NCBI RefSeq assembly: GCF_014633365.1
Contig: NC_068341.1
Span: forward strand, 1,550,001 to 1,614,000
Direction: 5' to 3'
Length of the DNA stretch: 64,000 bases
Source: Diospyros lotus
Taxonomy: Eukaryota; Streptophyta; Magnoliopsida; Ericales; Ebenaceae
Position 1 is the stretch's first letter, and the number at the start of each line of letters is the position of its first letter. The notes under the pieces are model-generated. The model saw only the letters and a list, made by a program, of their open reading frames with translations. It ran no database searches and was not told the origin of the DNA. Positions 1-64,000 of this stretch are shown one piece after another. A program made the translations under genes and the position numbers.

Positions 1-182
1 AAGGATGAGGATATGGTGAGAGCAAGTCTTACTCATTGAAGTTAGGGCATTTCATACCATCACAAGCCAAGGATGTACCTTGGCTTTCTGACTCAGGTCG
101 ACCTATGGGACAAGGCAGATCACAACCAAGTTAATATACCCCAAGGTAAGTCAATAAAACAGGTGTACCTTGTAATGGAGAG
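1..182. repeat. dispersed repeat shared with 47796-47990
   Basis: The first ~180 bp (TCACAAGCCAAGGATGTACC, CTGACTCAGGTC, AACCAAGTTAATA, CCAAGGTAAGT) is clearly related, in the same orientation, to 47796-47990 in another intron. It interrupts the array unit at about position 183. The family was not recognised. Confidence 0.6.
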
Positions 183-365
183 GAGGCACAGCAATTCAGC
201 ACCAGTACAGACCTTCCTATAGATAAACCATATTTCTGGCATATCTAAGCAACGTTGACAACATAAACTAAAGCTTGAAAAATTATAAACTAAAGCTTGT
301 AATTTTTGAAAAAAAAAAAAAATCAAGGCATCCCCAAGGAAGAGCTAAAGGGGATGCAATTGCAA

Positions 366-397
366 GTACACAGTTGACAGTACTATGAACTATGTAC
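366..397. repeat. conserved short palindrome in each array unit
   Basis: GTACACAGTT, a 12-nt spacer, then its near-perfect inverse AACT(G)TGTAC. Homologous copies lie at 1294-1323, 2234-2265, 3611-3642, 5397-5428, about 6710-6740 (degenerate) and about 7730-7760, roughly 210-230 nt from the donor of each exon. It may simply be part of the duplicated intron or a remnant of a small palindromic element; a role in RNA pairing is speculative. Confidence 0.6.
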
Positions 398-613
398 AAA
401 GAGACCATTATCCTATATAGAATTCACAAGCTCTAAAAGCTTCAGAAGTCAAGTGGAAGTAATGAAAAAATTAAATGCAAAAACTGAAATAGCTTAGAGC
501 ACTTTCCAAATAATATATACAAAAAGTTGCAACAAAAAAAGAGTTCACTTATATATACAGACACACACAGCGACAGAGAGACAATATTGTTAATAGGCTC
601 CAAGCAAGCTTAC

Positions 614-826
614 CTTAAGATTTTCATTTTCAGCCATAAGCTTTTTAACTGTTTCATTATCAATAACAGTGACCTCCTGCACAACCGGAATTTGCCCTGC
701 AGCTTTCTCTTCAATCTCATGTTCATTAATTAGCAATTCTTTGGTTTCTTGAAACTGCAGTTGCATCTCTCGCAAAGCAGACTGCAACTTTTCATTTTCC
801 TTTCTTTTCGCTTCCTCCAGGTCAGC
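614..826 (-). CDS. coiled-coil exon, copy 1, 71 codons
   Basis: Leftmost copy in the window, with acceptor TTTGTTGCAG, donor GTAAGC, phase 0-0. Reads [20 protein letters not shown] and ends LMAENENLK. The sequence further left still resembles the repeat unit, so it may not be the last copy of the array. Confidence 0.88.
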
Positions 827-3800
827 CTGCAACAAACAGACAAGGACAAAAAACAGGGCATTAGCAATTTAGTTGTTATGTTTTCCAAAGCAGTAGAAGA
901 AATGAATTAATTTGGATTCTGAACATTAAATAATAATTTTAAATGCCAAAAGCAAACCCAAAGAGGTAAAACTAAAAGATATATTCATATACCCAGATTC
1001 ATGTTGGTGGATGCAAAACCAAAAAGGGTAAACCAGATCACCATACATCAATACAAGGCACCTATTCTCGGCATCTCTAAGCAAAGTTGACTACATATAA
1101 CTTCTTACTACTCAAAAGTCAGTCAACAATTCTTCACTAAGCTGGTTGTTTAAACATTTTGTTGTTTCATAAATTTTCTTTTCTAGAGAACTTACTAAAG
1201 CTTGCAAAATATGCACAGTAAGTAAAACATCAAATTTTTCGTAAAAAAATTTAAGGTATCACCAAAGAAGAGCTGAAGGGGATGCAATTGCAAGTATACA
1301 GTTTACAGTAATGAACTGTGTACAAAACAGACCGTTATCATGTAATGGAACCCACTCAAGCAGAAGTAAGTGAAAGAATCAAATGAAAAAGCTGAAATAA
1401 CTATGTGCACTTTATTAGTGATGCACAAAAAGTTGCAACAGAAAAAGTTAATTTTCATCATATATATATATAGAGAGAGAGAGACACACGCGCGCGCGCC
1501 CGCGCATAGATGCAATATTGTTACCAGGCTTCAAGCAAGCTTACCTTAAGCTTTTCATTTTCAGCCATAAGCTTATTAATCGTTTCATTATCAGTAACAG
1601 TGACCTCCTGCACGATCAGAACTTGTCCTGCAGCTTTCTCTTCAATCTCATGGTCCTTAATTATCAATTCTTTGGTTTCTTGAAACTGCAGTTGCATCTC
1701 TTGCAAAGCAGACTGCAAGTTCTCTTTTTCCTTTCTTTTTGCTTCCTCCATGTCCGCCTGCAATGAACAAGATAAGGACAAACAACAGGAGGTTAGCAAT
1801 TTAGTTGTTATTTTTTACAAAGCAGTAGAAGATATTATGAATAGGCTTGGATTCTGACACTTAACTTAAAAGGACAAAAGTTTACCCAAAGAGAGAACAA
1901 AAATAAAAGAATATATACATATAGGCCATTCACCCACAAGCTTAAGTAGCAGAATAGACCTTTCTATATATCAAACATGTCAACAATATTTTGACACTTG
2001 TTCTGAGAAAATGCTGGGCATGATGTTGGTGGTTGAAAAACAAGAAATGGTAAAGCAGATCACCACTAAGCTTATTGACAACTTATAACATCTGACTACT
2101 CAATTCTGTCAATAATTATTCACTAAGCTTGTTTGTTTCTTCAAAATTTTTCTTGTATCATAAATTTTATTTTCAAGGTAACTTATTAAATTAAGGTATC
2201 ACCAAAGAAGAGCTAAAGCGGGTGCAATTCCAAGTACACAGTTGGCAGTACTATGAACTGTGTACAAAAAAAGACCATTATTCAATGTGAACATTGTATG
2301 TGCAGATGCTGGGAAAGATGGGAAAACTGTACATGCACTTTACATGTGCTAATAGACAGAAGAAAAAGATTATTTTGCTCAGGAAAAAGAAAAGTAGAAG
2401 ATTTATTTTACAAGATATATATACAGAGAGATAGAGAGAGAGACGATATTGTTACTAGGCTCCAAGCAAGCTGACCTTAAGCTTTTCATTTTCAGCCATA
2501 AGCATATTAATAGTTTCATTATCAATAACAGGAACCTCCTGCATGACCGGAATTTTCTCGGCTGCTTTCTTCACATCCTCAAGTTCCTTAATGAGCAGTT
2601 CCTTAGTTTCTTCAAACTGCAGTTGCATCTCTTGCAAAGCAGACTGCAATTTCTCATTTTCCTTTATTTTTGCTTCCTCCATGTCAGCCTGCAATGAACA
2701 AGATCAGGATAAACAATAGGGTGTTTGCAATATAAGATATGGATAATTTGGGTTCTGAACAGTTAATTTTAAATGACAAGAGTATATTCAAAGGGAAAAA
2801 AATGCAAAAAAAAAACATATATCAGAGGCAATCACCTGTAAGATTCAACACTAGTATAGACCTTTCTATATATCAACCGTTTCATCAATATTTTGGCACT
2901 TGTTCTGAGTAGGCATAATGTTGGTGGTTGCAAAACCAAAAAAATGTTTAGATCACCACACATCAATACAAGGCACCTATTTGCAACATCTCTAACCATT
3001 GCCGATGGCATGTAACATCTGACTACTCAAAATTTTGCCAACCATTCTTCAATAAGTTCATTCATTTCTTAATAATTTTTAGCTGTTTCACAAATTTTCT
3101 TTCCTATAAAACTTACTAAAGCTTGCAAAATTGTCACAGTAAGTAAAACATCTTATGTTTCTTAACAAATTAAGGTATCACAAAATATGAGGTAAAGGGG
3201 ATGCAATGTCATGTACCGAGGCTGTAACGTTTTACTTTGGTGCTATCTTTTACTTTGTTGCTATTCATAGCTATTATTGTAATTTTTGGAGGGATTTAGC
3301 CTGCTGGTAGAAGGTTCCAAGCAGTGCAAGTTGTAAGTAGACCGTTAGGCAACTTGACGGATTCTAGAAGGGACTTGGCAACCATTTTGGCGCCAATCCC
3401 AAGTTGAGGCCGTATAAGAGATCGGCCCAACTCATTGTGAAGGCATGATTTGATAATTGAAATCCGAAATCTCCCTCCTAAACTTCTCATTCTTTCTCTC
3501 TTTCTACTTTTCTCTCTCTATTTGACATTCCCTCCCTTATTCCTACGAATTCTCTCTCGGATCAGAGAGAATTCCCTCTATCAGATCAAGGATCTGACAT
3601 GCAATTCCAAGTACAAAGTTGACAGTACCATGAACTGTGTACAAAAGAGACCGTTATCCTATGTATGGCTCACATGCTCTAAAAGCTCCAGAAGTCAAGA
3701 GGAAATAAGTTTGAAAACCAAATGCAAAAGCTGAAATAACTATAAGTGCACTTTACTAAAGCTGTTTACAAGAAGTTGCAACAGAAAAAGTTCATTTTCA

Positions 3801-6544
3801 TGATATATATACAGAGAAAGAGAGAGGCAATATTGTTATTAGGCTCCAAGCAACCATACCTTAAGCTTTTCATTTTCAGCCAGAAGCTTATTCATCGTTT
3901 CATTATTAATAACACGGACCTCCTGCACAACTGGAATTTGCTCTGCCACTTTCTCTTCAACCTCATGTTCTTTAATGGGCAGTTCTTTGGTTTCTTGAAA
4001 CTGCAATGGCATCTCTTGCAAAGCAGACTGCAAGTTCTCATTTTCCTTTCTTTTTGCTTCCTCCAAGTCAGCCTGTGAGAAACAGAAAAGGACAAAGAGT
4101 TAGAAATTTAGTTGTTATGTTGCACAAAGCAGTAGAAGATATGAATAAAATTAAAAATATGAAAGCAATAAATGCTCAAAGTATAAGCAAAGAGAGAAAA
4201 ATTAAAAATATATACATATGAAGGAATCACCTAGAAGATTCAGCACCAATATAGACCTTTCTATATATTAAATCAACCATTTCAACAATATTTTGGCACT
4301 TGTTCTGAGTCAATACCTATCACGACCAATAAGGGGGTGGGTGACCTGGGTCAAGCCTAATGAACCATAAGACCATTAGGATCAAGGAAACCTCTATGCT
4401 TACCATATCATGAAAGTAGCAAACAGTAACCGATACACTGAACCCATATCCATTTCATGATAATAAACTGAATCAATGTTCATACAATCTTTGCCTGTAC
4501 CAACCAGAGGAAACTGCTAAGCATATCAAAATGAAGAAAATAACTAATGCCCACAAGAACAAACATGGGGCATACAAATACAAAATGACTAAACTAAATT
4601 GAACTACTCAAACTATCTGATGCATCACCTCTGAGGTTGAACTATGATCTAATACACACACACACACACGTAACAAGTACAAGTAAAAATCAGTGAATGG
4701 GCAACATATACCATGACAAAATTGGGACATGCAATATGTACGAGTTTTTATAGAAGAAAGATTTTTTTTTTTCAATCATGCAAGCTTATTTGTCATTTTA
4801 GAACAATAAAAAATTTTCAAGAAATTCTTTCTTTCTTTAATAAAACTATTTTTCTTGTATTTGATAGAAAAACCAATATTTTCAATTTTATGGGAGTACA
4901 CTAAGCATAAATAAATCCACATAACAGTTTTGTCATTGTCCACACAATTATCATCGACCGTGTCAAAGAAATAACCAATCCACGTGTTGGCCAACACACG
5001 GGATCAGCAACACCCTTGCTAACTAGGGTCAGATCAAGGTGCACCAAGGCTAACATCTAATGTTGTTAGCTATAGTATTCTGCTAAATGTCCAAGTATTG
5101 ATCAACAATACTGGTAACTCCCTCCCTCTCTCTCTCTCTCTTTCTCTCTGTATATATACATCCATAAATGTTACTTCATTTGGCAAGATACCTATGCCTA
5201 CATGGTTTTGGTAACATATAGAATTCTATTCTTATATGGTTTTAGTATAGTGTATTTCTATTTTTGCAGATCACCAGACTCAATTTATTTTCTAGAGAAC
5301 TTACAAAAGCTTGCAAAATACTCACAGTAAGTAAAATGTCAAATTTTTCTTATAAAAGGTATCACCAAATAAGAGTAAATGGGCATGCAATTGCAAGTAC
5401 ACAGTTGACAGTACTAGGAACTGTGTAAAAAAGATATCACTATTCAATATGGATTCACATCCTCTAAAAGATTCAGATGTCAATAGGAAAGGTTTACTTA
5501 ACACAAATGCTGTGTACTAAAAGTTGCAACAGAAAAGGTTCACTTAACATGATATATATAGAGAGAGAGAGACAGAGGAAGGGAGGGAGAGACAATATTG
5601 TTACAAGGCTCCAAGAAGCTTAACTTAAGCTTTTCATTTTCGGCCATAAGCTTATTAATTGTTTCATTATCAATGACAGGGACCGCCTGCATGACTGGAA
5701 TTTGCTCTGCAGCTTTCTTCGCATCCTCAAGTTCCTTAATGAGCAGTGCCTTAGTTTCTTCAAACTGCAGTTCCATCTCTTGCAAAGCAGACTGTAATTT
5801 ATTTTTTTCCTTTCTTTCCTCGTCCTCCATGTCAGCCTGCAACAAACAAAGTGTCACAACCCAAGGATATAGAAGTAATTGTTTCATACATGTATTTCCT
5901 CCATGGTTGTACTGTAGACTGCTGTAGTGTTGTACCTTCAGTTTACAGCCTATAAATAGGCTAAGGTAGTTAGAGAATGGATGATTGATGAATGAATTGA
6001 ATTCCGTTCCCTCTCAAATGCTCTCTCCCTCTCTGTTTCTTCTGAATTCTCCCTCAATTCTCTCTGTTTCCGTTCTGATATCTCCCTCCCATTCTACTCT
6101 CCATTCCTGATTTCTTCCATATGTCCATTCTAAACCCTAGGTAAACCCTAGGATCATGACACAAAGTCAGGACAAACAACAGGGTGTTAGCAATATAGTT
6201 GATGTACAGCACAGAGCAGTAGAACATATGGATAATTTGGATTCCGAACACTTAATTTTAAAGGCCAAAAGTATGCCCAAAGACAAGAAAAAGTAAATAT
6301 ATGTACATATATGAGGCAATCACTCACAAGACTCAACACCAGTATAGACAGTTCTATATATCAACCATTTCAACAATATTTTCACACTTGTTTGTATTTG
6401 CAAAATGAAAATTGTTAAAGCAGATCACCGCAAATGAACACAAAGCATCTATTTGTGGCATCTCTAAGCATTATTGATGACATATAACATCTAACAGCTC
6501 ACAATTCTGCGAACCATTCTTCACTAAGTTTGTTTGTTTCTTCA

Positions 6545-6578
<34 letters not shown>

Positions 6579-9500
6579 TCATGATTTTTTTTTTTTTTTT
6601 CTAGAAAACTTACCAAAGCTTGGAAAATTGTCACAGTAAGTAATACATCAAAAGTTGCTTAACAAATTAAGGTATCACCAAAGAAGAGCAAAAGGGCATA
6701 CAATTGCAAGTACACACTTGGCAGTACTAATGACCTGTGACAAAAGAGACCATTGTTCGATATGGACTCACATCCTCTGAAAGATTCAGATATCAATAGG
6801 AACGAAATGAAAAAGCTGGAATAACTGTACTGCACTTTACGAATGCTGTGTACTAAAAGTTGCAACAGAAAAGGTTTATTTAACATGATAAATACACACA
6901 CACATTTAGAGAGAGAGAGAGAGAGAGAAAGTATTGTTACTAGGCTCCAAGAAATCTTACCTTAAGCTTTTCATTTTCAGCCATAAGCTTATAAATTGCT
7001 TCATTATCAATGACAGGGACCTCCTGCATTAGTGGAATTTGCTCTGCAGCTTTCTTCGCATCCTCAAGTTCCTTAATTAGCAGTTCCTTAGTTTCTTCGA
7101 ACTGCAGTTCCATCTCTTGCATCTCCTGCAAAGCAGACTGCAGTTTCTCTTTTTCCTTTCTTTTTGCTTCCTCCATGTCAGCCTGCAACAAAAAAGGTCA
7201 GGACAAACAACAGGGTGTTGGCAATATAGTTGATATATTGCACAAAGCAGTAAAGCATATGGATAATTTGGACTCTGAACACTTAATTTTGAAGGCCAAA
7301 AGTACCCAAGGACAAGAAAAAGTATACATATATGAGGCAATCACTCGCAAGATTCAACACCAGTATATAATGTTCTATATATCAACCATTTCAACAATAT
7401 TTTGGCACTTGTTCTGAGTTAATACCCAGCATCAAGTTCATGGTTGCAAAATGAAAATTGTTAAAGTAGATCACCGCATAGCAATACAAGGCACCTATTT
7501 GCAGCAGCTCTAAGCATTATAGATGACATATACATCTGAGAGCTCACAATTCTGTGAACCAGTCTTCACTAAGCTTGTTTGTTTCTTCATATTCTTTTTC
7601 TGTTTCATGAATTTTCTTTTCTAGAGAACTTATTAACACTTGCGATATAGTTGCAGTAAGTAATACATCAAATATTTCTTAAAAAATTAACGTATCACCA
7701 AAGAAGAGCCAAAGGGGATGCAATTGCAAGTACAAGTTGACAATACTATGAACTGTGTACAAAAGAGACCACCATCTTATATGGAACTCACATGCTCTAA
7801 AAGCTTCAGAAGTCAAGCAGAAATAAGTGGGGAAAAAAAAATCAAATGCAAAAGTTGAAATAACTATAAGTTCACTTTACAAATGTCTTGTACTAAAAGT
7901 TGCAAAAAGAATAGTTCATTTTATAAGAGTGAGAAAGGGGAGCATTGGATTTTTTTACCAGTCTCCAAGCAAGCTCACCTTCAGCTTTTCACTTTCAGCC
8001 ATAAGCTCATCAATAACAGGAATTATCTCTGCAGCTTTCTTTGCAACCTCGCGTTCCTTAATGAGCAGTTCTTTAGTTTCTTGAAACTGCAGCTCCATCT
8101 CTTGCAAAGCAGACTGCAATTTCTCATTTTCCGTTGTCTTTGCTTCTTCTATATCAGCCTTCAACAAACAAGGCCCATACAGACAACAGGGTGTTAGCAA
8201 TTTAGTTGTTAAGTTGCACAAAACAGTACAATACATGGATTAATTTGGATTCTGAACACTAAATTTGAATGCAAAAAGTCTACTCAAAAGAATTAAAACA
8301 ACAAAATATGAGGGAATCACCAGTAAGATTCAACATCAATATAAACCTTCCAATCTGTCGGCCATTTCCACAATATTCAGGCTCTTGTTCTGGGTTAATA
8401 CCCAGCATCATGTCGGTGGTTGCAAAAGCAAAAAAGTAAAAGCAGATCACCACACATCAATAAAAGCCACCTATGTGCAGCATCTTTAAGCACTGTTGAT
8501 GACATATAACATCTGACTACTCAAATTCTGTCATCAATCATCATAACGTTCAAAAGATGCATAAACATGCAAGCTAAAACAATTCCTTATTTACAAGGGA
8601 CATCTGTCATATATCAGACCAACAACGTACCAAGACATTTATCCCACTATGCTGAGTCTGCTATATGAATTCTAGATTTCCATTCATTTCTCTCTATGGC
8701 TTTATCTTTTATAAGGCCCATATAATTAATTTCAACCCTAAGGGCCTTGAACCAAATTATTTTTGGTCTTCCTCTACTTCTTTTTCTACATGCTTGTTCC
8801 ATTGTGTCCCCTCTCCTCATGGGAGCCTCTATTGGTCATATTCTCACTTGGCCAAACCACCTTAATAATGTCTCATGCATCTCATCCTCATTAGAAGCCA
8901 CTCCACTCTTATTTTGAATAACCTCATTTCTAGTTTTATCTTTGTTTGTAAGGTTGAATGTCCATCTTAGCATCTCGTATCGATTACACTCATATTTTGT
9001 ACATGTTGGTGCCTTCTTGTTGAAAAATTTGTGTGTTATAGAACAAAGTTGATATTATAAAAAAAAAAATTCTTTAATGGAATCTTACTATCACATAAAA
9101 TGGCAGATGCACTCTTCCATTTTAACCATCATGCCTTAATTCTATGGGCGACATCCTCATTAATCTTTCCACCTTTTTGGATGATTGATCCAAGATATTT
9201 AAAATGATATTTTCTTGGTAGGACTTGATCTTCCAGTTCTATGATAAAATCATCCACATTACATTTTTACTAAACTTGCATTCCATATATTCGGTTTTCA
9301 CTCTACTTAATTTAAAATCTTTAGATTCTAAACTATTCCTCCATAATTCAATCCTAGTATTCACACCTTCTTTTGTTTCATCCACCAACACAAGGGAGTA
9401 AATATAAACAAGTACTAGCATGTTTAGCTTAGCAATCGTTTAATATTAACAATGCAACACCAACAAGTAGTAACACAACTAGACTACATATTAACAATGC

Positions 9501-12500
9501 ATCACCAATAAAAGATCAGAACAGACTCCAGGTGTTGATCTACTATTGTATTCACATAGATGTTCCAATATAAGTAGACAAGTAGTAACACAATCATACT
9601 ACATATAGCATATTTGTAGAAAAGATCTGACCCTCATGCGTTTCTCTTGCTCTAGCTGCCAGGTCAATTCTTCAACTTGCTTTTCGAGCATAAGTTTGGC
9701 AGCTTGGAGAGCACCAGCTTCTTTAGCAGCCTATGGATAACAAGAAAAGTAAAATCAACATCTAACTACTTCAGGTAACATGCGCATAAGGAAAAGTTAC
9801 TGCACAAGTTAGAAGTTATAGGTTCACAGTTCATTAAGAAAAATTAAATCATAAAGGGAATAAGAATCAAGAATTTTTGTTGCCACTTCATGAGCTAAAG
9901 GAGGCAAAGAAAACGGAAATGTTTTAGCTCAAGATGGTTGTGAACTCCTTCAAAACAGGCTAAAGCCAATACTGCATGACCTTTCTTTCATCCAATAGAA
10001 CCACATGCAAGCTCAGAAACCGTAGGAATGGAACTCTCAATGTCCACAACAAATATAGCCATAAAAACTTGAATCTTTAAAAGAATGTTTCCATATATCA
10101 ATAACTTTAGAAAAGAATAAGAATTAGTTAAGTCATAAGCTTAAATTTTAACTAGATAAGAACACGTAAATCAAGAATGAAAACATCACCATTTTAAGCT
10201 TCCGTAGCTCCTTGCGAGCCACTCTTCCTCTCCAAGCACACTGAGTAACAATTGCTGCTTTTCTTATCCTCAAATAATGAAGACGGGCTAAGTATCGCCG
10301 ACATTGGCTCTGTATGACATATTCCAAGGTCAAATAGGATAAGATCATACCAGAAGTTCAAACCCATGGGTGGACTAATGAAGAATGTAATGTGCCTGTG
10401 TGCATGTGTGTGGTGGATTCCTTATTCTTCTAGGGATAAAGACAATAAGGCTGGAAGATTCTGGAGAAACTATAGCATGTAAACTATAGAAGAAGCAACG
10501 AATGTAGTTAAAATTAAGAACAATCTGATTGAACTGTAACACCAAAAATAAGATAAGAACGAATTCCTTTTTTCCACCTCATAAAAATTTAAAAAAAAAA
10601 AAACACTTTCATCTAAGAGGTCAAACAAACTAGAAAATTAGGGCCTGTTCAGTTTCAGAAAACATTTTCTAATTTCAACTGCAATTTTCTATTGAATGGT
10701 TGAATCTCCAACAAGAGAACAGAAAACTCAATTTTCTAATTTTTTAACTTTATACTATGAATTGGAAAACATCAAAAAAGGTTCTCTGAATTTCTAGAAA
10801 TGAATGCTATTGCTTTTGGAAACATAAAATGTTAGAACATATTTAGTTATAAAATTGAACTTGAAAATTATAAAATGTTTTCTACAACTGAATAGGCCCT
10901 TACGTTTTGTACTTCTCCTTTTTAAAGAAAACCACCCATTTTTGGAATTTCCTTGTTTTCTTGTTCAACTATTCTGACTCATGCTACATCCCCTGTATCC
11001 AAACTAAATCATATAATTGCTTTCTGTTTATAAATTTATCAAGAAAATTAGATACCTATAATGCAAATATCATTTTTTGAACCATAAATTCAGATGTTAG
11101 ATAACCTTAAACACGACTCGTGTACAGGACTTAGCCAGGCATTTATCAAGCTAAAGATCTACACAAAGTTCTCTGGCTTCTGTTCATTTGGTTGCAATCT
11201 ACTAGTTTACTGTTAAGGAGAATATTACTTCTAATTAGGAAGGATAGAGGGAGTAGAGAATAGATGGAGAGTTTATTCAGTTTCTTGTTTTGTATACAGT
11301 TTATTTTCAGCTTCTTACTTAGCTTATGTGGTAGACAGTTTGTTACAAACAGAAAACACAACTAGTGTTCCGTTTGTTACAGACAGTTGGCATGTCTGTT
11401 AGGTTGTTGTGTAACAACCCGTGATCGGGGTTTGGGATTTTCGTGTCGTTGAAGGGGGGTTGTTGATGTTTTGTAGGGTGTAAGAGGCAAGGAGGCAGCA
11501 GCTGTCGACAGGAGGAGGAGGAGTTGTCGACCGTTGATGGCCAAGGGCACTGTCGGTCGACCATTGACGGCCAAGGGCACTGTCGGTCGACAGTTGCCTG
11601 GGAATCTATTGACCGATTGCTGAAGCTATCGACTGAATATGTGAGTCTGTCAACCGTTTGCGACGGGAATGGTCATCCAACTGAGGCAGTGGAGAGTTTC
11701 TAGAAGCAAGGGGCACGTGAGGGGCCTTCTACATCCTTCTAATGCCTATTATGTGTATATAAATGAGTTGTGAGAGGAAGATTTCTCACAAAATAGAGAG
11801 AGAAATCGAGAGAAGGAAAGAGAAGGAGGAAAGAAGAAGGAAAGGAGGAAGAAGAAGGTTGTGGCTGAAGCTGTTGATCAATCTCCATAGCTTTAAGGCA
11901 AGTTCTATATTCTCTTCTTGCTCTTAATTCTTGTGAGAGGCTGGTTTATCACCTCTTGTTGTTGCTTTGTAAGCTCCTCTCCCTTCCATGTTTCGAGAAG
12001 GAAGCCCTCTTCTCTCTTGTTTTGATGAGAGACTAGTTTACTTCATCTTGGTGTTTCTTTTGCAAGTTCTCACCTTCCTTTTGTTTCCAAGTGCAAGTTC
12101 TAATTCTTCTCCTATCCTTATGGCTTGAGCTATGGGATTAGGGTGGACTATTAGAGATAAAACTCCCTGTTTTTGGTAAAAGAGTTCATGTGGAAGGTTA
12201 TGTAAAGATCTTTGTACCCCATCCTTGATTCTTGCTTGTTGTTGTTTAAGCCATTTGGAACTTGAAATAGGGCTTGTTCTACCCTATAATCCTTTGGGAA
12301 TGATGTATTTATTGTTAGGGTTTAGATCGTGCAAGTATTTTGTGGGAAACTTGCATGTTGGAGTTCAATCTCGGGTGGCAAGGCATTCTGTTGGCCAACA
12401 GATGCCTTCAAATTTGTTGACTAGGGTAACCCAAGCATACTGTCGGTCAACAGATGCTTGGCAATCTGTCGACCAACTAGCAAGAAAATGTCGATTGTTC

Positions 12501-15500
12501 GAGTTATTTCTCTATTTCCAAATTTATGTGGTTTCTTGATTGTTCCCCAATTAATTCTACACCTTGAATGGCTGTTTTGGAGTGTAAATAGGCATGTTTG
12601 AGCATGATAATGAGCTAGCATTGGCCCATATGGAGAAATTGGTGATTGAGGGAGTATTACACTTATGTCTTAATTGGGAAGTTTTAGGGGTTTAGATGTG
12701 CATGCATGGGTTTGTATACAAGCCAGAGATTAGGTTGTATAGAGTTATGAGTTGGGAGGTAGAATTCACGGATGTCTTCTTATGATGAGTGGGCAGTTGC
12801 CTTGAGAATTGCTTTGTGAATTTGGTTATGGAAGAGGATGTCTGAGTGTACACCGTGAGAGTAATCATAGTTTTAGAAGAGATAGGAAGAAATGTATGAA
12901 ATCATATACATGTATGCTCTATGTGGTTGATCGTGATTCCAGAAGATAAAAGGTGTGATTATATGAACTGACCTCCCTTCTAGACTGGAGCACCACGACG
13001 ATGAGGCCACTGCACACTTGGCGTGTGGTATCGTAGGCGTGTGTCAACTTGATGGGAGTGAGTGGAGAGCGAACCGAGAGTGCTGCAATGATGAGGCCAC
13101 TGCATACTTGGCATGTGGTATCATAGATGTGTGTCGGTGCCACTGAGCTGAGCTAGTTGAGGACACCACTATGATGAGGTCACTGCATACCTGGCGTGTG
13201 GTATCATAGGTGGGTGCTAGATAACAGGGGACTGTAGAGCGGACTGAGGGCATTGCTATAATGAGGCCATTGCATACTTGGTGTGTGGTATCATAGGCAT
13301 GTGCTAGTGCCGCAGAGTTTGAGAGCATTGTTATGGTGAGGCCATTACATACTTGGTGTGTGGTACCGTACAGGCCCAAAGTGAGTTGCCATGTGATATG
13401 AGTATTGTGTTGTTGCAAGATAATGAGTGTTGTGCTTAAAGCATTATATGGGTTCAGAGACTATATGGTAGCAAGGTTACCGGATTGTGCCTTATCCATG
13501 CTATGGTAGGACCTTGTTATTTGTGTGGATTATATTAATCTATGTTATGACTCTATCTGTGATATTCCATGTTACAATCCTACCCATGTTTCTCCATGCT
13601 ACGATTCTACCATATATTGTCTGTTATTGCTTACTGAGTCTCCATTATGATATATCTCATGCTCCATTTCGTTATATTATACTTGTTGAGCCTTGCGGCT
13701 CATTCTTTCTCTTTACATCATTCCAGGTGCAGGTAAAGCGAAGAATGAGAAGGGTCCTATCGAGACAGGATCTGTTAGGTTAGATATGTACAAAGCTCAC
13801 CCGAATAAAAGGTCTTGGGGGCGTTTGTTGGTTTGAGACATGCTAGTGGCTGTATCTTTGTTATTTTGGCTTGTTGCATTCCCCTTGAGACAGCCTAACA
13901 GAATGTAATGTTAACACTTATGTTGTTCTATATGAAAAGAAAATAATGGATTCATTGTTGTTTGTTGTTAGTAGTATGGATGATCTTGATTGAATTTTAC
14001 TCTGTTTCCATCTTGCGGGGAATTTCCCTCGAAATTCCTATGCTAGCAGGACTTCCAGAGGCGGGCCTTCACAATTTGGTAACAGAGCCTTTATATTGGA
14101 CTTTCAAGTCTTTACATGTTGAATAATAGATAGCATTATATAAACTCACTGCTTTTGCTATAATATTCATTCAATTCATTATATACAGTTTTGATTCTCT
14201 CTCTCCATTTTCTTTTAATTTTCATTTTCTCTCTAGCTCTTACATTTCCTGCATCTTGATCTCTTTTGGTTTAACACATATTTAAACATGGAGATATCAA
14301 TGTTCAGCATAGAAAAATTAAAAAATCCACATTTTAAAATGGTCTTGTTCAGAGTGTTCATAATCCCAAGGCTCTCAATAGCCAAAATGTATCAAGAAAA
14401 CAGTAGCAATCTCACAACTATAAGAAAATGAGTTTCTGAATTGTTGTAAAACATTGTATTAGTATATGATACATCAAAAGGAAAAGAGAATATGGTGTGG
14501 TCTATTTATGTGTGGTCTCACTACTTGCTATTGCTTCACCAGTTTGTCATCCCTAAGCCATCTTGACAATCTTAGTACCAGAAGTTACAAAGGAGTAACA
14601 AGAAGTATCAACCAGGCTTGGTTTGACAATTTGATAGCTTTTGGCAAATTCATACTCCCTCATAATCTTAAGTAGATCTGAGCACAAAAGTTAAAACATG
14701 AACCACTATACCTCCTAGATATTTTGAAAGTAATACACCACCTAGATATTGAATCTTCTTCAGCAATTGATTAGGATTTCAGATTTCAGTAAATAAACCA
14801 GCTAGTTGTTGATTCTTCATCACCTAAATAAAACCACAAATATACCTGGATAAGAGTTGAAGCTTTATTTTTCTTTCTGCAGTGAAGCTCAATGCGAGCA
14901 GCCATTCCACGCATGCCTGTTTGAATTTTAACAGCAGAAGAGTGCAACATTTTATATGCCTTTCTAGAAATATATGCACGCATGTCTGCCTGGATCCTCA
15001 CACTAGCAGCTTCCCTCCTCATACACTCATAGCAACAGCGTGCAGTTTGTCCTAAAAGCAGCCCATAAAATAGATGCAGTAGGTTAAAAGTGAAATTCAG
15101 ATTGCTGGCAAGAAAATGTTAAAGGTCACAATCAACATTCATCAGAAAATATTAAGTTGAAATCTACAGTCATGCATGATAATAGAATAAAAATGATACC
15201 TCTGCATACAGCTTGAATCTGTATGGCAGACAAGCGCAGTGCAATAAAAAATTTTCGTCCAAAGTATGAACGAACTTTTCTTTGGATAATACAGGCAGAT
15301 CTCCCTAAAACCTCAGTCCTCTGAGCATCTAGTTCTGCCATCTGACCAGCTCTGAGAAACACTTTACTTCTGCCAACCTACACAAACCTAGAACCAATTA
15401 GTGGAAACTTTTCAAGAAAGTACAGAGTAAAAAGAAAACAATTAACAAACAAATATCCCTGCTTTCCATTATGCTAATCAAATACATTGTAAAAATTTGA

Positions 15501-18034
15501 AATCAACAATGACGACAAAAAAATAATCAAAACTATGTCAAAAACTATGTCAAACTGACTCATGATCATATTTACTATTCTGATAAACAACAACATATCC
15601 AGCCTTTATCCTACTATGTGGGGTCGGCTACATGAATTTTAGACCATATTTACTATTCTGATATTAAAATTAATTAATAGAGGTGAAATCAGATCAGTTG
15701 CTCCTTTTTTATCTCATTTCTTGGGAGTCCACAAGAATTTGTCAATATTTCCAGTTAAGTCCTCTTGTTCCTAGATATTCCATGCCAGCTGAGCAGAAAA
15801 TCTATTGAAATGTAAATCTTATGTTAGGTAGAAAGAGAGATGGTTAAATATAATCCTCAAGCTATAGAATGGGTTTCTCAACCTAGATGAACTGCTCATA
15901 CAAATACAAAAAGACAGGCTATATCTCCTGCATGCTTAAAGCAAGATGTGGCAAGTGCAGTTGACAACCGCAGAAAAATGTGTGGTCCTTGAATCAATTT
16001 CACCTATAATGAACAAGTATAACATATCTTCAAAGAATATTCAATCTTAGCCCTTTACAACTCAAAATATTAAAAAGGGTTCTATCCCAAAAATGAATGG
16101 ATTTTTCTTCATGCTTCGATCTTCCCCTTGAGTTTGGAAGACTCATAATAAATGAATGTTTGAGCATGAATTAAATAACTTGTCTAAGGGAGGAGCTAAA
16201 ACCATCTCTCACTGACATTCTTCACCCCTTAGGACCTATCCATCAAGGTGAGGAGCATTGCTCATCCTAGGTTGATATAAATCAAAAGTGATAAACCAAA
16301 CTCCCAGAGACCCAAACGACTTATGGCCATGGCTTCATGTGATGAAAATCTAGTTATAATTCTCTCCTTCATCCTGAGTAACCATAAAGCTTGTGAGAAA
16401 ATTTATCCCTCAACCTACAATCTACCAGGAACTATATGAACCAAGAATCATGATTTAACTCTTCCATATGAAGAAATTAAAAATGTTCTAACCTTTAGCT
16501 CTCAAGGGTGTTGCAGTGGCAGTTCCTGCAGGTACCACAGTATTGTTTTGTCCAATACCAGCTTCTTTTATCCTCTAAACAATTTTAATCATATTTTTCC
16601 CCACAACTACACTCATTAAGTAGTACATTGACACTTGAATCACTAATTCCAAGGTCAGATGAGATATATATTTTTCCAAGTTCAGCTAACAAATCTGTTT
16701 TAATGCTAGACACCCTTCTGGTTTTCCCTTAATATCTCACTGGTCTGAACGTTCTCTATTATTTCTTTTTCCACAGAAACTAGACACTTTAGGGAGTCTA
16801 TCGAAACAATAATCAGTTTTTTTGGTTTCCATATGAGGGAAGCATGAATTTTTAAAGTTCAGTAACTATTTTGCAAGCTAAAGTCCACTGACTGCTAGCA
16901 CTACCCTCTATTTCAACCACCCACTAACCTTATTTGTCCCTTTAAAATTTCTACGTTATTTGTCCTAGAGAGAAAGGACTTATGAAGGAGTCATTAGAAA
17001 GTTAAATCATCTCAGCTGAATCTCCAGACCAGTGAGTTATGAATTTCCAAAGTTTTTTGATCTACTTGGTGTCTATTCTGGACACCTATTTGGTATTTCC
17101 ACCATAAGTCACTGATCTGATTTCCTTTTTCTTTCATTCTGGATAATGTAGAAACCAAACCCCCAAGGAGTTTTCAGAATTAAGAATCACCATTTTTGGA
17201 CTTACAATGAGAGAGATATGAAATTGTGAGGTCAGCTTACCCGTTTTGACATGCTTACTCGATTTCCTTCTCTTTCACCTTTCTTTCTTTCTTTCTTTCT
17301 TTCATCCTTCTCTATTTTCTTCCTTCTTTCTTGGCCGAAATCTCCTTCTGTCTCTCTCTCTCTTGTTCTTACATGGCTAGGTTGGGCAAAATGACAGAAT
17401 GAATGCCCGAAGTCCTCTTTTTATGGTTGTTCTATCTGCAGCCAACTATTTTGCTCTTTACAGCCACAATTAAAATAACTTTGAGGAAAACCCATTTTTG
17501 CCCTTATCCTCTCATCGCTGGTCACCCCATCATCTTCTTCGCTCATCATCGCCGCCAGCTTGCTTCCTTAACAACGGCTGCAAAAGTTGCCAGTCATCAA
17601 GGAAGAAAGAGGGGAGGAGATCGATGACGAACGACGGCCAAAACTACTTCAAAGCCCATTATCGCACCTGTCAGTAGCTGGGTTCCTTGTGGCCGCCCAT
17701 CATTGCAAAGCTCCTATTGGCGGCCACGTCACTCCCACCGACGGTCGCGACAAACGTGACCGCCCATCATCGCACCCGAACCCCAGGGTTCAGGGGCTTT
17801 GAAAGCACCTCGAATCCATGGGTTTCGGGAAAAACCAATTCTCCCGAACCCATGGGTTCAGGAAAAACCATTTCTCCGAATCCATGGATTCGGGAGAAAC
17901 ATGGCATATATGTATGTAATATAATATTGTTGCATTTGATTGGGTTTTACTATTTGCAATCCTCACATTACAGACCTTTTCATTTCGAAGAATTTATTCT
18001 CTAAATATGCAAAATCCTATCTTTGTGTTATATA

Positions 18035-18070
<36 letters not shown>

Positions 18071-21000
18071 TGTATGTATATGTAATATGAAGTCATTCTC
18101 ATGGAAAATTGTTGCATTTGATTGGGTTTAACCATTTGCAATCCCACATGACAGACCTTTTCATTTGGAATAATTTACTCTCTGAATATGCAAAATCACA
18201 TCTTTGTGTTATATATATGTAGAATTCCAGCTATGCATCACAATGTCCTACATGCTTTCTAACTGCTAGTGCCGTGAATGAAGAATGGGCTACTTAGGCT
18301 TATCATCTTATCTGTAAGAAGAGCTTTTCATCTTTGGAGTTATCTTATTTATCTGTTCATGTATTTTGTTTATCTTATGAATTAATCTAGTGTATGATCT
18401 AGTCCTAAAAATTAGGAGTCCTCATCCTAATAGCTAGAAGCTAAAGACTAGGAGATTTTTTAGGAAATCTTAGCGGAAGTTTATGTATATATTGTAATCT
18501 ATTCTCTCGGATTGAAGTAAGAAAAAAGAAGGAGCAACAAGTTCCAGTTTCTTCATGGTATCAGAGCAGTAAATCTGATCCATTGTGGGCTTGTTTCTGA
18601 TAAGCCATCATGGCTAACACAGGCGAGATTTCAGCATCTGAAGTATCGTCCGGATCCGGAGGAATGGCCGTTCCAATGTCCAGCATCCCTGAAGGTCCTA
18701 TTCTTCAGATTACTAGACACAAATTGAATGGCCAGAACTTCATCCAATGGTCACAATCAGTCATGTTGTTCGTCTAAGGAAGAGGCAAGGAAGATTACCT
18801 TACCAGAATTGCAGTGCAACCTCAAGAAACCGAACCTACCTACAAGATTTGGAAGGTAGAAAACAGCATGGTTATGTCATGGTTAATAAACTCCATGACG
18901 AATGCAACAGGAGAGAACTTCTTGTATTATAAAACCGCAAAGGAGATATGGGATGCGGTTAAGGAGACTTATTCCAATGTTGATAATACGTCGGAGGTGT
19001 TCGGAATAAAGAGTGTGCTTCATGAATTAAGGCAAAGAGATATGTCTGTAACAGACTATTTCAATGCTTTAACTCGCCAATGGCAGCAGCTGGATATTCT
19101 TGAAGAAAAATCGTGGAAGTGCTCAGAACATTCTCAACAATACAAAAAGATTGTTGAAAAAGATTGAGTTTACCAATTCCTCCTTGGACTCAACAAAGAT
19201 TTGGATGATGTGAGGGGAAGAATACTAAGTATTAACCCACTTCCTAGTGTCAGGGAAGTCTTCTTAGAAGTTTATAGGGAGGAAAGCCGAAAGAAACTAA
19301 TGCTGGGATCACATCACCCTTTTCTCCTAGCTGAAAACTCTGCCATGGTAGCCCAAGGAAATTCCTTCAATCGAGACAAGCAGCAGAAGAACAAACCAGT
19401 GTGCGAACACTGTAAGAAAGTTGGGCATACTAAGGATATATGCTGGAAGCTTCATGGCAAACCAGCAAACTGGAAACCAGCCCGAGAGAAAGAAGGACGT
19501 GGAAATACTACTGAATCACAAATAAACGTTGAGGCCAATCCATTCAGTAAAGAACAACTTGAAGCCCTTCAAAAGATACTGCAACAGACTCTTCAAAATA
19601 ATGCTACTAGATCTGGTATGCTAGCCTCAAAAGGTAACTTCCTTCATGCCCTAAGTGTCCAACAAGAAAATCCAAAGGCCTGGATAGTTGACTCAAGTGC
19701 AACAAATCATATGACAGGAGATAAATCTTTATTTAACAAGTATACTCCTTGTCCTGATAGTAAGTATACCATCCGCATAGCAAATGGAACTCTATCCCAA
19801 GTAAAAGGCATAGGATCTGTTATGATTTCAGGGAGCATCAACCTTGAACTAGTTCTTTATGTCCCTAATCTCAATTGTAACTTACTTTCAGTGAGTAAAC
19901 TGACAAAAGAGAGAAACTGCATCACTAAATTCTCTTCCAACTTGTGTGAATTTCAGGAATTGGACTCAAAGAAAAGGATTGGCGGTGCTAAGATGTGTTC
20001 AAGATTCTACTTACTTCGAGTTGAAGATGTTCAACTATCACAATCAAGTCCAAAACCATGTAGTGCACTAAACTCTAGCTTAAATACCCTTAGTCCAGCC
20101 ATGTTGTGGCATTATCGATTAGGACATCCAAATTTCATGTATCTCAAGAAATTATTTCCCTCATTATTCAATAAGAAGGCTATTCTTTATCAATGTGAGA
20201 TTTGTCAACTTTCTAAGCATACTCGTGCCACATATCCTACTTGTTCTTACAAATCCTCACATCCTTTTTCTATGATACATAGTGATATTTGGGGGCCATC
20301 TAGGGTCCACAATATCACCGGTGCTAAGTGGTTTGTCACATTCATCGATGATCACACTAGACTCACTTGGGTGTTCCTAATGAAAGAGAAATCAGAGATT
20401 GGAAATATTTTTGAACACTTCCATGATCATGAATCAGTTTCAAACCAAGATTCAAGTGTTCAAAACTGACAATGGGCGGGAGTATTTCCATTCCAATCTT
20501 AATGCCTACCTATCCAAGCATGGTATTGTTCACCAAACTTCGTGTGTTGACACTCCACAACAAAATGGAGTTGTCGAAAGGAAAAATAGACACCTTTTGG
20601 AAGTCACCAAATCTCTTATGTTAACATCCAATGTCCCTAAACATCTTTGGGGAGAAGCAGTCCTCATTGCCACCTACCTTATAAACCGGATGCCTTCTCG
20701 TGTGTTGAACTTCAAAACCCCATCTCAAACTCTTCTTAAAACCTACCCTCACACCAAATTACTCTCATCCATTCCCTTGAAAGTATTTGGGTGCACTGCA
20801 TTTATTCATAATACTCAGCCACAGTGCAGCAAACTCGATCCAAAATCTATTAAGTGCGTCTTTCTTAGCTATTCATCTCATCAAAGGGGTTACAAATGCT
20901 ATTCTCCAACCACCAGAAAATTTTACAACACTATGGATATTACCTTCTTCGAAAATCAGCCTTTTTACACCAAAACTGATATTCAGGGGGAGCATCACCC

Positions 21001-24000
21001 TCATGAGGAATATCAGTTTATGGATCTTCAACCTACCTCTATAACCCCTCTGCTTCAGCCTTCCAATGATCCTAAGAAGCTGATTGTGTATTCAAGGCGT
21101 CAGAAAACTCAAGGGAAAGTAGAGAATTGCAACATTCCCACCACTGACCAAGAATCAACTCCAAATTCTGAACCTCCTGAAGTTGATACAGGTAATATAC
21201 TTTTTGTTCCTACTCCTGAAGCTAACATTGAAACCCAAGTACAGGAGATCTCAACTGATTTAAACATGCCCATAGCCTTGCGAAAAGGAATCAGATCCTG
21301 TACCGTACATCCAATAGCAAAATTTGTCTCATATGACAAATTATCGCCCAGTTTTCGTGCATTTTCTACCCAATTGGACAATGTACAGATTCCAAAGGAT
21401 ATTTATGAAGCACTCAGGGAACCTAAGTGGAAGATGACAGTGATGGATGAAATTACAGTGCTTGAAAAGAATGGCACCTGGGTGATAACTGATCTTCCCA
21501 AAGGTAAACAACCAGTTGGTTGCAAGTGAATTTTTACAGTTAAATATAATGCTGATGGAAGTTTAAACCGATTCAAGGCCCGACTAGTTGCCAAAGGATT
21601 CACCCAATCTTATAGAATAGACTACGAGGAGACATTTGCTCCAGTGGCCAAATTAAATTCAGTTCGAGTCCTGCTTACCTTAGCAGCAAACTTGGATTGG
21701 CCACTTCACCAACTTGACATCAAGAATGCCTTTTTAAATGGTGACTTGGAAGAAGACGTGTATATGGAGATACCTCCAGGATTTGATAACCAAGGTAAGG
21801 ATGGGAAAGTATGCAAACTTAGAAAATCATTATACAGGCTTAAGCAATCTCCAAGAGCATGGTTTAACTAGCTCACTAGAGTTCTAAAAAGGTATGAATT
21901 CCTCCAATGCCAATCTGATCATACCTTATTTGTGAAATTTTCAAAGGAAGGGAAAAGAGCTATTATTATTGTGTATGTGGATGATATAATCATCACAGGA
22001 GATTACAATGAAGAAATTAGTAATGCAAAGAGACTGTTAGCAAAGGAATTTGAAGTAAAAGACTTGGGATTCCTAAAGTACTTTCTTGGGATGGAAATAG
22101 CTCGATCAAAAAGGGGAATTTTTGTTACCCAAAGGAAATACGTATTAGACTTATTAAAGGAGACAGGTATGACTGGGTGCAAACCAGTTGAAACTCCAAT
22201 GGATGCAGCCTACAAGTTTGATGAAATTCAAGGAGATAGCTTAACAGATAAGGAGAGATACCAACGGCTTGTGGGAAAACTCATCTACCTCTCCCATACC
22301 CGACTTGACATCAGATTTGCAGTGGGCATGGTAAGTCGAAGCGTGAATAATCCAACAAAAGTGCATCTTAAGGCTGTTCATCGAATTCTTCAATATCTAA
22401 AAAGAAATCCAGGAGAGGGACTATACTTCAAGAAAACAGAAAATAGAGGAATAGATGTGTTCACTGATGCAGATTGGGCCGGTTCCATAAGTGACCGTCG
22501 ATCTACAACAGGCTATTGTTCCTATGTTTGGGGAAACCTTGTTACATGGAGGAGCAAAAAACAGTCAGTGGTTGCAAGAAGTAGTGTTGAAGCAGAATAT
22601 CGGGCCATGTCTCATGGAATATGTGAAAGAATATGGTTTATGAGGCTGCTAAGGGAGCCAAAAATGCAACTCAATATGTCTATGAGATTATTATGTGATA
22701 ACAAGGCCACAATAAGTATTGCAAAAAATCCAGTCCATCATGATCGAACCAAGCACATAGAATTGGATCGACACTTCATTAAAGAAAAGGTGGAAGCAGG
22801 TATAGTTAACTTGACTTATATTCCAACTGTGTCTCAGACTGCGGATATTCTAACAAAGGCACTGCCGAGACAGACCTTTGAGAAATTGAAGTCCAAGCTG
22901 GATATGCTTGATATACACAACCCAACTTGAGGGGGAGTATAGAATTCCAGCTATGCATCACAATGTCCTACATGCTTTCTAACTGCTAGTGCCGTGAATG
23001 AAGAATGGGTTGCTTAGGCTTATCATCTTATCTGGAAGAAGAGCTTATCATCTTTAGAGTTATCTTATTTATCTGTTCATGTATTTTGTTTATCTTATGA
23101 ATTAATCTAGTGTATAATCTAGTCCTAAAAAATAGGAGTCCTCATCCTAATATCTAGAAGCTAAAGACTACAAGATTTTTTAGGAAATCTTAACGGAAGT
23201 TTATGTATATATTGTAATCTATTCTCTCGGATTGAAGTAAGAAAAAAGAAGGAATAAGAAGTTCCAATTTCTTCAATACATATATATGTATGTATGTATG
23301 TATGTAATGGTTTTTGGATTCGGGAAAATGATTTTTCTCGAACCCATGTATTCGAGGTGCTTTCAAAGCCCCTAAACCCGAGTTCAGGTGCGATGATGGG
23401 CCGCCGCGTTTGTTGTGACGTGGTTGCCGATGGGAGCTTTGCGAAGATGGGCGGGTGCAATGGTGGGCTTTAAAGTAGTCATGGTCGTCATTCGTCGTCG
23501 CCATGGTCATCAATCTCCTCCTTTCCTTCTTCCTTGACAACTGGCAGCTTTTGTGGCTACTATTAAGGAAGCAAGCCGACGACAATGATGAACAGAGAAG
23601 AGGATGGGATGACCGGCGATGAGAGAAGAAGGGAAAAAATGGGTTTTCCTCAAAGTTATTTTAAATGTGGCTATGAAGAGCAAAACACTTGGTTGCACAT
23701 AGAATTTCCCTATTCATAAATCATACACCTACACACACACACACACACTTGTAGTTTGAGAAGACAACCTTCTGTTCCCTATCATTCCTCAACCAAACCC
23801 ATATCTCCTTTATGCAAGCCATGCTCTCTTTGCTTACAAAAGCAACCACCCCTTATCTTTCATACAAAGCCATCACTCTCTCTTTCATAGCCATGCCTAT
23901 TTATATACACCTTACCTTGGTTATCAAATGAAAGTTTTAGTCACATGACTCACATCATGTCATATCATATCATGTTGTCACATCACTATCAGAAGCACAT

Positions 24001-27000
24001 AAATTTTACCTCATATTGTGTATCCCTAGTATTTTGTATTGAATTTTGACCTATTATATATTTTATCTTTCTCCTGAATTATCTATTTTACACGTTACCC
24101 GTGCCGTTGGAATTAACCGTCTACTACAATATGAAATAACACCTTTTATCTTTATTTGGGTTCCAATTCATACCCGGGGTCCCTGGACTGTGATCCCTAA
24201 CCCGAGAAAATTTATCGGGGCCCACCACCATTGCCAAAACCACAATATCTCCATAAACCTCCATAGAATAATTCATTTTAATCAATAATTCCTTAAGTAC
24301 ACTCAAAAAGGTACAAGGTATTAAGTCCTCAACTCAAGCCTACATGGAGGACACATTTCCCTGGCAACATGCTATCAGTCACAGCAATTTTGTTGCAGCC
24401 CATGTACCCAAACTTGTCTTGCAGCCTCATTACAAGCCTTCGCCTTCGTACAAACTTGGAGTAGCACCAAGCCTTGGTCTAGCATGCCACCAGGCACACA
24501 GCCAGCTACAAGACAATCTGTCTCACATGCTAAGTTGCTTTTGCGGATTTGGTAACTCCTTAGATGCCTCATTTGAAATGCTACTCAACTTATAGTCCTT
24601 CTCCCTACTAGCATGCATGCATCCCTAACTTTCATGCCTTCTATAATTGTAATGACATGTCTTCTCATTTCAACAAATGTACAGGCATAAAGTATAAGCA
24701 TAGGAACCAGGGATTAGATTGTTGATTTGGCTGATTCCAAATCCCACATCAGAAGATGTGGGGTCGGGGGGGGGGGCGCTTTGCTTTTGCTATAAATAAG
24801 CCCTCCCCCCTCCTATGTATATTCATCCCACAATTGTGTTTCTCTCTCTCTCTTTGTATTTTTCTCTTTGTTTTTTGGTGGTGTCCGAGGACATAGGCCA
24901 AATTGGTTGAACCTCGTTAATTTCTAGTGTTCTATTTATTTTTATATTCAATAGTTATTGTCGAGTATTATTTACGATAAGGTTGATTTTGGAGAAAATA
25001 ATCCGATTTTTCCAACAATTGGTATCAAAGCCAAGGTTTCTTAGTATACTTTGTGGTTGCAGTTGTGTCTGATCTTCCACATCAAAAAAAAAAATCTTTT
25101 TTTGCCAAGCTTTTCTTAGTATGCTCTATGGTTGCAGCTGTGTCTGATCTTTCACATCAGAAAAAAATTTCTTAGATTGTTCCTCTTTGATAACTATTGA
25201 ATATAGAAGATGACAAAAAAGGCAGAAATGGCAAGCGAAAGGAGTTCAGAACAATCCACATCAGGAGCTTCTTCTTCGTCCACTTGGGTGAGAAATTTGG
25301 CGAATACAAGAATTGCAATGGAGGTGTTTGACAGTTTGGGCCATTTCGGCATGTGGCAATTTGAGGTTCTAGACGCTTTCTTTCAGCAAGGTCTAGATAT
25401 CGCCATTAAGGAAAAAAAAAACAGATGATATTGAAGAAAAAGAATGGAAGACTATCAATCGATTGGCGTGTGGCACAATTCGATCATGGCTGTCCAGAGA
25501 ACGGAAGTATGCATTTTCGAATGAAACTTTTGCCAATACACTATGGAAGGCATTGGAGGAAAAGTTTTTGAAGAAAAATGGTCAGAATAAGCTCTACATG
25601 AAAAAGAGATTATTCCGCTTTACTTATGTTTCTGGTACCACGATAAATTATCATATCACTACCTTCAATCAGTTGGTAGTTGATTTGATGAATTTGGATG
25701 AAACGTTCAAAGATGAGGATTTGGCTTTGATGCTGTTGGGATCCCTTCCTGAGGAGTTTAAATTTTTTGAAACTACTCTGCTTCATGAAAAGGTTCAGGT
25801 GTCTCTTAGTGAAGTTTGTGCTACTTTGTATAGCTATGAGTTAAGAAAGAAAGATAAAAAAGAAGCAACGCATGGCTCATCAAAAGCATTGATTATAAGA
25901 GGTCATTCGCAGAATCAAAAGAAAGGAAGGAAAGGGAGATCCAGTTCGAGATCCAGACCGAACAAAGATGAGTGTGCCTTTTGTCGGGAGAAAGGCCACT
26001 GGAAGAAAGACTATCCAAAGTTAAAAGCTAAGGGCAAATCTGACAAAGGGAATGTTGTCTCAAATGTTGTTGAATTTAATGGTGAAAATTCAGACCTTTC
26101 ACTAGTTCTTACGTCTTTTACAAGCTATTCTAGTTCTTGGCTTTTGGATTCGGGTTGCAGCCACCATATGTGTCCAAATCAGGACTGGTTCTTTGACTTT
26201 CAAGAACTTGATGGAGGAGTAGTTTACACAGCAAATGACACACCTTGTGAAACAACCGGAGTTGGCACAATCCATTTGAGGAATCATGATGGATCAACTA
26301 GAATACTGACAGATGTGAGATTTGTGCCGAGTTTGACAAAGAATCTCATTTCTGTGAGAACATTGGAATCTAAATGATTGAAAGTAACTGCAGAAAATGG
26401 AGTTATGAAGGTGATCTCTAGCGCACTTGTAATGATGAAAGGTATTCGAAAGAATAATAACTTGTATTACTATCGGGGTAATGCAGTTATTAGGACAACA
26501 GCAACAGTAGCTTCTGATGATGACAGGGATATAGAAGCAACCAAACTATGGCATATATATTTAGGACATACAGGTGAAAAATCTTTGCAAATTTTAGCCA
26601 AGCAAGGATTATTGGAAGGCTTCAAGACCTATAAATTAGACTTTTGTGAGCACTGTGTCAAGAGAAAGCAGACGAGAGTGAAATTTGGCACTACAATCTA
26701 TGATACCAAGGGTATTTTGGTTATGTTCACTCAGATGTGTGGGGACCATCAAGACAACATCTATAGGAGGCAAACACTACTATGTTTCCTTTATTGATGA
26801 TTATTCTCGAAGAGTATGGGCGTATTCTTTAAAGAAAAAGGATGAAGTGTTGGGATGTTTCCCTAAATGGAAAAATATGATGGAAACTCAATAGAATGAT
26901 CAAACAACTTAGAACAAATAATGGTGATGAGTATAGAAATGATCTATTTAACAAAGTCTGCCAAGATGAAGGTATTGTTCGACACCTCACATTCAAAGAT

Positions 27001-30000
27001 ATGCCACAACAAAATGGGGTGGCATAGCACATGAACCGAACGTTGTTGGAGAAAGTTCAGTGTATGTTGTCCAATGCTAGGTTGGGCAGACAATTTTGGT
27101 CTAAGGCTGTGACATATGCAAGTCATCTCATTAATCGGTTGCCATCAACTACTATTTGTGGAAAAACACCTCTTGAGGTATGGTCTGAAAAACCTGCTAA
27201 TGATTATAATTCCTTACATATATTTGGTTCCACTGCATATTATCATGTTAAGGAAACCAAGTTGGATCCAAAAGCAAACAAAGCACTGTTCATGGGGATC
27301 ACTTCTAGAATAAAGGGATATCGACTCTGGTGTCCGGAATGGAAGAAGATAATCTTCAGTAGGGATGTTACTTTTGATGAATCTATCATGTTGAAAAAGG
27401 TAACAAATGAAGTTGTACAGCAATTTGATGATACTCCACAACAAGTGGAAAATACTCCAAAGTAGGTGGAGTTTGAAAGAAGAATTATTAACCCAGCAAT
27501 GAATAACAAATCAAGTGAAGACACTCCTACAGTAGAGGAGTCGTCAAATGAAGAAAAGGTTCCGACCCAAGAACCTCCATAGCAACAAGAATCAATAGCA
27601 ACAGGAAAGCCACGGGAGATTTGAAAACCTGCTCGTTTTGTTGATATGGTGGTCTATGCATCTCCAATTGTAAATGATGACATTCTTGCCACTTATAATG
27701 AAGCTATCCAAAGTTTAGAAAATAAAAAGTGGAGGAAAGCCATGAATGAAAAAATGCAGTCCCTTCAAAAGAATGAGACATGGAGGCTAGCCAACTTACC
27801 AAAGGAAAAGAAGGTAATTGGATACAAATGGGTATATGCAAAGAAAGAAGGATTTTCTGACAAGAATGATGTCCGCTACAAGGCAAGGTTGATGGTTAAA
27901 GGCTACACTCAGACAAAGGGCATTGACTATAATGATGTTTTTTCTCCAGTTGTGAAACATTCCTCCATTAGAATTTTGTTGGCCTTAGTAGCGCAATTGG
28001 ATTTGGAACTAGTTCAGATAGATGTGAAAACCGCATTTCTACACGATGACTTGGAAGAGAAAACCTATATGAATCAACCAGAAGGATTCAGAGTTGAAGT
28101 TATTGTATGGATTGAAACAATCTCCGAAGCAGTGGTACAAGCGATTTAACAAGTTTATGTTGGGGCAAAGGTACACAAAAAGCAAATATGATCACTGTGT
28201 GTATTTGCGTAAGCTATAAGATGGATCTTTCATGTATCTTCTCATGTATGTTAATGATATGTTGATAGCTTCCGAGAATAATGAAGAAATTGAAAAATTA
28301 AAGGCTCCGCTGAATAAGGAGTTCGAAATGAAATGTTTGGGATGAAGCTAAGATTCTCGACATGGAGATAATCAAAGACAGGAAAAGGGAAAGGCTTTGT
28401 TTGACTCATAAAACATATCCAAAGAAAGTACTACAACGTTTTAGCACAAATGAAAAGTCAAAACCTGTGAGTACCTCGTTAGCTCCTCATTTCAAGCTTA
28501 GTGCATCTTTATCTCTGAAGAGTGTTGCAGAGTAGGAGTATATGTCAAAAGTTCCGTATGTAAATATTGTTGGTAGCTTGATGTATGTTATGGTGTGTAC
28601 AAGGCTTGATATTTCATAGGCAGTTAGAGTTGTGAGCAAGTATATGCATGATCCTGTAAAGGAACATTGGCAAGCTGTGAAATGGATTTTGCGAGATATT
28701 CTGAACACCGTAGATGTTGTCTTAGTGTTTGAGTGGGATGAGAAAGTGGGTAAATACATAAGTAGTTATTATGATTCCGACTATGCTGGTGATATGGATA
28801 AACGCCGATTTATGATTGGTTGCGTATTCACTTTAGTAAAGGCACTAGTCAGTTGGAGGTCTACTTTACAGTCTACAGTTACTATGTGTCTACAGTTACT
28901 CTGGCTACCATAAAAGCAGAGTATATGGCAGCTACAGAGGCTATGAAGGAAGCAATTTGGCTTTATAGGTTGCTTGATAAATTGAGAATTGGTCAGAAGT
29001 ACATCAAGATACATTGTGACAGTCAAAGTGCTATTCATTTAGCAAAGAACCAAGTTTATCATGCAAGGACGAAGCACATCGACGTAAGATATCACTTTGT
29101 ACGAGAAATTCTGGAAGAATGAGAGATACAAATTCAGAAGATTTGAACCACTGAAAATCCTGCTAATATGATGACTAAGGTTGTGACAGTGGTCAAGTTC
29201 CAACATGGTTTGAATTTGATTAATATTCTTAGTATTTGAAGTTGACGTTTTAAAGCGCATTTGAAGACACTACTGATGATAGTGTCATGACCCTGAGGAT
29301 ATGATTGTAATTGGGAGAAAATCCATGGTGTATAAGTTGTAGACATAATTGTAGAAGTTTAGAGGTTCGGCAAGAATAACTAACTCTTGTATAAACAGTT
29401 AGCAAGGCTATTATAGTAGTTAGTTGATTGTATTTTCTATTATTTCCTTCAATTGTAAGCCTATAAAAAGGCTAGCATAGTTAGAGAAAGGCATGATTTG
29501 AATAACAATTGAATTTCATTTCCCTCTCTCAATTCTCCTAGCTTTCTAAAGATGATGAGAAAATTAAATTAGACTTTTATTCAATTCATCTTCTTCCTTT
29601 ACATACTTGGTCTCTATTTAACATGTACATAGAGAACAAAAATGGAAACATAAGATTAAACTCAAGAAATCAGCCCCAAATAATCAGCCTAAACCTTCCA
29701 AATATTGTGACCTCAATCTCAATCTCTTACCACAATCTCCTCCAAATCCTCTTCAAATCATTCAGGATTTCAACACTCCCCCTCAAGTTAGATCATAGAT
29801 GTTGATCATATCCAACTTGCAGATAAACTCTTCAAAACTAGATCTCTATAACCCCTTAGTGAATATATCTGCCAATTGTTCTCTAGTAGGAATATAGGTC
29901 ATGCAGATTGTTCCTTTCTCAATTTTCTCCTTTATGAAATGTCTGTCAACTTCTATATGTTTAGTCCTGTCGTACTGGACCGGATTATGGGAAATACTGA

Positions 30001-33000
30001 TAGCAGCTGTGTTGTCGCAGTAGAGTTTGATGGGAAACTCTACTGTGATATGTAGTTCCTCCAAAAGCTTTTGTAACCATAGCCCTTCACACATCCCTTG
30101 AGCGACAACTCTGAATTCAGCTTCAGTACTACTTTTGGCTACCACATTCTGCTTCTTACTTCTCCATGTTACTAGATTTCCCCAAACATAAGTACAATAG
30201 CCAGTAATAGATCTTTTGTCTTCTGTTGAGCCTACCCAATCTGCACCTGTATAGATCTCTATCTTCTTACTGTCTCCTTTCTTAAAGAATAGACCCCGCC
30301 CTGGTGAGCCTTTCAGATATCTGAGAATCTTATACACTACTTCTAGGTGACTCTCCTTTGGTGAATGCATATGCTGACTGACAACACTTACAGCGAAAGC
30401 AATGTCGGGTCTAGTGTGAAATAGGTAGATCAATCTACCTACTAGCCTCTGATATCTTTCTCTATCCACAAGCTTTCCAACGTCTTCCATTCTTTTCCCT
30501 ACCTCGATCGGGGTATTGCTTGGCTTGCAACCAAGCATACCAGTCTCAGTCAAAAGGTCAAGAACGTACTTTCTCTGAGAGACACTAATTCCCTTCTTTG
30601 ATCTGGCGACTTCCATTCCCATAAAATATCGCATTTGACCTAGGTTTTTTACTTCAAACTCTGTGGCTAAGACCTTCTTCAACCTCTCCACCTCTACTAT
30701 GTTATCTCCAATAAGTATGATGTCATCCACATACACAATCAAAATGGTCCTCCTCCTACCATCATTGGAAAATTTGAAGAACAGAGTATGATCTGACTGC
30801 CCCTGTTGATATCCTTGATTCTTAATTACCTTCACAAATCTATCAAACCATGCTCTTGGTGATTACTTGAGCCCATATAGAGATTTCTTCAATCTACATA
30901 CTCTAGTTTCTTTTCCCTCCTTATAAAATCCTGGTGGTAATGTCATGAATACTTCTTCCTCTAGCTCACCATTCAAAAAGGCATTCTTGATGTCAAACTG
31001 ATGGAGTGGCCAATCTAGGTTTGCTGCCAAGGACAAGAGAACTCGTATAGTATTTAGCTTGGCTACTGGTGCAAATGTCTCGGTGTAGTCAATACCATAT
31101 GTTTGGGTGAACCCCTTTGCAACTAGGCGAGCTTTGTACCGCTCTACTGTGCCATCTGCCTTGTACTTCACCGTGAACACCCACTTACAGCCCACTGGTT
31201 TCTTCCCCTTTGGCAACGTCATCACCTCCCAAGTTCCATTTTTTTCTAATGCCCTTATTTCTTCCATCACTACTTCTCTCCATTTTGGAATCTCCAAGGC
31301 TTCTTGAATATTCTTAGGAATCTGGGTTCTGTCAAGGTTAGACGTAAAAGAACGACACTTGGCAGAAAGGGCATTGTAAGATACAAATTTTGAGATAAGA
31401 TGGAGAGTACATGAACGAGGTTGTTTTCTAAGAGCAATGGATAAGTCATCAAGATTTTTTACCTGGTCAGGATTGGGTTTTGGCTCATGAGTAGTCGGAG
31501 CTATCACCGGTTCAAACTCTTTTGATGCTTCAGATGCGAAAGTCTCATCGGGCTTTGATTTAGGTCTCCTTGAGTAGACAAGTGGTTCCCTGTCTATTTG
31601 TTTTTCCACATCTCCCCCTGAGTTCAAGATTCCTTCTGCGTTGGACAAAGAAGGAGATGGTATATTATAAGGAGCAGACTCAAAGATCGCAACATCAAAG
31701 TCTGTGTCTGAGGGACGAGCTTCACTCAAGGACTCCCCCTGAAGCGAGTAGTAGGGAGTATGCTCAAAAAATGTGACATCCAGACTAACATATAATTTCT
31801 GTGAAAGAGGGTCATAACACTTGTAACCCTTCTGAGTGGGAGAGTAATCAAAAAAGACACATTTGAGGGCTCTTGGATCCAACTTAGTACGTTGGGAGGC
31901 ATGAATGTGGACAAACACGGTGGACCCAAAAACACGAAGCAGGAGAGATGAACTGAGCCAATAATTAGGGAAGATCTCCTAGAATTTTTGGAGAAGGGTG
32001 GCAAATGAGAGAATTCGACTAGGCATTCGGTTGATGAGGAATGCAGCAGTCAAAAAGGCATCACCCCAAAAATTAATTTTCATGTGAGAGGTAAATAATA
32101 GGGCATGAGCTACCTCAAGAATATGCTGGTTTTTCCGTTCAGCAACCCCATTTTGTTGGGGGGTGTGAACGCAAGAAGTCTGGTGAACAATACCTTTAGC
32201 TTGAAGATAAGGGCCCAAAGAATGATTGAATTACTCAGTGCCATTATTAGTACGAAGAATTTGAATTTTTGTGTGAAATTGGGTATAAATCATAGTGTAG
32301 AAGTTCATGAAGACAAAACTAACCTCAGATTTATCATGTAGTAAATACACCCAACAAAGACGAGAATGGTTATCAATAAAGGTAATAAACCATTTTGTGT
32401 GGGTCCTATTGGGGACTCATGAAAGCCCCCAAAGGTCACTGTGAATCAAAGTAAAAGGCAAAGATGGTTTATAAGGACTAGAGGGAAAAGTAGTGCGAGG
32501 ATGTTTTGCAAGTTCACAGACTTCACATTATAAATCCAAAAGAGTTTTATTTGAACAAAGTGAAGGAAACAAACGTTTTAGATATTAAAAACTTGGATGA
32601 CCCATTCGTTTATGCCATAACAAAAGGTCACTATCCCTAGGACTAGATGCAGAATTACAAAAAGAAGGATGACATTGTTTACTCATGTGAGCATCATCAA
32701 AGTAGTAGAGTCCCTCGCATTCCTTAGCACTGTCAATCGTCTTCCCCGATAATAGATCCTGAAAGACACAATGGGAAGACAAAAATGTAGCTGAGCAATG
32801 AGATTGGTTGGTTAGCTGACTAACAGACAACAGATTGCAAGACAAATTAGGAACATGAAGGACAGACTCCAAAGTAATAAATTCAGAGATACGGATACTC
32901 CCCTTGCCAGCTACCGGGGATAAAGTACCATCTGCAATTTTTACTTTCAAGTTACCAGCACAAGGTGAGTGTGGAAAATAAATTATGGGAATCAGTCATA

Positions 33001-34725
33001 TGATCGGATGCGCCAGAATCAATAATCCAGGGAGTACAGCGCGAAGTAGTACTAAAAGCAGTCAAAAAAGTACCTTTGTGGGCTAAGGAACTTGATGAAG
33101 GAGGCATAGAAGACTGACCTGAGACTTGAAAGGTCGAAAAAATAGCATATAACTTCTCAAGTTGCTCGAAGTTAAAACCCCCAGTAGGGGCTAATTGAGT
33201 ATGATGGGCTGATTCTATTTGTTGTTCAGTCAAGGCTTGATACCCATGAGATTTATTGGGTTGTCTGGGCTTCCAATCAACAGGCTTGCCATGTAAAACC
33301 CAGCAGGTATCTTTCGAATGGCCTGATTTTTTGCAATGGTCACAAAAAAGCCTTTTGTTTTGTTTTAGCCCAGATGCCGTGGAAGGCCCACGAGTTACAA
33401 GGGCTGAAGCCTCAGGCCCAGATGCAATCTTCTCCCTCAACATCACCTTCCGCCTACTTTCTTCACGCCGAATTTAAGAGAATACCTCCCGAATGGAAGG
33501 TAATGGTCGACGACCCAAGACTCGGCTTCTCACATCGTCGAGCTCTCTGTTGAGCCCAGTCAGAAACTCGTACACCCTCTCGTTCTCCATCCTCTTCTTA
33601 AATCGCACACTGTCACTCGTGCACTCCCAAGATTCTTCACAGTTGAGGTCCAGTTCTTGCCATAAACCCAGCATCTCCGTGTAGTATTCCGTCACCTCTC
33701 TTTCTCCTTACTTCATCTGCCACAACCGAGTCTTTATCTCGAAGATTTGAGAGGCATTCTCGGCGTCAGAGTAGGTTTCGTGAACAGCTTCCCACACGTC
33801 CTTCGCTGTCGGCAGGAACATGTATGTCTTGTTGATCGCTGGTCGCATGGAATTGATCAAGTAGGAGGTGATGAGCGAATTTTCAGACCGCCATTTCTGG
33901 AAGGCCACTACCTCCTTGGAAGATGGTTGTTTGATCTCGCCGGTAAGGAAGCCCAGTTTGCCTTTGCCATCAATGACCAGCTTGATGGATTGGGCCCATT
34001 CTCGGTAGTTCTTCCCATTCAGCTTCTCTACGGTAAGACAAATTGAAGAATTTTCAAACCCACTAGCCGAACCCATGGAAGGGATTATCTCTGATTCTCC
34101 CTCCTGAGTTACCGACTGGATAGACTCATGACTGGCGGCCATGGCTTCTAGGGTTTTCAGAGTAACCTGGGCTCTGATACCATGAAGACGATGAGAAAAT
34201 TAAATTAGACTTTTTATTCAATTCATCTTCTTCCTTTACATACTTGGTCTCTATTTAACATGTACATAGAGAACAAAAATGGAAACATAAGATTAAACCC
34301 AAGAAATCAGCCCCAAATAATCAGCCTAAACCTTCCAAATATTGTGACCTCAATCTCAATCTCTTACCACAATCTCCCCCAAATCCTCTTCAAATCATTC
34401 AGGATTTCAACACTTTCCCTCAGTTATCTCTCTTCTCCCACAATTCTTTTTGTTTTGTTCTCTCTTTCCCTCCCTTTTTGCTCTTCCTTCCTCTAATTCT
34501 TACCAATTTACGTCTTAATCCCTAGCCAAACCCTAGGGTCGTAATAGATAGCTTCTTGAAGAGAATTGAGGAATTTGGCTGGGATTTGGGAAATTTGCCA
34601 AGGTGGAGATTTGTTGATTTGGCTATTTCCAAATCCCACATTAGAAGATGTGGGTTGGGGGGGGGGGCTTTCTTTTTGCTGTAAATAAGCCCTGCCCCCT
34701 CCTATGTATATTCATCCCACAATTG

Positions 34726-34768
<43 letters not shown>

Positions 34769-37700
34769 TCCTCTTTGAAATTAGTGAAATATGTTTTGGT
34801 GGTGTCCAAGGACGTAGGCCAAATTCGTAGAACCTCGTTAATTTCTGGTGTTCTATTTATTTTTATATTCAATATCGGGTATTATTTATGGTGAGGTTGA
34901 TTTTGGGGAAAATAACCCGATTTTCCCAACATAGATTGTAATGTAGTATCGAATCAAGAGGTTAAATGATGGGCCTGTTTGATGTACAAAATAGGAGAAT
35001 GCATAAAGATGTATGAAGATGAAAATGGATAGGCCAGGCTGACATATGAAATATATGATTACATATGTGTATATATAGATATAAAGATTTATCAATTAAA
35101 GTTAGTTACATTTTTCCTTCTTGTAAATATTTTGGATAAAGAAACTTTTCTAGGATTGATCAAGGAAATGTTTTTTGCAATACGAAGCTGCACGGGTGGA
35201 CAAAGTGACATGAAATGTCTTAGATATATGTAATATACATGTGAAGAGAGAGGGAGAGAGGTGGACCAGCTTCTTGAGAGGGAAAGGAGAAAGAAAAAGT
35301 TGAGAGGGAAGACATTAAATTAAAAAGTTCGTGGGACCAAATTAATATGGGTGGCAGGATTTCTGTCTTTTTCATAACATCTAATATGTGATTCTGAATG
35401 AGAAAAATGGTATTTCTTTTTTCTTTTTTTCATGATAATATCACACAGTATCCTATCTGGTAGACGAACAAGAAATTCAGGCACTCTATCTGCTTGACGA
35501 TTTCAGGATTACAGGAATCCGATGGCAAGAGACCCACAACAAACTACTTCTAACAAGAGCAAGTGCATAAAACAAGGAATCCTCATGACATCAGACATTC
35601 ATGAACTTGCATTATTATCACTTAATCAGGAGAACCAACAATGCTAACTTTTTATGCGCAGAAGAAGCAGCATCAATGTCATTTGATACCAGTTTAATCA
35701 ACTCCAAGACTATGAAATTTACCTGATAACCTTTAATGGCCACCTTGTCCAAAAGCTTCTTGGAAGCAGTGACCTCATCACAGCTATCATTAAGTCAGTA
35801 ATGAACAAATACAGTACTGAAAATTTACTGCCAAAGAAACACTAATGGACATTAGAAAGGTTAATGCAACTACCTTCCATCCAAAACATCAGGAGCAAGG
35901 ATGCCAAAGCGACTTATAAATTCATCAAATTTTCTCCTAGTGGGATATCCAGCACAACTGATCCTAATTGCCTCCATGACTCCCTGGAGTAAGATAAATA
36001 TCACTTCCACAGATATGCAGATGCAACACATATTATTAGCTTAACATAACTAAATGGCCTAGGCATCAACTCACCCCACAACGCAGTTGTTGTAATACAT
36101 TATAATTCTCAAAAATTGAAGGCTTCAGAAGATTATTTGGTTTTACGCATCGAACATAATGTGGCTCTGTTGCACCAAGCGTTTCAAGTAATGCTTGCAA
36201 TTGTTGCTGCATGCAGTAGATGACAGGAACACAGCTTAGAAGCAAAACAAGCATAGAGTTTGAATCAACCAAATGTTCTAGGACAAAAGGAGACCTTGAA
36301 CCGAGAACCTATTGACGAAAATTTTGATGTTTTTGAAGATTCCTCAGGCAAGAGTGGGAACAAGCCTGACACAAATGAGCACCTTGAAGCATTCAAGAGT
36401 GCTTGATGCTCTGCAATAACATAATCTTTGTTCTTATCCAGAAAGAGCTCAGTTTGATAAGTGACCTGAAATAAGAACTTCCCTTAAGTACCTGTTAAGG
36501 TTCTGGTTTTTTACACAACCTATTTGCTTATCTACCACTATGAGAACTTTAATGAACAAAAAAACATACATCACCAGCATAATGACAAATAGTGAAGTCA
36601 GTTGGGGACAATTTTGGCTTGCGGAACCGTTTATGATCTTTGAATGTCTGGTATAACTTTTGTGCAAATGTTTGATGTGTTGATCTTGGAAACATGCTAC
36701 AAAAAGGTAAGCAAATCAGCATGTCAACGAACAAAACTGCGTGGCTTATAATTTGAGTGGCTTAATTTGCCAATGTTGTAAAGTACAGAGAATAATGGCT
36801 ACAGGATTCTGTTTTCAAACTCTTATACATACCAGGCTTCATCCAGAAGCGCAATGACGCCACCAGGTTTCTGAAAGAAATAGAAAGATGTATTAGAATT
36901 ATAAAATTCACTACCAAGAAGAGTAGAATAATTCTAGTTTCCTGTATAGAGGCAGATGGAAAGCAAAATAAGATATAACATCCTTTGAAGCCTACACCAG
37001 AAAAGCCAAACAAAAATCATGACAAAGGGCATCCAAAGTACTACACAGGAAGAAGGAGGAACAAATAGAAACATTGAATCTCTAATTTTCATATATCATC
37101 ACAATAAAATGTCCAGACATCAAAAGTACATTGCATTGCATTCTATTATGAGGTCACTGTGTCAGAATTGTTCAGAATTGTTTGTTCAATTGTCCTCTTG
37201 CAGCAATTTAAATGACTATGATACAGAAATTCAGTGGATGTGAAGAGTAACAGATAGGATTGTTATAGGTAAATTTCTTTTTTTGTTAACTGGGTAAAAT
37301 TTTCTAAGAGAACTGTCACAACCCCAAGGATATAATAGTAATTGTAGTTTAATTGCAGTTATTATTTACAGTCAATGCCAGTCCTGAATTTTTTAGGGCC
37401 CACAGCAAAAGTAAAAATTAGGCCCCCATATATATATTTAAACTTAGTGATGAACTCACTTTTATTTTTCAACCAAGATCTAACATGTCCAAATTAACTA
37501 AAAATTTAACATTCAAGCCAAATAAATTGTATCGATTCAAACTTCAATATATTAAAATTTAGAATAAAAGGCTACAATATATAAACAAGATAAATACTTA
37601 TAACAATTCAATAAGTTTTTTTTCATCCAGCAAAATAAATTCTTTTTCATCGGACCAAAAAAAAAAAAAAAAATTCTCTACATGCTGAATAGCTGATGCA

Positions 37701-40700
37701 AAACAACATCAATCTATTTGAAATCCCTTTGCATCCTTAGCATTAGCAACCAGCAAAACAAAAAATGTCTTTACATGCTCAATAGCCAAAGCAAACTGCA
37801 ACAGCCTACTTGAATCTCTTTGCATCCTCAGCAACCAGCAAAACAAAAATGCATTTTCTTTTTCTTTTTTGACTTCCAAATGGGTGTTTCTTACTAAGCA
37901 TTGTTACTTGAAAACAGAAACAATACAAGGAAAGCCAATGCAATTTTAATACTTCAAAGAATAAACAAAAAACAACATAACCTGGAATTTGAGAAACCCC
38001 CTTTGTGAAATCCACCTCCACAGAAAGTTCACAAGGATCGAATTTTAAATCAACGAACTTGAAGAATGAAAAGTTTGCCCAGCACTAACGGAAGGATCAG
38101 CTTACTTAGAATTTTAAATCAACGGACTTCAGCGGACTTGAAGTCCGCCCACCTGTAAGTAATTTTAAATCAACGGACTTCAACAGACTTGAAGTCCGCC
38201 CAGCACTGCACTAAGCGGACTTCAAGTCCACCCAGCATTTCTGGGCATTCTTCTTCTTGAGACAAGGTCTTTTTTATTTTTTAAATATTAAATCAATGAA
38301 TAATTATAATAATATAATATAATACTTACTAAAAATATTTTGGGCCCCTGAATAATGGGCCCAGGGCAGTTGCACTGACTGCCCCTGTTCAGGGCCGAGC
38401 CTGTTTACAGTTAGGAGCGGTAATTTGTACTGGAGTATTATTTACAATTATGAAGTAGTGGAGAAGTAGTGGAGTAATGGTAACCTCTCTGTAAAATTGT
38501 TGGATGGCTTTATATATAAAGCTATATCATAGTGCCGAGATAATTAATTAATTATCAAGTTATTTGAAGTCTCTCTCATTTTCTCCCTATTTTTTTCCCT
38601 GTTTCTCCCTACTTTCTATTTGTTTCCCCCTCATTTCTCTCTAATACTCCCTCTATTCTTCTAAATTCTCTCTCCCTTTCTGTTCTCTCTCTCTCTCTCT
38701 ATTTTTTCCAATTTCCACTCAAAGCCCTAGGTTAAACCTAGATCCCTGACATTTGGTATCAAAGCAATAGTTCCTTGGCCTCAGATCTAGCTTTTTTTGG
38801 AATTTCTCCATTGTTGATGGTTACTAGACACTTGAAGCTTCTATAGATAGATTTGAAAGGAAACTGGACAAACTCATGATGATGGCCAAAATGTATCAGG
38901 TTAGTCTTCTAGCTTAATTACTTTCTAAGGAATATCCTTATCCAATTATTCAACAAAAGAGACCAATCCCTATGATAGTTGGAGATGCACTCCTGATAGG
39001 AAATGACGTGATCCATAGAACTCCGCAAGTCAACTTGCTAGAGGACCTTCTATCAAAGGAGAAGGATGAACAAATTCTGGAAGATAATGAGTTTCCCTTG
39101 AAAGAAGATGAACAATCTGAATTAGTAAAAAACATTGATTCATTAGATATTTCAATTATAAATCATGTCGGAGATAAATCATTAGATATTCCAGTTATAA
39201 ATCATGTTGGATATGAAAGTTGCAATGAAGGGATTTTTCAAGCATCCAATGAGACGTATGCTCTTCGCATCTACTCTAGGCTAGATGGAGGTCAGGTTTC
39301 AGCCATTGTGGAACCTGCAGAACATTCTCACCTCTTCCTATGCAAGCCGGATGCCAAGAAAGGAATGGCAATTGCCGGAAAAATCAATGTGGCACCATTG
39401 GAGGAGATATCTGTTGAAGATGAACCTATGGTGTACAATAGCAAGCTGGAAGCGAAAGATGCGTTTAAGGAAAAAGCTCAGGAAGAGCAAAGGAGGATGC
39501 AGAAAGAACAATTAAAGCAGACTGAACAGAAAAAACATGATGGGTTGCAAAAGAAGATGGATCAGATAGTGAAAACAAGGATTGGGCTTGGGGACAAGAA
39601 ATCTTTTAAGGGGGAGGGAATGTCATGACCCCAAGGATATAATAGTAAATATAATAGTAATTGCAGTTATAATTTATAGTTATGGAGTAGTAGAGGAGTG
39701 GTAATCGCTTGATATGTTGGTTAGCTTTATATATAAAGCCATAACCTACAGTGCCGAGTTTATGAATGAATTGTCAAGAAGTTAATGAAGTCTCTCATTT
39801 CTCCCTATTATTCTCTTTATTTCTCCCTACTTTCTATCAATTTCTCCCTCATTTCTGTCTAATTCTCCCTATTATTATGTCTACTTCTCCCTCAATTCCA
39901 ATTCTATCTTCAAAGGAAACATTAGTTAGGACTAGGGTCTTGACAAGAACATATTATGAATAGTTAGTAAATATGCACCACAAGTTATGTCAGGATATGT
40001 GATAAAGACAATTCTGGGAGAATCTAGGAGGGTTGGTGCAAGGAATACCTGGAGGAGAGAAGACCATTATAGAAGGTGACTTACATTGTCATGTGGATAG
40101 AGGTACAAAGATGTGAACTTTGAAATTTTATCTCCAAAATAATGCAATAGAGATAATCAAGGGTGAAAAAAATATCTTCAAAGCTGACTCTAACTGAAAA
40201 TCCCACTACCCACCTTCCAGATAGATGGTGTGCACTAGTTAGATAACCAAGTATTTGCATTTCCATCATCTTTGTGGGTTTCAACGAGTGGGCTCCCTTT
40301 TGAAGCAATAGCCTTGGTATGTCAAAGATCTAGATAAGTTATTCAAAGTAGGCACTGGTCTTTTCCAGCAAAATACTGGAATCATTGTAGTCCAAATACT
40401 TGTAAGCCATTTACTAAGAAAGCAAGGGGGAGAATAACATGTTTGAAATTCATGGGCATTGGGCAATAGGCTTAGGACTGAGTCATTAGGTTGGATATTA
40501 AGTTTCAAGGCATGACTTCTTAGGATGTCCGCAAATGTTGTTTGTTGATGATACTTTTATCGTTTGTAACCCCCAGGAGGAGTCAGTGAGATTTATCAGA
40601 GGCATCCTTTTATGCTTTGAGGTTGTTTTGAGGTGGAAAGTTAATCTGCTTTAAGAGTGAGATTACTCCCGATTAGTGAGGGAGTTAATGTTGGTAGTTC

Positions 40701-43700
40701 ACTGGTCATTTTGGGGTATGAAGTGAGTTCTCTCCCCACTCCATATCTAGGCCTCCCCTCTGGGGCTTCTTTTAAGTCCAAATCTGTTTGGAATGAGGTT
40801 ATCCAAAGAACTGAGGCACGACTAGCTTCATGAAAAAGTCAGTACCTCTCTCAAGGTGGAAGAGTTACCCATATGATGTCCTTGTTTAATATCATTGCTC
40901 CTACAGCAGCTCATCTTGAAAAAATATATACAGCTTTCATGTGCAGTGGTATAAGAGACAAGTTTAAGTTTTGCCATCCCGCCCAGGGAAAAGGTGTTAC
41001 AGATTACAAAGTTAATATAGTTTAACATAGCCCTTCTAGATAAGTGGTTGTGGTTCCAGGGCAGAGATGAAGGTTACAGAATAAGGTCAAAGTTGATAAG
41101 TACAATATTGAGTAGAGAGGTAGGTCTTTGGAAGGGAACTGTCAAAGTCTTATACCCTTTTTGCTAGTTTTAGGTTTATACGGTATAGGTAAGAGGGTCT
41201 CTTTTGGCTTGATAACTGGTGTGAACACATTGGCAGACATTAGAACCATATATCAATGAGCGTTAAAAAGGTCATCTCTGGTAAAAGAAAAATTAACCAT
41301 TTAGAGCAGTAATAGAGAAACAAAGAAATCTTCAACATCAGATAAAGAAAATCCAGCTCGGAGTGATAAAAGTTACTCTTAAGATCACTAAGGACACAAC
41401 AACCAAATTGATACCATATAACAGGAGTTACAAGAAATGAAGAGAAAGAAACTTAAAGCTGTAATCTAAACACAAACAGAAGCAAACCTTTTCAATGAGA
41501 TCAAGAACATCTTGATTGTCAACAAATTCTATATAACTCCAGTCAATTTCTTCCTTCGTATATTCTTCTTGCTCCATCTTGAAAACATGCTACCAAAATA
41601 ATTTAGACACATTATGGTCAGTTAAGAGGGAATTTCAAGGATGCCTACATACACAAAGGAGATAAAAAGGCATCCCCAGTGCACAAGAACCTGATTGAAA
41701 TGCTGCTGCAGTTTCTCATTTGTTAGATTGATGCAGAACTGCTCAAAGCTGCAAGGTTGCAATTAAGACATTTATGAAACCTGAATAAGCAAGAATGTTC
41801 CAAATATTCAAATCTGCAAAGCAGCGGTCTAACACTACTTTAACATATTTCATATTACACGAACACATTATATCATAAAAAATATGTTCAGAATGAAGAT
41901 CTCCTTCCACCAGACCCCTATAGAGAAAACACATAAAGAGGTTTTCCCTAAACAAAATCAAAAGAGCATTCTATGCATATGCAACCGAGGTCCTTGTGGC
42001 ATTTCCAAAAATAAAAATAAAAAAAAAAAAGCAAAAGACACCAATTCATTAAACCAACTTAAACTGATACCACGACCACAAGAATTTCACACCAGCTAAT
42101 AAAATATCTCCATTCAATAAGTAATGGGCTTTCATGCAGCACCCTGCAAAAATTAACCTCTGAAAATGATGAAATCAAAAGCATACCGCTTAAGCACCTG
42201 TTTGTCTTGAAACTCTCAAATCCATAGATATCTAGAACCCCGATTACGAACTTTGAACTGGGATCTTGACCGATAGAATTATTTATCTTGTTCACAAGCC
42301 TGTACCAAGAAACAAGATAGACCTTTAAGAAACAGCACAAACCACATATAATAATGAAGAATTAGAATACAAAATCCATCATTCACATTATGTTACCAAA
42401 ACTCCAGAAGCTTAGGTCCAATAAGCCCTCCAGAATAAATATTTCAACCCCTTGTAGACCTTCAAGGACTTCTATTAAATGTTTGTTCAATTACCCTTTT
42501 ACTTTCAAAAGCAATGCAGTTTTTACTCCCCAATATACGAAAACCAGCTTTCACCCTGCCACTAGTAAAAGAGAAGTCCCTATTGATAGTCAAAGTAGTT
42601 TTTATTTGATTGGTAATAGCCATTTGCAAGAAGCCAAAAAACTTGCACCCGTGAAAGCACACATTAAGAAGTAGAAAATTTTTTGGTAGCATTACATTGC
42701 AAGGTAGAAAAGTTCTGATAGCATGCTCAATTAAACAGGTAATTTACTCCCTGATTATGGATCCAATACTTAAAATTTACACCTATAAAGTAAAAATACC
42801 ATTAGTCTCCTATGTCTGTTTGAATAACCTTAGTTAATTTTGATAAGAATAAATATGATTGTTATAAACTCCTCTGAAAAACTCCGCCTGGGGATGTTAT
42901 CCACTGCCAGTCCCAAGTCCGGATAAAGGAGGAGGGTTGTGTTAGGTAGCCGACAGCCAACGTAAAACTTAGTCGGATCCAAAACATGAACTCTCGACAA
43001 ATTATGAAAAATCGTTTGGGCGTGGGCGTAACCCTTCATAGCGATGCACTACACTGCCCCCGTGTAGTGACAAGTGAGCTAGGGCCGCTGCATCGGCGCC
43101 CGGATGTAGTGATAAATGAGCAAGGGTTCCCACATTTGCTTGGACGGATGTGGGTAAAGAAGCTAGTCCAAAATCAAAATCAAAATCAAAATCAAAACCA
43201 AAATCAAAATCAAAATCAAAACCAAAACCAAAATCAAAATCAAAAACAAAATCAAATTCAAAGTCAAGGCCAGAAACAAAATCAAATCCAAAGTCAAGGC
43301 CAAAAACAAAATCATAGATTAAGGATTGGGTCATGGAACATAGGAACATTAACAGGCAAAGCTATAGAAGTGGTGGATGTGATGATTAGGAGAAAAATTA
43401 ATATTATGTGCCTTCAAGAGACGAGATGGGTAGGGAAAAAAGCAAAAACTTTATCAGAAGCTGGATATAAAATATGGTACACAGGAACCGATCGAGCAAA
43501 AAATGGAGTGGGGATTATTATGGATAAAAGCTTAACAGATGAGGTAGTGGATGTAAAGAGAATAGGGGATAGGATTATTATGGTGAAGATTAGTCTAGGA
43601 AGAATGACTATGAATATCTTTAGTACATATGCACCACAAGCGGGGTTAGGTGATGAGATAAAAGCAAAATTCTGGGAGGACCTAGAGGGACTCATACAAA

Positions 43701-46700
43701 TGATACCAAGAGGAGAGAAAGTGATTATAGGAGGTGACTTAAATGGGCACGTGGGTAGAGACTGAAACGGATATAGAGGTACACGGAGGGTATGGATTCG
43801 GGGAAATTAATAATGAGGGTAAATCTATTCTAGATTTTGCTATGGCATATGGGCTCATTATAACCAATACTAGGTTCAAAAACCGGGACGAACACTTAAT
43901 CACATATAAAAATATCACCTCAAGCACCCAAATAGATTACTTCCTCATGAGACAAGAGGATCAGTTATGTTGTAGGAATTGTAAGGTGATACCGGGAGAG
44001 TGTTTGACTACTCAACATAGACTTCTAGTACTTGACGTCCAAGTAAGAAATTGGAAAAGAAAAAATCACATAAAACAAAATCCAAGAATCAGGTGGTGGA
44101 ATTTAAAAGGGGAGAAACAACTAATCTTCAAAGAAAAATTAAGGGGTAGAAGGGAATGGAATGGAGAAAGACAGACAAACTAAATGTGGAAAGAAATGGC
44201 TAATGCTCTAAGAAGCACGGCAAAGGTAGTCCTTGGAGAGACAAATGGTAGAGCCCCTAACCTTAAGGAGTTTTGGTGGTGGAATGAAGAGGTACAATTG
44301 AAAATTAAAAATAAGAAAACTTGCTATAAGGCGGTATATTAATGCAACAATGAAGAAAATCAAAAAAATTATAAAGAAGCAAAAAAGGCAACAAAAAAAG
44401 CTGTTAGTGAAGCAAGGTTAAAAGCATATGAGAATCTATATAAACAACTTGATACAAAAGATGGAGAAAGGGATATATATAAATTAGCTAAAGCAAGAGA
44501 AAGAAAAACACGAGATTTAAATCAAGTGAAATGCATAAAAGATGACAATCAAAATGTTTTAGTAAATGAGGGAGCGATTAAGGAGAGATGGAAGGAGTAT
44601 TTCACAAAATTATTCAATGATGGTGGTGACACAAGAGTTAGGTTGGGACATCTTAGTAACTCCGAAGGGAATGTGAGCTACACATTCTATCGACGGATAA
44701 GTTCAAATGAAATAAGGCAAGCATTAAAAAAGATGAAAAATCGTAAGGCAGTAGGACCAGATAATATACCAATAGAAGCATGGAAATGCATGGGAGAAGA
44801 GGGCATCTCCTGACTAACGCAACTATTTAACGCCATCCTTAAATCAAAAAAGATGCCAAATGAGTGGAGGAAGAGTACTTTGGTTCCTATATATAAGAAC
44901 AAAGGAAATGTTCAAAACTGTGAAAATTATAGAGGAATTAAGTTAATGAGTCATACCATGAAACTCTGGGAGAGAGTAATAGAGCAGAGGCTCAGAAAGG
45001 AAACAAAGGTATCAAAAAATCAGTTTGGTTTCATGCCTGGTAGGTCAACAATGGAAGCTATATATTTACTGAGGCGTCTAATGGAAAGGTATCGAGATCA
45101 TCAGAAGGACCTACATATGGTGTTTATAGATCTAGAAAAGGCCTATGATAGAGTCCCTAGAGAAGTATTATGGAGGGTTTTAGAGAAGAAATGAGTCAAA
45201 ATAGCCTATATACAAGCCCTTAAGGACATGTATCATGGTGTAGAGACAAGGGTCAGAACATGCGGAGGGGATACTGAACCACTTACAACTACAATAGGAC
45301 TGCATCAAGGTTCTACACTAAGTCCATACTTATTTGCCCTAGTAATGGATGAACTCACTAAAGATATTCAGACAGATGTGCCATGGTGTATGCTATTTGC
45401 AAACGACATAGTGTTGGTGGATGAAACAAAAGAATGAGTGAACACTAAGCTTGAGTTGTGGAGAAACAATTTAGAATCTAAGGGATTTAAATTAAGTAGA
45501 AAGAAAACAGAATATATGGAATGCAAATTTAGTAAAAATGCAAGAGTGGATGATGTTATAATAAAATTAGAAGACCAAATCTTACAAAGAAAAGACCATT
45601 TTCGATATTTGGGATCAGTGATTCAAAAAGATGGAGAAATCCATGAGGATGTCGCACATAGAATTAAGGCAGGTTGGCTAAAATGGAGAAATGCATCGGG
45701 GGTGTTATGTGATGGTAAAATCCCATTAAAATTGAAAGGAAAATTTTATAGGACAGCTATAAGACCAGTCTTGCTGTATGGCTCAGAATGTTGGGCAGTC
45801 AAATACCAGCATGAGCAAAAGACGAGTGTAGCGGAGATGAGGATGTTAAGATGGATGTGCGGACATACAAGAAAGGATAAAATTAGAAATGAAGTTATTC
45901 GTAATAAGGTAGGAGTAGTGCCAATCGAGGAGAAGATGAGAGAGACTAGACTAAGATGGTTTGGTCATGTGAGAAGGAGACTAAGAGACGCTCCTGTGAG
46001 GAGAGTTGATGAAATGAAACAATTAGTCACAAAAAGAGGTAGAGGGAGACCCAAGAAGACTTTGGGAGAGACATTAAAATTTGATATGAAATATATGGAT
46101 CTAAATGAGGATATGACAAAAGACAGAAATACATGGAAGTCTAAAATTCATGTAGCCGACCCCACATAGTGGGATAAAGGCTGGATATGTTGTTGTTGTT
46201 GTTGTTGTTGTTATAAACTCCTCTGAATGAATGAAATTCAACGGAATCTAGATTGGCCATATCTTCATCCATAGGATCCTAACAGTCTGGATCAATCATG
46301 ATTTTATTTCCAACTGAACTCGTCATTTTCAAATGATATCCACAAGGGACAGACGGTTACTTAATATGGAATCAGATCTCTGATTCCAAAAAGTCTTGGG
46401 TTCAAGTCTCAATACATGTGCTTGTCCCCCATCATTCATGTATTTTGCACTCTTGTTCCACGTGCTACTGCACCTTAAGTTTAATATGTGTTATTTATGT
46501 GAATAAATGTTGGAAAGACAGATATAAATATTGGTCCCCTTTCTAAATAGCTTAAGCTTTCAGGACAAATGACATATAGCAATTAATGCAGTACCAAAAC
46601 TTTCATTCCAAGAGACTTGAGTTGAAGTATTATTATTGTGTTTGCTACTCATTGTTCATTATGTATACTCATGTTCTGTGTACATAGGTGCACCTTCATT

Positions 46701-49700
46701 TGGTCTGCCCAAGGTGATTGCAGATGGAGGAAAGTGTTAGAAAAGCCTAACAATATTGTTGAGCCCCTTCCTGACATTTTAATCTTTTGATACATGAAGT
46801 ACATTTATACTTCAAAATGGCACTTACCAATCAAACAATCTCGAGTAAACAATTTTGGCCAGAGCATCTCTACTGAGAGCAGCAGCATCTGGGTCAAGGC
46901 ATTTTGTTATAGTCTCATCACGAGTAACCATCACTCGTTTGCACAAGGAATCTTCAAGAGACTTCTCATCACACCTAAACAAGATTTGCAGATTATGGCT
47001 TTGTATTGTAAATGTGAACTTTTGGGGGGAGATAACGGAATAGATAGATCACTTACATCAAAAGCTCACATGCAGTTTTCAGATGGAACCGGGATTTATC
47101 ATCCTTAGGTTCAGAAGAATCCGTATCTGAACCCTTTGCAAACTCAATGTTGCCCAAGTGCAGAACTGCTGCCACAACTCGGAAAATTGCATCCTGCAAG
47201 AAAATTATTGTATGATATTTCTGTATCGGAATGCATCTTCTATTGAAACATCCCATGACCTAATTAGTAGGATGGTAAGAGGGTCCAATGAGAGACTTTT
47301 AAAAGCTGATGAGTTATTATTAGAATTTCTGAACCAAAAATGTGCAACATGGCAATTGATGAAGCAAGAAAAAAAACCTCAGGTAAGCAGCTGAGTTTGA
47401 ACTCAATTTTGCGGGACTAAATGAAGAGAAAAATAGATGCACTTTTAATATATTATTCGGATTAATGGAAGGACTCTAATGGAATAAAAATTATTAATTT
47501 TGGTTAAGAATTGAGAGAGTTGGATTAAACAAGACCTTCAGGCTTCAGCATGCCAGTGTTTTTCTCAAGAATTCTGGAATAAAAAAGGGTCTAGAAGATC
47601 ACTGACACATGTGCTTGTGCTGAAGCAGGTGAAGAGATTTCACGAGGAGAGTGGCAAGGAAAAATGCAAGAAAAAGAGCAGCAACACCTGCCTAGCTGCT
47701 TCAGCAGCTGGTGAGAGAAGGAAGTCAACTGTTTTTCATCAAATATTAACCTAAAGAGGGGGGAAAAAAATACAACTCTAAAGAGGAGGTTATGTACAAA
47801 TATGATAAGGGTATGTCCCACTCATTGAAGAAAGGACTTTCCATATCATCACAAGCTAAGAATGTACCTTGGTCCAGTGACTCAGGTCTGTCCCAAGATG
47901 TGGCACGTTACAACCAAGCTAATACACACCAAGGTAAGTTGATAAAATAAGCATACCGCTGTCCACCGTAATGGAGACAAGGCGCCATATCTATCATTTA
48001 AACAAGAATGATACTCTGATCAGATACCATACCTGCTCATCAGAACTGATCCCAACAATGTCCATGGCCTTTCTCGTTGCATGATATTCATTGCAATCAT
48101 TCACTCCATCCAACTCATAACAATTTGATTGATTAAGATAATGGAACATCCTCGGATTTCCCAACTTGAACCTATCAACATCCTACATCCACCATATGGA
48201 AACATATAAGTGCAGTAGATTCAAGAAATATAGTATCAAGAAACGCATGAAAATAGCATAGAACATGCAAAGTCAGAGTGATGAGAAATGAGTTTGGAAA
48301 ATCAAGAAGAAAAGAAAAGCAAATGCATAAAACCAATTATATATCATTACTAAAAATAACTATGAGGCTAGTGGAATTATCTCTTGATTTGAGGCCACAA
48401 GGTTATCTCTGGATCTGTATAATAAAATCATCACTTAAATCTGTTTGATACAAGGAAAATTATTACCTTCTTCTGTTTTTACTCACCAAAGAAAACAAGC
48501 ATTCATTCTTTCAAATCAACTTCCAGCAATCAAATTTAAAACATTATATGCTGGAATTGCTACACATATCATGCTAGAAGTCATCCGGACCACCAGCAGG
48601 TTTGACTAAAACAGAATAGTCACAAGTGGTCCTTAGCAAACTATAATGCTTCATGAGGATTAAATCTGGAAAAAAAAAGCATCACATCTTTTATTCAAGT
48701 ACAGCAGGTCAGAGAAAAAGTATTAATTCTTTTGCCACTTTACAAGAAACTATCTCGGGTGTAGCAGATTATTTCTCCAGAAGAGCAGTTACCAGCTGTT
48801 AATTTTTCTGATAGTTTAGTTGATAGCTGTACGCTTTCAGATACATATGTAACTGAAACAACTGCCTTAAAGAGTAGCCATATAAGCTACTCGAGACTGC
48901 TTTGGAGGTTGTTGAGTAATAACAAAAATTGAATTCCTTTCTCTCTTCAATTCTCTCCCTAATTTCTCTCTGTTTTCTTCCTCGTCTTTCTCTCTCGTTC
49001 TTAGGGACGAGAGAGAAAGATGAGGAAGAAAACAGAGAAAACTGAAATTATTTATTCCTAGGCATCACATCTAGAGTTAGAATTGCATCACACAATCTAA
49101 AGAAAGCATCACACGTAGAGAAAACTGAAATTATTCATTCACTGGTGAAAAAGAAATATATTATAATAGTTTTTATAGAGTTCTAGTAACCCTTTCCTTT
49201 CTAGGATTAGGAAAGTCATTCCTATTAGGAAACCCATCAAAATGGAAATTCTCCCTTTTCCTATTAGGAAACTAAACAAAATGGAAATCCTTCCTTTTCC
49301 TATTAGAAAGCTAAATAAAATCTAAAAATATTAATAATAAGATTAGGAAAAGACTATAAATAAAACCCTAATATAATTAGAGTTACCAAAAAATGACTTT
49401 AGGAAACATTATCAAAATTAAGCAAAGTTTCTAGGAGAGCTTTCCTTCATAAAACCATCCAAAATCAATGCTTGGGCCTTAGAACCAATTCTAAGACACA
49501 TCTTAAAATTCTTTAGAGTTTGCTCCCAATGTTCTCCATCAATGTGTTGGCATTGTTTGATGAATATGAGTAAGTTCAAGTCTTTGATGTGTCAATTTAT
49601 GACCCTTGAAATATGAGAGGCAGTTTGGTCATAGTCTAGGATAGATGTTGTTGTGTATTTAAGTGTGTGAGAGTGAGTGTGTGTCCCACATTGATTGTGT

Positions 49701-52700
49701 AAAAAGATGGGAGTGGGCATTTATATTTCTCCCTCTCACTTGGGTTTGGGTCTTAAGGGGCACCCAAATTTTGTGAGCGGGTGAACCCCTTTTGCCCACG
49801 CGCACCACTGCCACCGTTGTCTGTCCGGTCGGGTCAATTTATATATATATTTTTATATAAAGAAATTTTATTTTCTTTTATTTTTTATTCTTGTTTATCT
49901 TCTTCCTAGAGACGGACTAATTTCCAGACATGCAGGATTCCGTCCATTATTTCTCCGACTGTTCGATTGCTTCAAACATCGGGTATTTATGCTGATGTTT
50001 AATGCCAGCGGCGATTGGAGCGTCTCCAAAGCCCTATATAAGGCCGGTTTCCCTCAGTGTCTGGGCATCGATGCCGTAGCCTGTTGTAACCGGTACAGGG
50101 CGTATCTACCTTCAGGACAGCGCCTCCGGCGTGCTTCAACCACTGTCTCCGTTTCCAGATCTGTTGCTCCGGCGACTTCCTGGTTTGAATTTCCAGCCTC
50201 CTATATCTCTTCAGTTTGAATGCCGTTCCAGTTATTTTGTGTTGAATCTTCTTGCTATTACAAGATACGGATATATTTCTATATTGTTGCTGCCTACTAG
50301 TTGGGTTTGTGAAACTTCCAATTGTTGTGGTTGCTGTTGCTATAGTCAGATTTTCATTGATGTGCTAACAGATGTGAGCAACAAACATTCAAATGAACTT
50401 TACTCTTAGGTTCAATCCAGACTACGTTTTGGGCGCTAGAACTTCAATTAGTCACCTTCAACTAAATAGTGAGATAAAGAGATTACAGGATTAAAGGAAA
50501 TTTTGAAAAAAAGTAATCAAGGAAGGAATATGGATATTTTAGAAGAAAAAAAAATCCTGATGTTACAGCTATCGACTAAAACCCAATCCATAAGTGGCAA
50601 TCCATGAGCCACTAGTTTAGGTGTCAAAGCCAAAAAGAATAGTCACCTTATCACATCAGACAAGACTTTGTAACTAGTTGAAGGGCAAAATTAGACCCAA
50701 CTAATGATGGCGCATCACTTGTTCTTCCACTTATTTTATGGCCATAAAAAAATTTTGTTGTGTAGTTAGAAATCAAACTTAGTCCCTATCATTCAATGAC
50801 ATCACATAGTTTAGAGCAGGTATTTTAGTTTTTTTTAAAAACGCAAAAAGATAAAAAGCAGGTACTACCATGCTAGGGATAGAGCTTTTTTACAAAAATA
50901 ACTAGAATCCATATGCAGTTTCCCCTTGAGACCCAAGATTACCAACAAAGAACATTTCTGAGCTTCTAAAGACCAAATACCTGTGGTGGTGCAGCACAAA
51001 GCATGTAGAAACAATGATAATTTCTCTCAGGATCAGACACTTGGCAAACTCGTGATCTTTCAAGTAAATATGTTCTAATGGCAGCCCCTGAAATTCTTCC
51101 TTGTTGATCAAACTGGATCTCCACAAACTTACCAAAACGACTGAAATATATGAAACCATTTTGGGCAAAATTTGCTTTTAGCTGAACAGAAGATAGACTA
51201 GAAAACTCTGCAATTTGGGAGAAAAAGGAAATATTTAACAAAAGATATTAAACCTTGAATTGCTGTTTCTGACAGTCTTCGCATTTCCAAATGCTTCTAG
51301 AACAGGATTGGACTGCCAAATAAAATTCATAACATCACATGATTCAACATTAAGTCAACAACTCTTAAATGTTACCTTGTTAACAATCAAAAAAGTTGTC
51401 ACATATTTACCTCTAGGACTTGCTGCTCCACAGACCTTCCCTCAGCTGCAGCTCTCCCTCCCATATAGGCAAGATAACACATAAGCATTTTTGTGCTCTC
51501 TGTTTTACCAGCTCCACTCTCTCCACTAACCAAAATTGCCTGGCTTATTCCCTCATTAATCATCTGCCTGCAGTTAAAATGTCAACTTTTGTCAGGCACA
51601 ACAAAATATTTAAAGAAATCAAACAGTAGGCAGCTTACCTGTATGCTGCATCTGCAATTGCAAAAGGGTGGGGGCTGAGCTCACCAATGGCTGCCCCTTT
51701 ATACTTTTCCATCATATGGCGATCATATAAATGAGGTAGCCTTTGGAAAGGGTTCACAGCTATTAATATACTACCTGTGTAAGTCTGAAACACATCGGAT
51801 GAGTTAGTTTCATTAAAAGAACTGCTAGGACTCATATTTATGTATAATAAATTGTTGCAGCATGCCAAGCAAAACAATGTGCTTTTATGAAGCTTCATGC
51901 AGCTGCTTTTAATCTGTTGTTTCTGCAGCGTATGATAAAGCTGATACTTCAGCTCCATAGAAGCAACCCAAAGACCAAATACTAGCACGAAATTCAGTAA
52001 CATATAATGAATCTAACAATTCAAAAAGGCTGCATAATTCAGGGAAGAAGCATAGATATCATCTGAAAAATACTCACGTAAATTTCATTCATGTCATATC
52101 GAGATTTTAGATTCTGAAGAACCCCTGGCTCATGAAGATAAGCCAGCTTTGTCATGTCATCCACACCACAGGAAGGAGCCTCAACATCTTTTGGGTAGAT
52201 ATTAGACACATTAGCAACAACCTTCACCACAAACATAGCAAAAAAATCAAAAACAATTTCCAACTCAAGTTCCGTGTCAGTGAAGAGGCAACAACTCCAG
52301 GTAGTCATTCCCTTTCTTTTTTTCTTTTTCTTTTTTTTGAAAAGTGAATAACTATATTCTTCATGAACAATATATGCATAAGGATCTTCATTCCAATAAG
52401 CCAAAGGAGAAACCAGGGAGGACAGTTAGGACTTTGGATTAACCTTGCATGATTACTGTGACTAGTGTGATCGCTTAATTAAAGTACTTGTCAGGAATAG
52501 AGGCAATCGGTACGGTCAATGGATCCTTGAAAATATTGGAAACTACACTGATTGTTTAGAATGCAACCTATACAGAACTACTTTGCCCCATAAAATAAGA
52601 AAGTATGTAGGAAATCTTACTCTTCATTTTATTAGAAAGAAAGAAATGAATACAAATCACACAAGTAAGAAGCAAATCCCAATCAATATCACAACATAAG

Positions 52701-55219
52701 ATATGCAAGGAAGCGCATTAATGATTGTCCCAAGCCTTTAAAACATGTCAGTATATCTCAATTATGTAGGTTGAAATTGTTGAGTGATTATTAATTTGTC
52801 TTGCATACATAGGAATATAGGATTACCTAGACTGGAAGACTTTTCCAGTAACATATGAGGCTTAGGATGAGCGCTTTTGACTCCAGTGACAGATTTCTGC
52901 ATCATTTAAACTTGCTCTACATTAAGCTTTCCACAAATACCACATCAGTGTGTGCAACGTAATTCCTTTCTTGTTCTTCATTGTGCTCTACTAAAACCAT
53001 AACTTTCACTTAAACTACAGCATGTTACCTCCTTAATTATCTGACCTCAAGTTTGGACTCCCACAACTAATATTACCCAGAAATCATGCAACCTGGGTCC
53101 CGTCTTAGCCTCTGTTTTCCACGCTCAAACCATCTCAACCAATTTTCACTCATTTTATCTTCAATAAGTTTTACCCCTATCATCTCATCAATTCATTTGT
53201 TCCAAAGCTGTCTCCTAGGTGTACCACACATCACCTTAGCATCCTCATCTCAGCTACACTCATTTGGTAACTTATGGTTTCTTAATTGCTCGACACAATC
53301 TATCACAAAAAATGGCTATAGTTTGTAACACCAATTCTTCTAGGAGTTGTTTCTCATAATTAATTTAATTTCAAGAAGAAATTATGAGAAAATAGAAATC
53401 GGAGAAAACAGACAATTAAAGTGGAAATTGTATAAGCCGATACATAGTTCAAGATTAAGGATCAATACTGCAGAAGCCCCAGGTACAATTCCAAAACTGG
53501 AAATTGAATAAAAGTTGTTCAGAGAAACAGACCTCAAATTTGGATTTCTTACATCAAGACAAGTCCGTTGGCATAAAGTTCAATAAATTCTAGATTCTAG
53601 ATTAGTGCCTTTGGACACAGTTTTGAGGTAAATATTGTGTAGCACTCAAAATCAGTAATTTATAAACAAAGAACGATGGGACATGACGAATTTTTTTAAG
53701 GATTGGCTAAGAATGATTTTTCTAGTCAAATAATGACTACAATGACAAGAGTGAAGGATCGAGTGAAAAATTAATGTGATGATACTTGAAGTTGCTCTCT
53801 GCTTTCCATAGTCAATTTTTAATTGGTTGTCAGCACCTCATAGGCCCTATCCTAAAGTCAACTTTTCAGTTAACTGTTTAGATGTTTTGGCCTCAACTCA
53901 CCTCTACTCATCCAAACACAAATGTTACCCTGTAAAGCACAGCCAATCACCAAAGTCACTTGCACTAACCTTCACACTGTGACTTGCTTCTCTATTGGAC
54001 AAAATTCAAAAGTAGGATTGCATAGTTGGCCTAACAATGGATTTTAATGATGTATTTCCATGCGCATTTAACACAAATAACAAGGGCATGATCGACAAAT
54101 AAAATTATCCAACAGATGATCAACAAAAATTAAAAATTAAATAAATAAGTAAAAATACTCATATTTATGGAATAACGAATACAATAGCAGCAAAGACATA
54201 ACCCTGTAAGATGGACACAAACTTGCAGGCTTTAAAACCACAAAGCTCTTGGATTTTATTACAAGCATCTATCTATTGTAAAGTCCATGAGAAAGCACTC
54301 ACTGCTTTTCCTGACGAACAGTTTATTTTGATCTGTTCACCGTTAACTTCAACAACTTCCCCATCTGCCCATGCTACCTCAGGATCCTCCACCCAAACAC
54401 AAGATCCAACCACTATACTGACTGGTAAATTCTGCATGAAAAAAGGTGATCAAGTAAGCTGCACTTGATGTTGGTAACAACAAGAGCTTTATGGGCAAAC
54501 AAGATGTTGGAGAAGCCGCAACATGCTAAAACAGTACTTTACGCAATGTAACTAGAATCATCAAATTTCTAGACAAAATGGAAATGAAAATTGTATGCAG
54601 GAACAAGTGTGGAGGCCATAGATTGGCTCAACTGGCATCATCGCTGTTACAAGTTAGTCAGCATTGATATAAAATTTTAAAAATAATATTAGCAGTCTAA
54701 TTAAACACAAACTCTTACACATTATGCCCATACAAAAGTATGCAGATAATAAAAGTCAGTAAAGTTCCTCATGCAAGAGATGGTATTCCAAACCAAGTAA
54801 ACAACCTAGTTTACAATGCAAGAGATACATTGCATTCCATGAGATATTGAGCAACTTCATAGCTCATATCAGTTTAGTTCCCAGAATAAATAATGTAGCT
54901 TACGAGAAGAAGAAATCATTGCAGACTGGGCGGTACGTAATTGGATGATTCAGAGGTGAAAACGTTTCGAACAGCAATTTTTTAGACCACTTGGTGAATG
55001 GGGGAATGTTTGTTTTCAATTATTAGCAGAAGGGTAATAATTGGCAATGAGAAGCGTTCATGGTTTCGTGCATTAACACGGCTCGCAAAATTGATAGCGT
55101 AGTTTTTTTTTCTTTCGAGAAACAAGTTGCAAAGGACTAGTCACCGTGATTAAGCAATGACGATCGAATTGCAACTTACCCGGCAAAATAAATGAAATTT
55201 GGATTAGAATGAGTACCAT
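614..55219 (-). CDS. class XI myosin heavy chain, partial (3' end off the left edge)
   Basis: Actin-dependent motor of the plant class XI family, which drives organelle and vesicle movement (cytoplasmic streaming). I assembled 22 exons from GT/AG borders (listed separately). Joined in order they give 2733 nt, exactly 911 codons, before the repeated coiled-coil exons, with no stop or phase break. Seen in order: N-terminal SH3-like segment ([10 protein letters not shown]), P-loop GESGAGKT, switch I (NSNSSRFGK), switch II (DIYGFESF), actin-binding lower domain, SH1 helix region ([10 protein letters not shown]), converter end ([13 protein letters not shown]), six IQ motifs, then coiled coil. From remembered family sequences it looks closest to the MYA2 (XI-2) group; this was not computed. 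The remaining tail and cargo-binding DIL domain must lie left of position 1. All exons are open although the introns are full of transposons, so the gene is probably functional. The first exon and start codon are the least certain part. Confidence 0.95.
1545..1757 (-). CDS. coiled-coil exon, copy 2, 71 codons
   Basis: Intact exon, acceptor TCATTGCAG, donor GTAAGC, phase 0-0. Reads [20 protein letters not shown] and ends LMAENEKLK. An alternating CG/CA tract (1484-1508) lies just downstream of the donor on the transcript. Confidence 0.88.
2476..2688 (-). CDS. coiled-coil exon, copy 3, 71 codons
   Basis: Intact exon, acceptor TCATTGCAG, donor GTCAGC (non-optimal), phase 0-0. Subgroup with [20 protein letters not shown] (with copies 5 and 6), although it lies between copies 2 and 4 of the other subgroup. 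Confidence 0.87.
3207..3599. mobile_element. solo LTR (TGTCA...TGACA family), TSD TGCAA
   Basis: 393-bp insertion within the array unit between copies 3 and 4. It starts TGTCATGTACC, ends GGATCTGACA, and is flanked on both sides by TGCAA (3202-3206 and 3600-3604). It has the pyrimidine-rich, LTR-like 3' half shared with the other elements of this family. No internal region, so it is a solo LTR left by recombination. Confidence 0.82.
3860..4072 (-). CDS. coiled-coil exon, copy 4, 71 codons
   Basis: Intact exon, acceptor TTCTCACAG, donor GTATGG, phase 0-0. Belongs to the [19 protein letters not shown] subgroup with copies 1 and 2. It has some non-conservative changes (QEMPLQF, KELPIKE); proline is unusual inside a coiled coil. 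Confidence 0.86.
4316..5266. other. unrelated segment replacing part of the array intron
   Basis: Between copies 4 and 5 the unit homology stops after TTGTTCTGAGTCAATACC and resumes near ATCACCAGACTC. The intervening ~950 bp is AT-rich, with a CA microsatellite (about 4652-4669) and a CT-rich tract (about 5113-5148). No coding or transposon signature was recognised. Confidence 0.55.
5624..5836 (-). pseudogene. coiled-coil exon, copy 5, with disrupted splice signals
   Basis: 71 open codons of the same family ([20 protein letters not shown]...), but the donor is destroyed: CTTAAG is followed by TTAAGC instead of GTAAGC. In addition, a 310-bp solo LTR is inserted about 15 bp upstream of the acceptor on the transcript, next to TTTGTTGCAG, displacing the natural branch point and pyrimidine tract. 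Without a donor the frame reads about 27 further codons to a stop at 5540, so inclusion would truncate the protein. Most likely it is a decaying exon that is normally skipped. Confidence 0.8.
5852..6161. mobile_element. solo LTR (TGTCA...TGACA family), TSD CAAAG
   Basis: 310 bp starting TGTCACAACCCAAGGATATA and ending CCCTAGGATCATGACA, flanked by CAAAG (5847-5851 and 6162-6166). It contains CTATAAATAGG (a TATA-like box) and the CT-rich region typical of this family. It sits about 15 bp upstream of the acceptor of exon copy 5 on the transcript. Confidence 0.88.
6961..7182 (-). CDS. coiled-coil exon, copy 6, 74 codons
   Basis: Second copy in transcript order, with intact splice sites (acceptor TTGTTGCAG, donor GTAAGATT) and phase 0-0. 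It carries an extra E-M-Q triplet ([15 protein letters not shown]), which looks like a 9-bp duplication. It belongs to the subgroup with [20 protein letters not shown], together with copies 3 and 5. Confidence 0.88.
7979..8158 (-). CDS. coiled-coil exon, copy 7 (first in transcript), 60 codons
   Basis: First of the seven tandem copies in transcript order. Reads [20 protein letters not shown], then [40 protein letters not shown]. It lacks about 11 residues around the position where the other copies read VQEV-VIDNET. The [14 protein letters not shown] stretch is the closest to the single exon of ordinary myosin XI, so this may be the least changed copy. Acceptor GTTTGTTGAAG, donor GTGAGCTT, phase 0-0. 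Confidence 0.88.
8622..9400 (-). mobile_element. 5'-truncated RTE-type LINE fragment
   Basis: On the minus strand this is homologous to the 3' third of the LINE at 42879-46207: [38 protein letters not shown], then degenerate sequence matching the IRNEV and WFGHV regions, ending near the CCCACATAGTGGGATAAAGG-like 3' terminus. It has frameshifts and indels. It lies in the intron between exon 23 and copy 7. Confidence 0.8.
9632..9730 (-). CDS. myosin exon 23: start of coiled coil
   Basis: 33 codons, [18 protein letters not shown] and [15 protein letters not shown], the first coiled-coil segment after the lever arm. Phase 0-0, acceptor TCCATAG, donor GTCAGATC. It ends exactly where the tandem exon family begins. 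Confidence 0.94.
10190..10309 (-). CDS. myosin exon 22: IQ5 end and IQ6
   Basis: 40 codons, [18 protein letters not shown], then IQ6 ([17 protein letters not shown]) and RKLKM. Phase 0-0, acceptor CATACAG, donor GTGATG. Confidence 0.94.
10641..10899. mobile_element. MITE with PIF/Harbinger-like ends
   Basis: 259 bp with ~34-bp imperfect terminal inverted repeats beginning GGGCCTGTTCAGTT and, at the other end, GGGCCTATTCAGTT on the complement. It is flanked by TTA on both sides (10638-10640 and 10900-10902), the target preference of Tourist/PIF-Harbinger elements. No coding capacity. Confidence 0.7.
11410..14073 (+). mobile_element. long (2.66 kb) LTR with a scrap of internal region
   Basis: Starts TGTAACAACCCG and ends GGGCCTTCACA, followed by ATTTGGTAACAGAGC, which resembles a tRNA-Met primer-binding site, so this looks like a 5' LTR. 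It contains a poly-purine promoter-like stretch (about 11770-11860), short repeats of CTGTCGGTCGAC (about 11550-11590) and a minisatellite. No matching second LTR and no clear target duplication were found, so the element is truncated. Gypsy-like by length; class not proven. Confidence 0.6.
12990..13375. repeat. minisatellite, five ~75-95 bp units
   Basis: The core ATGAGGCCACTGCATACTTG, followed by GCGTGTGGTATCATAGG, recurs at about 12999, 13091, 13173, 13260 and 13337 with diverged spacers. It lies within the 2.66-kb LTR. The similar peptides read on both strands are a by-product of the repeat and not a gene. Confidence 0.8.
14846..15051 (-). CDS. myosin exon 21: IQ2 end to IQ5 start
   Basis: 206 nt. 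Completes IQ2 (GQTARCCYE), then [17 protein letters not shown] (IQ3), [13 protein letters not shown] (IQ4) and the start of IQ5 (ASTLIQ). Acceptor TTTTAG, donor GTATATT. Confidence 0.94.
15200..15377 (-). CDS. myosin exon 20: converter end, IQ1 and IQ2
   Basis: 178 nt, [20 protein letters not shown], then IQ1 ([16 protein letters not shown]) and the start of IQ2 (IQIQAVCR). The final G joins the next exon. IQ motifs bind calmodulin-like light chains on the lever arm. Acceptor GTGTAG, donor GTATCA. Confidence 0.95.
15586..15644 (-). mobile_element. 59-bp extreme 5'-truncated RTE LINE insertion
   Basis: Minus strand equals the last ~55 nt of the LINE at 42879-46207 (CATGTAGCCGACCCCACATA, then ATATGTTGTTGTTT). 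It is flanked by a perfect 19-bp duplication CATATTTACTATTCTGATA (15567-15585 and 15645-15663), proving a target-primed insertion of only the 3' terminus. Confidence 0.9.
15664..17424. other. intron sequence, nothing recognised
   Basis: Part of the 20-kb myosin intron. Short CT-rich and TTTC repeats near 17278-17303; no coding, structural RNA or element signature found. Confidence 0.6.
18004..18218. repeat. TATG/TA microsatellite with local duplication
   Basis: A (TA)n(TATG)n tract at about 18029-18081. The flanks GTTGCATTTGATTGGGTTT and CAGACCTTTTCATTT occur twice (about 17929-18013 and 18110-18210), a tandem duplication of about 180 bp. Confidence 0.7.
18218..23275 (+). mobile_element. Copia LTR retrotransposon A
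   Basis: 5' LTR 18218-18555 and 3' LTR 22938-23275, each 338 bp. The primer-binding site TGGTATCAGAGC starts directly after the 5' LTR (18556); the polypurine tract GAGGGGGAG lies before the 3' LTR. By eye the LTRs differ at about 16 sites (near 5%), so the insertion is not recent. Flanks ATATA and ATACA are an almost matching 5-bp target duplication. gag-pol is broken by stops and a frameshift. Confidence 0.93.
18610..22930 (+). pseudogene. gag-pol of Copia A (degenerate)
   Basis: Seen in order: gag N-terminus ([11 protein letters not shown]), zinc knuckle [14 protein letters not shown], protease with DSS where DSG is usual ([13 protein letters not shown], near 19681), GAG-pre-integrase ([11 protein letters not shown]), integrase, reverse transcriptase with YVDD (about 21975) and RNase H (FTDADWAGS, near 22460). 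Stops at 18775 and 19165 in gag, a frameshift near 20400-20469 in the integrase, and stops at about 21527 and 21869 in the reverse transcriptase. The order protease-integrase-RT-RNase H defines Copia. Confidence 0.92.
23706..24714. other. intron sequence, nothing recognised
   Basis: Contains a CA microsatellite near 23733-23748 and a less AT-rich stretch around 24330-24600. No family signature, splice-consistent exon or RNA gene found. Confidence 0.5.
25210..29240 (+). pseudogene. gag-pol of Copia B (degenerate)
   Basis: Gag ([13 protein letters not shown]), frameshifted at an A-run near 25412. Zinc knuckle [15 protein letters not shown], with Tyr where the last Cys is expected. Protease [11 protein letters not shown] (about 26139), GAG-pre-integrase [13 protein letters not shown], integrase, a reverse transcriptase start ([32 protein letters not shown]) and an RNase H end ([22 protein letters not shown], about 29070). 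At least several stops and frameshifts (26374, about 26760, about 26892, 27463, 28147 onward). Tnt1-like Copia lineage is likely but not computed. Confidence 0.88.
29547..34412 (-). mobile_element. Copia LTR retrotransposon C, nested two levels deep
   Basis: LTRs 34183-34412 (5' on the minus strand) and 29547-29775 (3'), about 230 bp each and nearly identical. Primer-binding site TGGTATCAGAGCCCAGG follows the 5' LTR on the minus strand (34182 downward); polypurine tract TTGAGGGGGAG precedes the 3' LTR. Perfect CTTTC duplication (29542-29546 and 34413-34417). The youngest layer of the nest. Confidence 0.94.
29846..34142 (-). pseudogene. gag-pol of Copia C (few disabling changes)
   Basis: Starts [16 protein letters not shown] at 34142. 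Zinc knuckle [14 protein letters not shown], canonical protease [15 protein letters not shown]-pre-integrase [12 protein letters not shown], integrase ([12 protein letters not shown]), reverse transcriptase with [12 protein letters not shown] and [10 protein letters not shown], and RNase H (YTGADWVGS, where FTDADW is usual). In-frame stops or frameshifts near 33705, 33474, 32950, 32580, 32240, 31980 and 30862. Better preserved than A or B, in line with being nested innermost. Confidence 0.92.
34937..35722. other. intron sequence, nothing recognised
   Basis: Ordinary AT-rich intron sequence between the retrotransposon nest and exon 19, with no recognised element. Confidence 0.5.
35723..35783 (-). 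CDS. myosin exon 19: converter
   Basis: 61 nt, [20 protein letters not shown], converter domain. Acceptor ATGATAG, donor GTAAATTT. The following intron is about 20.3 kb and holds the main retrotransposon nest. Confidence 0.93.
35874..35983 (-). CDS. myosin exon 18: SH1 helix and converter start
   Basis: 110 nt, [19 protein letters not shown] through [12 protein letters not shown]. The reactive-thiol (SH1) helix is intact. Acceptor CTCCAG, donor GTAGTTG. Confidence 0.95.
36075..36206 (-). CDS. myosin exon 17: lower 50K domain
   Basis: 44 codons, [20 protein letters not shown], then [20 protein letters not shown] and LRCG. Acceptor CATGCAG, donor GTGAGTTG. Confidence 0.96.
36295..36465 (-). 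CDS. myosin exon 16: loop 2 region
   Basis: 57 codons, [20 protein letters not shown] through [14 protein letters not shown]. The segment before [10 protein letters not shown] corresponds to the variable actin-binding loop 2. Acceptor TTTCAG, donor GTCTCC. Confidence 0.95.
36570..36696 (-). CDS. myosin exon 15: lower 50K / actin-binding region
   Basis: 127 nt, [18 protein letters not shown] through [10 protein letters not shown]. Acceptor TTTGTAG, donor GTATGTTT. Confidence 0.95.
36833..36870 (-). CDS. myosin exon 14 (38-nt microexon)
   Basis: Short exon encoding [12 protein letters not shown], conserved in myosin heads. Acceptor TTTCAG, donor GTATGTA; the Cys codon is completed in the next exon. 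Confidence 0.93.
37373..38403. mobile_element. non-autonomous hAT-type DNA transposon nested in the 5' LTR of D
   Basis: 1031 bp with terminal inverted repeats of hAT style: CAATGCCAGTCCTGAA on the left and, on the complement of the right end, CAGGCTCGGCCCTGAA, followed by GGGCCC-rich subterminal sequence. Flanked by a perfect 8-bp duplication TTTACAGT (37365-37372 and 38404-38411), the hAT signature. No transposase frame. Confidence 0.88.
38972..39628 (+). CDS. 218-residue ORF of LTR element D, function unknown
   Basis: The only long reading frame of element D ([13 protein letters not shown]...). The middle is acidic ([18 protein letters not shown]) with a duplicated [21 protein letters not shown] motif; the C-terminus is a charged, Gln/Glu/Lys-rich predicted coiled coil ([18 protein letters not shown]). 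No protease, zinc knuckle, RT or integrase motif. It could be a diverged gag remnant or a captured sequence; I do not recognise it. It ends at the start of the 3' LTR. Confidence 0.5.
   Translation: MIVGDALLIGNDVIHRTPQVNLLEDLLSKEKDEQILEDNEFPLKEDEQSELVKNIDSLDISIINHVGDKSLDIPVINHVGYESCNEGIFQASNETYALRIYSRLDGGQVSAIVEPAEHSHLFLCKPDAKKGMAIAGKINVAPLEEISVEDEPMVYNSKLEAKDAFKEKAQEEQRRMQKEQLKQTEQKKHDGLQKKMDQIVKTRIGLGDKKSFKGEGMS
39962..40108 (+). mobile_element. RTE LINE fragment (endonuclease part)
   Basis: About 145 bp closely resembling 43616-43760 of the full LINE (ATATGCACCACAAG...ACAATTCTGGGAGAATCTAG), i.e. the YAPQ and GGDL region of the APE-type endonuclease, with frame-breaking changes. Confidence 0.75.
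40510..41275 (+). mobile_element. L1-type LINE reverse transcriptase fragment (degenerate)
   Basis: Read across frames: [14 protein letters not shown] (the YADD-like RT motif), [36 protein letters not shown] and RVSFGLITG, in the order seen in plant L1 LINE RT and its downstream domain. Many stops and frameshifts. It differs from the RTE LINE at 42879. Confidence 0.7.
41488..41589 (-). CDS. myosin exon 13: relay loop
   Basis: 34 codons, [17 protein letters not shown] through [12 protein letters not shown]. Acceptor TTGGTAG, donor GTTTGC, phase 0-0. The next intron is 4.6 kb and carries LTR element D. Confidence 0.95.
41691..41748 (-). CDS. myosin exon 12: relay helix
   Basis: 58 nt, [19 protein letters not shown], the relay-helix block that follows switch II. 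Acceptor CTTGCAG, donor GTTCTT. Confidence 0.95.
42198..42299 (-). CDS. myosin exon 11: switch II exon
   Basis: 102 nt, [16 protein letters not shown], then [21 protein letters not shown] is the switch II signature of myosins and is intact. Acceptor GGTACAG, donor GTGCTT. Confidence 0.95.
42986..46169 (+). pseudogene. RTE LINE endonuclease-reverse transcriptase ORF (broken)
   Basis: APE-type endonuclease at about 43320-43960 ([42 protein letters not shown]), a charged linker, then reverse transcriptase ([61 protein letters not shown]) and a C-terminal region with a WFGHVRRR motif. Frame change near 43743-43765; stops near 44183, 44813, 45193 and 45435. The catalytic motif reads FAND instead of FADD (about 45400), which should abolish polymerase activity. 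Confidence 0.9.
43169..43312 (+). repeat. CAAAAT hexamer-type repeat encoding a Gln/Asn tract
   Basis: About 20 tandem CAAAAT/CAAAAC units followed by two TCCAAAGTCAAGGCCA-type repeats, in frame in the LINE ORF (QNQNQNQN...IQSQGQKQN) just before the endonuclease domain. Probably grew by slippage. Confidence 0.85.
46228..46827. other. intron sequence, nothing recognised
   Basis: Unremarkable AT-rich intron between the LINE and exon 10. Confidence 0.5.
46828..46974 (-). CDS. myosin exon 10: head, before switch II
   Basis: 147 nt, [20 protein letters not shown] through [17 protein letters not shown]. Acceptor TGTTTAG, donor GTAAGTG. The following intron (42300-46827) holds the RTE LINE. Confidence 0.95.
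47057..47193 (-). CDS. myosin exon 9: upper 50K domain
   Basis: 137 nt, [18 protein letters not shown] through [16 protein letters not shown]. Acceptor TCTTGCAG, donor GTAAGTG; the last codon (ATG) is split with the next exon. Confidence 0.95.
47796..47990. repeat. dispersed repeat, second copy (see 1-182)
   Basis: Same-orientation homologue of the start of the window (CTCATTGAAG, ATGTACCTTGG, CTGACTCAGGTC-like, CACCAAGGTAAGTTGATAAA). It lies in the intron between exons 8 and 9. Confidence 0.6.
48033..48182 (-). CDS. myosin exon 8: upper 50K domain
   Basis: 50 codons, [19 protein letters not shown] through [12 protein letters not shown]. Acceptor ATGTAG, donor GTATGG, phase 0-0. Confidence 0.94.
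48967..49038. repeat. 32-bp-arm hairpin
   Basis: CTCTGTTTTCTTCCTCGTCT-type arm (48967-48998), an 8-nt loop TCTTAGGG, then its inverse (49007-49038) with a single mismatch. It lies at the end of an LTR-like CT-rich stretch in the intron between exons 7 and 8. Confidence 0.85.
49545..50391 (+). mobile_element. candidate solo LTR or unknown repeat with GC-richer core
   Basis: Starts TGTTGGCATTG and ends ACATTCA, with the 4-bp AATG on both sides (49541-49544 and 50392-50395). It contains TATATAAGGCC (TATA-like, about 50035) and a clearly GC-richer segment at 49970-50230, unlike the surrounding intron. No PBS, ORF of known family or second LTR. The boundaries are weakly supported. Confidence 0.3.
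50981..51140 (-). CDS. myosin exon 7: switch I and upper 50K domain
   Basis: 160 nt, [11 protein letters not shown] through LLERSRVCQ to [14 protein letters not shown], all conserved head blocks. Acceptor TTTCAG, donor GTATTTGG. Confidence 0.95.
51254..51312 (-). CDS. myosin exon 6: start of switch I
   Basis: 59 nt encoding [19 protein letters not shown]. Switch I is completed across the splice as NSNSSRFGK. Acceptor TTGGCAG, donor GTTTAA (non-optimal but GT). Confidence 0.94.
51411..51567 (-). CDS. myosin exon 5: P-loop (ATP-binding) exon
   Basis: 157 nt. It carries the ATP-binding P-loop GESGAGKT, followed by [15 protein letters not shown] and [11 protein letters not shown]. All the invariant Walker A residues are present, which supports an active ATPase. 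Acceptor CTGCAG, donor GTAAAT. Confidence 0.96.
51639..51784 (-). CDS. myosin exon 4: motor head
   Basis: 146 nt, starting [13 protein letters not shown] and including [15 protein letters not shown]. Acceptor TTTCAG, donor GTAAGC; ends in phase 2. Confidence 0.95.
52078..52221 (-). CDS. myosin exon 3: motor N-terminus
   Basis: 48 codons, from [12 protein letters not shown] to SRYDMNEIY, including [17 protein letters not shown], a conserved block of the class XI head. Acceptor GTGAAG, donor GTGAGTATT, phase 0-0. Confidence 0.95.
52222..54302. other. myosin intron 2, with a probable LINE fragment
   Basis: Mostly featureless. The stretch 53080-53330, on the minus strand, resembles the 3' RTE LINE region around AEMRMLR to RLRWFGHV (CTTAGCATCCTCATCTCAGC is nearly the complement of the LINE sequence near 45840), so it is probably a decayed LINE fragment. 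Confidence 0.45.
54303..54431 (-). CDS. myosin exon 2: N-terminal SH3-like segment
   Basis: 43 codons, starting N-L-P-V-S and including [19 protein letters not shown], which matches the N-terminal SH3-like subdomain of plant myosin XI. The acceptor is TTTTTTTCATGCAG and the donor GTGAGTGC. An in-frame ATG-CAG lies just upstream (54437-54432) and overlaps the acceptor, so the exon could instead start further upstream and carry the initiator. Phase 0 at both ends. Confidence 0.9.
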
Positions 55220-55560
55220 TTCCCGGGAAACAACTAGATTCGGAGCGATCAAACCCTAAATTTTCTTCGGACGCGCAATATTGACGAAGCGTTGGTTCCT
55301 TCAAATAATGCCCATGACGTTGTCTTCATATACGATCAAATCATCTCCCCAGTTTGCACCAGGGACGTTACAGAGGCTTTGTTTGGAGACACTGAACCTC
55401 CCAAGCCAACGATGGATACAAATTCTTCGCAATCTTCTTCTCCCTCATTGCCCTGAATTTTCTTCAGGTTTCCATCCCTTTCTCTCTCTTCGCTTCCAGC
55501 TTCGCGTTTCCTCCTCCATCGAAGCTAAAACCAACGCGAATGTACCGCCATTTTTCCTCC
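55181..55560 (-). promoter_or_regulatory. putative 5' leader and first exon of the myosin gene
   Basis: This segment is less AT-rich than the sequence to its right and lies 5' of the first certain exon. An ATG at 55219-55217 (minus) is directly followed by GTACTC, which could be a donor; joined to the AATTTACCA exon it would give a protein starting M-N-L-P-V-S. A stronger donor, GTAAGTTGC, begins at 55179, but using it would put the ATG at 55219 out of frame. In that case this would be an untranslated exon and the start would be the ATG at 54437. The transcription start cannot be fixed from sequence alone. Confidence 0.35.
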
Positions 55561-55599
55561 CCATTTTGCCCCTCCTTTTGCAGAATATTTACAATTTTA

Positions 55600-58500
55600 T
55601 CTTTTTCTTTTATCTTCAATTTTCATTTAGAGTAAATTCCAATTTTAATTAATATAAACCTCTATATTTTCACCTTAATATAAACAATTTATATTTTTGC
55701 GACGATTTAAAATTTTTGTTATCTCAATTACACCCTTAAACTTATATTTTTAAGTTAATTTAATTCATGTACTTTAAAATTTTTTTATATAACAAACTGA
55801 ACATTTTGTTGTTTCGATTACACCTATGCATTTGTATTTTTTAATTAATTTAATCTAAATATTTTGATGTATGAAAACAAAAATAACATGATATGAGTCA
55901 ATTTAATTATTTTTTTACACATCAAAATACATAAATTAAATTAATTAAAAAAATACAGATATAATGGTGTAATTAAAATAACAAAAAAATTATTTGTTAC
56001 ACAATAAATTATCAAAGTACAGAGAATAATTAAATCAAAAATATAGATTTATAAAATATATATATATATAAAAGTACAAAGATAAAAATGTATATTTGAT
56101 CGAAATTATTTCAATAGATGATTATTAAAGTGATTCTTAATCATTTTTCTTGATTGTGAGAATAATAGCTACAGTAGAATAGTAAGCCGAGTCATGTTTT
56201 GCATCCGTAAACATATAAAAAAAATTAAATAAAAGTTCATCAAATGATATTTGATACTTATGATATATTTTTTATTATTTAAAAAATAGATAAAATAAAT
56301 ATTTGTGTAGTTCTAAAGTTGTTTGAAAAATTAGCTATTATTTAAAAATCATGAATTTAAATCTCATTAATTTTATTTTTCAAGCAATCAAAATAAAAAG
56401 TATTTTAAAAAATATTTTATTGACAAAATTTCATAAAATTAAAATATGATATTTGTTTATATAATATATCACACAGTTGAAAAAAATAAATAAAAGCTCA
56501 TTTGATAACATTTAATAATAAACGTTTTTATCTTAACTTTTTTTAAGTTGTGTTTTAAATAAAATAAACTTTAATATAACGATAAAGTTGTTTCGAAATT
56601 TAATTATTAATTGTTTTATATTTTATATTACGTTATTGTATTCGACTAATTATAAATATAGAAGAAGATTAAAACTAACTTAATTCTCTTCTCTCTTATT
56701 TTGAGTCAACCCATCATTAAAAATAAGGGATAAATATTTATTAATTATACTAATGACGATTAAAGTCAATCCCTATTAGTTTTGTTTAAAGTCGAGTGTA
56801 CCTATTAATTATTGTTGGTCCCTTAGGTATGGCCACTCAATAGAGGGATAAATTGAGTGATTCAAATTTTTCTCAATTTTAATAAATATTATTGATTAAT
56901 AATTTTATTAAAAAATACATATTTAATAAATATAATAAATTATATTTGAGATTAATAATAAATGTAAGCCACAATATATAAGAAAAATAAATAATATGAA
57001 GTATAACACAATTTATAGTAATTCGGTGTTTCTACACACACCTAATCCATTATCCCAAAGTCTAACCACTATTGGGGTTCCACTAAATCAAAATCACCAA
57101 GATTTTTACATTATCTCATATTGAAAACTATATTATAATGGGTTCTAGACAACCGCTACACCAAAATTTTTTCCCTAACTTACCTTGAAAACTATATTCA
57201 CCTATATTTTAACAGATCTAAAAAACCTATACAATACTCAATAATAATTTAAATGTTACAAATAATTTGTCCACACTTTGACACCAATAAGCAATTATGA
57301 ACAAATTATACAAGGCAATAATATTTAAATAAATAAATAAGTTGTGACTTCAGTTTGAATGGAGAAGATCGAATTCGGCTTTGGGATCTCTTTTTCTCCT
57401 CTTGCCTTGTAACTCTTTGGTATATGAACAATGAATCTTTGAGAGCCTTGGAATGCTTGAAAATTAGCTTGATAGCTTTTGGGTGCTTTTGATGTATAAT
57501 ATGTGCAATGGATATTCAAAAAATGAGTTTGAAAGTATTTATAAATATTTTAGTCACTAAATAAAGGATTAATATAAAGTTTGAAATTTAAAAAATATTT
57601 AGACTTTCTCAAACAATAAAAAAACATGTTTCACCTTTAATTAAAAAAAAAAAAACTTTTTGTATGAGAAATTAAGATTTGAAAATTCAAATATAAGTTT
57701 TTGAGACATAAATAATTAAAACAAGAAAACATGTCTAAAAGTAATATTTTTTAATTCAAAATAAATTTACTTTTTGCATGAGCAAAATAAAACATGTCTA
57801 AAACAAATTCTCTTTAATTCATAATAAATTTACTTTTTGTATGAGAAAGATAAAACATGTTTAAAAGTCATTATCCTTTAATTCAAAACAAATATACTTT
57901 TTGCATAAGTTTATAACATTTATTAATAAATAAAAATTCAAACACAAACTTTTAAAACATAAATGGTCAAAATAAGGAAACATGTTTAAAGACAATCCGC
58001 ATTTAATTTAAAATAAATTTACTCTTTATACCCACTTTTAATTCATAATAAATTTATTTTTTTATATGAGAAATAAATACATTTATATCATAAAAATATT
58101 TATATTAATTATCAAAACTTAATTAATATGAGTAATTTAGCTCAACAATTATGTTTAGTTTTGAAGTTATACATAGTAATAATAATTGAATATTAAGAGT
58201 GAGACTAAGTTATCTAATATATTATATAATAATTAAGCCAAACTCAATATTTGAGTCAAGAAGAATTTAATTATAACTATGGGCGAGACTTGAACTCATA
58301 TTTGAATATTTTAAAACACTTGTCGTCTCTAAAAAGTCTAAAAATAAGGTATTTTGATAGTTCATAAGACCTGAAATATTCCCATCAAATGCTATAATTT
58401 AAATAATAATAATAATAATAACAACATCTATATATTCTTTTTATAATTACTGCATTTGAATGTAAAATAATTTGTAACAAATTATTATTTTTATGATTAG

Positions 58501-60380
58501 ACATTACATTTGATTATAAAAAAAAAAAGAGTTAAATTACAGTCACATTTAAACAACATCATTTTAGGAAATCAAATACTTGTTTTTAATATGTTGTTAT
58601 AATTTTTAAATAATAAAAATATAAATACATCAATACACAGATACCATGATTAAGTGGCCAAACATCAATTTCGTTTAAAGGGCTACGCCAGGATAATGAT
58701 TACAGTGCATTTTATTTTTAGTTTATAAACAATTATATTAGTTAATTAAATAATTTAAAATACGATATATTTATTATTAATTAATATAATTATTCAAAAT
58801 AAAATGCATTATTATTATTATTATTATTATTATTTAACTATTTATTATTGGCCAAATCTATTTCTTCACCTCTATGTTTTATATTTTTTTTTATAAGGTC
58901 GTTCAAAATTTTTATTGTTTTAATTATTTGTCAAAATTTGTATTTTCAAATCAATTTAATTTCTATATTTTGATTTTTTTTTTTGGTGGGTGATAAGTCA
59001 ATTTTTTTGTTATTTCAATTATACCAATATAATTATATTTTTAAATTAATTTAATTCTTATATTTTGATATAAAAATATGATAAATAGTTAGTTTCAATT
59101 GAATCATTGTATTTTGAAAGGAAAGGCATGCATGCAATTTGTGAGGAAATCCATGGGCAGTTTAGGGAAAAACGAAAATGAACGCTTCCTTCCCGCCAAG
59201 CCGGAGAAGACAATTGGCTTCGAGGCCCAGAATGAAGTAGGGGCCCACAGAACTGGATTTGGGCCAAGGAACGATGAAGCAGGATCTTACACTAATTTTT
59301 TGACACGTGTGACTTTGCAATTATACGCATGGCACTGATTTTTTTAATATTTGTAATAATATTTAACCATTTAATTTGCACTTATTATAATGATTTTCCT
59401 AATTACTTATGTTTTATGCACGAAAATTAAGGCTTTTTGGCACTAATTTTTTATTTAAGAAATGCTACACATGGTTAAAAAATATAACTGTTTATGGATA
59501 TTATTTTATAAAAAATATATTTTTAAAGTCAATAGAAAAAAAGATAAAGTTGGTTTAGAATCTTTATAACAGAAAATAGTTCAGGAGATACTGAAGAGAA
59601 AGAGAGAATTAAGAAGATGTCAGAGAGAAAAAAGAGATGTTGGAGAGAAAGAAGGAAAGTAAATAAAGAGGAAACGTCGAAAAATTGTCACGTTAATATA
59701 CGTGTGTATCACTTGATAGCTAAATATTTAAATATGTGATTTTATAAAATTCAGAAGCACATTTAGAATCGCAACAAAACTAAAATTTCATAAAAAAAAA
59801 AAATTAGAAGTAAAAATATGCTTTTTGACCTAAAATCAAACTTAAACTATATAATAATGGGCCCAAGACTTGAGTTATCAAGAGTTGTTTTATTAATATT
59901 TTTAAAATTATAAATGAGCTGAGTCAAGTTGAAGTCGAATTTAAATTAAATATCTAAAGACTTGGTATAATTTGTTTAGAATTTGAATGGGTTATCTATA
60001 TTAAAATCTAAAATTAATATATTCTAATATGTATATATATAAATCTATATCCTATGATAATTTTATAAAAATTAAGAGAAGACAAAGAGCCCCTTCAAAT
60101 AGACTTGACTTTGTTACCCGATATCTCTATAAAACTAAACTAGAGGAATGGGGTGAGAGGAGAGGAGAATTTAGCTGAGGGAGCTTAAAAGGGTCCTGGC
60201 CAATTGAATAAATTGGGGCCTGCAAGGGTGCAGTGTGTGGGAATAAATAGGAATATGGACAAGCATTGAATTAAATGCTAGGGGGATAAGAAGTGCAATG
60301 GCCAAATTGCAGACTGGCCCCCTAGATTAGATTAGATAGGCCCCTGAGGGAATCCTATGAGGCACACTCTTTCTTCCACA
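55600..60380. other. AT-rich intergenic region
   Basis: No supported gene. Contains a palindromic segment (55803-55988), TA and ATT microsatellites (about 56058-56071 and 58808-58835) and an isolated GC-richer block (about 59110-59335) with a 79-codon frame of no recognisable family. Confidence 0.6.
55803..55988. repeat. AT-rich palindrome
   Basis: The arm 55803-55870 (TTTGTTGTTTCGATTACACC ... ATTTTGATGT) and the arm 55919-55988 are imperfect inverse copies around a ~48-bp loop. A related sequence recurs at about 58910-59075, so it is a dispersed family, perhaps a MITE. Confidence 0.65.
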
Positions 60381-60389
60381 AAGCAATGC

Positions 60390-61312
60390 ACCATAACTCA
60401 ACTCCAACCCTACAAATGTTGTCTCACCCAGCTTTTTTCAAACCCCAAAATCATCCACTAATGTCCAATCAATCTCAATCTCCATCTAGCAAGTACTTGT
60501 AAAAAATTATTTGGCGCCATGTAATTTATTTCTAGTATTTTAAGTTCAAAACATACTTCTCGTATAAAATAGGTAACAAATAAGTTGATAAACATATATT
60601 TAAATAATAAAAATATCTCTCACTTAATTATAAATCACTACTTTTGTATTTGTCTATTTTGCCTTCTCATCTTTCTCTCATTTCCATAGCTACCTCTAGC
60701 AATTGTCGTCTTACTTCATCGTTTCTTCGTGTTGCCTCGTTGCTCGCCTCGTTAATGTATCTTCATCATTGTTGTCGCCTCAAGTGCCTCGTCGATACAT
60801 CATCATCGTCGATGTTGCCTCGTCAATGCATCATCGTCGCCACTATTGCCTTGCCACTGTATCTTCGCCTCCTGATTGTTGCCTGCCTTGCATCGATCAG
60901 GCTTTATCCCGAATGAAACCTGATCACTTCATCTCGAATGCAGATGAAACCCATGATAAAACCCAATTAGGTTCATCTACTGTGGACAAAAGAAAGAGAA
61001 AAGGCAACAAATGGGTGAAATATTTTGATCACTTTCACGTGTGTCTAAGTCTATGTGTAAGCTTGTATGTAAATATAATACGGTCCTTTAAGTTTTCACT
61101 TGTTCGGTCAAAAATATATCTTTAAATTTTCATTTGTTTCGGTCAAAAATATATTTATCATCTAAAATGTAAATAAAATCAAATTCTAAAAGACTTGAAA
61201 TGCTAAAACCAAACCACAACTCAGCTCCAACCGTACAAATGTTGCCTAACCCAGCTTTTTTTCAAACCCCAAATCATCCACTAATGTCCAATCAATCTCC
61301 ATCTATCAATTA
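60390..61312. repeat. direct duplication of ~100 bp, 815 bp apart
   Basis: 60390-60490 and 61205-61312 share TACAAATGTTG, CCAGCTTTTTTCAAACCCC and ATCCACTAATGTCCAATCAA in the same order. Between them is a GTCGCC/TCATCG-rich segment (about 60690-60900). Confidence 0.8.
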
Positions 61313-61618
61313 TTTATTGTAATATAACATCAGACTATTTTCTTAAACGCGTCATGTGATTGATTTTTAGTATTTGGTCTAAGTGTAATTAAAAAATACT
61401 ATAGACAAAGATTTAGATTTAGATTTAGAATGTATGAAAAACATGAACTGCAGCTAAAGTAGCTAACCTCTGTGTTTGTTGTGGCTGTTCAATTTCCAAA
61501 GGCTGTAGGACCCAAATCAAGGTTCCTGATGGGTTTGGAATCAAACCCTGTTTGCCCCCGCTCCTAAGAAGAAGCATGTGATCTCCGTTCAAGTATGCAT
61601 CATATTTTCACTTGTCAA

Positions 61619-61690
61619 CATCTTTGCATGACCCACATCCACACACCCAATCAGACATCTTTGCATGACCCACATCCACACACCCAATCA
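61619..61690. repeat. 36-bp tandem duplication
   Basis: CATCTTTGCATGACCCACAT, then CCACACACCCAATCAG, occurs twice in direct tandem, about 560-620 bp upstream of the coiled-coil gene. It could fall in that gene's promoter. Confidence 0.85.
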
Positions 61691-62109
61691 GTCCCCTCAC
61701 ATGCAACTTTATTGCATTATATTTAAATCATGGAGAGAGCCTGCACAGTAGTAGTAAATTAGAATGCAATAAATAAAGAAGAGTGCGATAATGATCTTTT
61801 CATAATCAAAAGTTAAGCTGAAAAGCATGTAATAATGACTCTTAATCACAAACATGTTATCATCTTATCCTTCTGATGATATTTTCTGTACAAAAATTGT
61901 GTGAAAGTACTATCTTTCTTGTGTTCTATGCACATATATATATATATATATATATTTGGTTCCTGCAGGTAGAAAAATGTTTAGGTAAATCTAGCTACCA
62001 CTTATTCATGGAGGAGCCTCTGGAAAAAATTTATGTCATCTACATTCACTTCTGATCTACTAATTCACCCACTTCTCTTTCCTCTCCATATCTTCTACAC
62101 CACTGTAAT

Positions 62110-62160
62110 ATGTATATGTGTGTGTGTGTGTGCGCGCGCGCGCGCGGGCGCACGCGTGTA
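62110..62160. repeat. alternating (TG)n(CG)n tract
   Basis: About 50 bp of alternating purine and pyrimidine (ATGTGTGTG...GCGCGCGCG...CACGCGTG), a classical Z-DNA-prone sequence, ending 82 bp before the ATG of the downstream gene, so in its promoter or 5' leader. Confidence 0.9.
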
Positions 62161-62242
62161 ATATAATATCTTGTGTGCACAATAAAAACTGGCATTTGGA
62201 AACTACATGATGAGGTAAGAGGAGAGGAGCCCAAACAAAAGT

Positions 62243-62687
62243 ATGGGTAGCACCAAGAGCAAGGACAGGAGCAGCCCATGTGAGAACAAAGGCTTGAAAG
62301 AAAAGGTGAGGTTTCTGGAGAGGGAGATTGGAGAGATTATGCGCATCAGAGAGAATGAGAACCAGGCCCATGAGCATGAGATGGTGGTTTATGCGTTTAA
62401 AGAGGCAGAGTGGAAGAGGGAGAGGAAGATGCTGAGAGAGGAGGCGAAGAAGCTGAGGAAGACGGTGGAAGCGAGGGAGGAGAGGGTGAGGGAAATGAAA
62501 GAAGGGGTGCCGGGAGAGAAGATGGAGAAAGAGTTGGAGTACTGGGAGCTTCTGGGGACTACCAGCTACATGGTGGAGCAAATGATGGAGGAGAGAGCCC
62601 GGCGCGACGAGGCGGTGGAGAAGTGGAAGCGGCTCTATCTGGCCATCAAGATTGAGCTAGATGATCTCATCCAGAGGACACACCAAG
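62243..62687 (+). CDS. coiled-coil protein of unknown function, exon 1
   Basis: First coding exon of a 224-residue protein. Starts MGSTKSKDRSSPCENKGLK; residues ~18-149 are strongly charged and helical (LKEKVRFLEREIGEIMRIRE; FKEAEWKRERKMLREEAKKL; EERARRDEAVEKWKRLYLAI) and predict a long coiled coil. Donor CACCAAG|GTACGA, phase 1. Plants have conserved proteins with the LDDLIQRTHQG block at this position, but I know of no established function. No signal peptide or membrane segment. The start is the first ATG after an in-frame stop upstream. Confidence 0.85.
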
Positions 62688-62910
62688 GTACGAGCAATGC
62701 TTTCAACTACCATTATAACTAGCTAGGAATTCAAACCTATATATTTCTCTTTCTTCTGTAAACAGGGGGCTCTCGAGTTAAAACAGCAGATTTCAACTAA
62801 CAAAAAACATTCAAACATGACAGATTTGCTCTAGTAGCTAGTTTTGGAAAGTTATAGGCAGATACCAGAATGATGATAACAGCCTCCGATTTCTACTGTT
62901 GCTCTTGTAG

Positions 62911-63140
62911 GAGAAAGATGGCGGTGGAAAGCAGAGGAAGAAGAACCGTTGAGGCAGGAACTGAAAGCAAAGGAAGAAACCATTGCACTTCTGCAAGCAA
63001 GATTAGCTTCTGTGGAGAAAGAGGGAGCCAGAAGGGACAGAGAGGTGGACATACTGAGGCAGAGCTTGAGAATCGTGACCCACAAGAAGAAGCAGCCAAC
63101 AACTGTTGCCAAGAACCTCGGTAGAAAGTTGCATTTGTAA
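62911..63140 (+). CDS. coiled-coil protein of unknown function, exon 2
   Basis: Acceptor TTGCTCTTGTAG. It continues in phase as G-ERWRWKAEEEEPLRQELKA, with ETIALLQARLASVEKEGARR, REVDILRQSLRI and a basic C-terminus (THKKKQPTTVAKNLGRKLHL) before TAA at 63138-63140. Together the two exons give 224 residues. The intron is 223 bp. The basic tail after a coiled coil could serve nucleic-acid or membrane contact; that is only inference. Confidence 0.85.
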
Positions 63141-64000
63141 AACAACAGAAACGTAGGTTATATTATCATTGTACAAGGCAAGATAGAATGCTGAAGTCCA
63201 AAAATGCTATATGCTTTATCAGTCTGATAAAAAGAGAGATCACCATTATCATGCCAATTCATTTCTACCCAGCCAAATTTTATCCCAAAATACCTCAACA
63301 TCTGACTGCATGCAGGTTTCAGAGTCCAGGAGGCAGAACTACAACAATCAAAGAGAGACACCAGTATCATCCTCCTGCTATCAATCAGTGAGATCATCCG
63401 GTAGTGTCAGGACAAACAAATTAAACTAGACACTCTTTCTTTAGAAAAGCAAGTCTAAGATAAGAATGATCTGTTTTTTATGATGAAACCCAAAATGTGA
63501 GTCATCATCAAGACTGACTGGTAGCTAAACAAGGTGAATGAGTTGCTAAATACGTATATGAACATCATTATTTAATATTTCCCTTATAATCATCAGAACG
63601 AATCATCTATAATGCAAGTCAATGGTGAAATGACGAATTTTAACCTTTTGTTTCTGTAATTTATTAGTTTTTGTTTGATACTATCGAGTGTTAAAGTAAG
63701 CCAATAGCCTATCCTCTGTCTTAGAGGCAAAAGAAGTGTTTTGTCCTATCTATTTTGTGGGAAAATAAGTTCCACAAATGCACACCTTCCCATGTTCCCA
63801 TGGCAACTTCAGCCTCTGTAGATGCATCCAAAGTGAAGAAACTTTACTGTAAATGCAAAATATACAGGGAAAATAAAGCTTCCAAATCTGTGGTGCCATT
63901 CATATTTGGAGCCTATGTTGGCAATCCAATTACAATCAAAATACTTCTAGCAATACAATGATATGCTTATACTTTGGATTTCACGAGCATAAGAACGATG
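63141..64000. other. 3' flank, nothing recognised
   Basis: Downstream of the coiled-coil gene. No convincing further exon or RNA gene; the 3' UTR end is not determinable. Confidence 0.5.

Follow-up and report, generated by a model that had tools for sequence, protein, structure and literature searches.

Eight tandem copies of a coiled-coil exon in a class XI myosin gene of Diospyros lotus, seven of them probably spliced in series

The window, a stretch of 64,000 nucleotides of Diospyros lotus DNA, contains on its minus strand a gene whose exons were joined in phase on both sides of an array of similar exons. Upstream of the array, 22 exons were joined through 21 GT-AG junctions; GC donors were permitted as well, and GT came out best at every junction. 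Eighteen motor-domain exons, connected in phase by GT-AG, are located at 35723..54425 (54425-54303 to 35783-35723); the start of the first was placed by similarity, and 12 bases ahead of that start there is an in-frame ATG. They are followed by two neck exons at 15377-15200 and 15051-14846 (span 14846..15377), by an IQ/neck exon of the same gene at 10190-10309, and by the exon preceding the array (AAKEAGALQ...EQEKRMR), which lies at 9632-9730 and ends in phase 0. Downstream of the array, where GT-AG was the only pair tried, 14 exons were joined in phase through 13 junctions, one of which has two near-equal options; the next coil exon after the last copy (copy H) runs from C4:1547609 downwards. 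The relatives aligned to the joined exons carry PF00063, PF00612 and PF01843, domains that were read in the relatives and not on the joined protein. Judged by this similarity, the gene is a class XI myosin that unites a motor, an IQ neck, a coil and a globular tail of DIL type. In the motor-domain tree it was grouped with Camellia and Actinidia (support 0.72), inside a clade (support 0.89) that contains P0078, a protein named myosin XI B; the adjoining clade with P0098 (named Arabidopsis myosin 2) has a support of only 0.05, as printed after re-rooting. By its placement in this tree the gene is of the XI-B/11A type; a maize table equates two Myo11A genes with XI-B (PMC3935558).

The array consists of eight tandem homologous exons, all on the minus strand and all of phase 0-0. 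Seven of them (A to G) lie between 614 and 8158 and contain 60, 74, 71, 71, 71, 71 and 71 codons. Copy A (7979-8158) is transcribed first; it is 11 residues short around the hinge and has the acceptor AAG. Copy B (6961-7182) has three residues more than the 71-codon copies. The frame of copy C (5624-5836) is open, and its donor is TT, not GT. Copies D (3860-4072) and E (2476-2688) have the donors GTATGG and GTCAGC, and copies F (1545-1757) and G (614-826) are the last two in the window. Copy H, which is intact, was found 1.7 kb past the window start, at C4:1548062-1548274 (about -1938 to -1726 in window numbering). The sequence-only reading had described seven phase 0-0 tandem exons at 614-8158, 'at least seven' copies altogether, and complete splice sites with open frames in six of those in the window; all of this was borne out, with C as the incomplete copy and H as the eighth, and its sum of 418 residues for the six copies (60+74+4x71) was also correct.

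The length is a multiple of three in 8/8 copies, no copy contains a stop codon, and AG and GT borders are present in all copies except C. Given the common phase and these lengths, any subset of copies stays in frame, as had been proposed for every combination. The repeat unit comprises the exon and some 0.7 kb of intron, and the inter-copy introns range from 718 to 2,339 bases. In the exon tree, copy A splits off ahead of the other copies, which form two groups by sequence, B/C/E and D/F/G/H. An insertion of 308 bp (5853-6160), flanked by ACAAAGT repeats at 5846-5852 and 6161-6167, lies beside the acceptor of copy C and starts 17 bases upstream of its first base.

Tandem repeats are prone to misassembly, and the array might on that account be an assembly artefact. 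However, the exon copies are only 82-92% identical, a divergence of 8-18%, and of the seven inter-copy introns four (BC, CD, DE and GH) contain stretches that are absent from the array's other introns. An artefact is therefore very unlikely, and the gene model also runs on at both sides. When the 28 copy pairs were pooled, pN/pS was 0.36 by NG86, which takes no account of transition bias, and a value as low as this was reached in 0/500 neutral simulations (mean 0.80, minimum 0.48). At least one copy with a stop was present in 499/500 simulations, which were seeded from the consensus and overshoot the real divergence (0.177 vs. 0.145); the real array has no stop in any of its eight copies. The flanking introns showed 51-57 gap events per 1000 aligned bases and the exons 8, the upstream flank of C being excluded because of the insertion; frame-breaking events per 1000 bases numbered 43-45 in introns and 4.7 in exons under a permissive DNA alignment, and the exonic ones are probably alignment artefacts, since every exon is open. 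The copies are thus conserved in coding sequence beyond neutral expectation, and the dN/dS near 1 that the sequence-only reading had named as the mark of dead copies was not found. A dead or neutral expansion, in which one copy is used and the others decay, would fit copy C, which has lost its donor and carries the insertion at its acceptor, and would fit the finding that no protein of this gene is among the database matches listed; it is nevertheless highly unlikely, given the low pN/pS, the lack of stops and the AG and GT kept in seven of the eight copies. On the neutral simulation, dead copies were rejected, with the exception of copy C.

The preferred reading, to which we give a probability of about 0.7, is that a 71-codon exon with some 0.7 kb of intron was duplicated to eight copies, of which the seven with intact splice sites are likely spliced serially, giving a motor with a jointed tail. 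Copies A, B, D, E, F, G and H would be included constitutively and copy C would be skipped, giving a product of about 1,915 residues, as against about 1,497, whose tail rod would count seven units and not a single one. The frame, the intron lengths and the lack of a docking signal favour serial inclusion, as do, by analogy, grass 11E cDNA and predicted multi-unit proteins elsewhere; since the latter are, by name, gene predictions, it is inferred for D. lotus. Previous work on grasses described 10 and 14 clustered coil exons in myosin 11E1 and 11E2 (Muhlhausen and Kollmar 2013, PMC3850447); two Festuca cDNAs span the first few 11E exons and support constitutive inclusion, and mutual exclusion would be possible by splice pattern. 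Alternatively, the intact copies could be usable cassettes included in regulated, variable numbers, producing motors with one to seven units. The preserved frame of every subset and the variation of the borders (AAG at A, GTATGG at D, GTCAGC at E) would suit such regulation, and maize myosin genes have splice variants, those shown for ZmXI-2 being intron retention with truncated proteins (PMC3935558). Still, the grass precedent favours constitutive splicing (PMC3850447) and no sign of regulation was seen in the sequence, so that this alternative appears rather unlikely.

A mutually exclusive choice of a single copy is suggested by the likeness to Dscam-type arrays (PMC6071210, PMC1397879), in which homologous exons likewise follow one another in a single phase, by the near-equal lengths, and by the two sequence groups besides A. 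However, in a coarse 16-mer test with two candidate docking introns and 30 shuffles each, no docking/selector complementarity common to at least six of the seven inter-copy introns was found beyond shuffles, which equalled it in 25/30 and 21/30 cases. Introns of the lengths given above impose no steric block, a frame shift cannot enforce exclusion, and the predicted chains of other plants hold several units. Unlike in the Dscam-type arrays, no sign of RNA pairing or of another exclusion mechanism was found in the D. lotus array, and serial inclusion is expected; exclusive choice is very improbable. The earlier proposal of serial or Dscam-like use thus holds in its serial half, as the favoured inference, and is unsupported in its Dscam-like half, for which the coarse test gave no docking signal and for which neither a steric nor a frame mechanism is available. 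The AAG acceptor of copy A was counted against full serial inclusion. No product of the D. lotus locus was found among the best 120 matches listed per protein search at certain lengths; this could be due to weak expression, to a lack of annotation or to a length beyond the range searched. The same matches include P0047, another myosin of D. lotus, and P0235, the C6 paralogue.

As predicted by AlphaFold2 for the seven window copies (mean pLDDT 76, pTM 0.40), the unit is composed of a 42-residue helix (residues 2-43), a break usually with proline (44-56) and a 14-residue helix (57-70). Since this helix-break-helix was predicted in each unit, the rod would be jointed and not continuous; the earlier statement that the array lengthens the coiled coil is therefore retained for a longer predicted rod and dropped for a single continuous coil. 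The 14-residue helix could continue into the following copy, and the extra units would behave like short rods linked by hinges. The distance from the head to the cargo tail would become longer, by at most some 50-60 nm, and more flexible, and the hinges could still allow the tail to fold back onto the head. At the copy junctions, a home-made heptad-register score did not settle on one register: it was best for a continuous register in 2/8 cases (one tie) and for a shift of 3 in 6/8; over all pairings, 64/72 favoured the shift of 3, which equals an a/d exchange. Among solved structures, none convincingly related to copy G was found (2 matches, best E 0.48). The array points to a natural series of one and the same motor, ranging from a single coil unit to about eight, that could serve to test how tail length and flexibility affect cargo transport and autoinhibition.

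Like grass 11E1 and 11E2, the D. lotus gene is a class XI myosin with adjacent similar coil exons that share their phase and borders. It differs in being a eudicot gene of XI-B/11A-like type, whereas the grass genes are monocot and 11E corresponds to XI-K in the maize table (PMC3935558). For four of the grass 11E exons, an origin by duplication from neighbours was not supported in that study (PMC3850447), whereas the eight D. lotus copies cluster in the exon tree with a support of 0.77, as a local expansion would. The neighbours of the D. lotus copies in this tree are single exons of Nyssa, the C6 paralogue, Rhododendron and Camellia; since the copies group together and next to single exons, this tree, drawn without the grass 11E exons, would speak for an origin independent of the grass clusters. 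The insertions treated in PMC3850447 probably concern the same subtype as the D. lotus gene, and perhaps the same tail stretch; section 8 of that paper gives them without anatomy, whereas in the present data many can be broken down into repeats of the 71-residue segment whose periods differ between lineages. Among the matches listed from CC-licensed PMC papers, the grass precedent was found and nothing on the D. lotus gene, and no paper there combines 'myosin XI' with 'exon duplication'. Tail lengthening of a similar kind was already known in grasses; what appears to be new is a eudicot array, probably independent, in a gene of the XI-B/11A type, and the repetition of the segment, with periods of 18-90 residues, in the predicted proteins of many other flowering plants, such as Reevesia, Mangifera, Ipomoea and Protea.

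Elsewhere in the D. lotus genome, seven other loci have one exon match each, and 232/292 of the fetched proteins contain one unit, which agrees with the earlier view that a single copy is normal. Several units were counted in 23/39 sampled XI-B-type proteins (22 and the window's gene; clade support 0.89), as against 1/31 in the poorly supported (0.05) MYA2 clade, figures that describe the sample only, as it is non-random (of the first 184 matches, 28 proteins were picked as expanded and 62 as single-copy) and includes isoforms and sister species. MYA2 (XI-2) shares the motor, IQ neck, coil, globular tail and 71-residue segment (PMC8873201); unlike the D. lotus XI-B-type gene, the sampled MYA2-clade proteins hold one unit in 30/31 cases, D. 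lotus P0047 included. Expanded proteins outside the tree include those of Rhododendron, Sesamum, Datura, Cynara, Clitoria, Chenopodium, Drosera and Asimina. It is conceivable, at somewhat below even odds, that in XI-B/11A the segment was multiplied repeatedly and independently in various units (whole exons in D. lotus), which would have lengthened the hinged tails by as much as several hundred residues, that MYA2 almost always kept one unit, and that tail length is evolvable. If true, selection would act repeatedly on tail reach in plant myosins; the pattern suggests a fixed tail in one of the two related myosins and, in the other, a freedom to grow longer that was used many times. Lupinus P0121, picked as expanded by its length, later counted without at least two units; it lies outside both clades and was left uncounted. 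Dipteronia P0113, which is among the 22, has three unit matches with no fixed period.

The coil exon of the myosin XI gene on the minus strand of the window is repeated, and seven copies, all on the minus strand and in phase 0 at both ends, lie inside the window. In order of transcription these are A (7979-8158, 60 codons), B (6961-7182, 74 codons) and C (5624-5836), D (3860-4072), E (2476-2688), F (1545-1757) and G (614-826), each of 71 codons. A DNA search with copy G located an eighth, intact copy, H, outside the window (C4:1548062-1548274). The sequence-only reading had placed the seven copies correctly, and its claims that every combination of copies keeps the frame and that six copies amount to 418 residues were confirmed; its count of at least seven holds for the window, and the array itself extends past the window start. 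AG and GT borders are kept in seven of the eight copies, the acceptor of A being AAG. Copy C has an open reading frame and TT where the donor GT is expected, and a transposable-element-like insertion of 308 bp (5853-6160), lying between 7-bp direct repeats (ACAAAGT) beside its acceptor, begins 17 bases upstream of its first base. Given this donor and the insertion near the acceptor, copy C is probably no longer an exon.

That one copy is the norm, as had been expected, was borne out by seven other loci of the same genome, with one match each, and by the 292 proteins fetched (threshold >8 bits), in which one unit, the 71-residue segment encoded by one exon copy, was found in 232, two or more in 59 and none in 1; this set is enriched for expanded proteins, because two of its three source searches used the array as query. 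The paralogue on C6 (locus L013, G000:C6:40062361-40062681) has a single exon copy, which IPVMQE-like repeats within the hinge have brought to 107 codons instead of 71. The exon sequence is that of P0235, "myosin-6-like [Diospyros lotus]" (746 aa), for which IQ and DIL are listed without a motor domain. The 30 kb upstream of the paralogue yielded no motor exon, a weak search since neck exons present in P0235 were also missed; it is possibly a headless myosin.

The duplicated unit comprises the exon together with roughly 0.7 kb of intron. Introns AB, EF and FG are fully matched by other array introns, and BC, CD, DE and GH contain private stretches of 317, 961, 381 and 1,813 bases. Because all eight copies form one group (support 0.77) in an exon tree of 24 segments, the array seems to have originated within the D. 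lotus lineage; A splits first, followed by two groups, B/C/E and D/F/G/H. Pooled pN/pS across the 28 copy pairs was 0.36 (0.35 without copy C), not the value near 1 that had been proposed as the mark of dead copies, and none of 500 neutral simulations along the copies' own tree reached it (mean 0.80, minimum 0.48). A stop arose in at least one copy in 499 of the 500 simulations and in none of the real copies. Under a permissive alignment, gap events were 6-7 times as frequent in the adjoining introns as in the exons.

The copies could be joined serially, all intact ones in one message, or one could be chosen as in Dscam, both of which the sequence-only reading had offered. Nothing enforcing a choice was seen: the length of each copy is divisible by three, the inter-copy introns measure 718-2,339 bases, and no docking/selector pairing in the array rose above shuffles. 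The array resembles those of grass myosins 11E1 and 11E2, whose 10 and 14 similar coil exons are described in PMC3850447 as clusters, mutually exclusive in appearance; according to that paper, two cDNAs from Festuca that cover the first few 11E cluster exons support constitutive splicing. Serial splicing of the seven intact copies is the simplest reading. Against it stand the AAG acceptor of A and the finding that no transcript or annotated protein of the gene was among the 120 matches listed in each of three protein searches. In Arabidopsis, pollen expresses XI-B and XI-2 among other myosins, according to PMC10346980.

An AlphaFold2 model from the seven window copies gave a helix (2-43), a break (44-56) and a second helix (57-70), with a pLDDT of 76 on average and 53 in the block that holds the break. 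The serially spliced rod would be a chain of helices of roughly 57 residues joined by hinges. At six of the eight copy junctions a heptad test tended, without being decisive, towards a shift of 3, a point that may count against the serially spliced, jointed rod. As a helix rises 0.15 nm per residue, six added units would give at most some 50-60 nm more rod, and a longer rod may increase the reach from actin to cargo. The hinges would still permit the tail to fold back; MYA2 is regulated by its own globular tail, as stated in PMC8873201.

In other plants, a fixed-distance repeat (at least one window of 50 residues with at least 50% identity) was found in 45 of the 59 multi-unit proteins and, at the same threshold, in none of the remaining 14. 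The repeat distance varies among lineages: 71 in Protea, 85-87 in Reevesia and Diplodiscus, 90 in Mangifera, 42 in Cuscuta and Ipomoea, 41 in Rhododendron, 40 in Catharanthus, 61 in Acer, 47 and 32 in Hibiscus, 22 in Gossypium, 25 in Bauhinia, Nelumbo and Cynara, 32 in Asimina, 18 in Clitoria, and 83 and 51 in Zostera. Since the repeat units differ between lineages, these sequences, which are gene predictions judging from their names, point to many expansions that arose independently. A motor-domain tree built without the coil placed the majority of the sampled eudicot proteins in two clades. Within this sample, 1 of 31 proteins (Pistacia) is expanded in the clade that contains a protein labelled Arabidopsis myosin 2 (MYA2) and 23 of 39, the window's gene counted, in its sister clade, which contains one labelled XI B; the split is weak because the MYA2 clade has a support of only 0.05, against 0.89 on the XI B side. 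Repeat-bearing proteins of Magnolia, Protea, Telopea and Zostera lie outside both clades. The Lupinus angustifolius protein P0121 (1786 aa) has the top neck-region score among the matches listed, at an identity of only 57%, and branches unusually near the base of the motor tree; it perhaps has a duplicated neck or is a faulty gene model.

Grasses are already known to carry tandem coil-exon clusters in myosin XI, and PMC3850447 devotes one sentence to long insertions in some 11A myosins. The D. lotus array differs from the grass clusters in lying in a eudicot XI-B/11A-type gene, and is a new variant, apparently of independent origin. No description of recurrent expansion with differing units in one myosin group was found among the CC-licensed papers searched.

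The rest of the gene was also modelled. The upstream part, guided by an Arabidopsis XI-K sequence, comprises 22 exons from 54425 to 9632 with 21 GT-AG junctions, all in phase, closely preceded by an in-frame ATG. Downstream of H, 14 exons follow via 13 in-phase junctions (GT-AG alone tried), with a stop just below C4:1512731. Judged by sequence, the gene looks intact. With A, B, D, E, F, G and H, the predicted length is 909 + 489 + 513 residues plus MQNL, about 1,915, and with a single 71-residue copy about 1,497. Past the window start, the gene also has a 25-codon exon doubled in tandem ahead of the DIL domain (locus L010, C4:1546916-1546990 and C4:1546724-1546798); the two exons, each of 75 bases with AG and GT borders, carry the sequences EPQSIDTAKK and EPQNVAAAKK. 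The 20-kb myosin intron at 15378-35722 holds Copia-type retrotransposon pieces on both strands (Pol_BBD, gag_pre-integrs, SH3_retrovirus, Retrotran_gag_2 and RVT_2 in six ORFs examined), and another myosin intron holds a plus-strand ORF (42986-43762) with an endonuclease/exonuclease/phosphatase domain (PF03372, E 3.6e-08).
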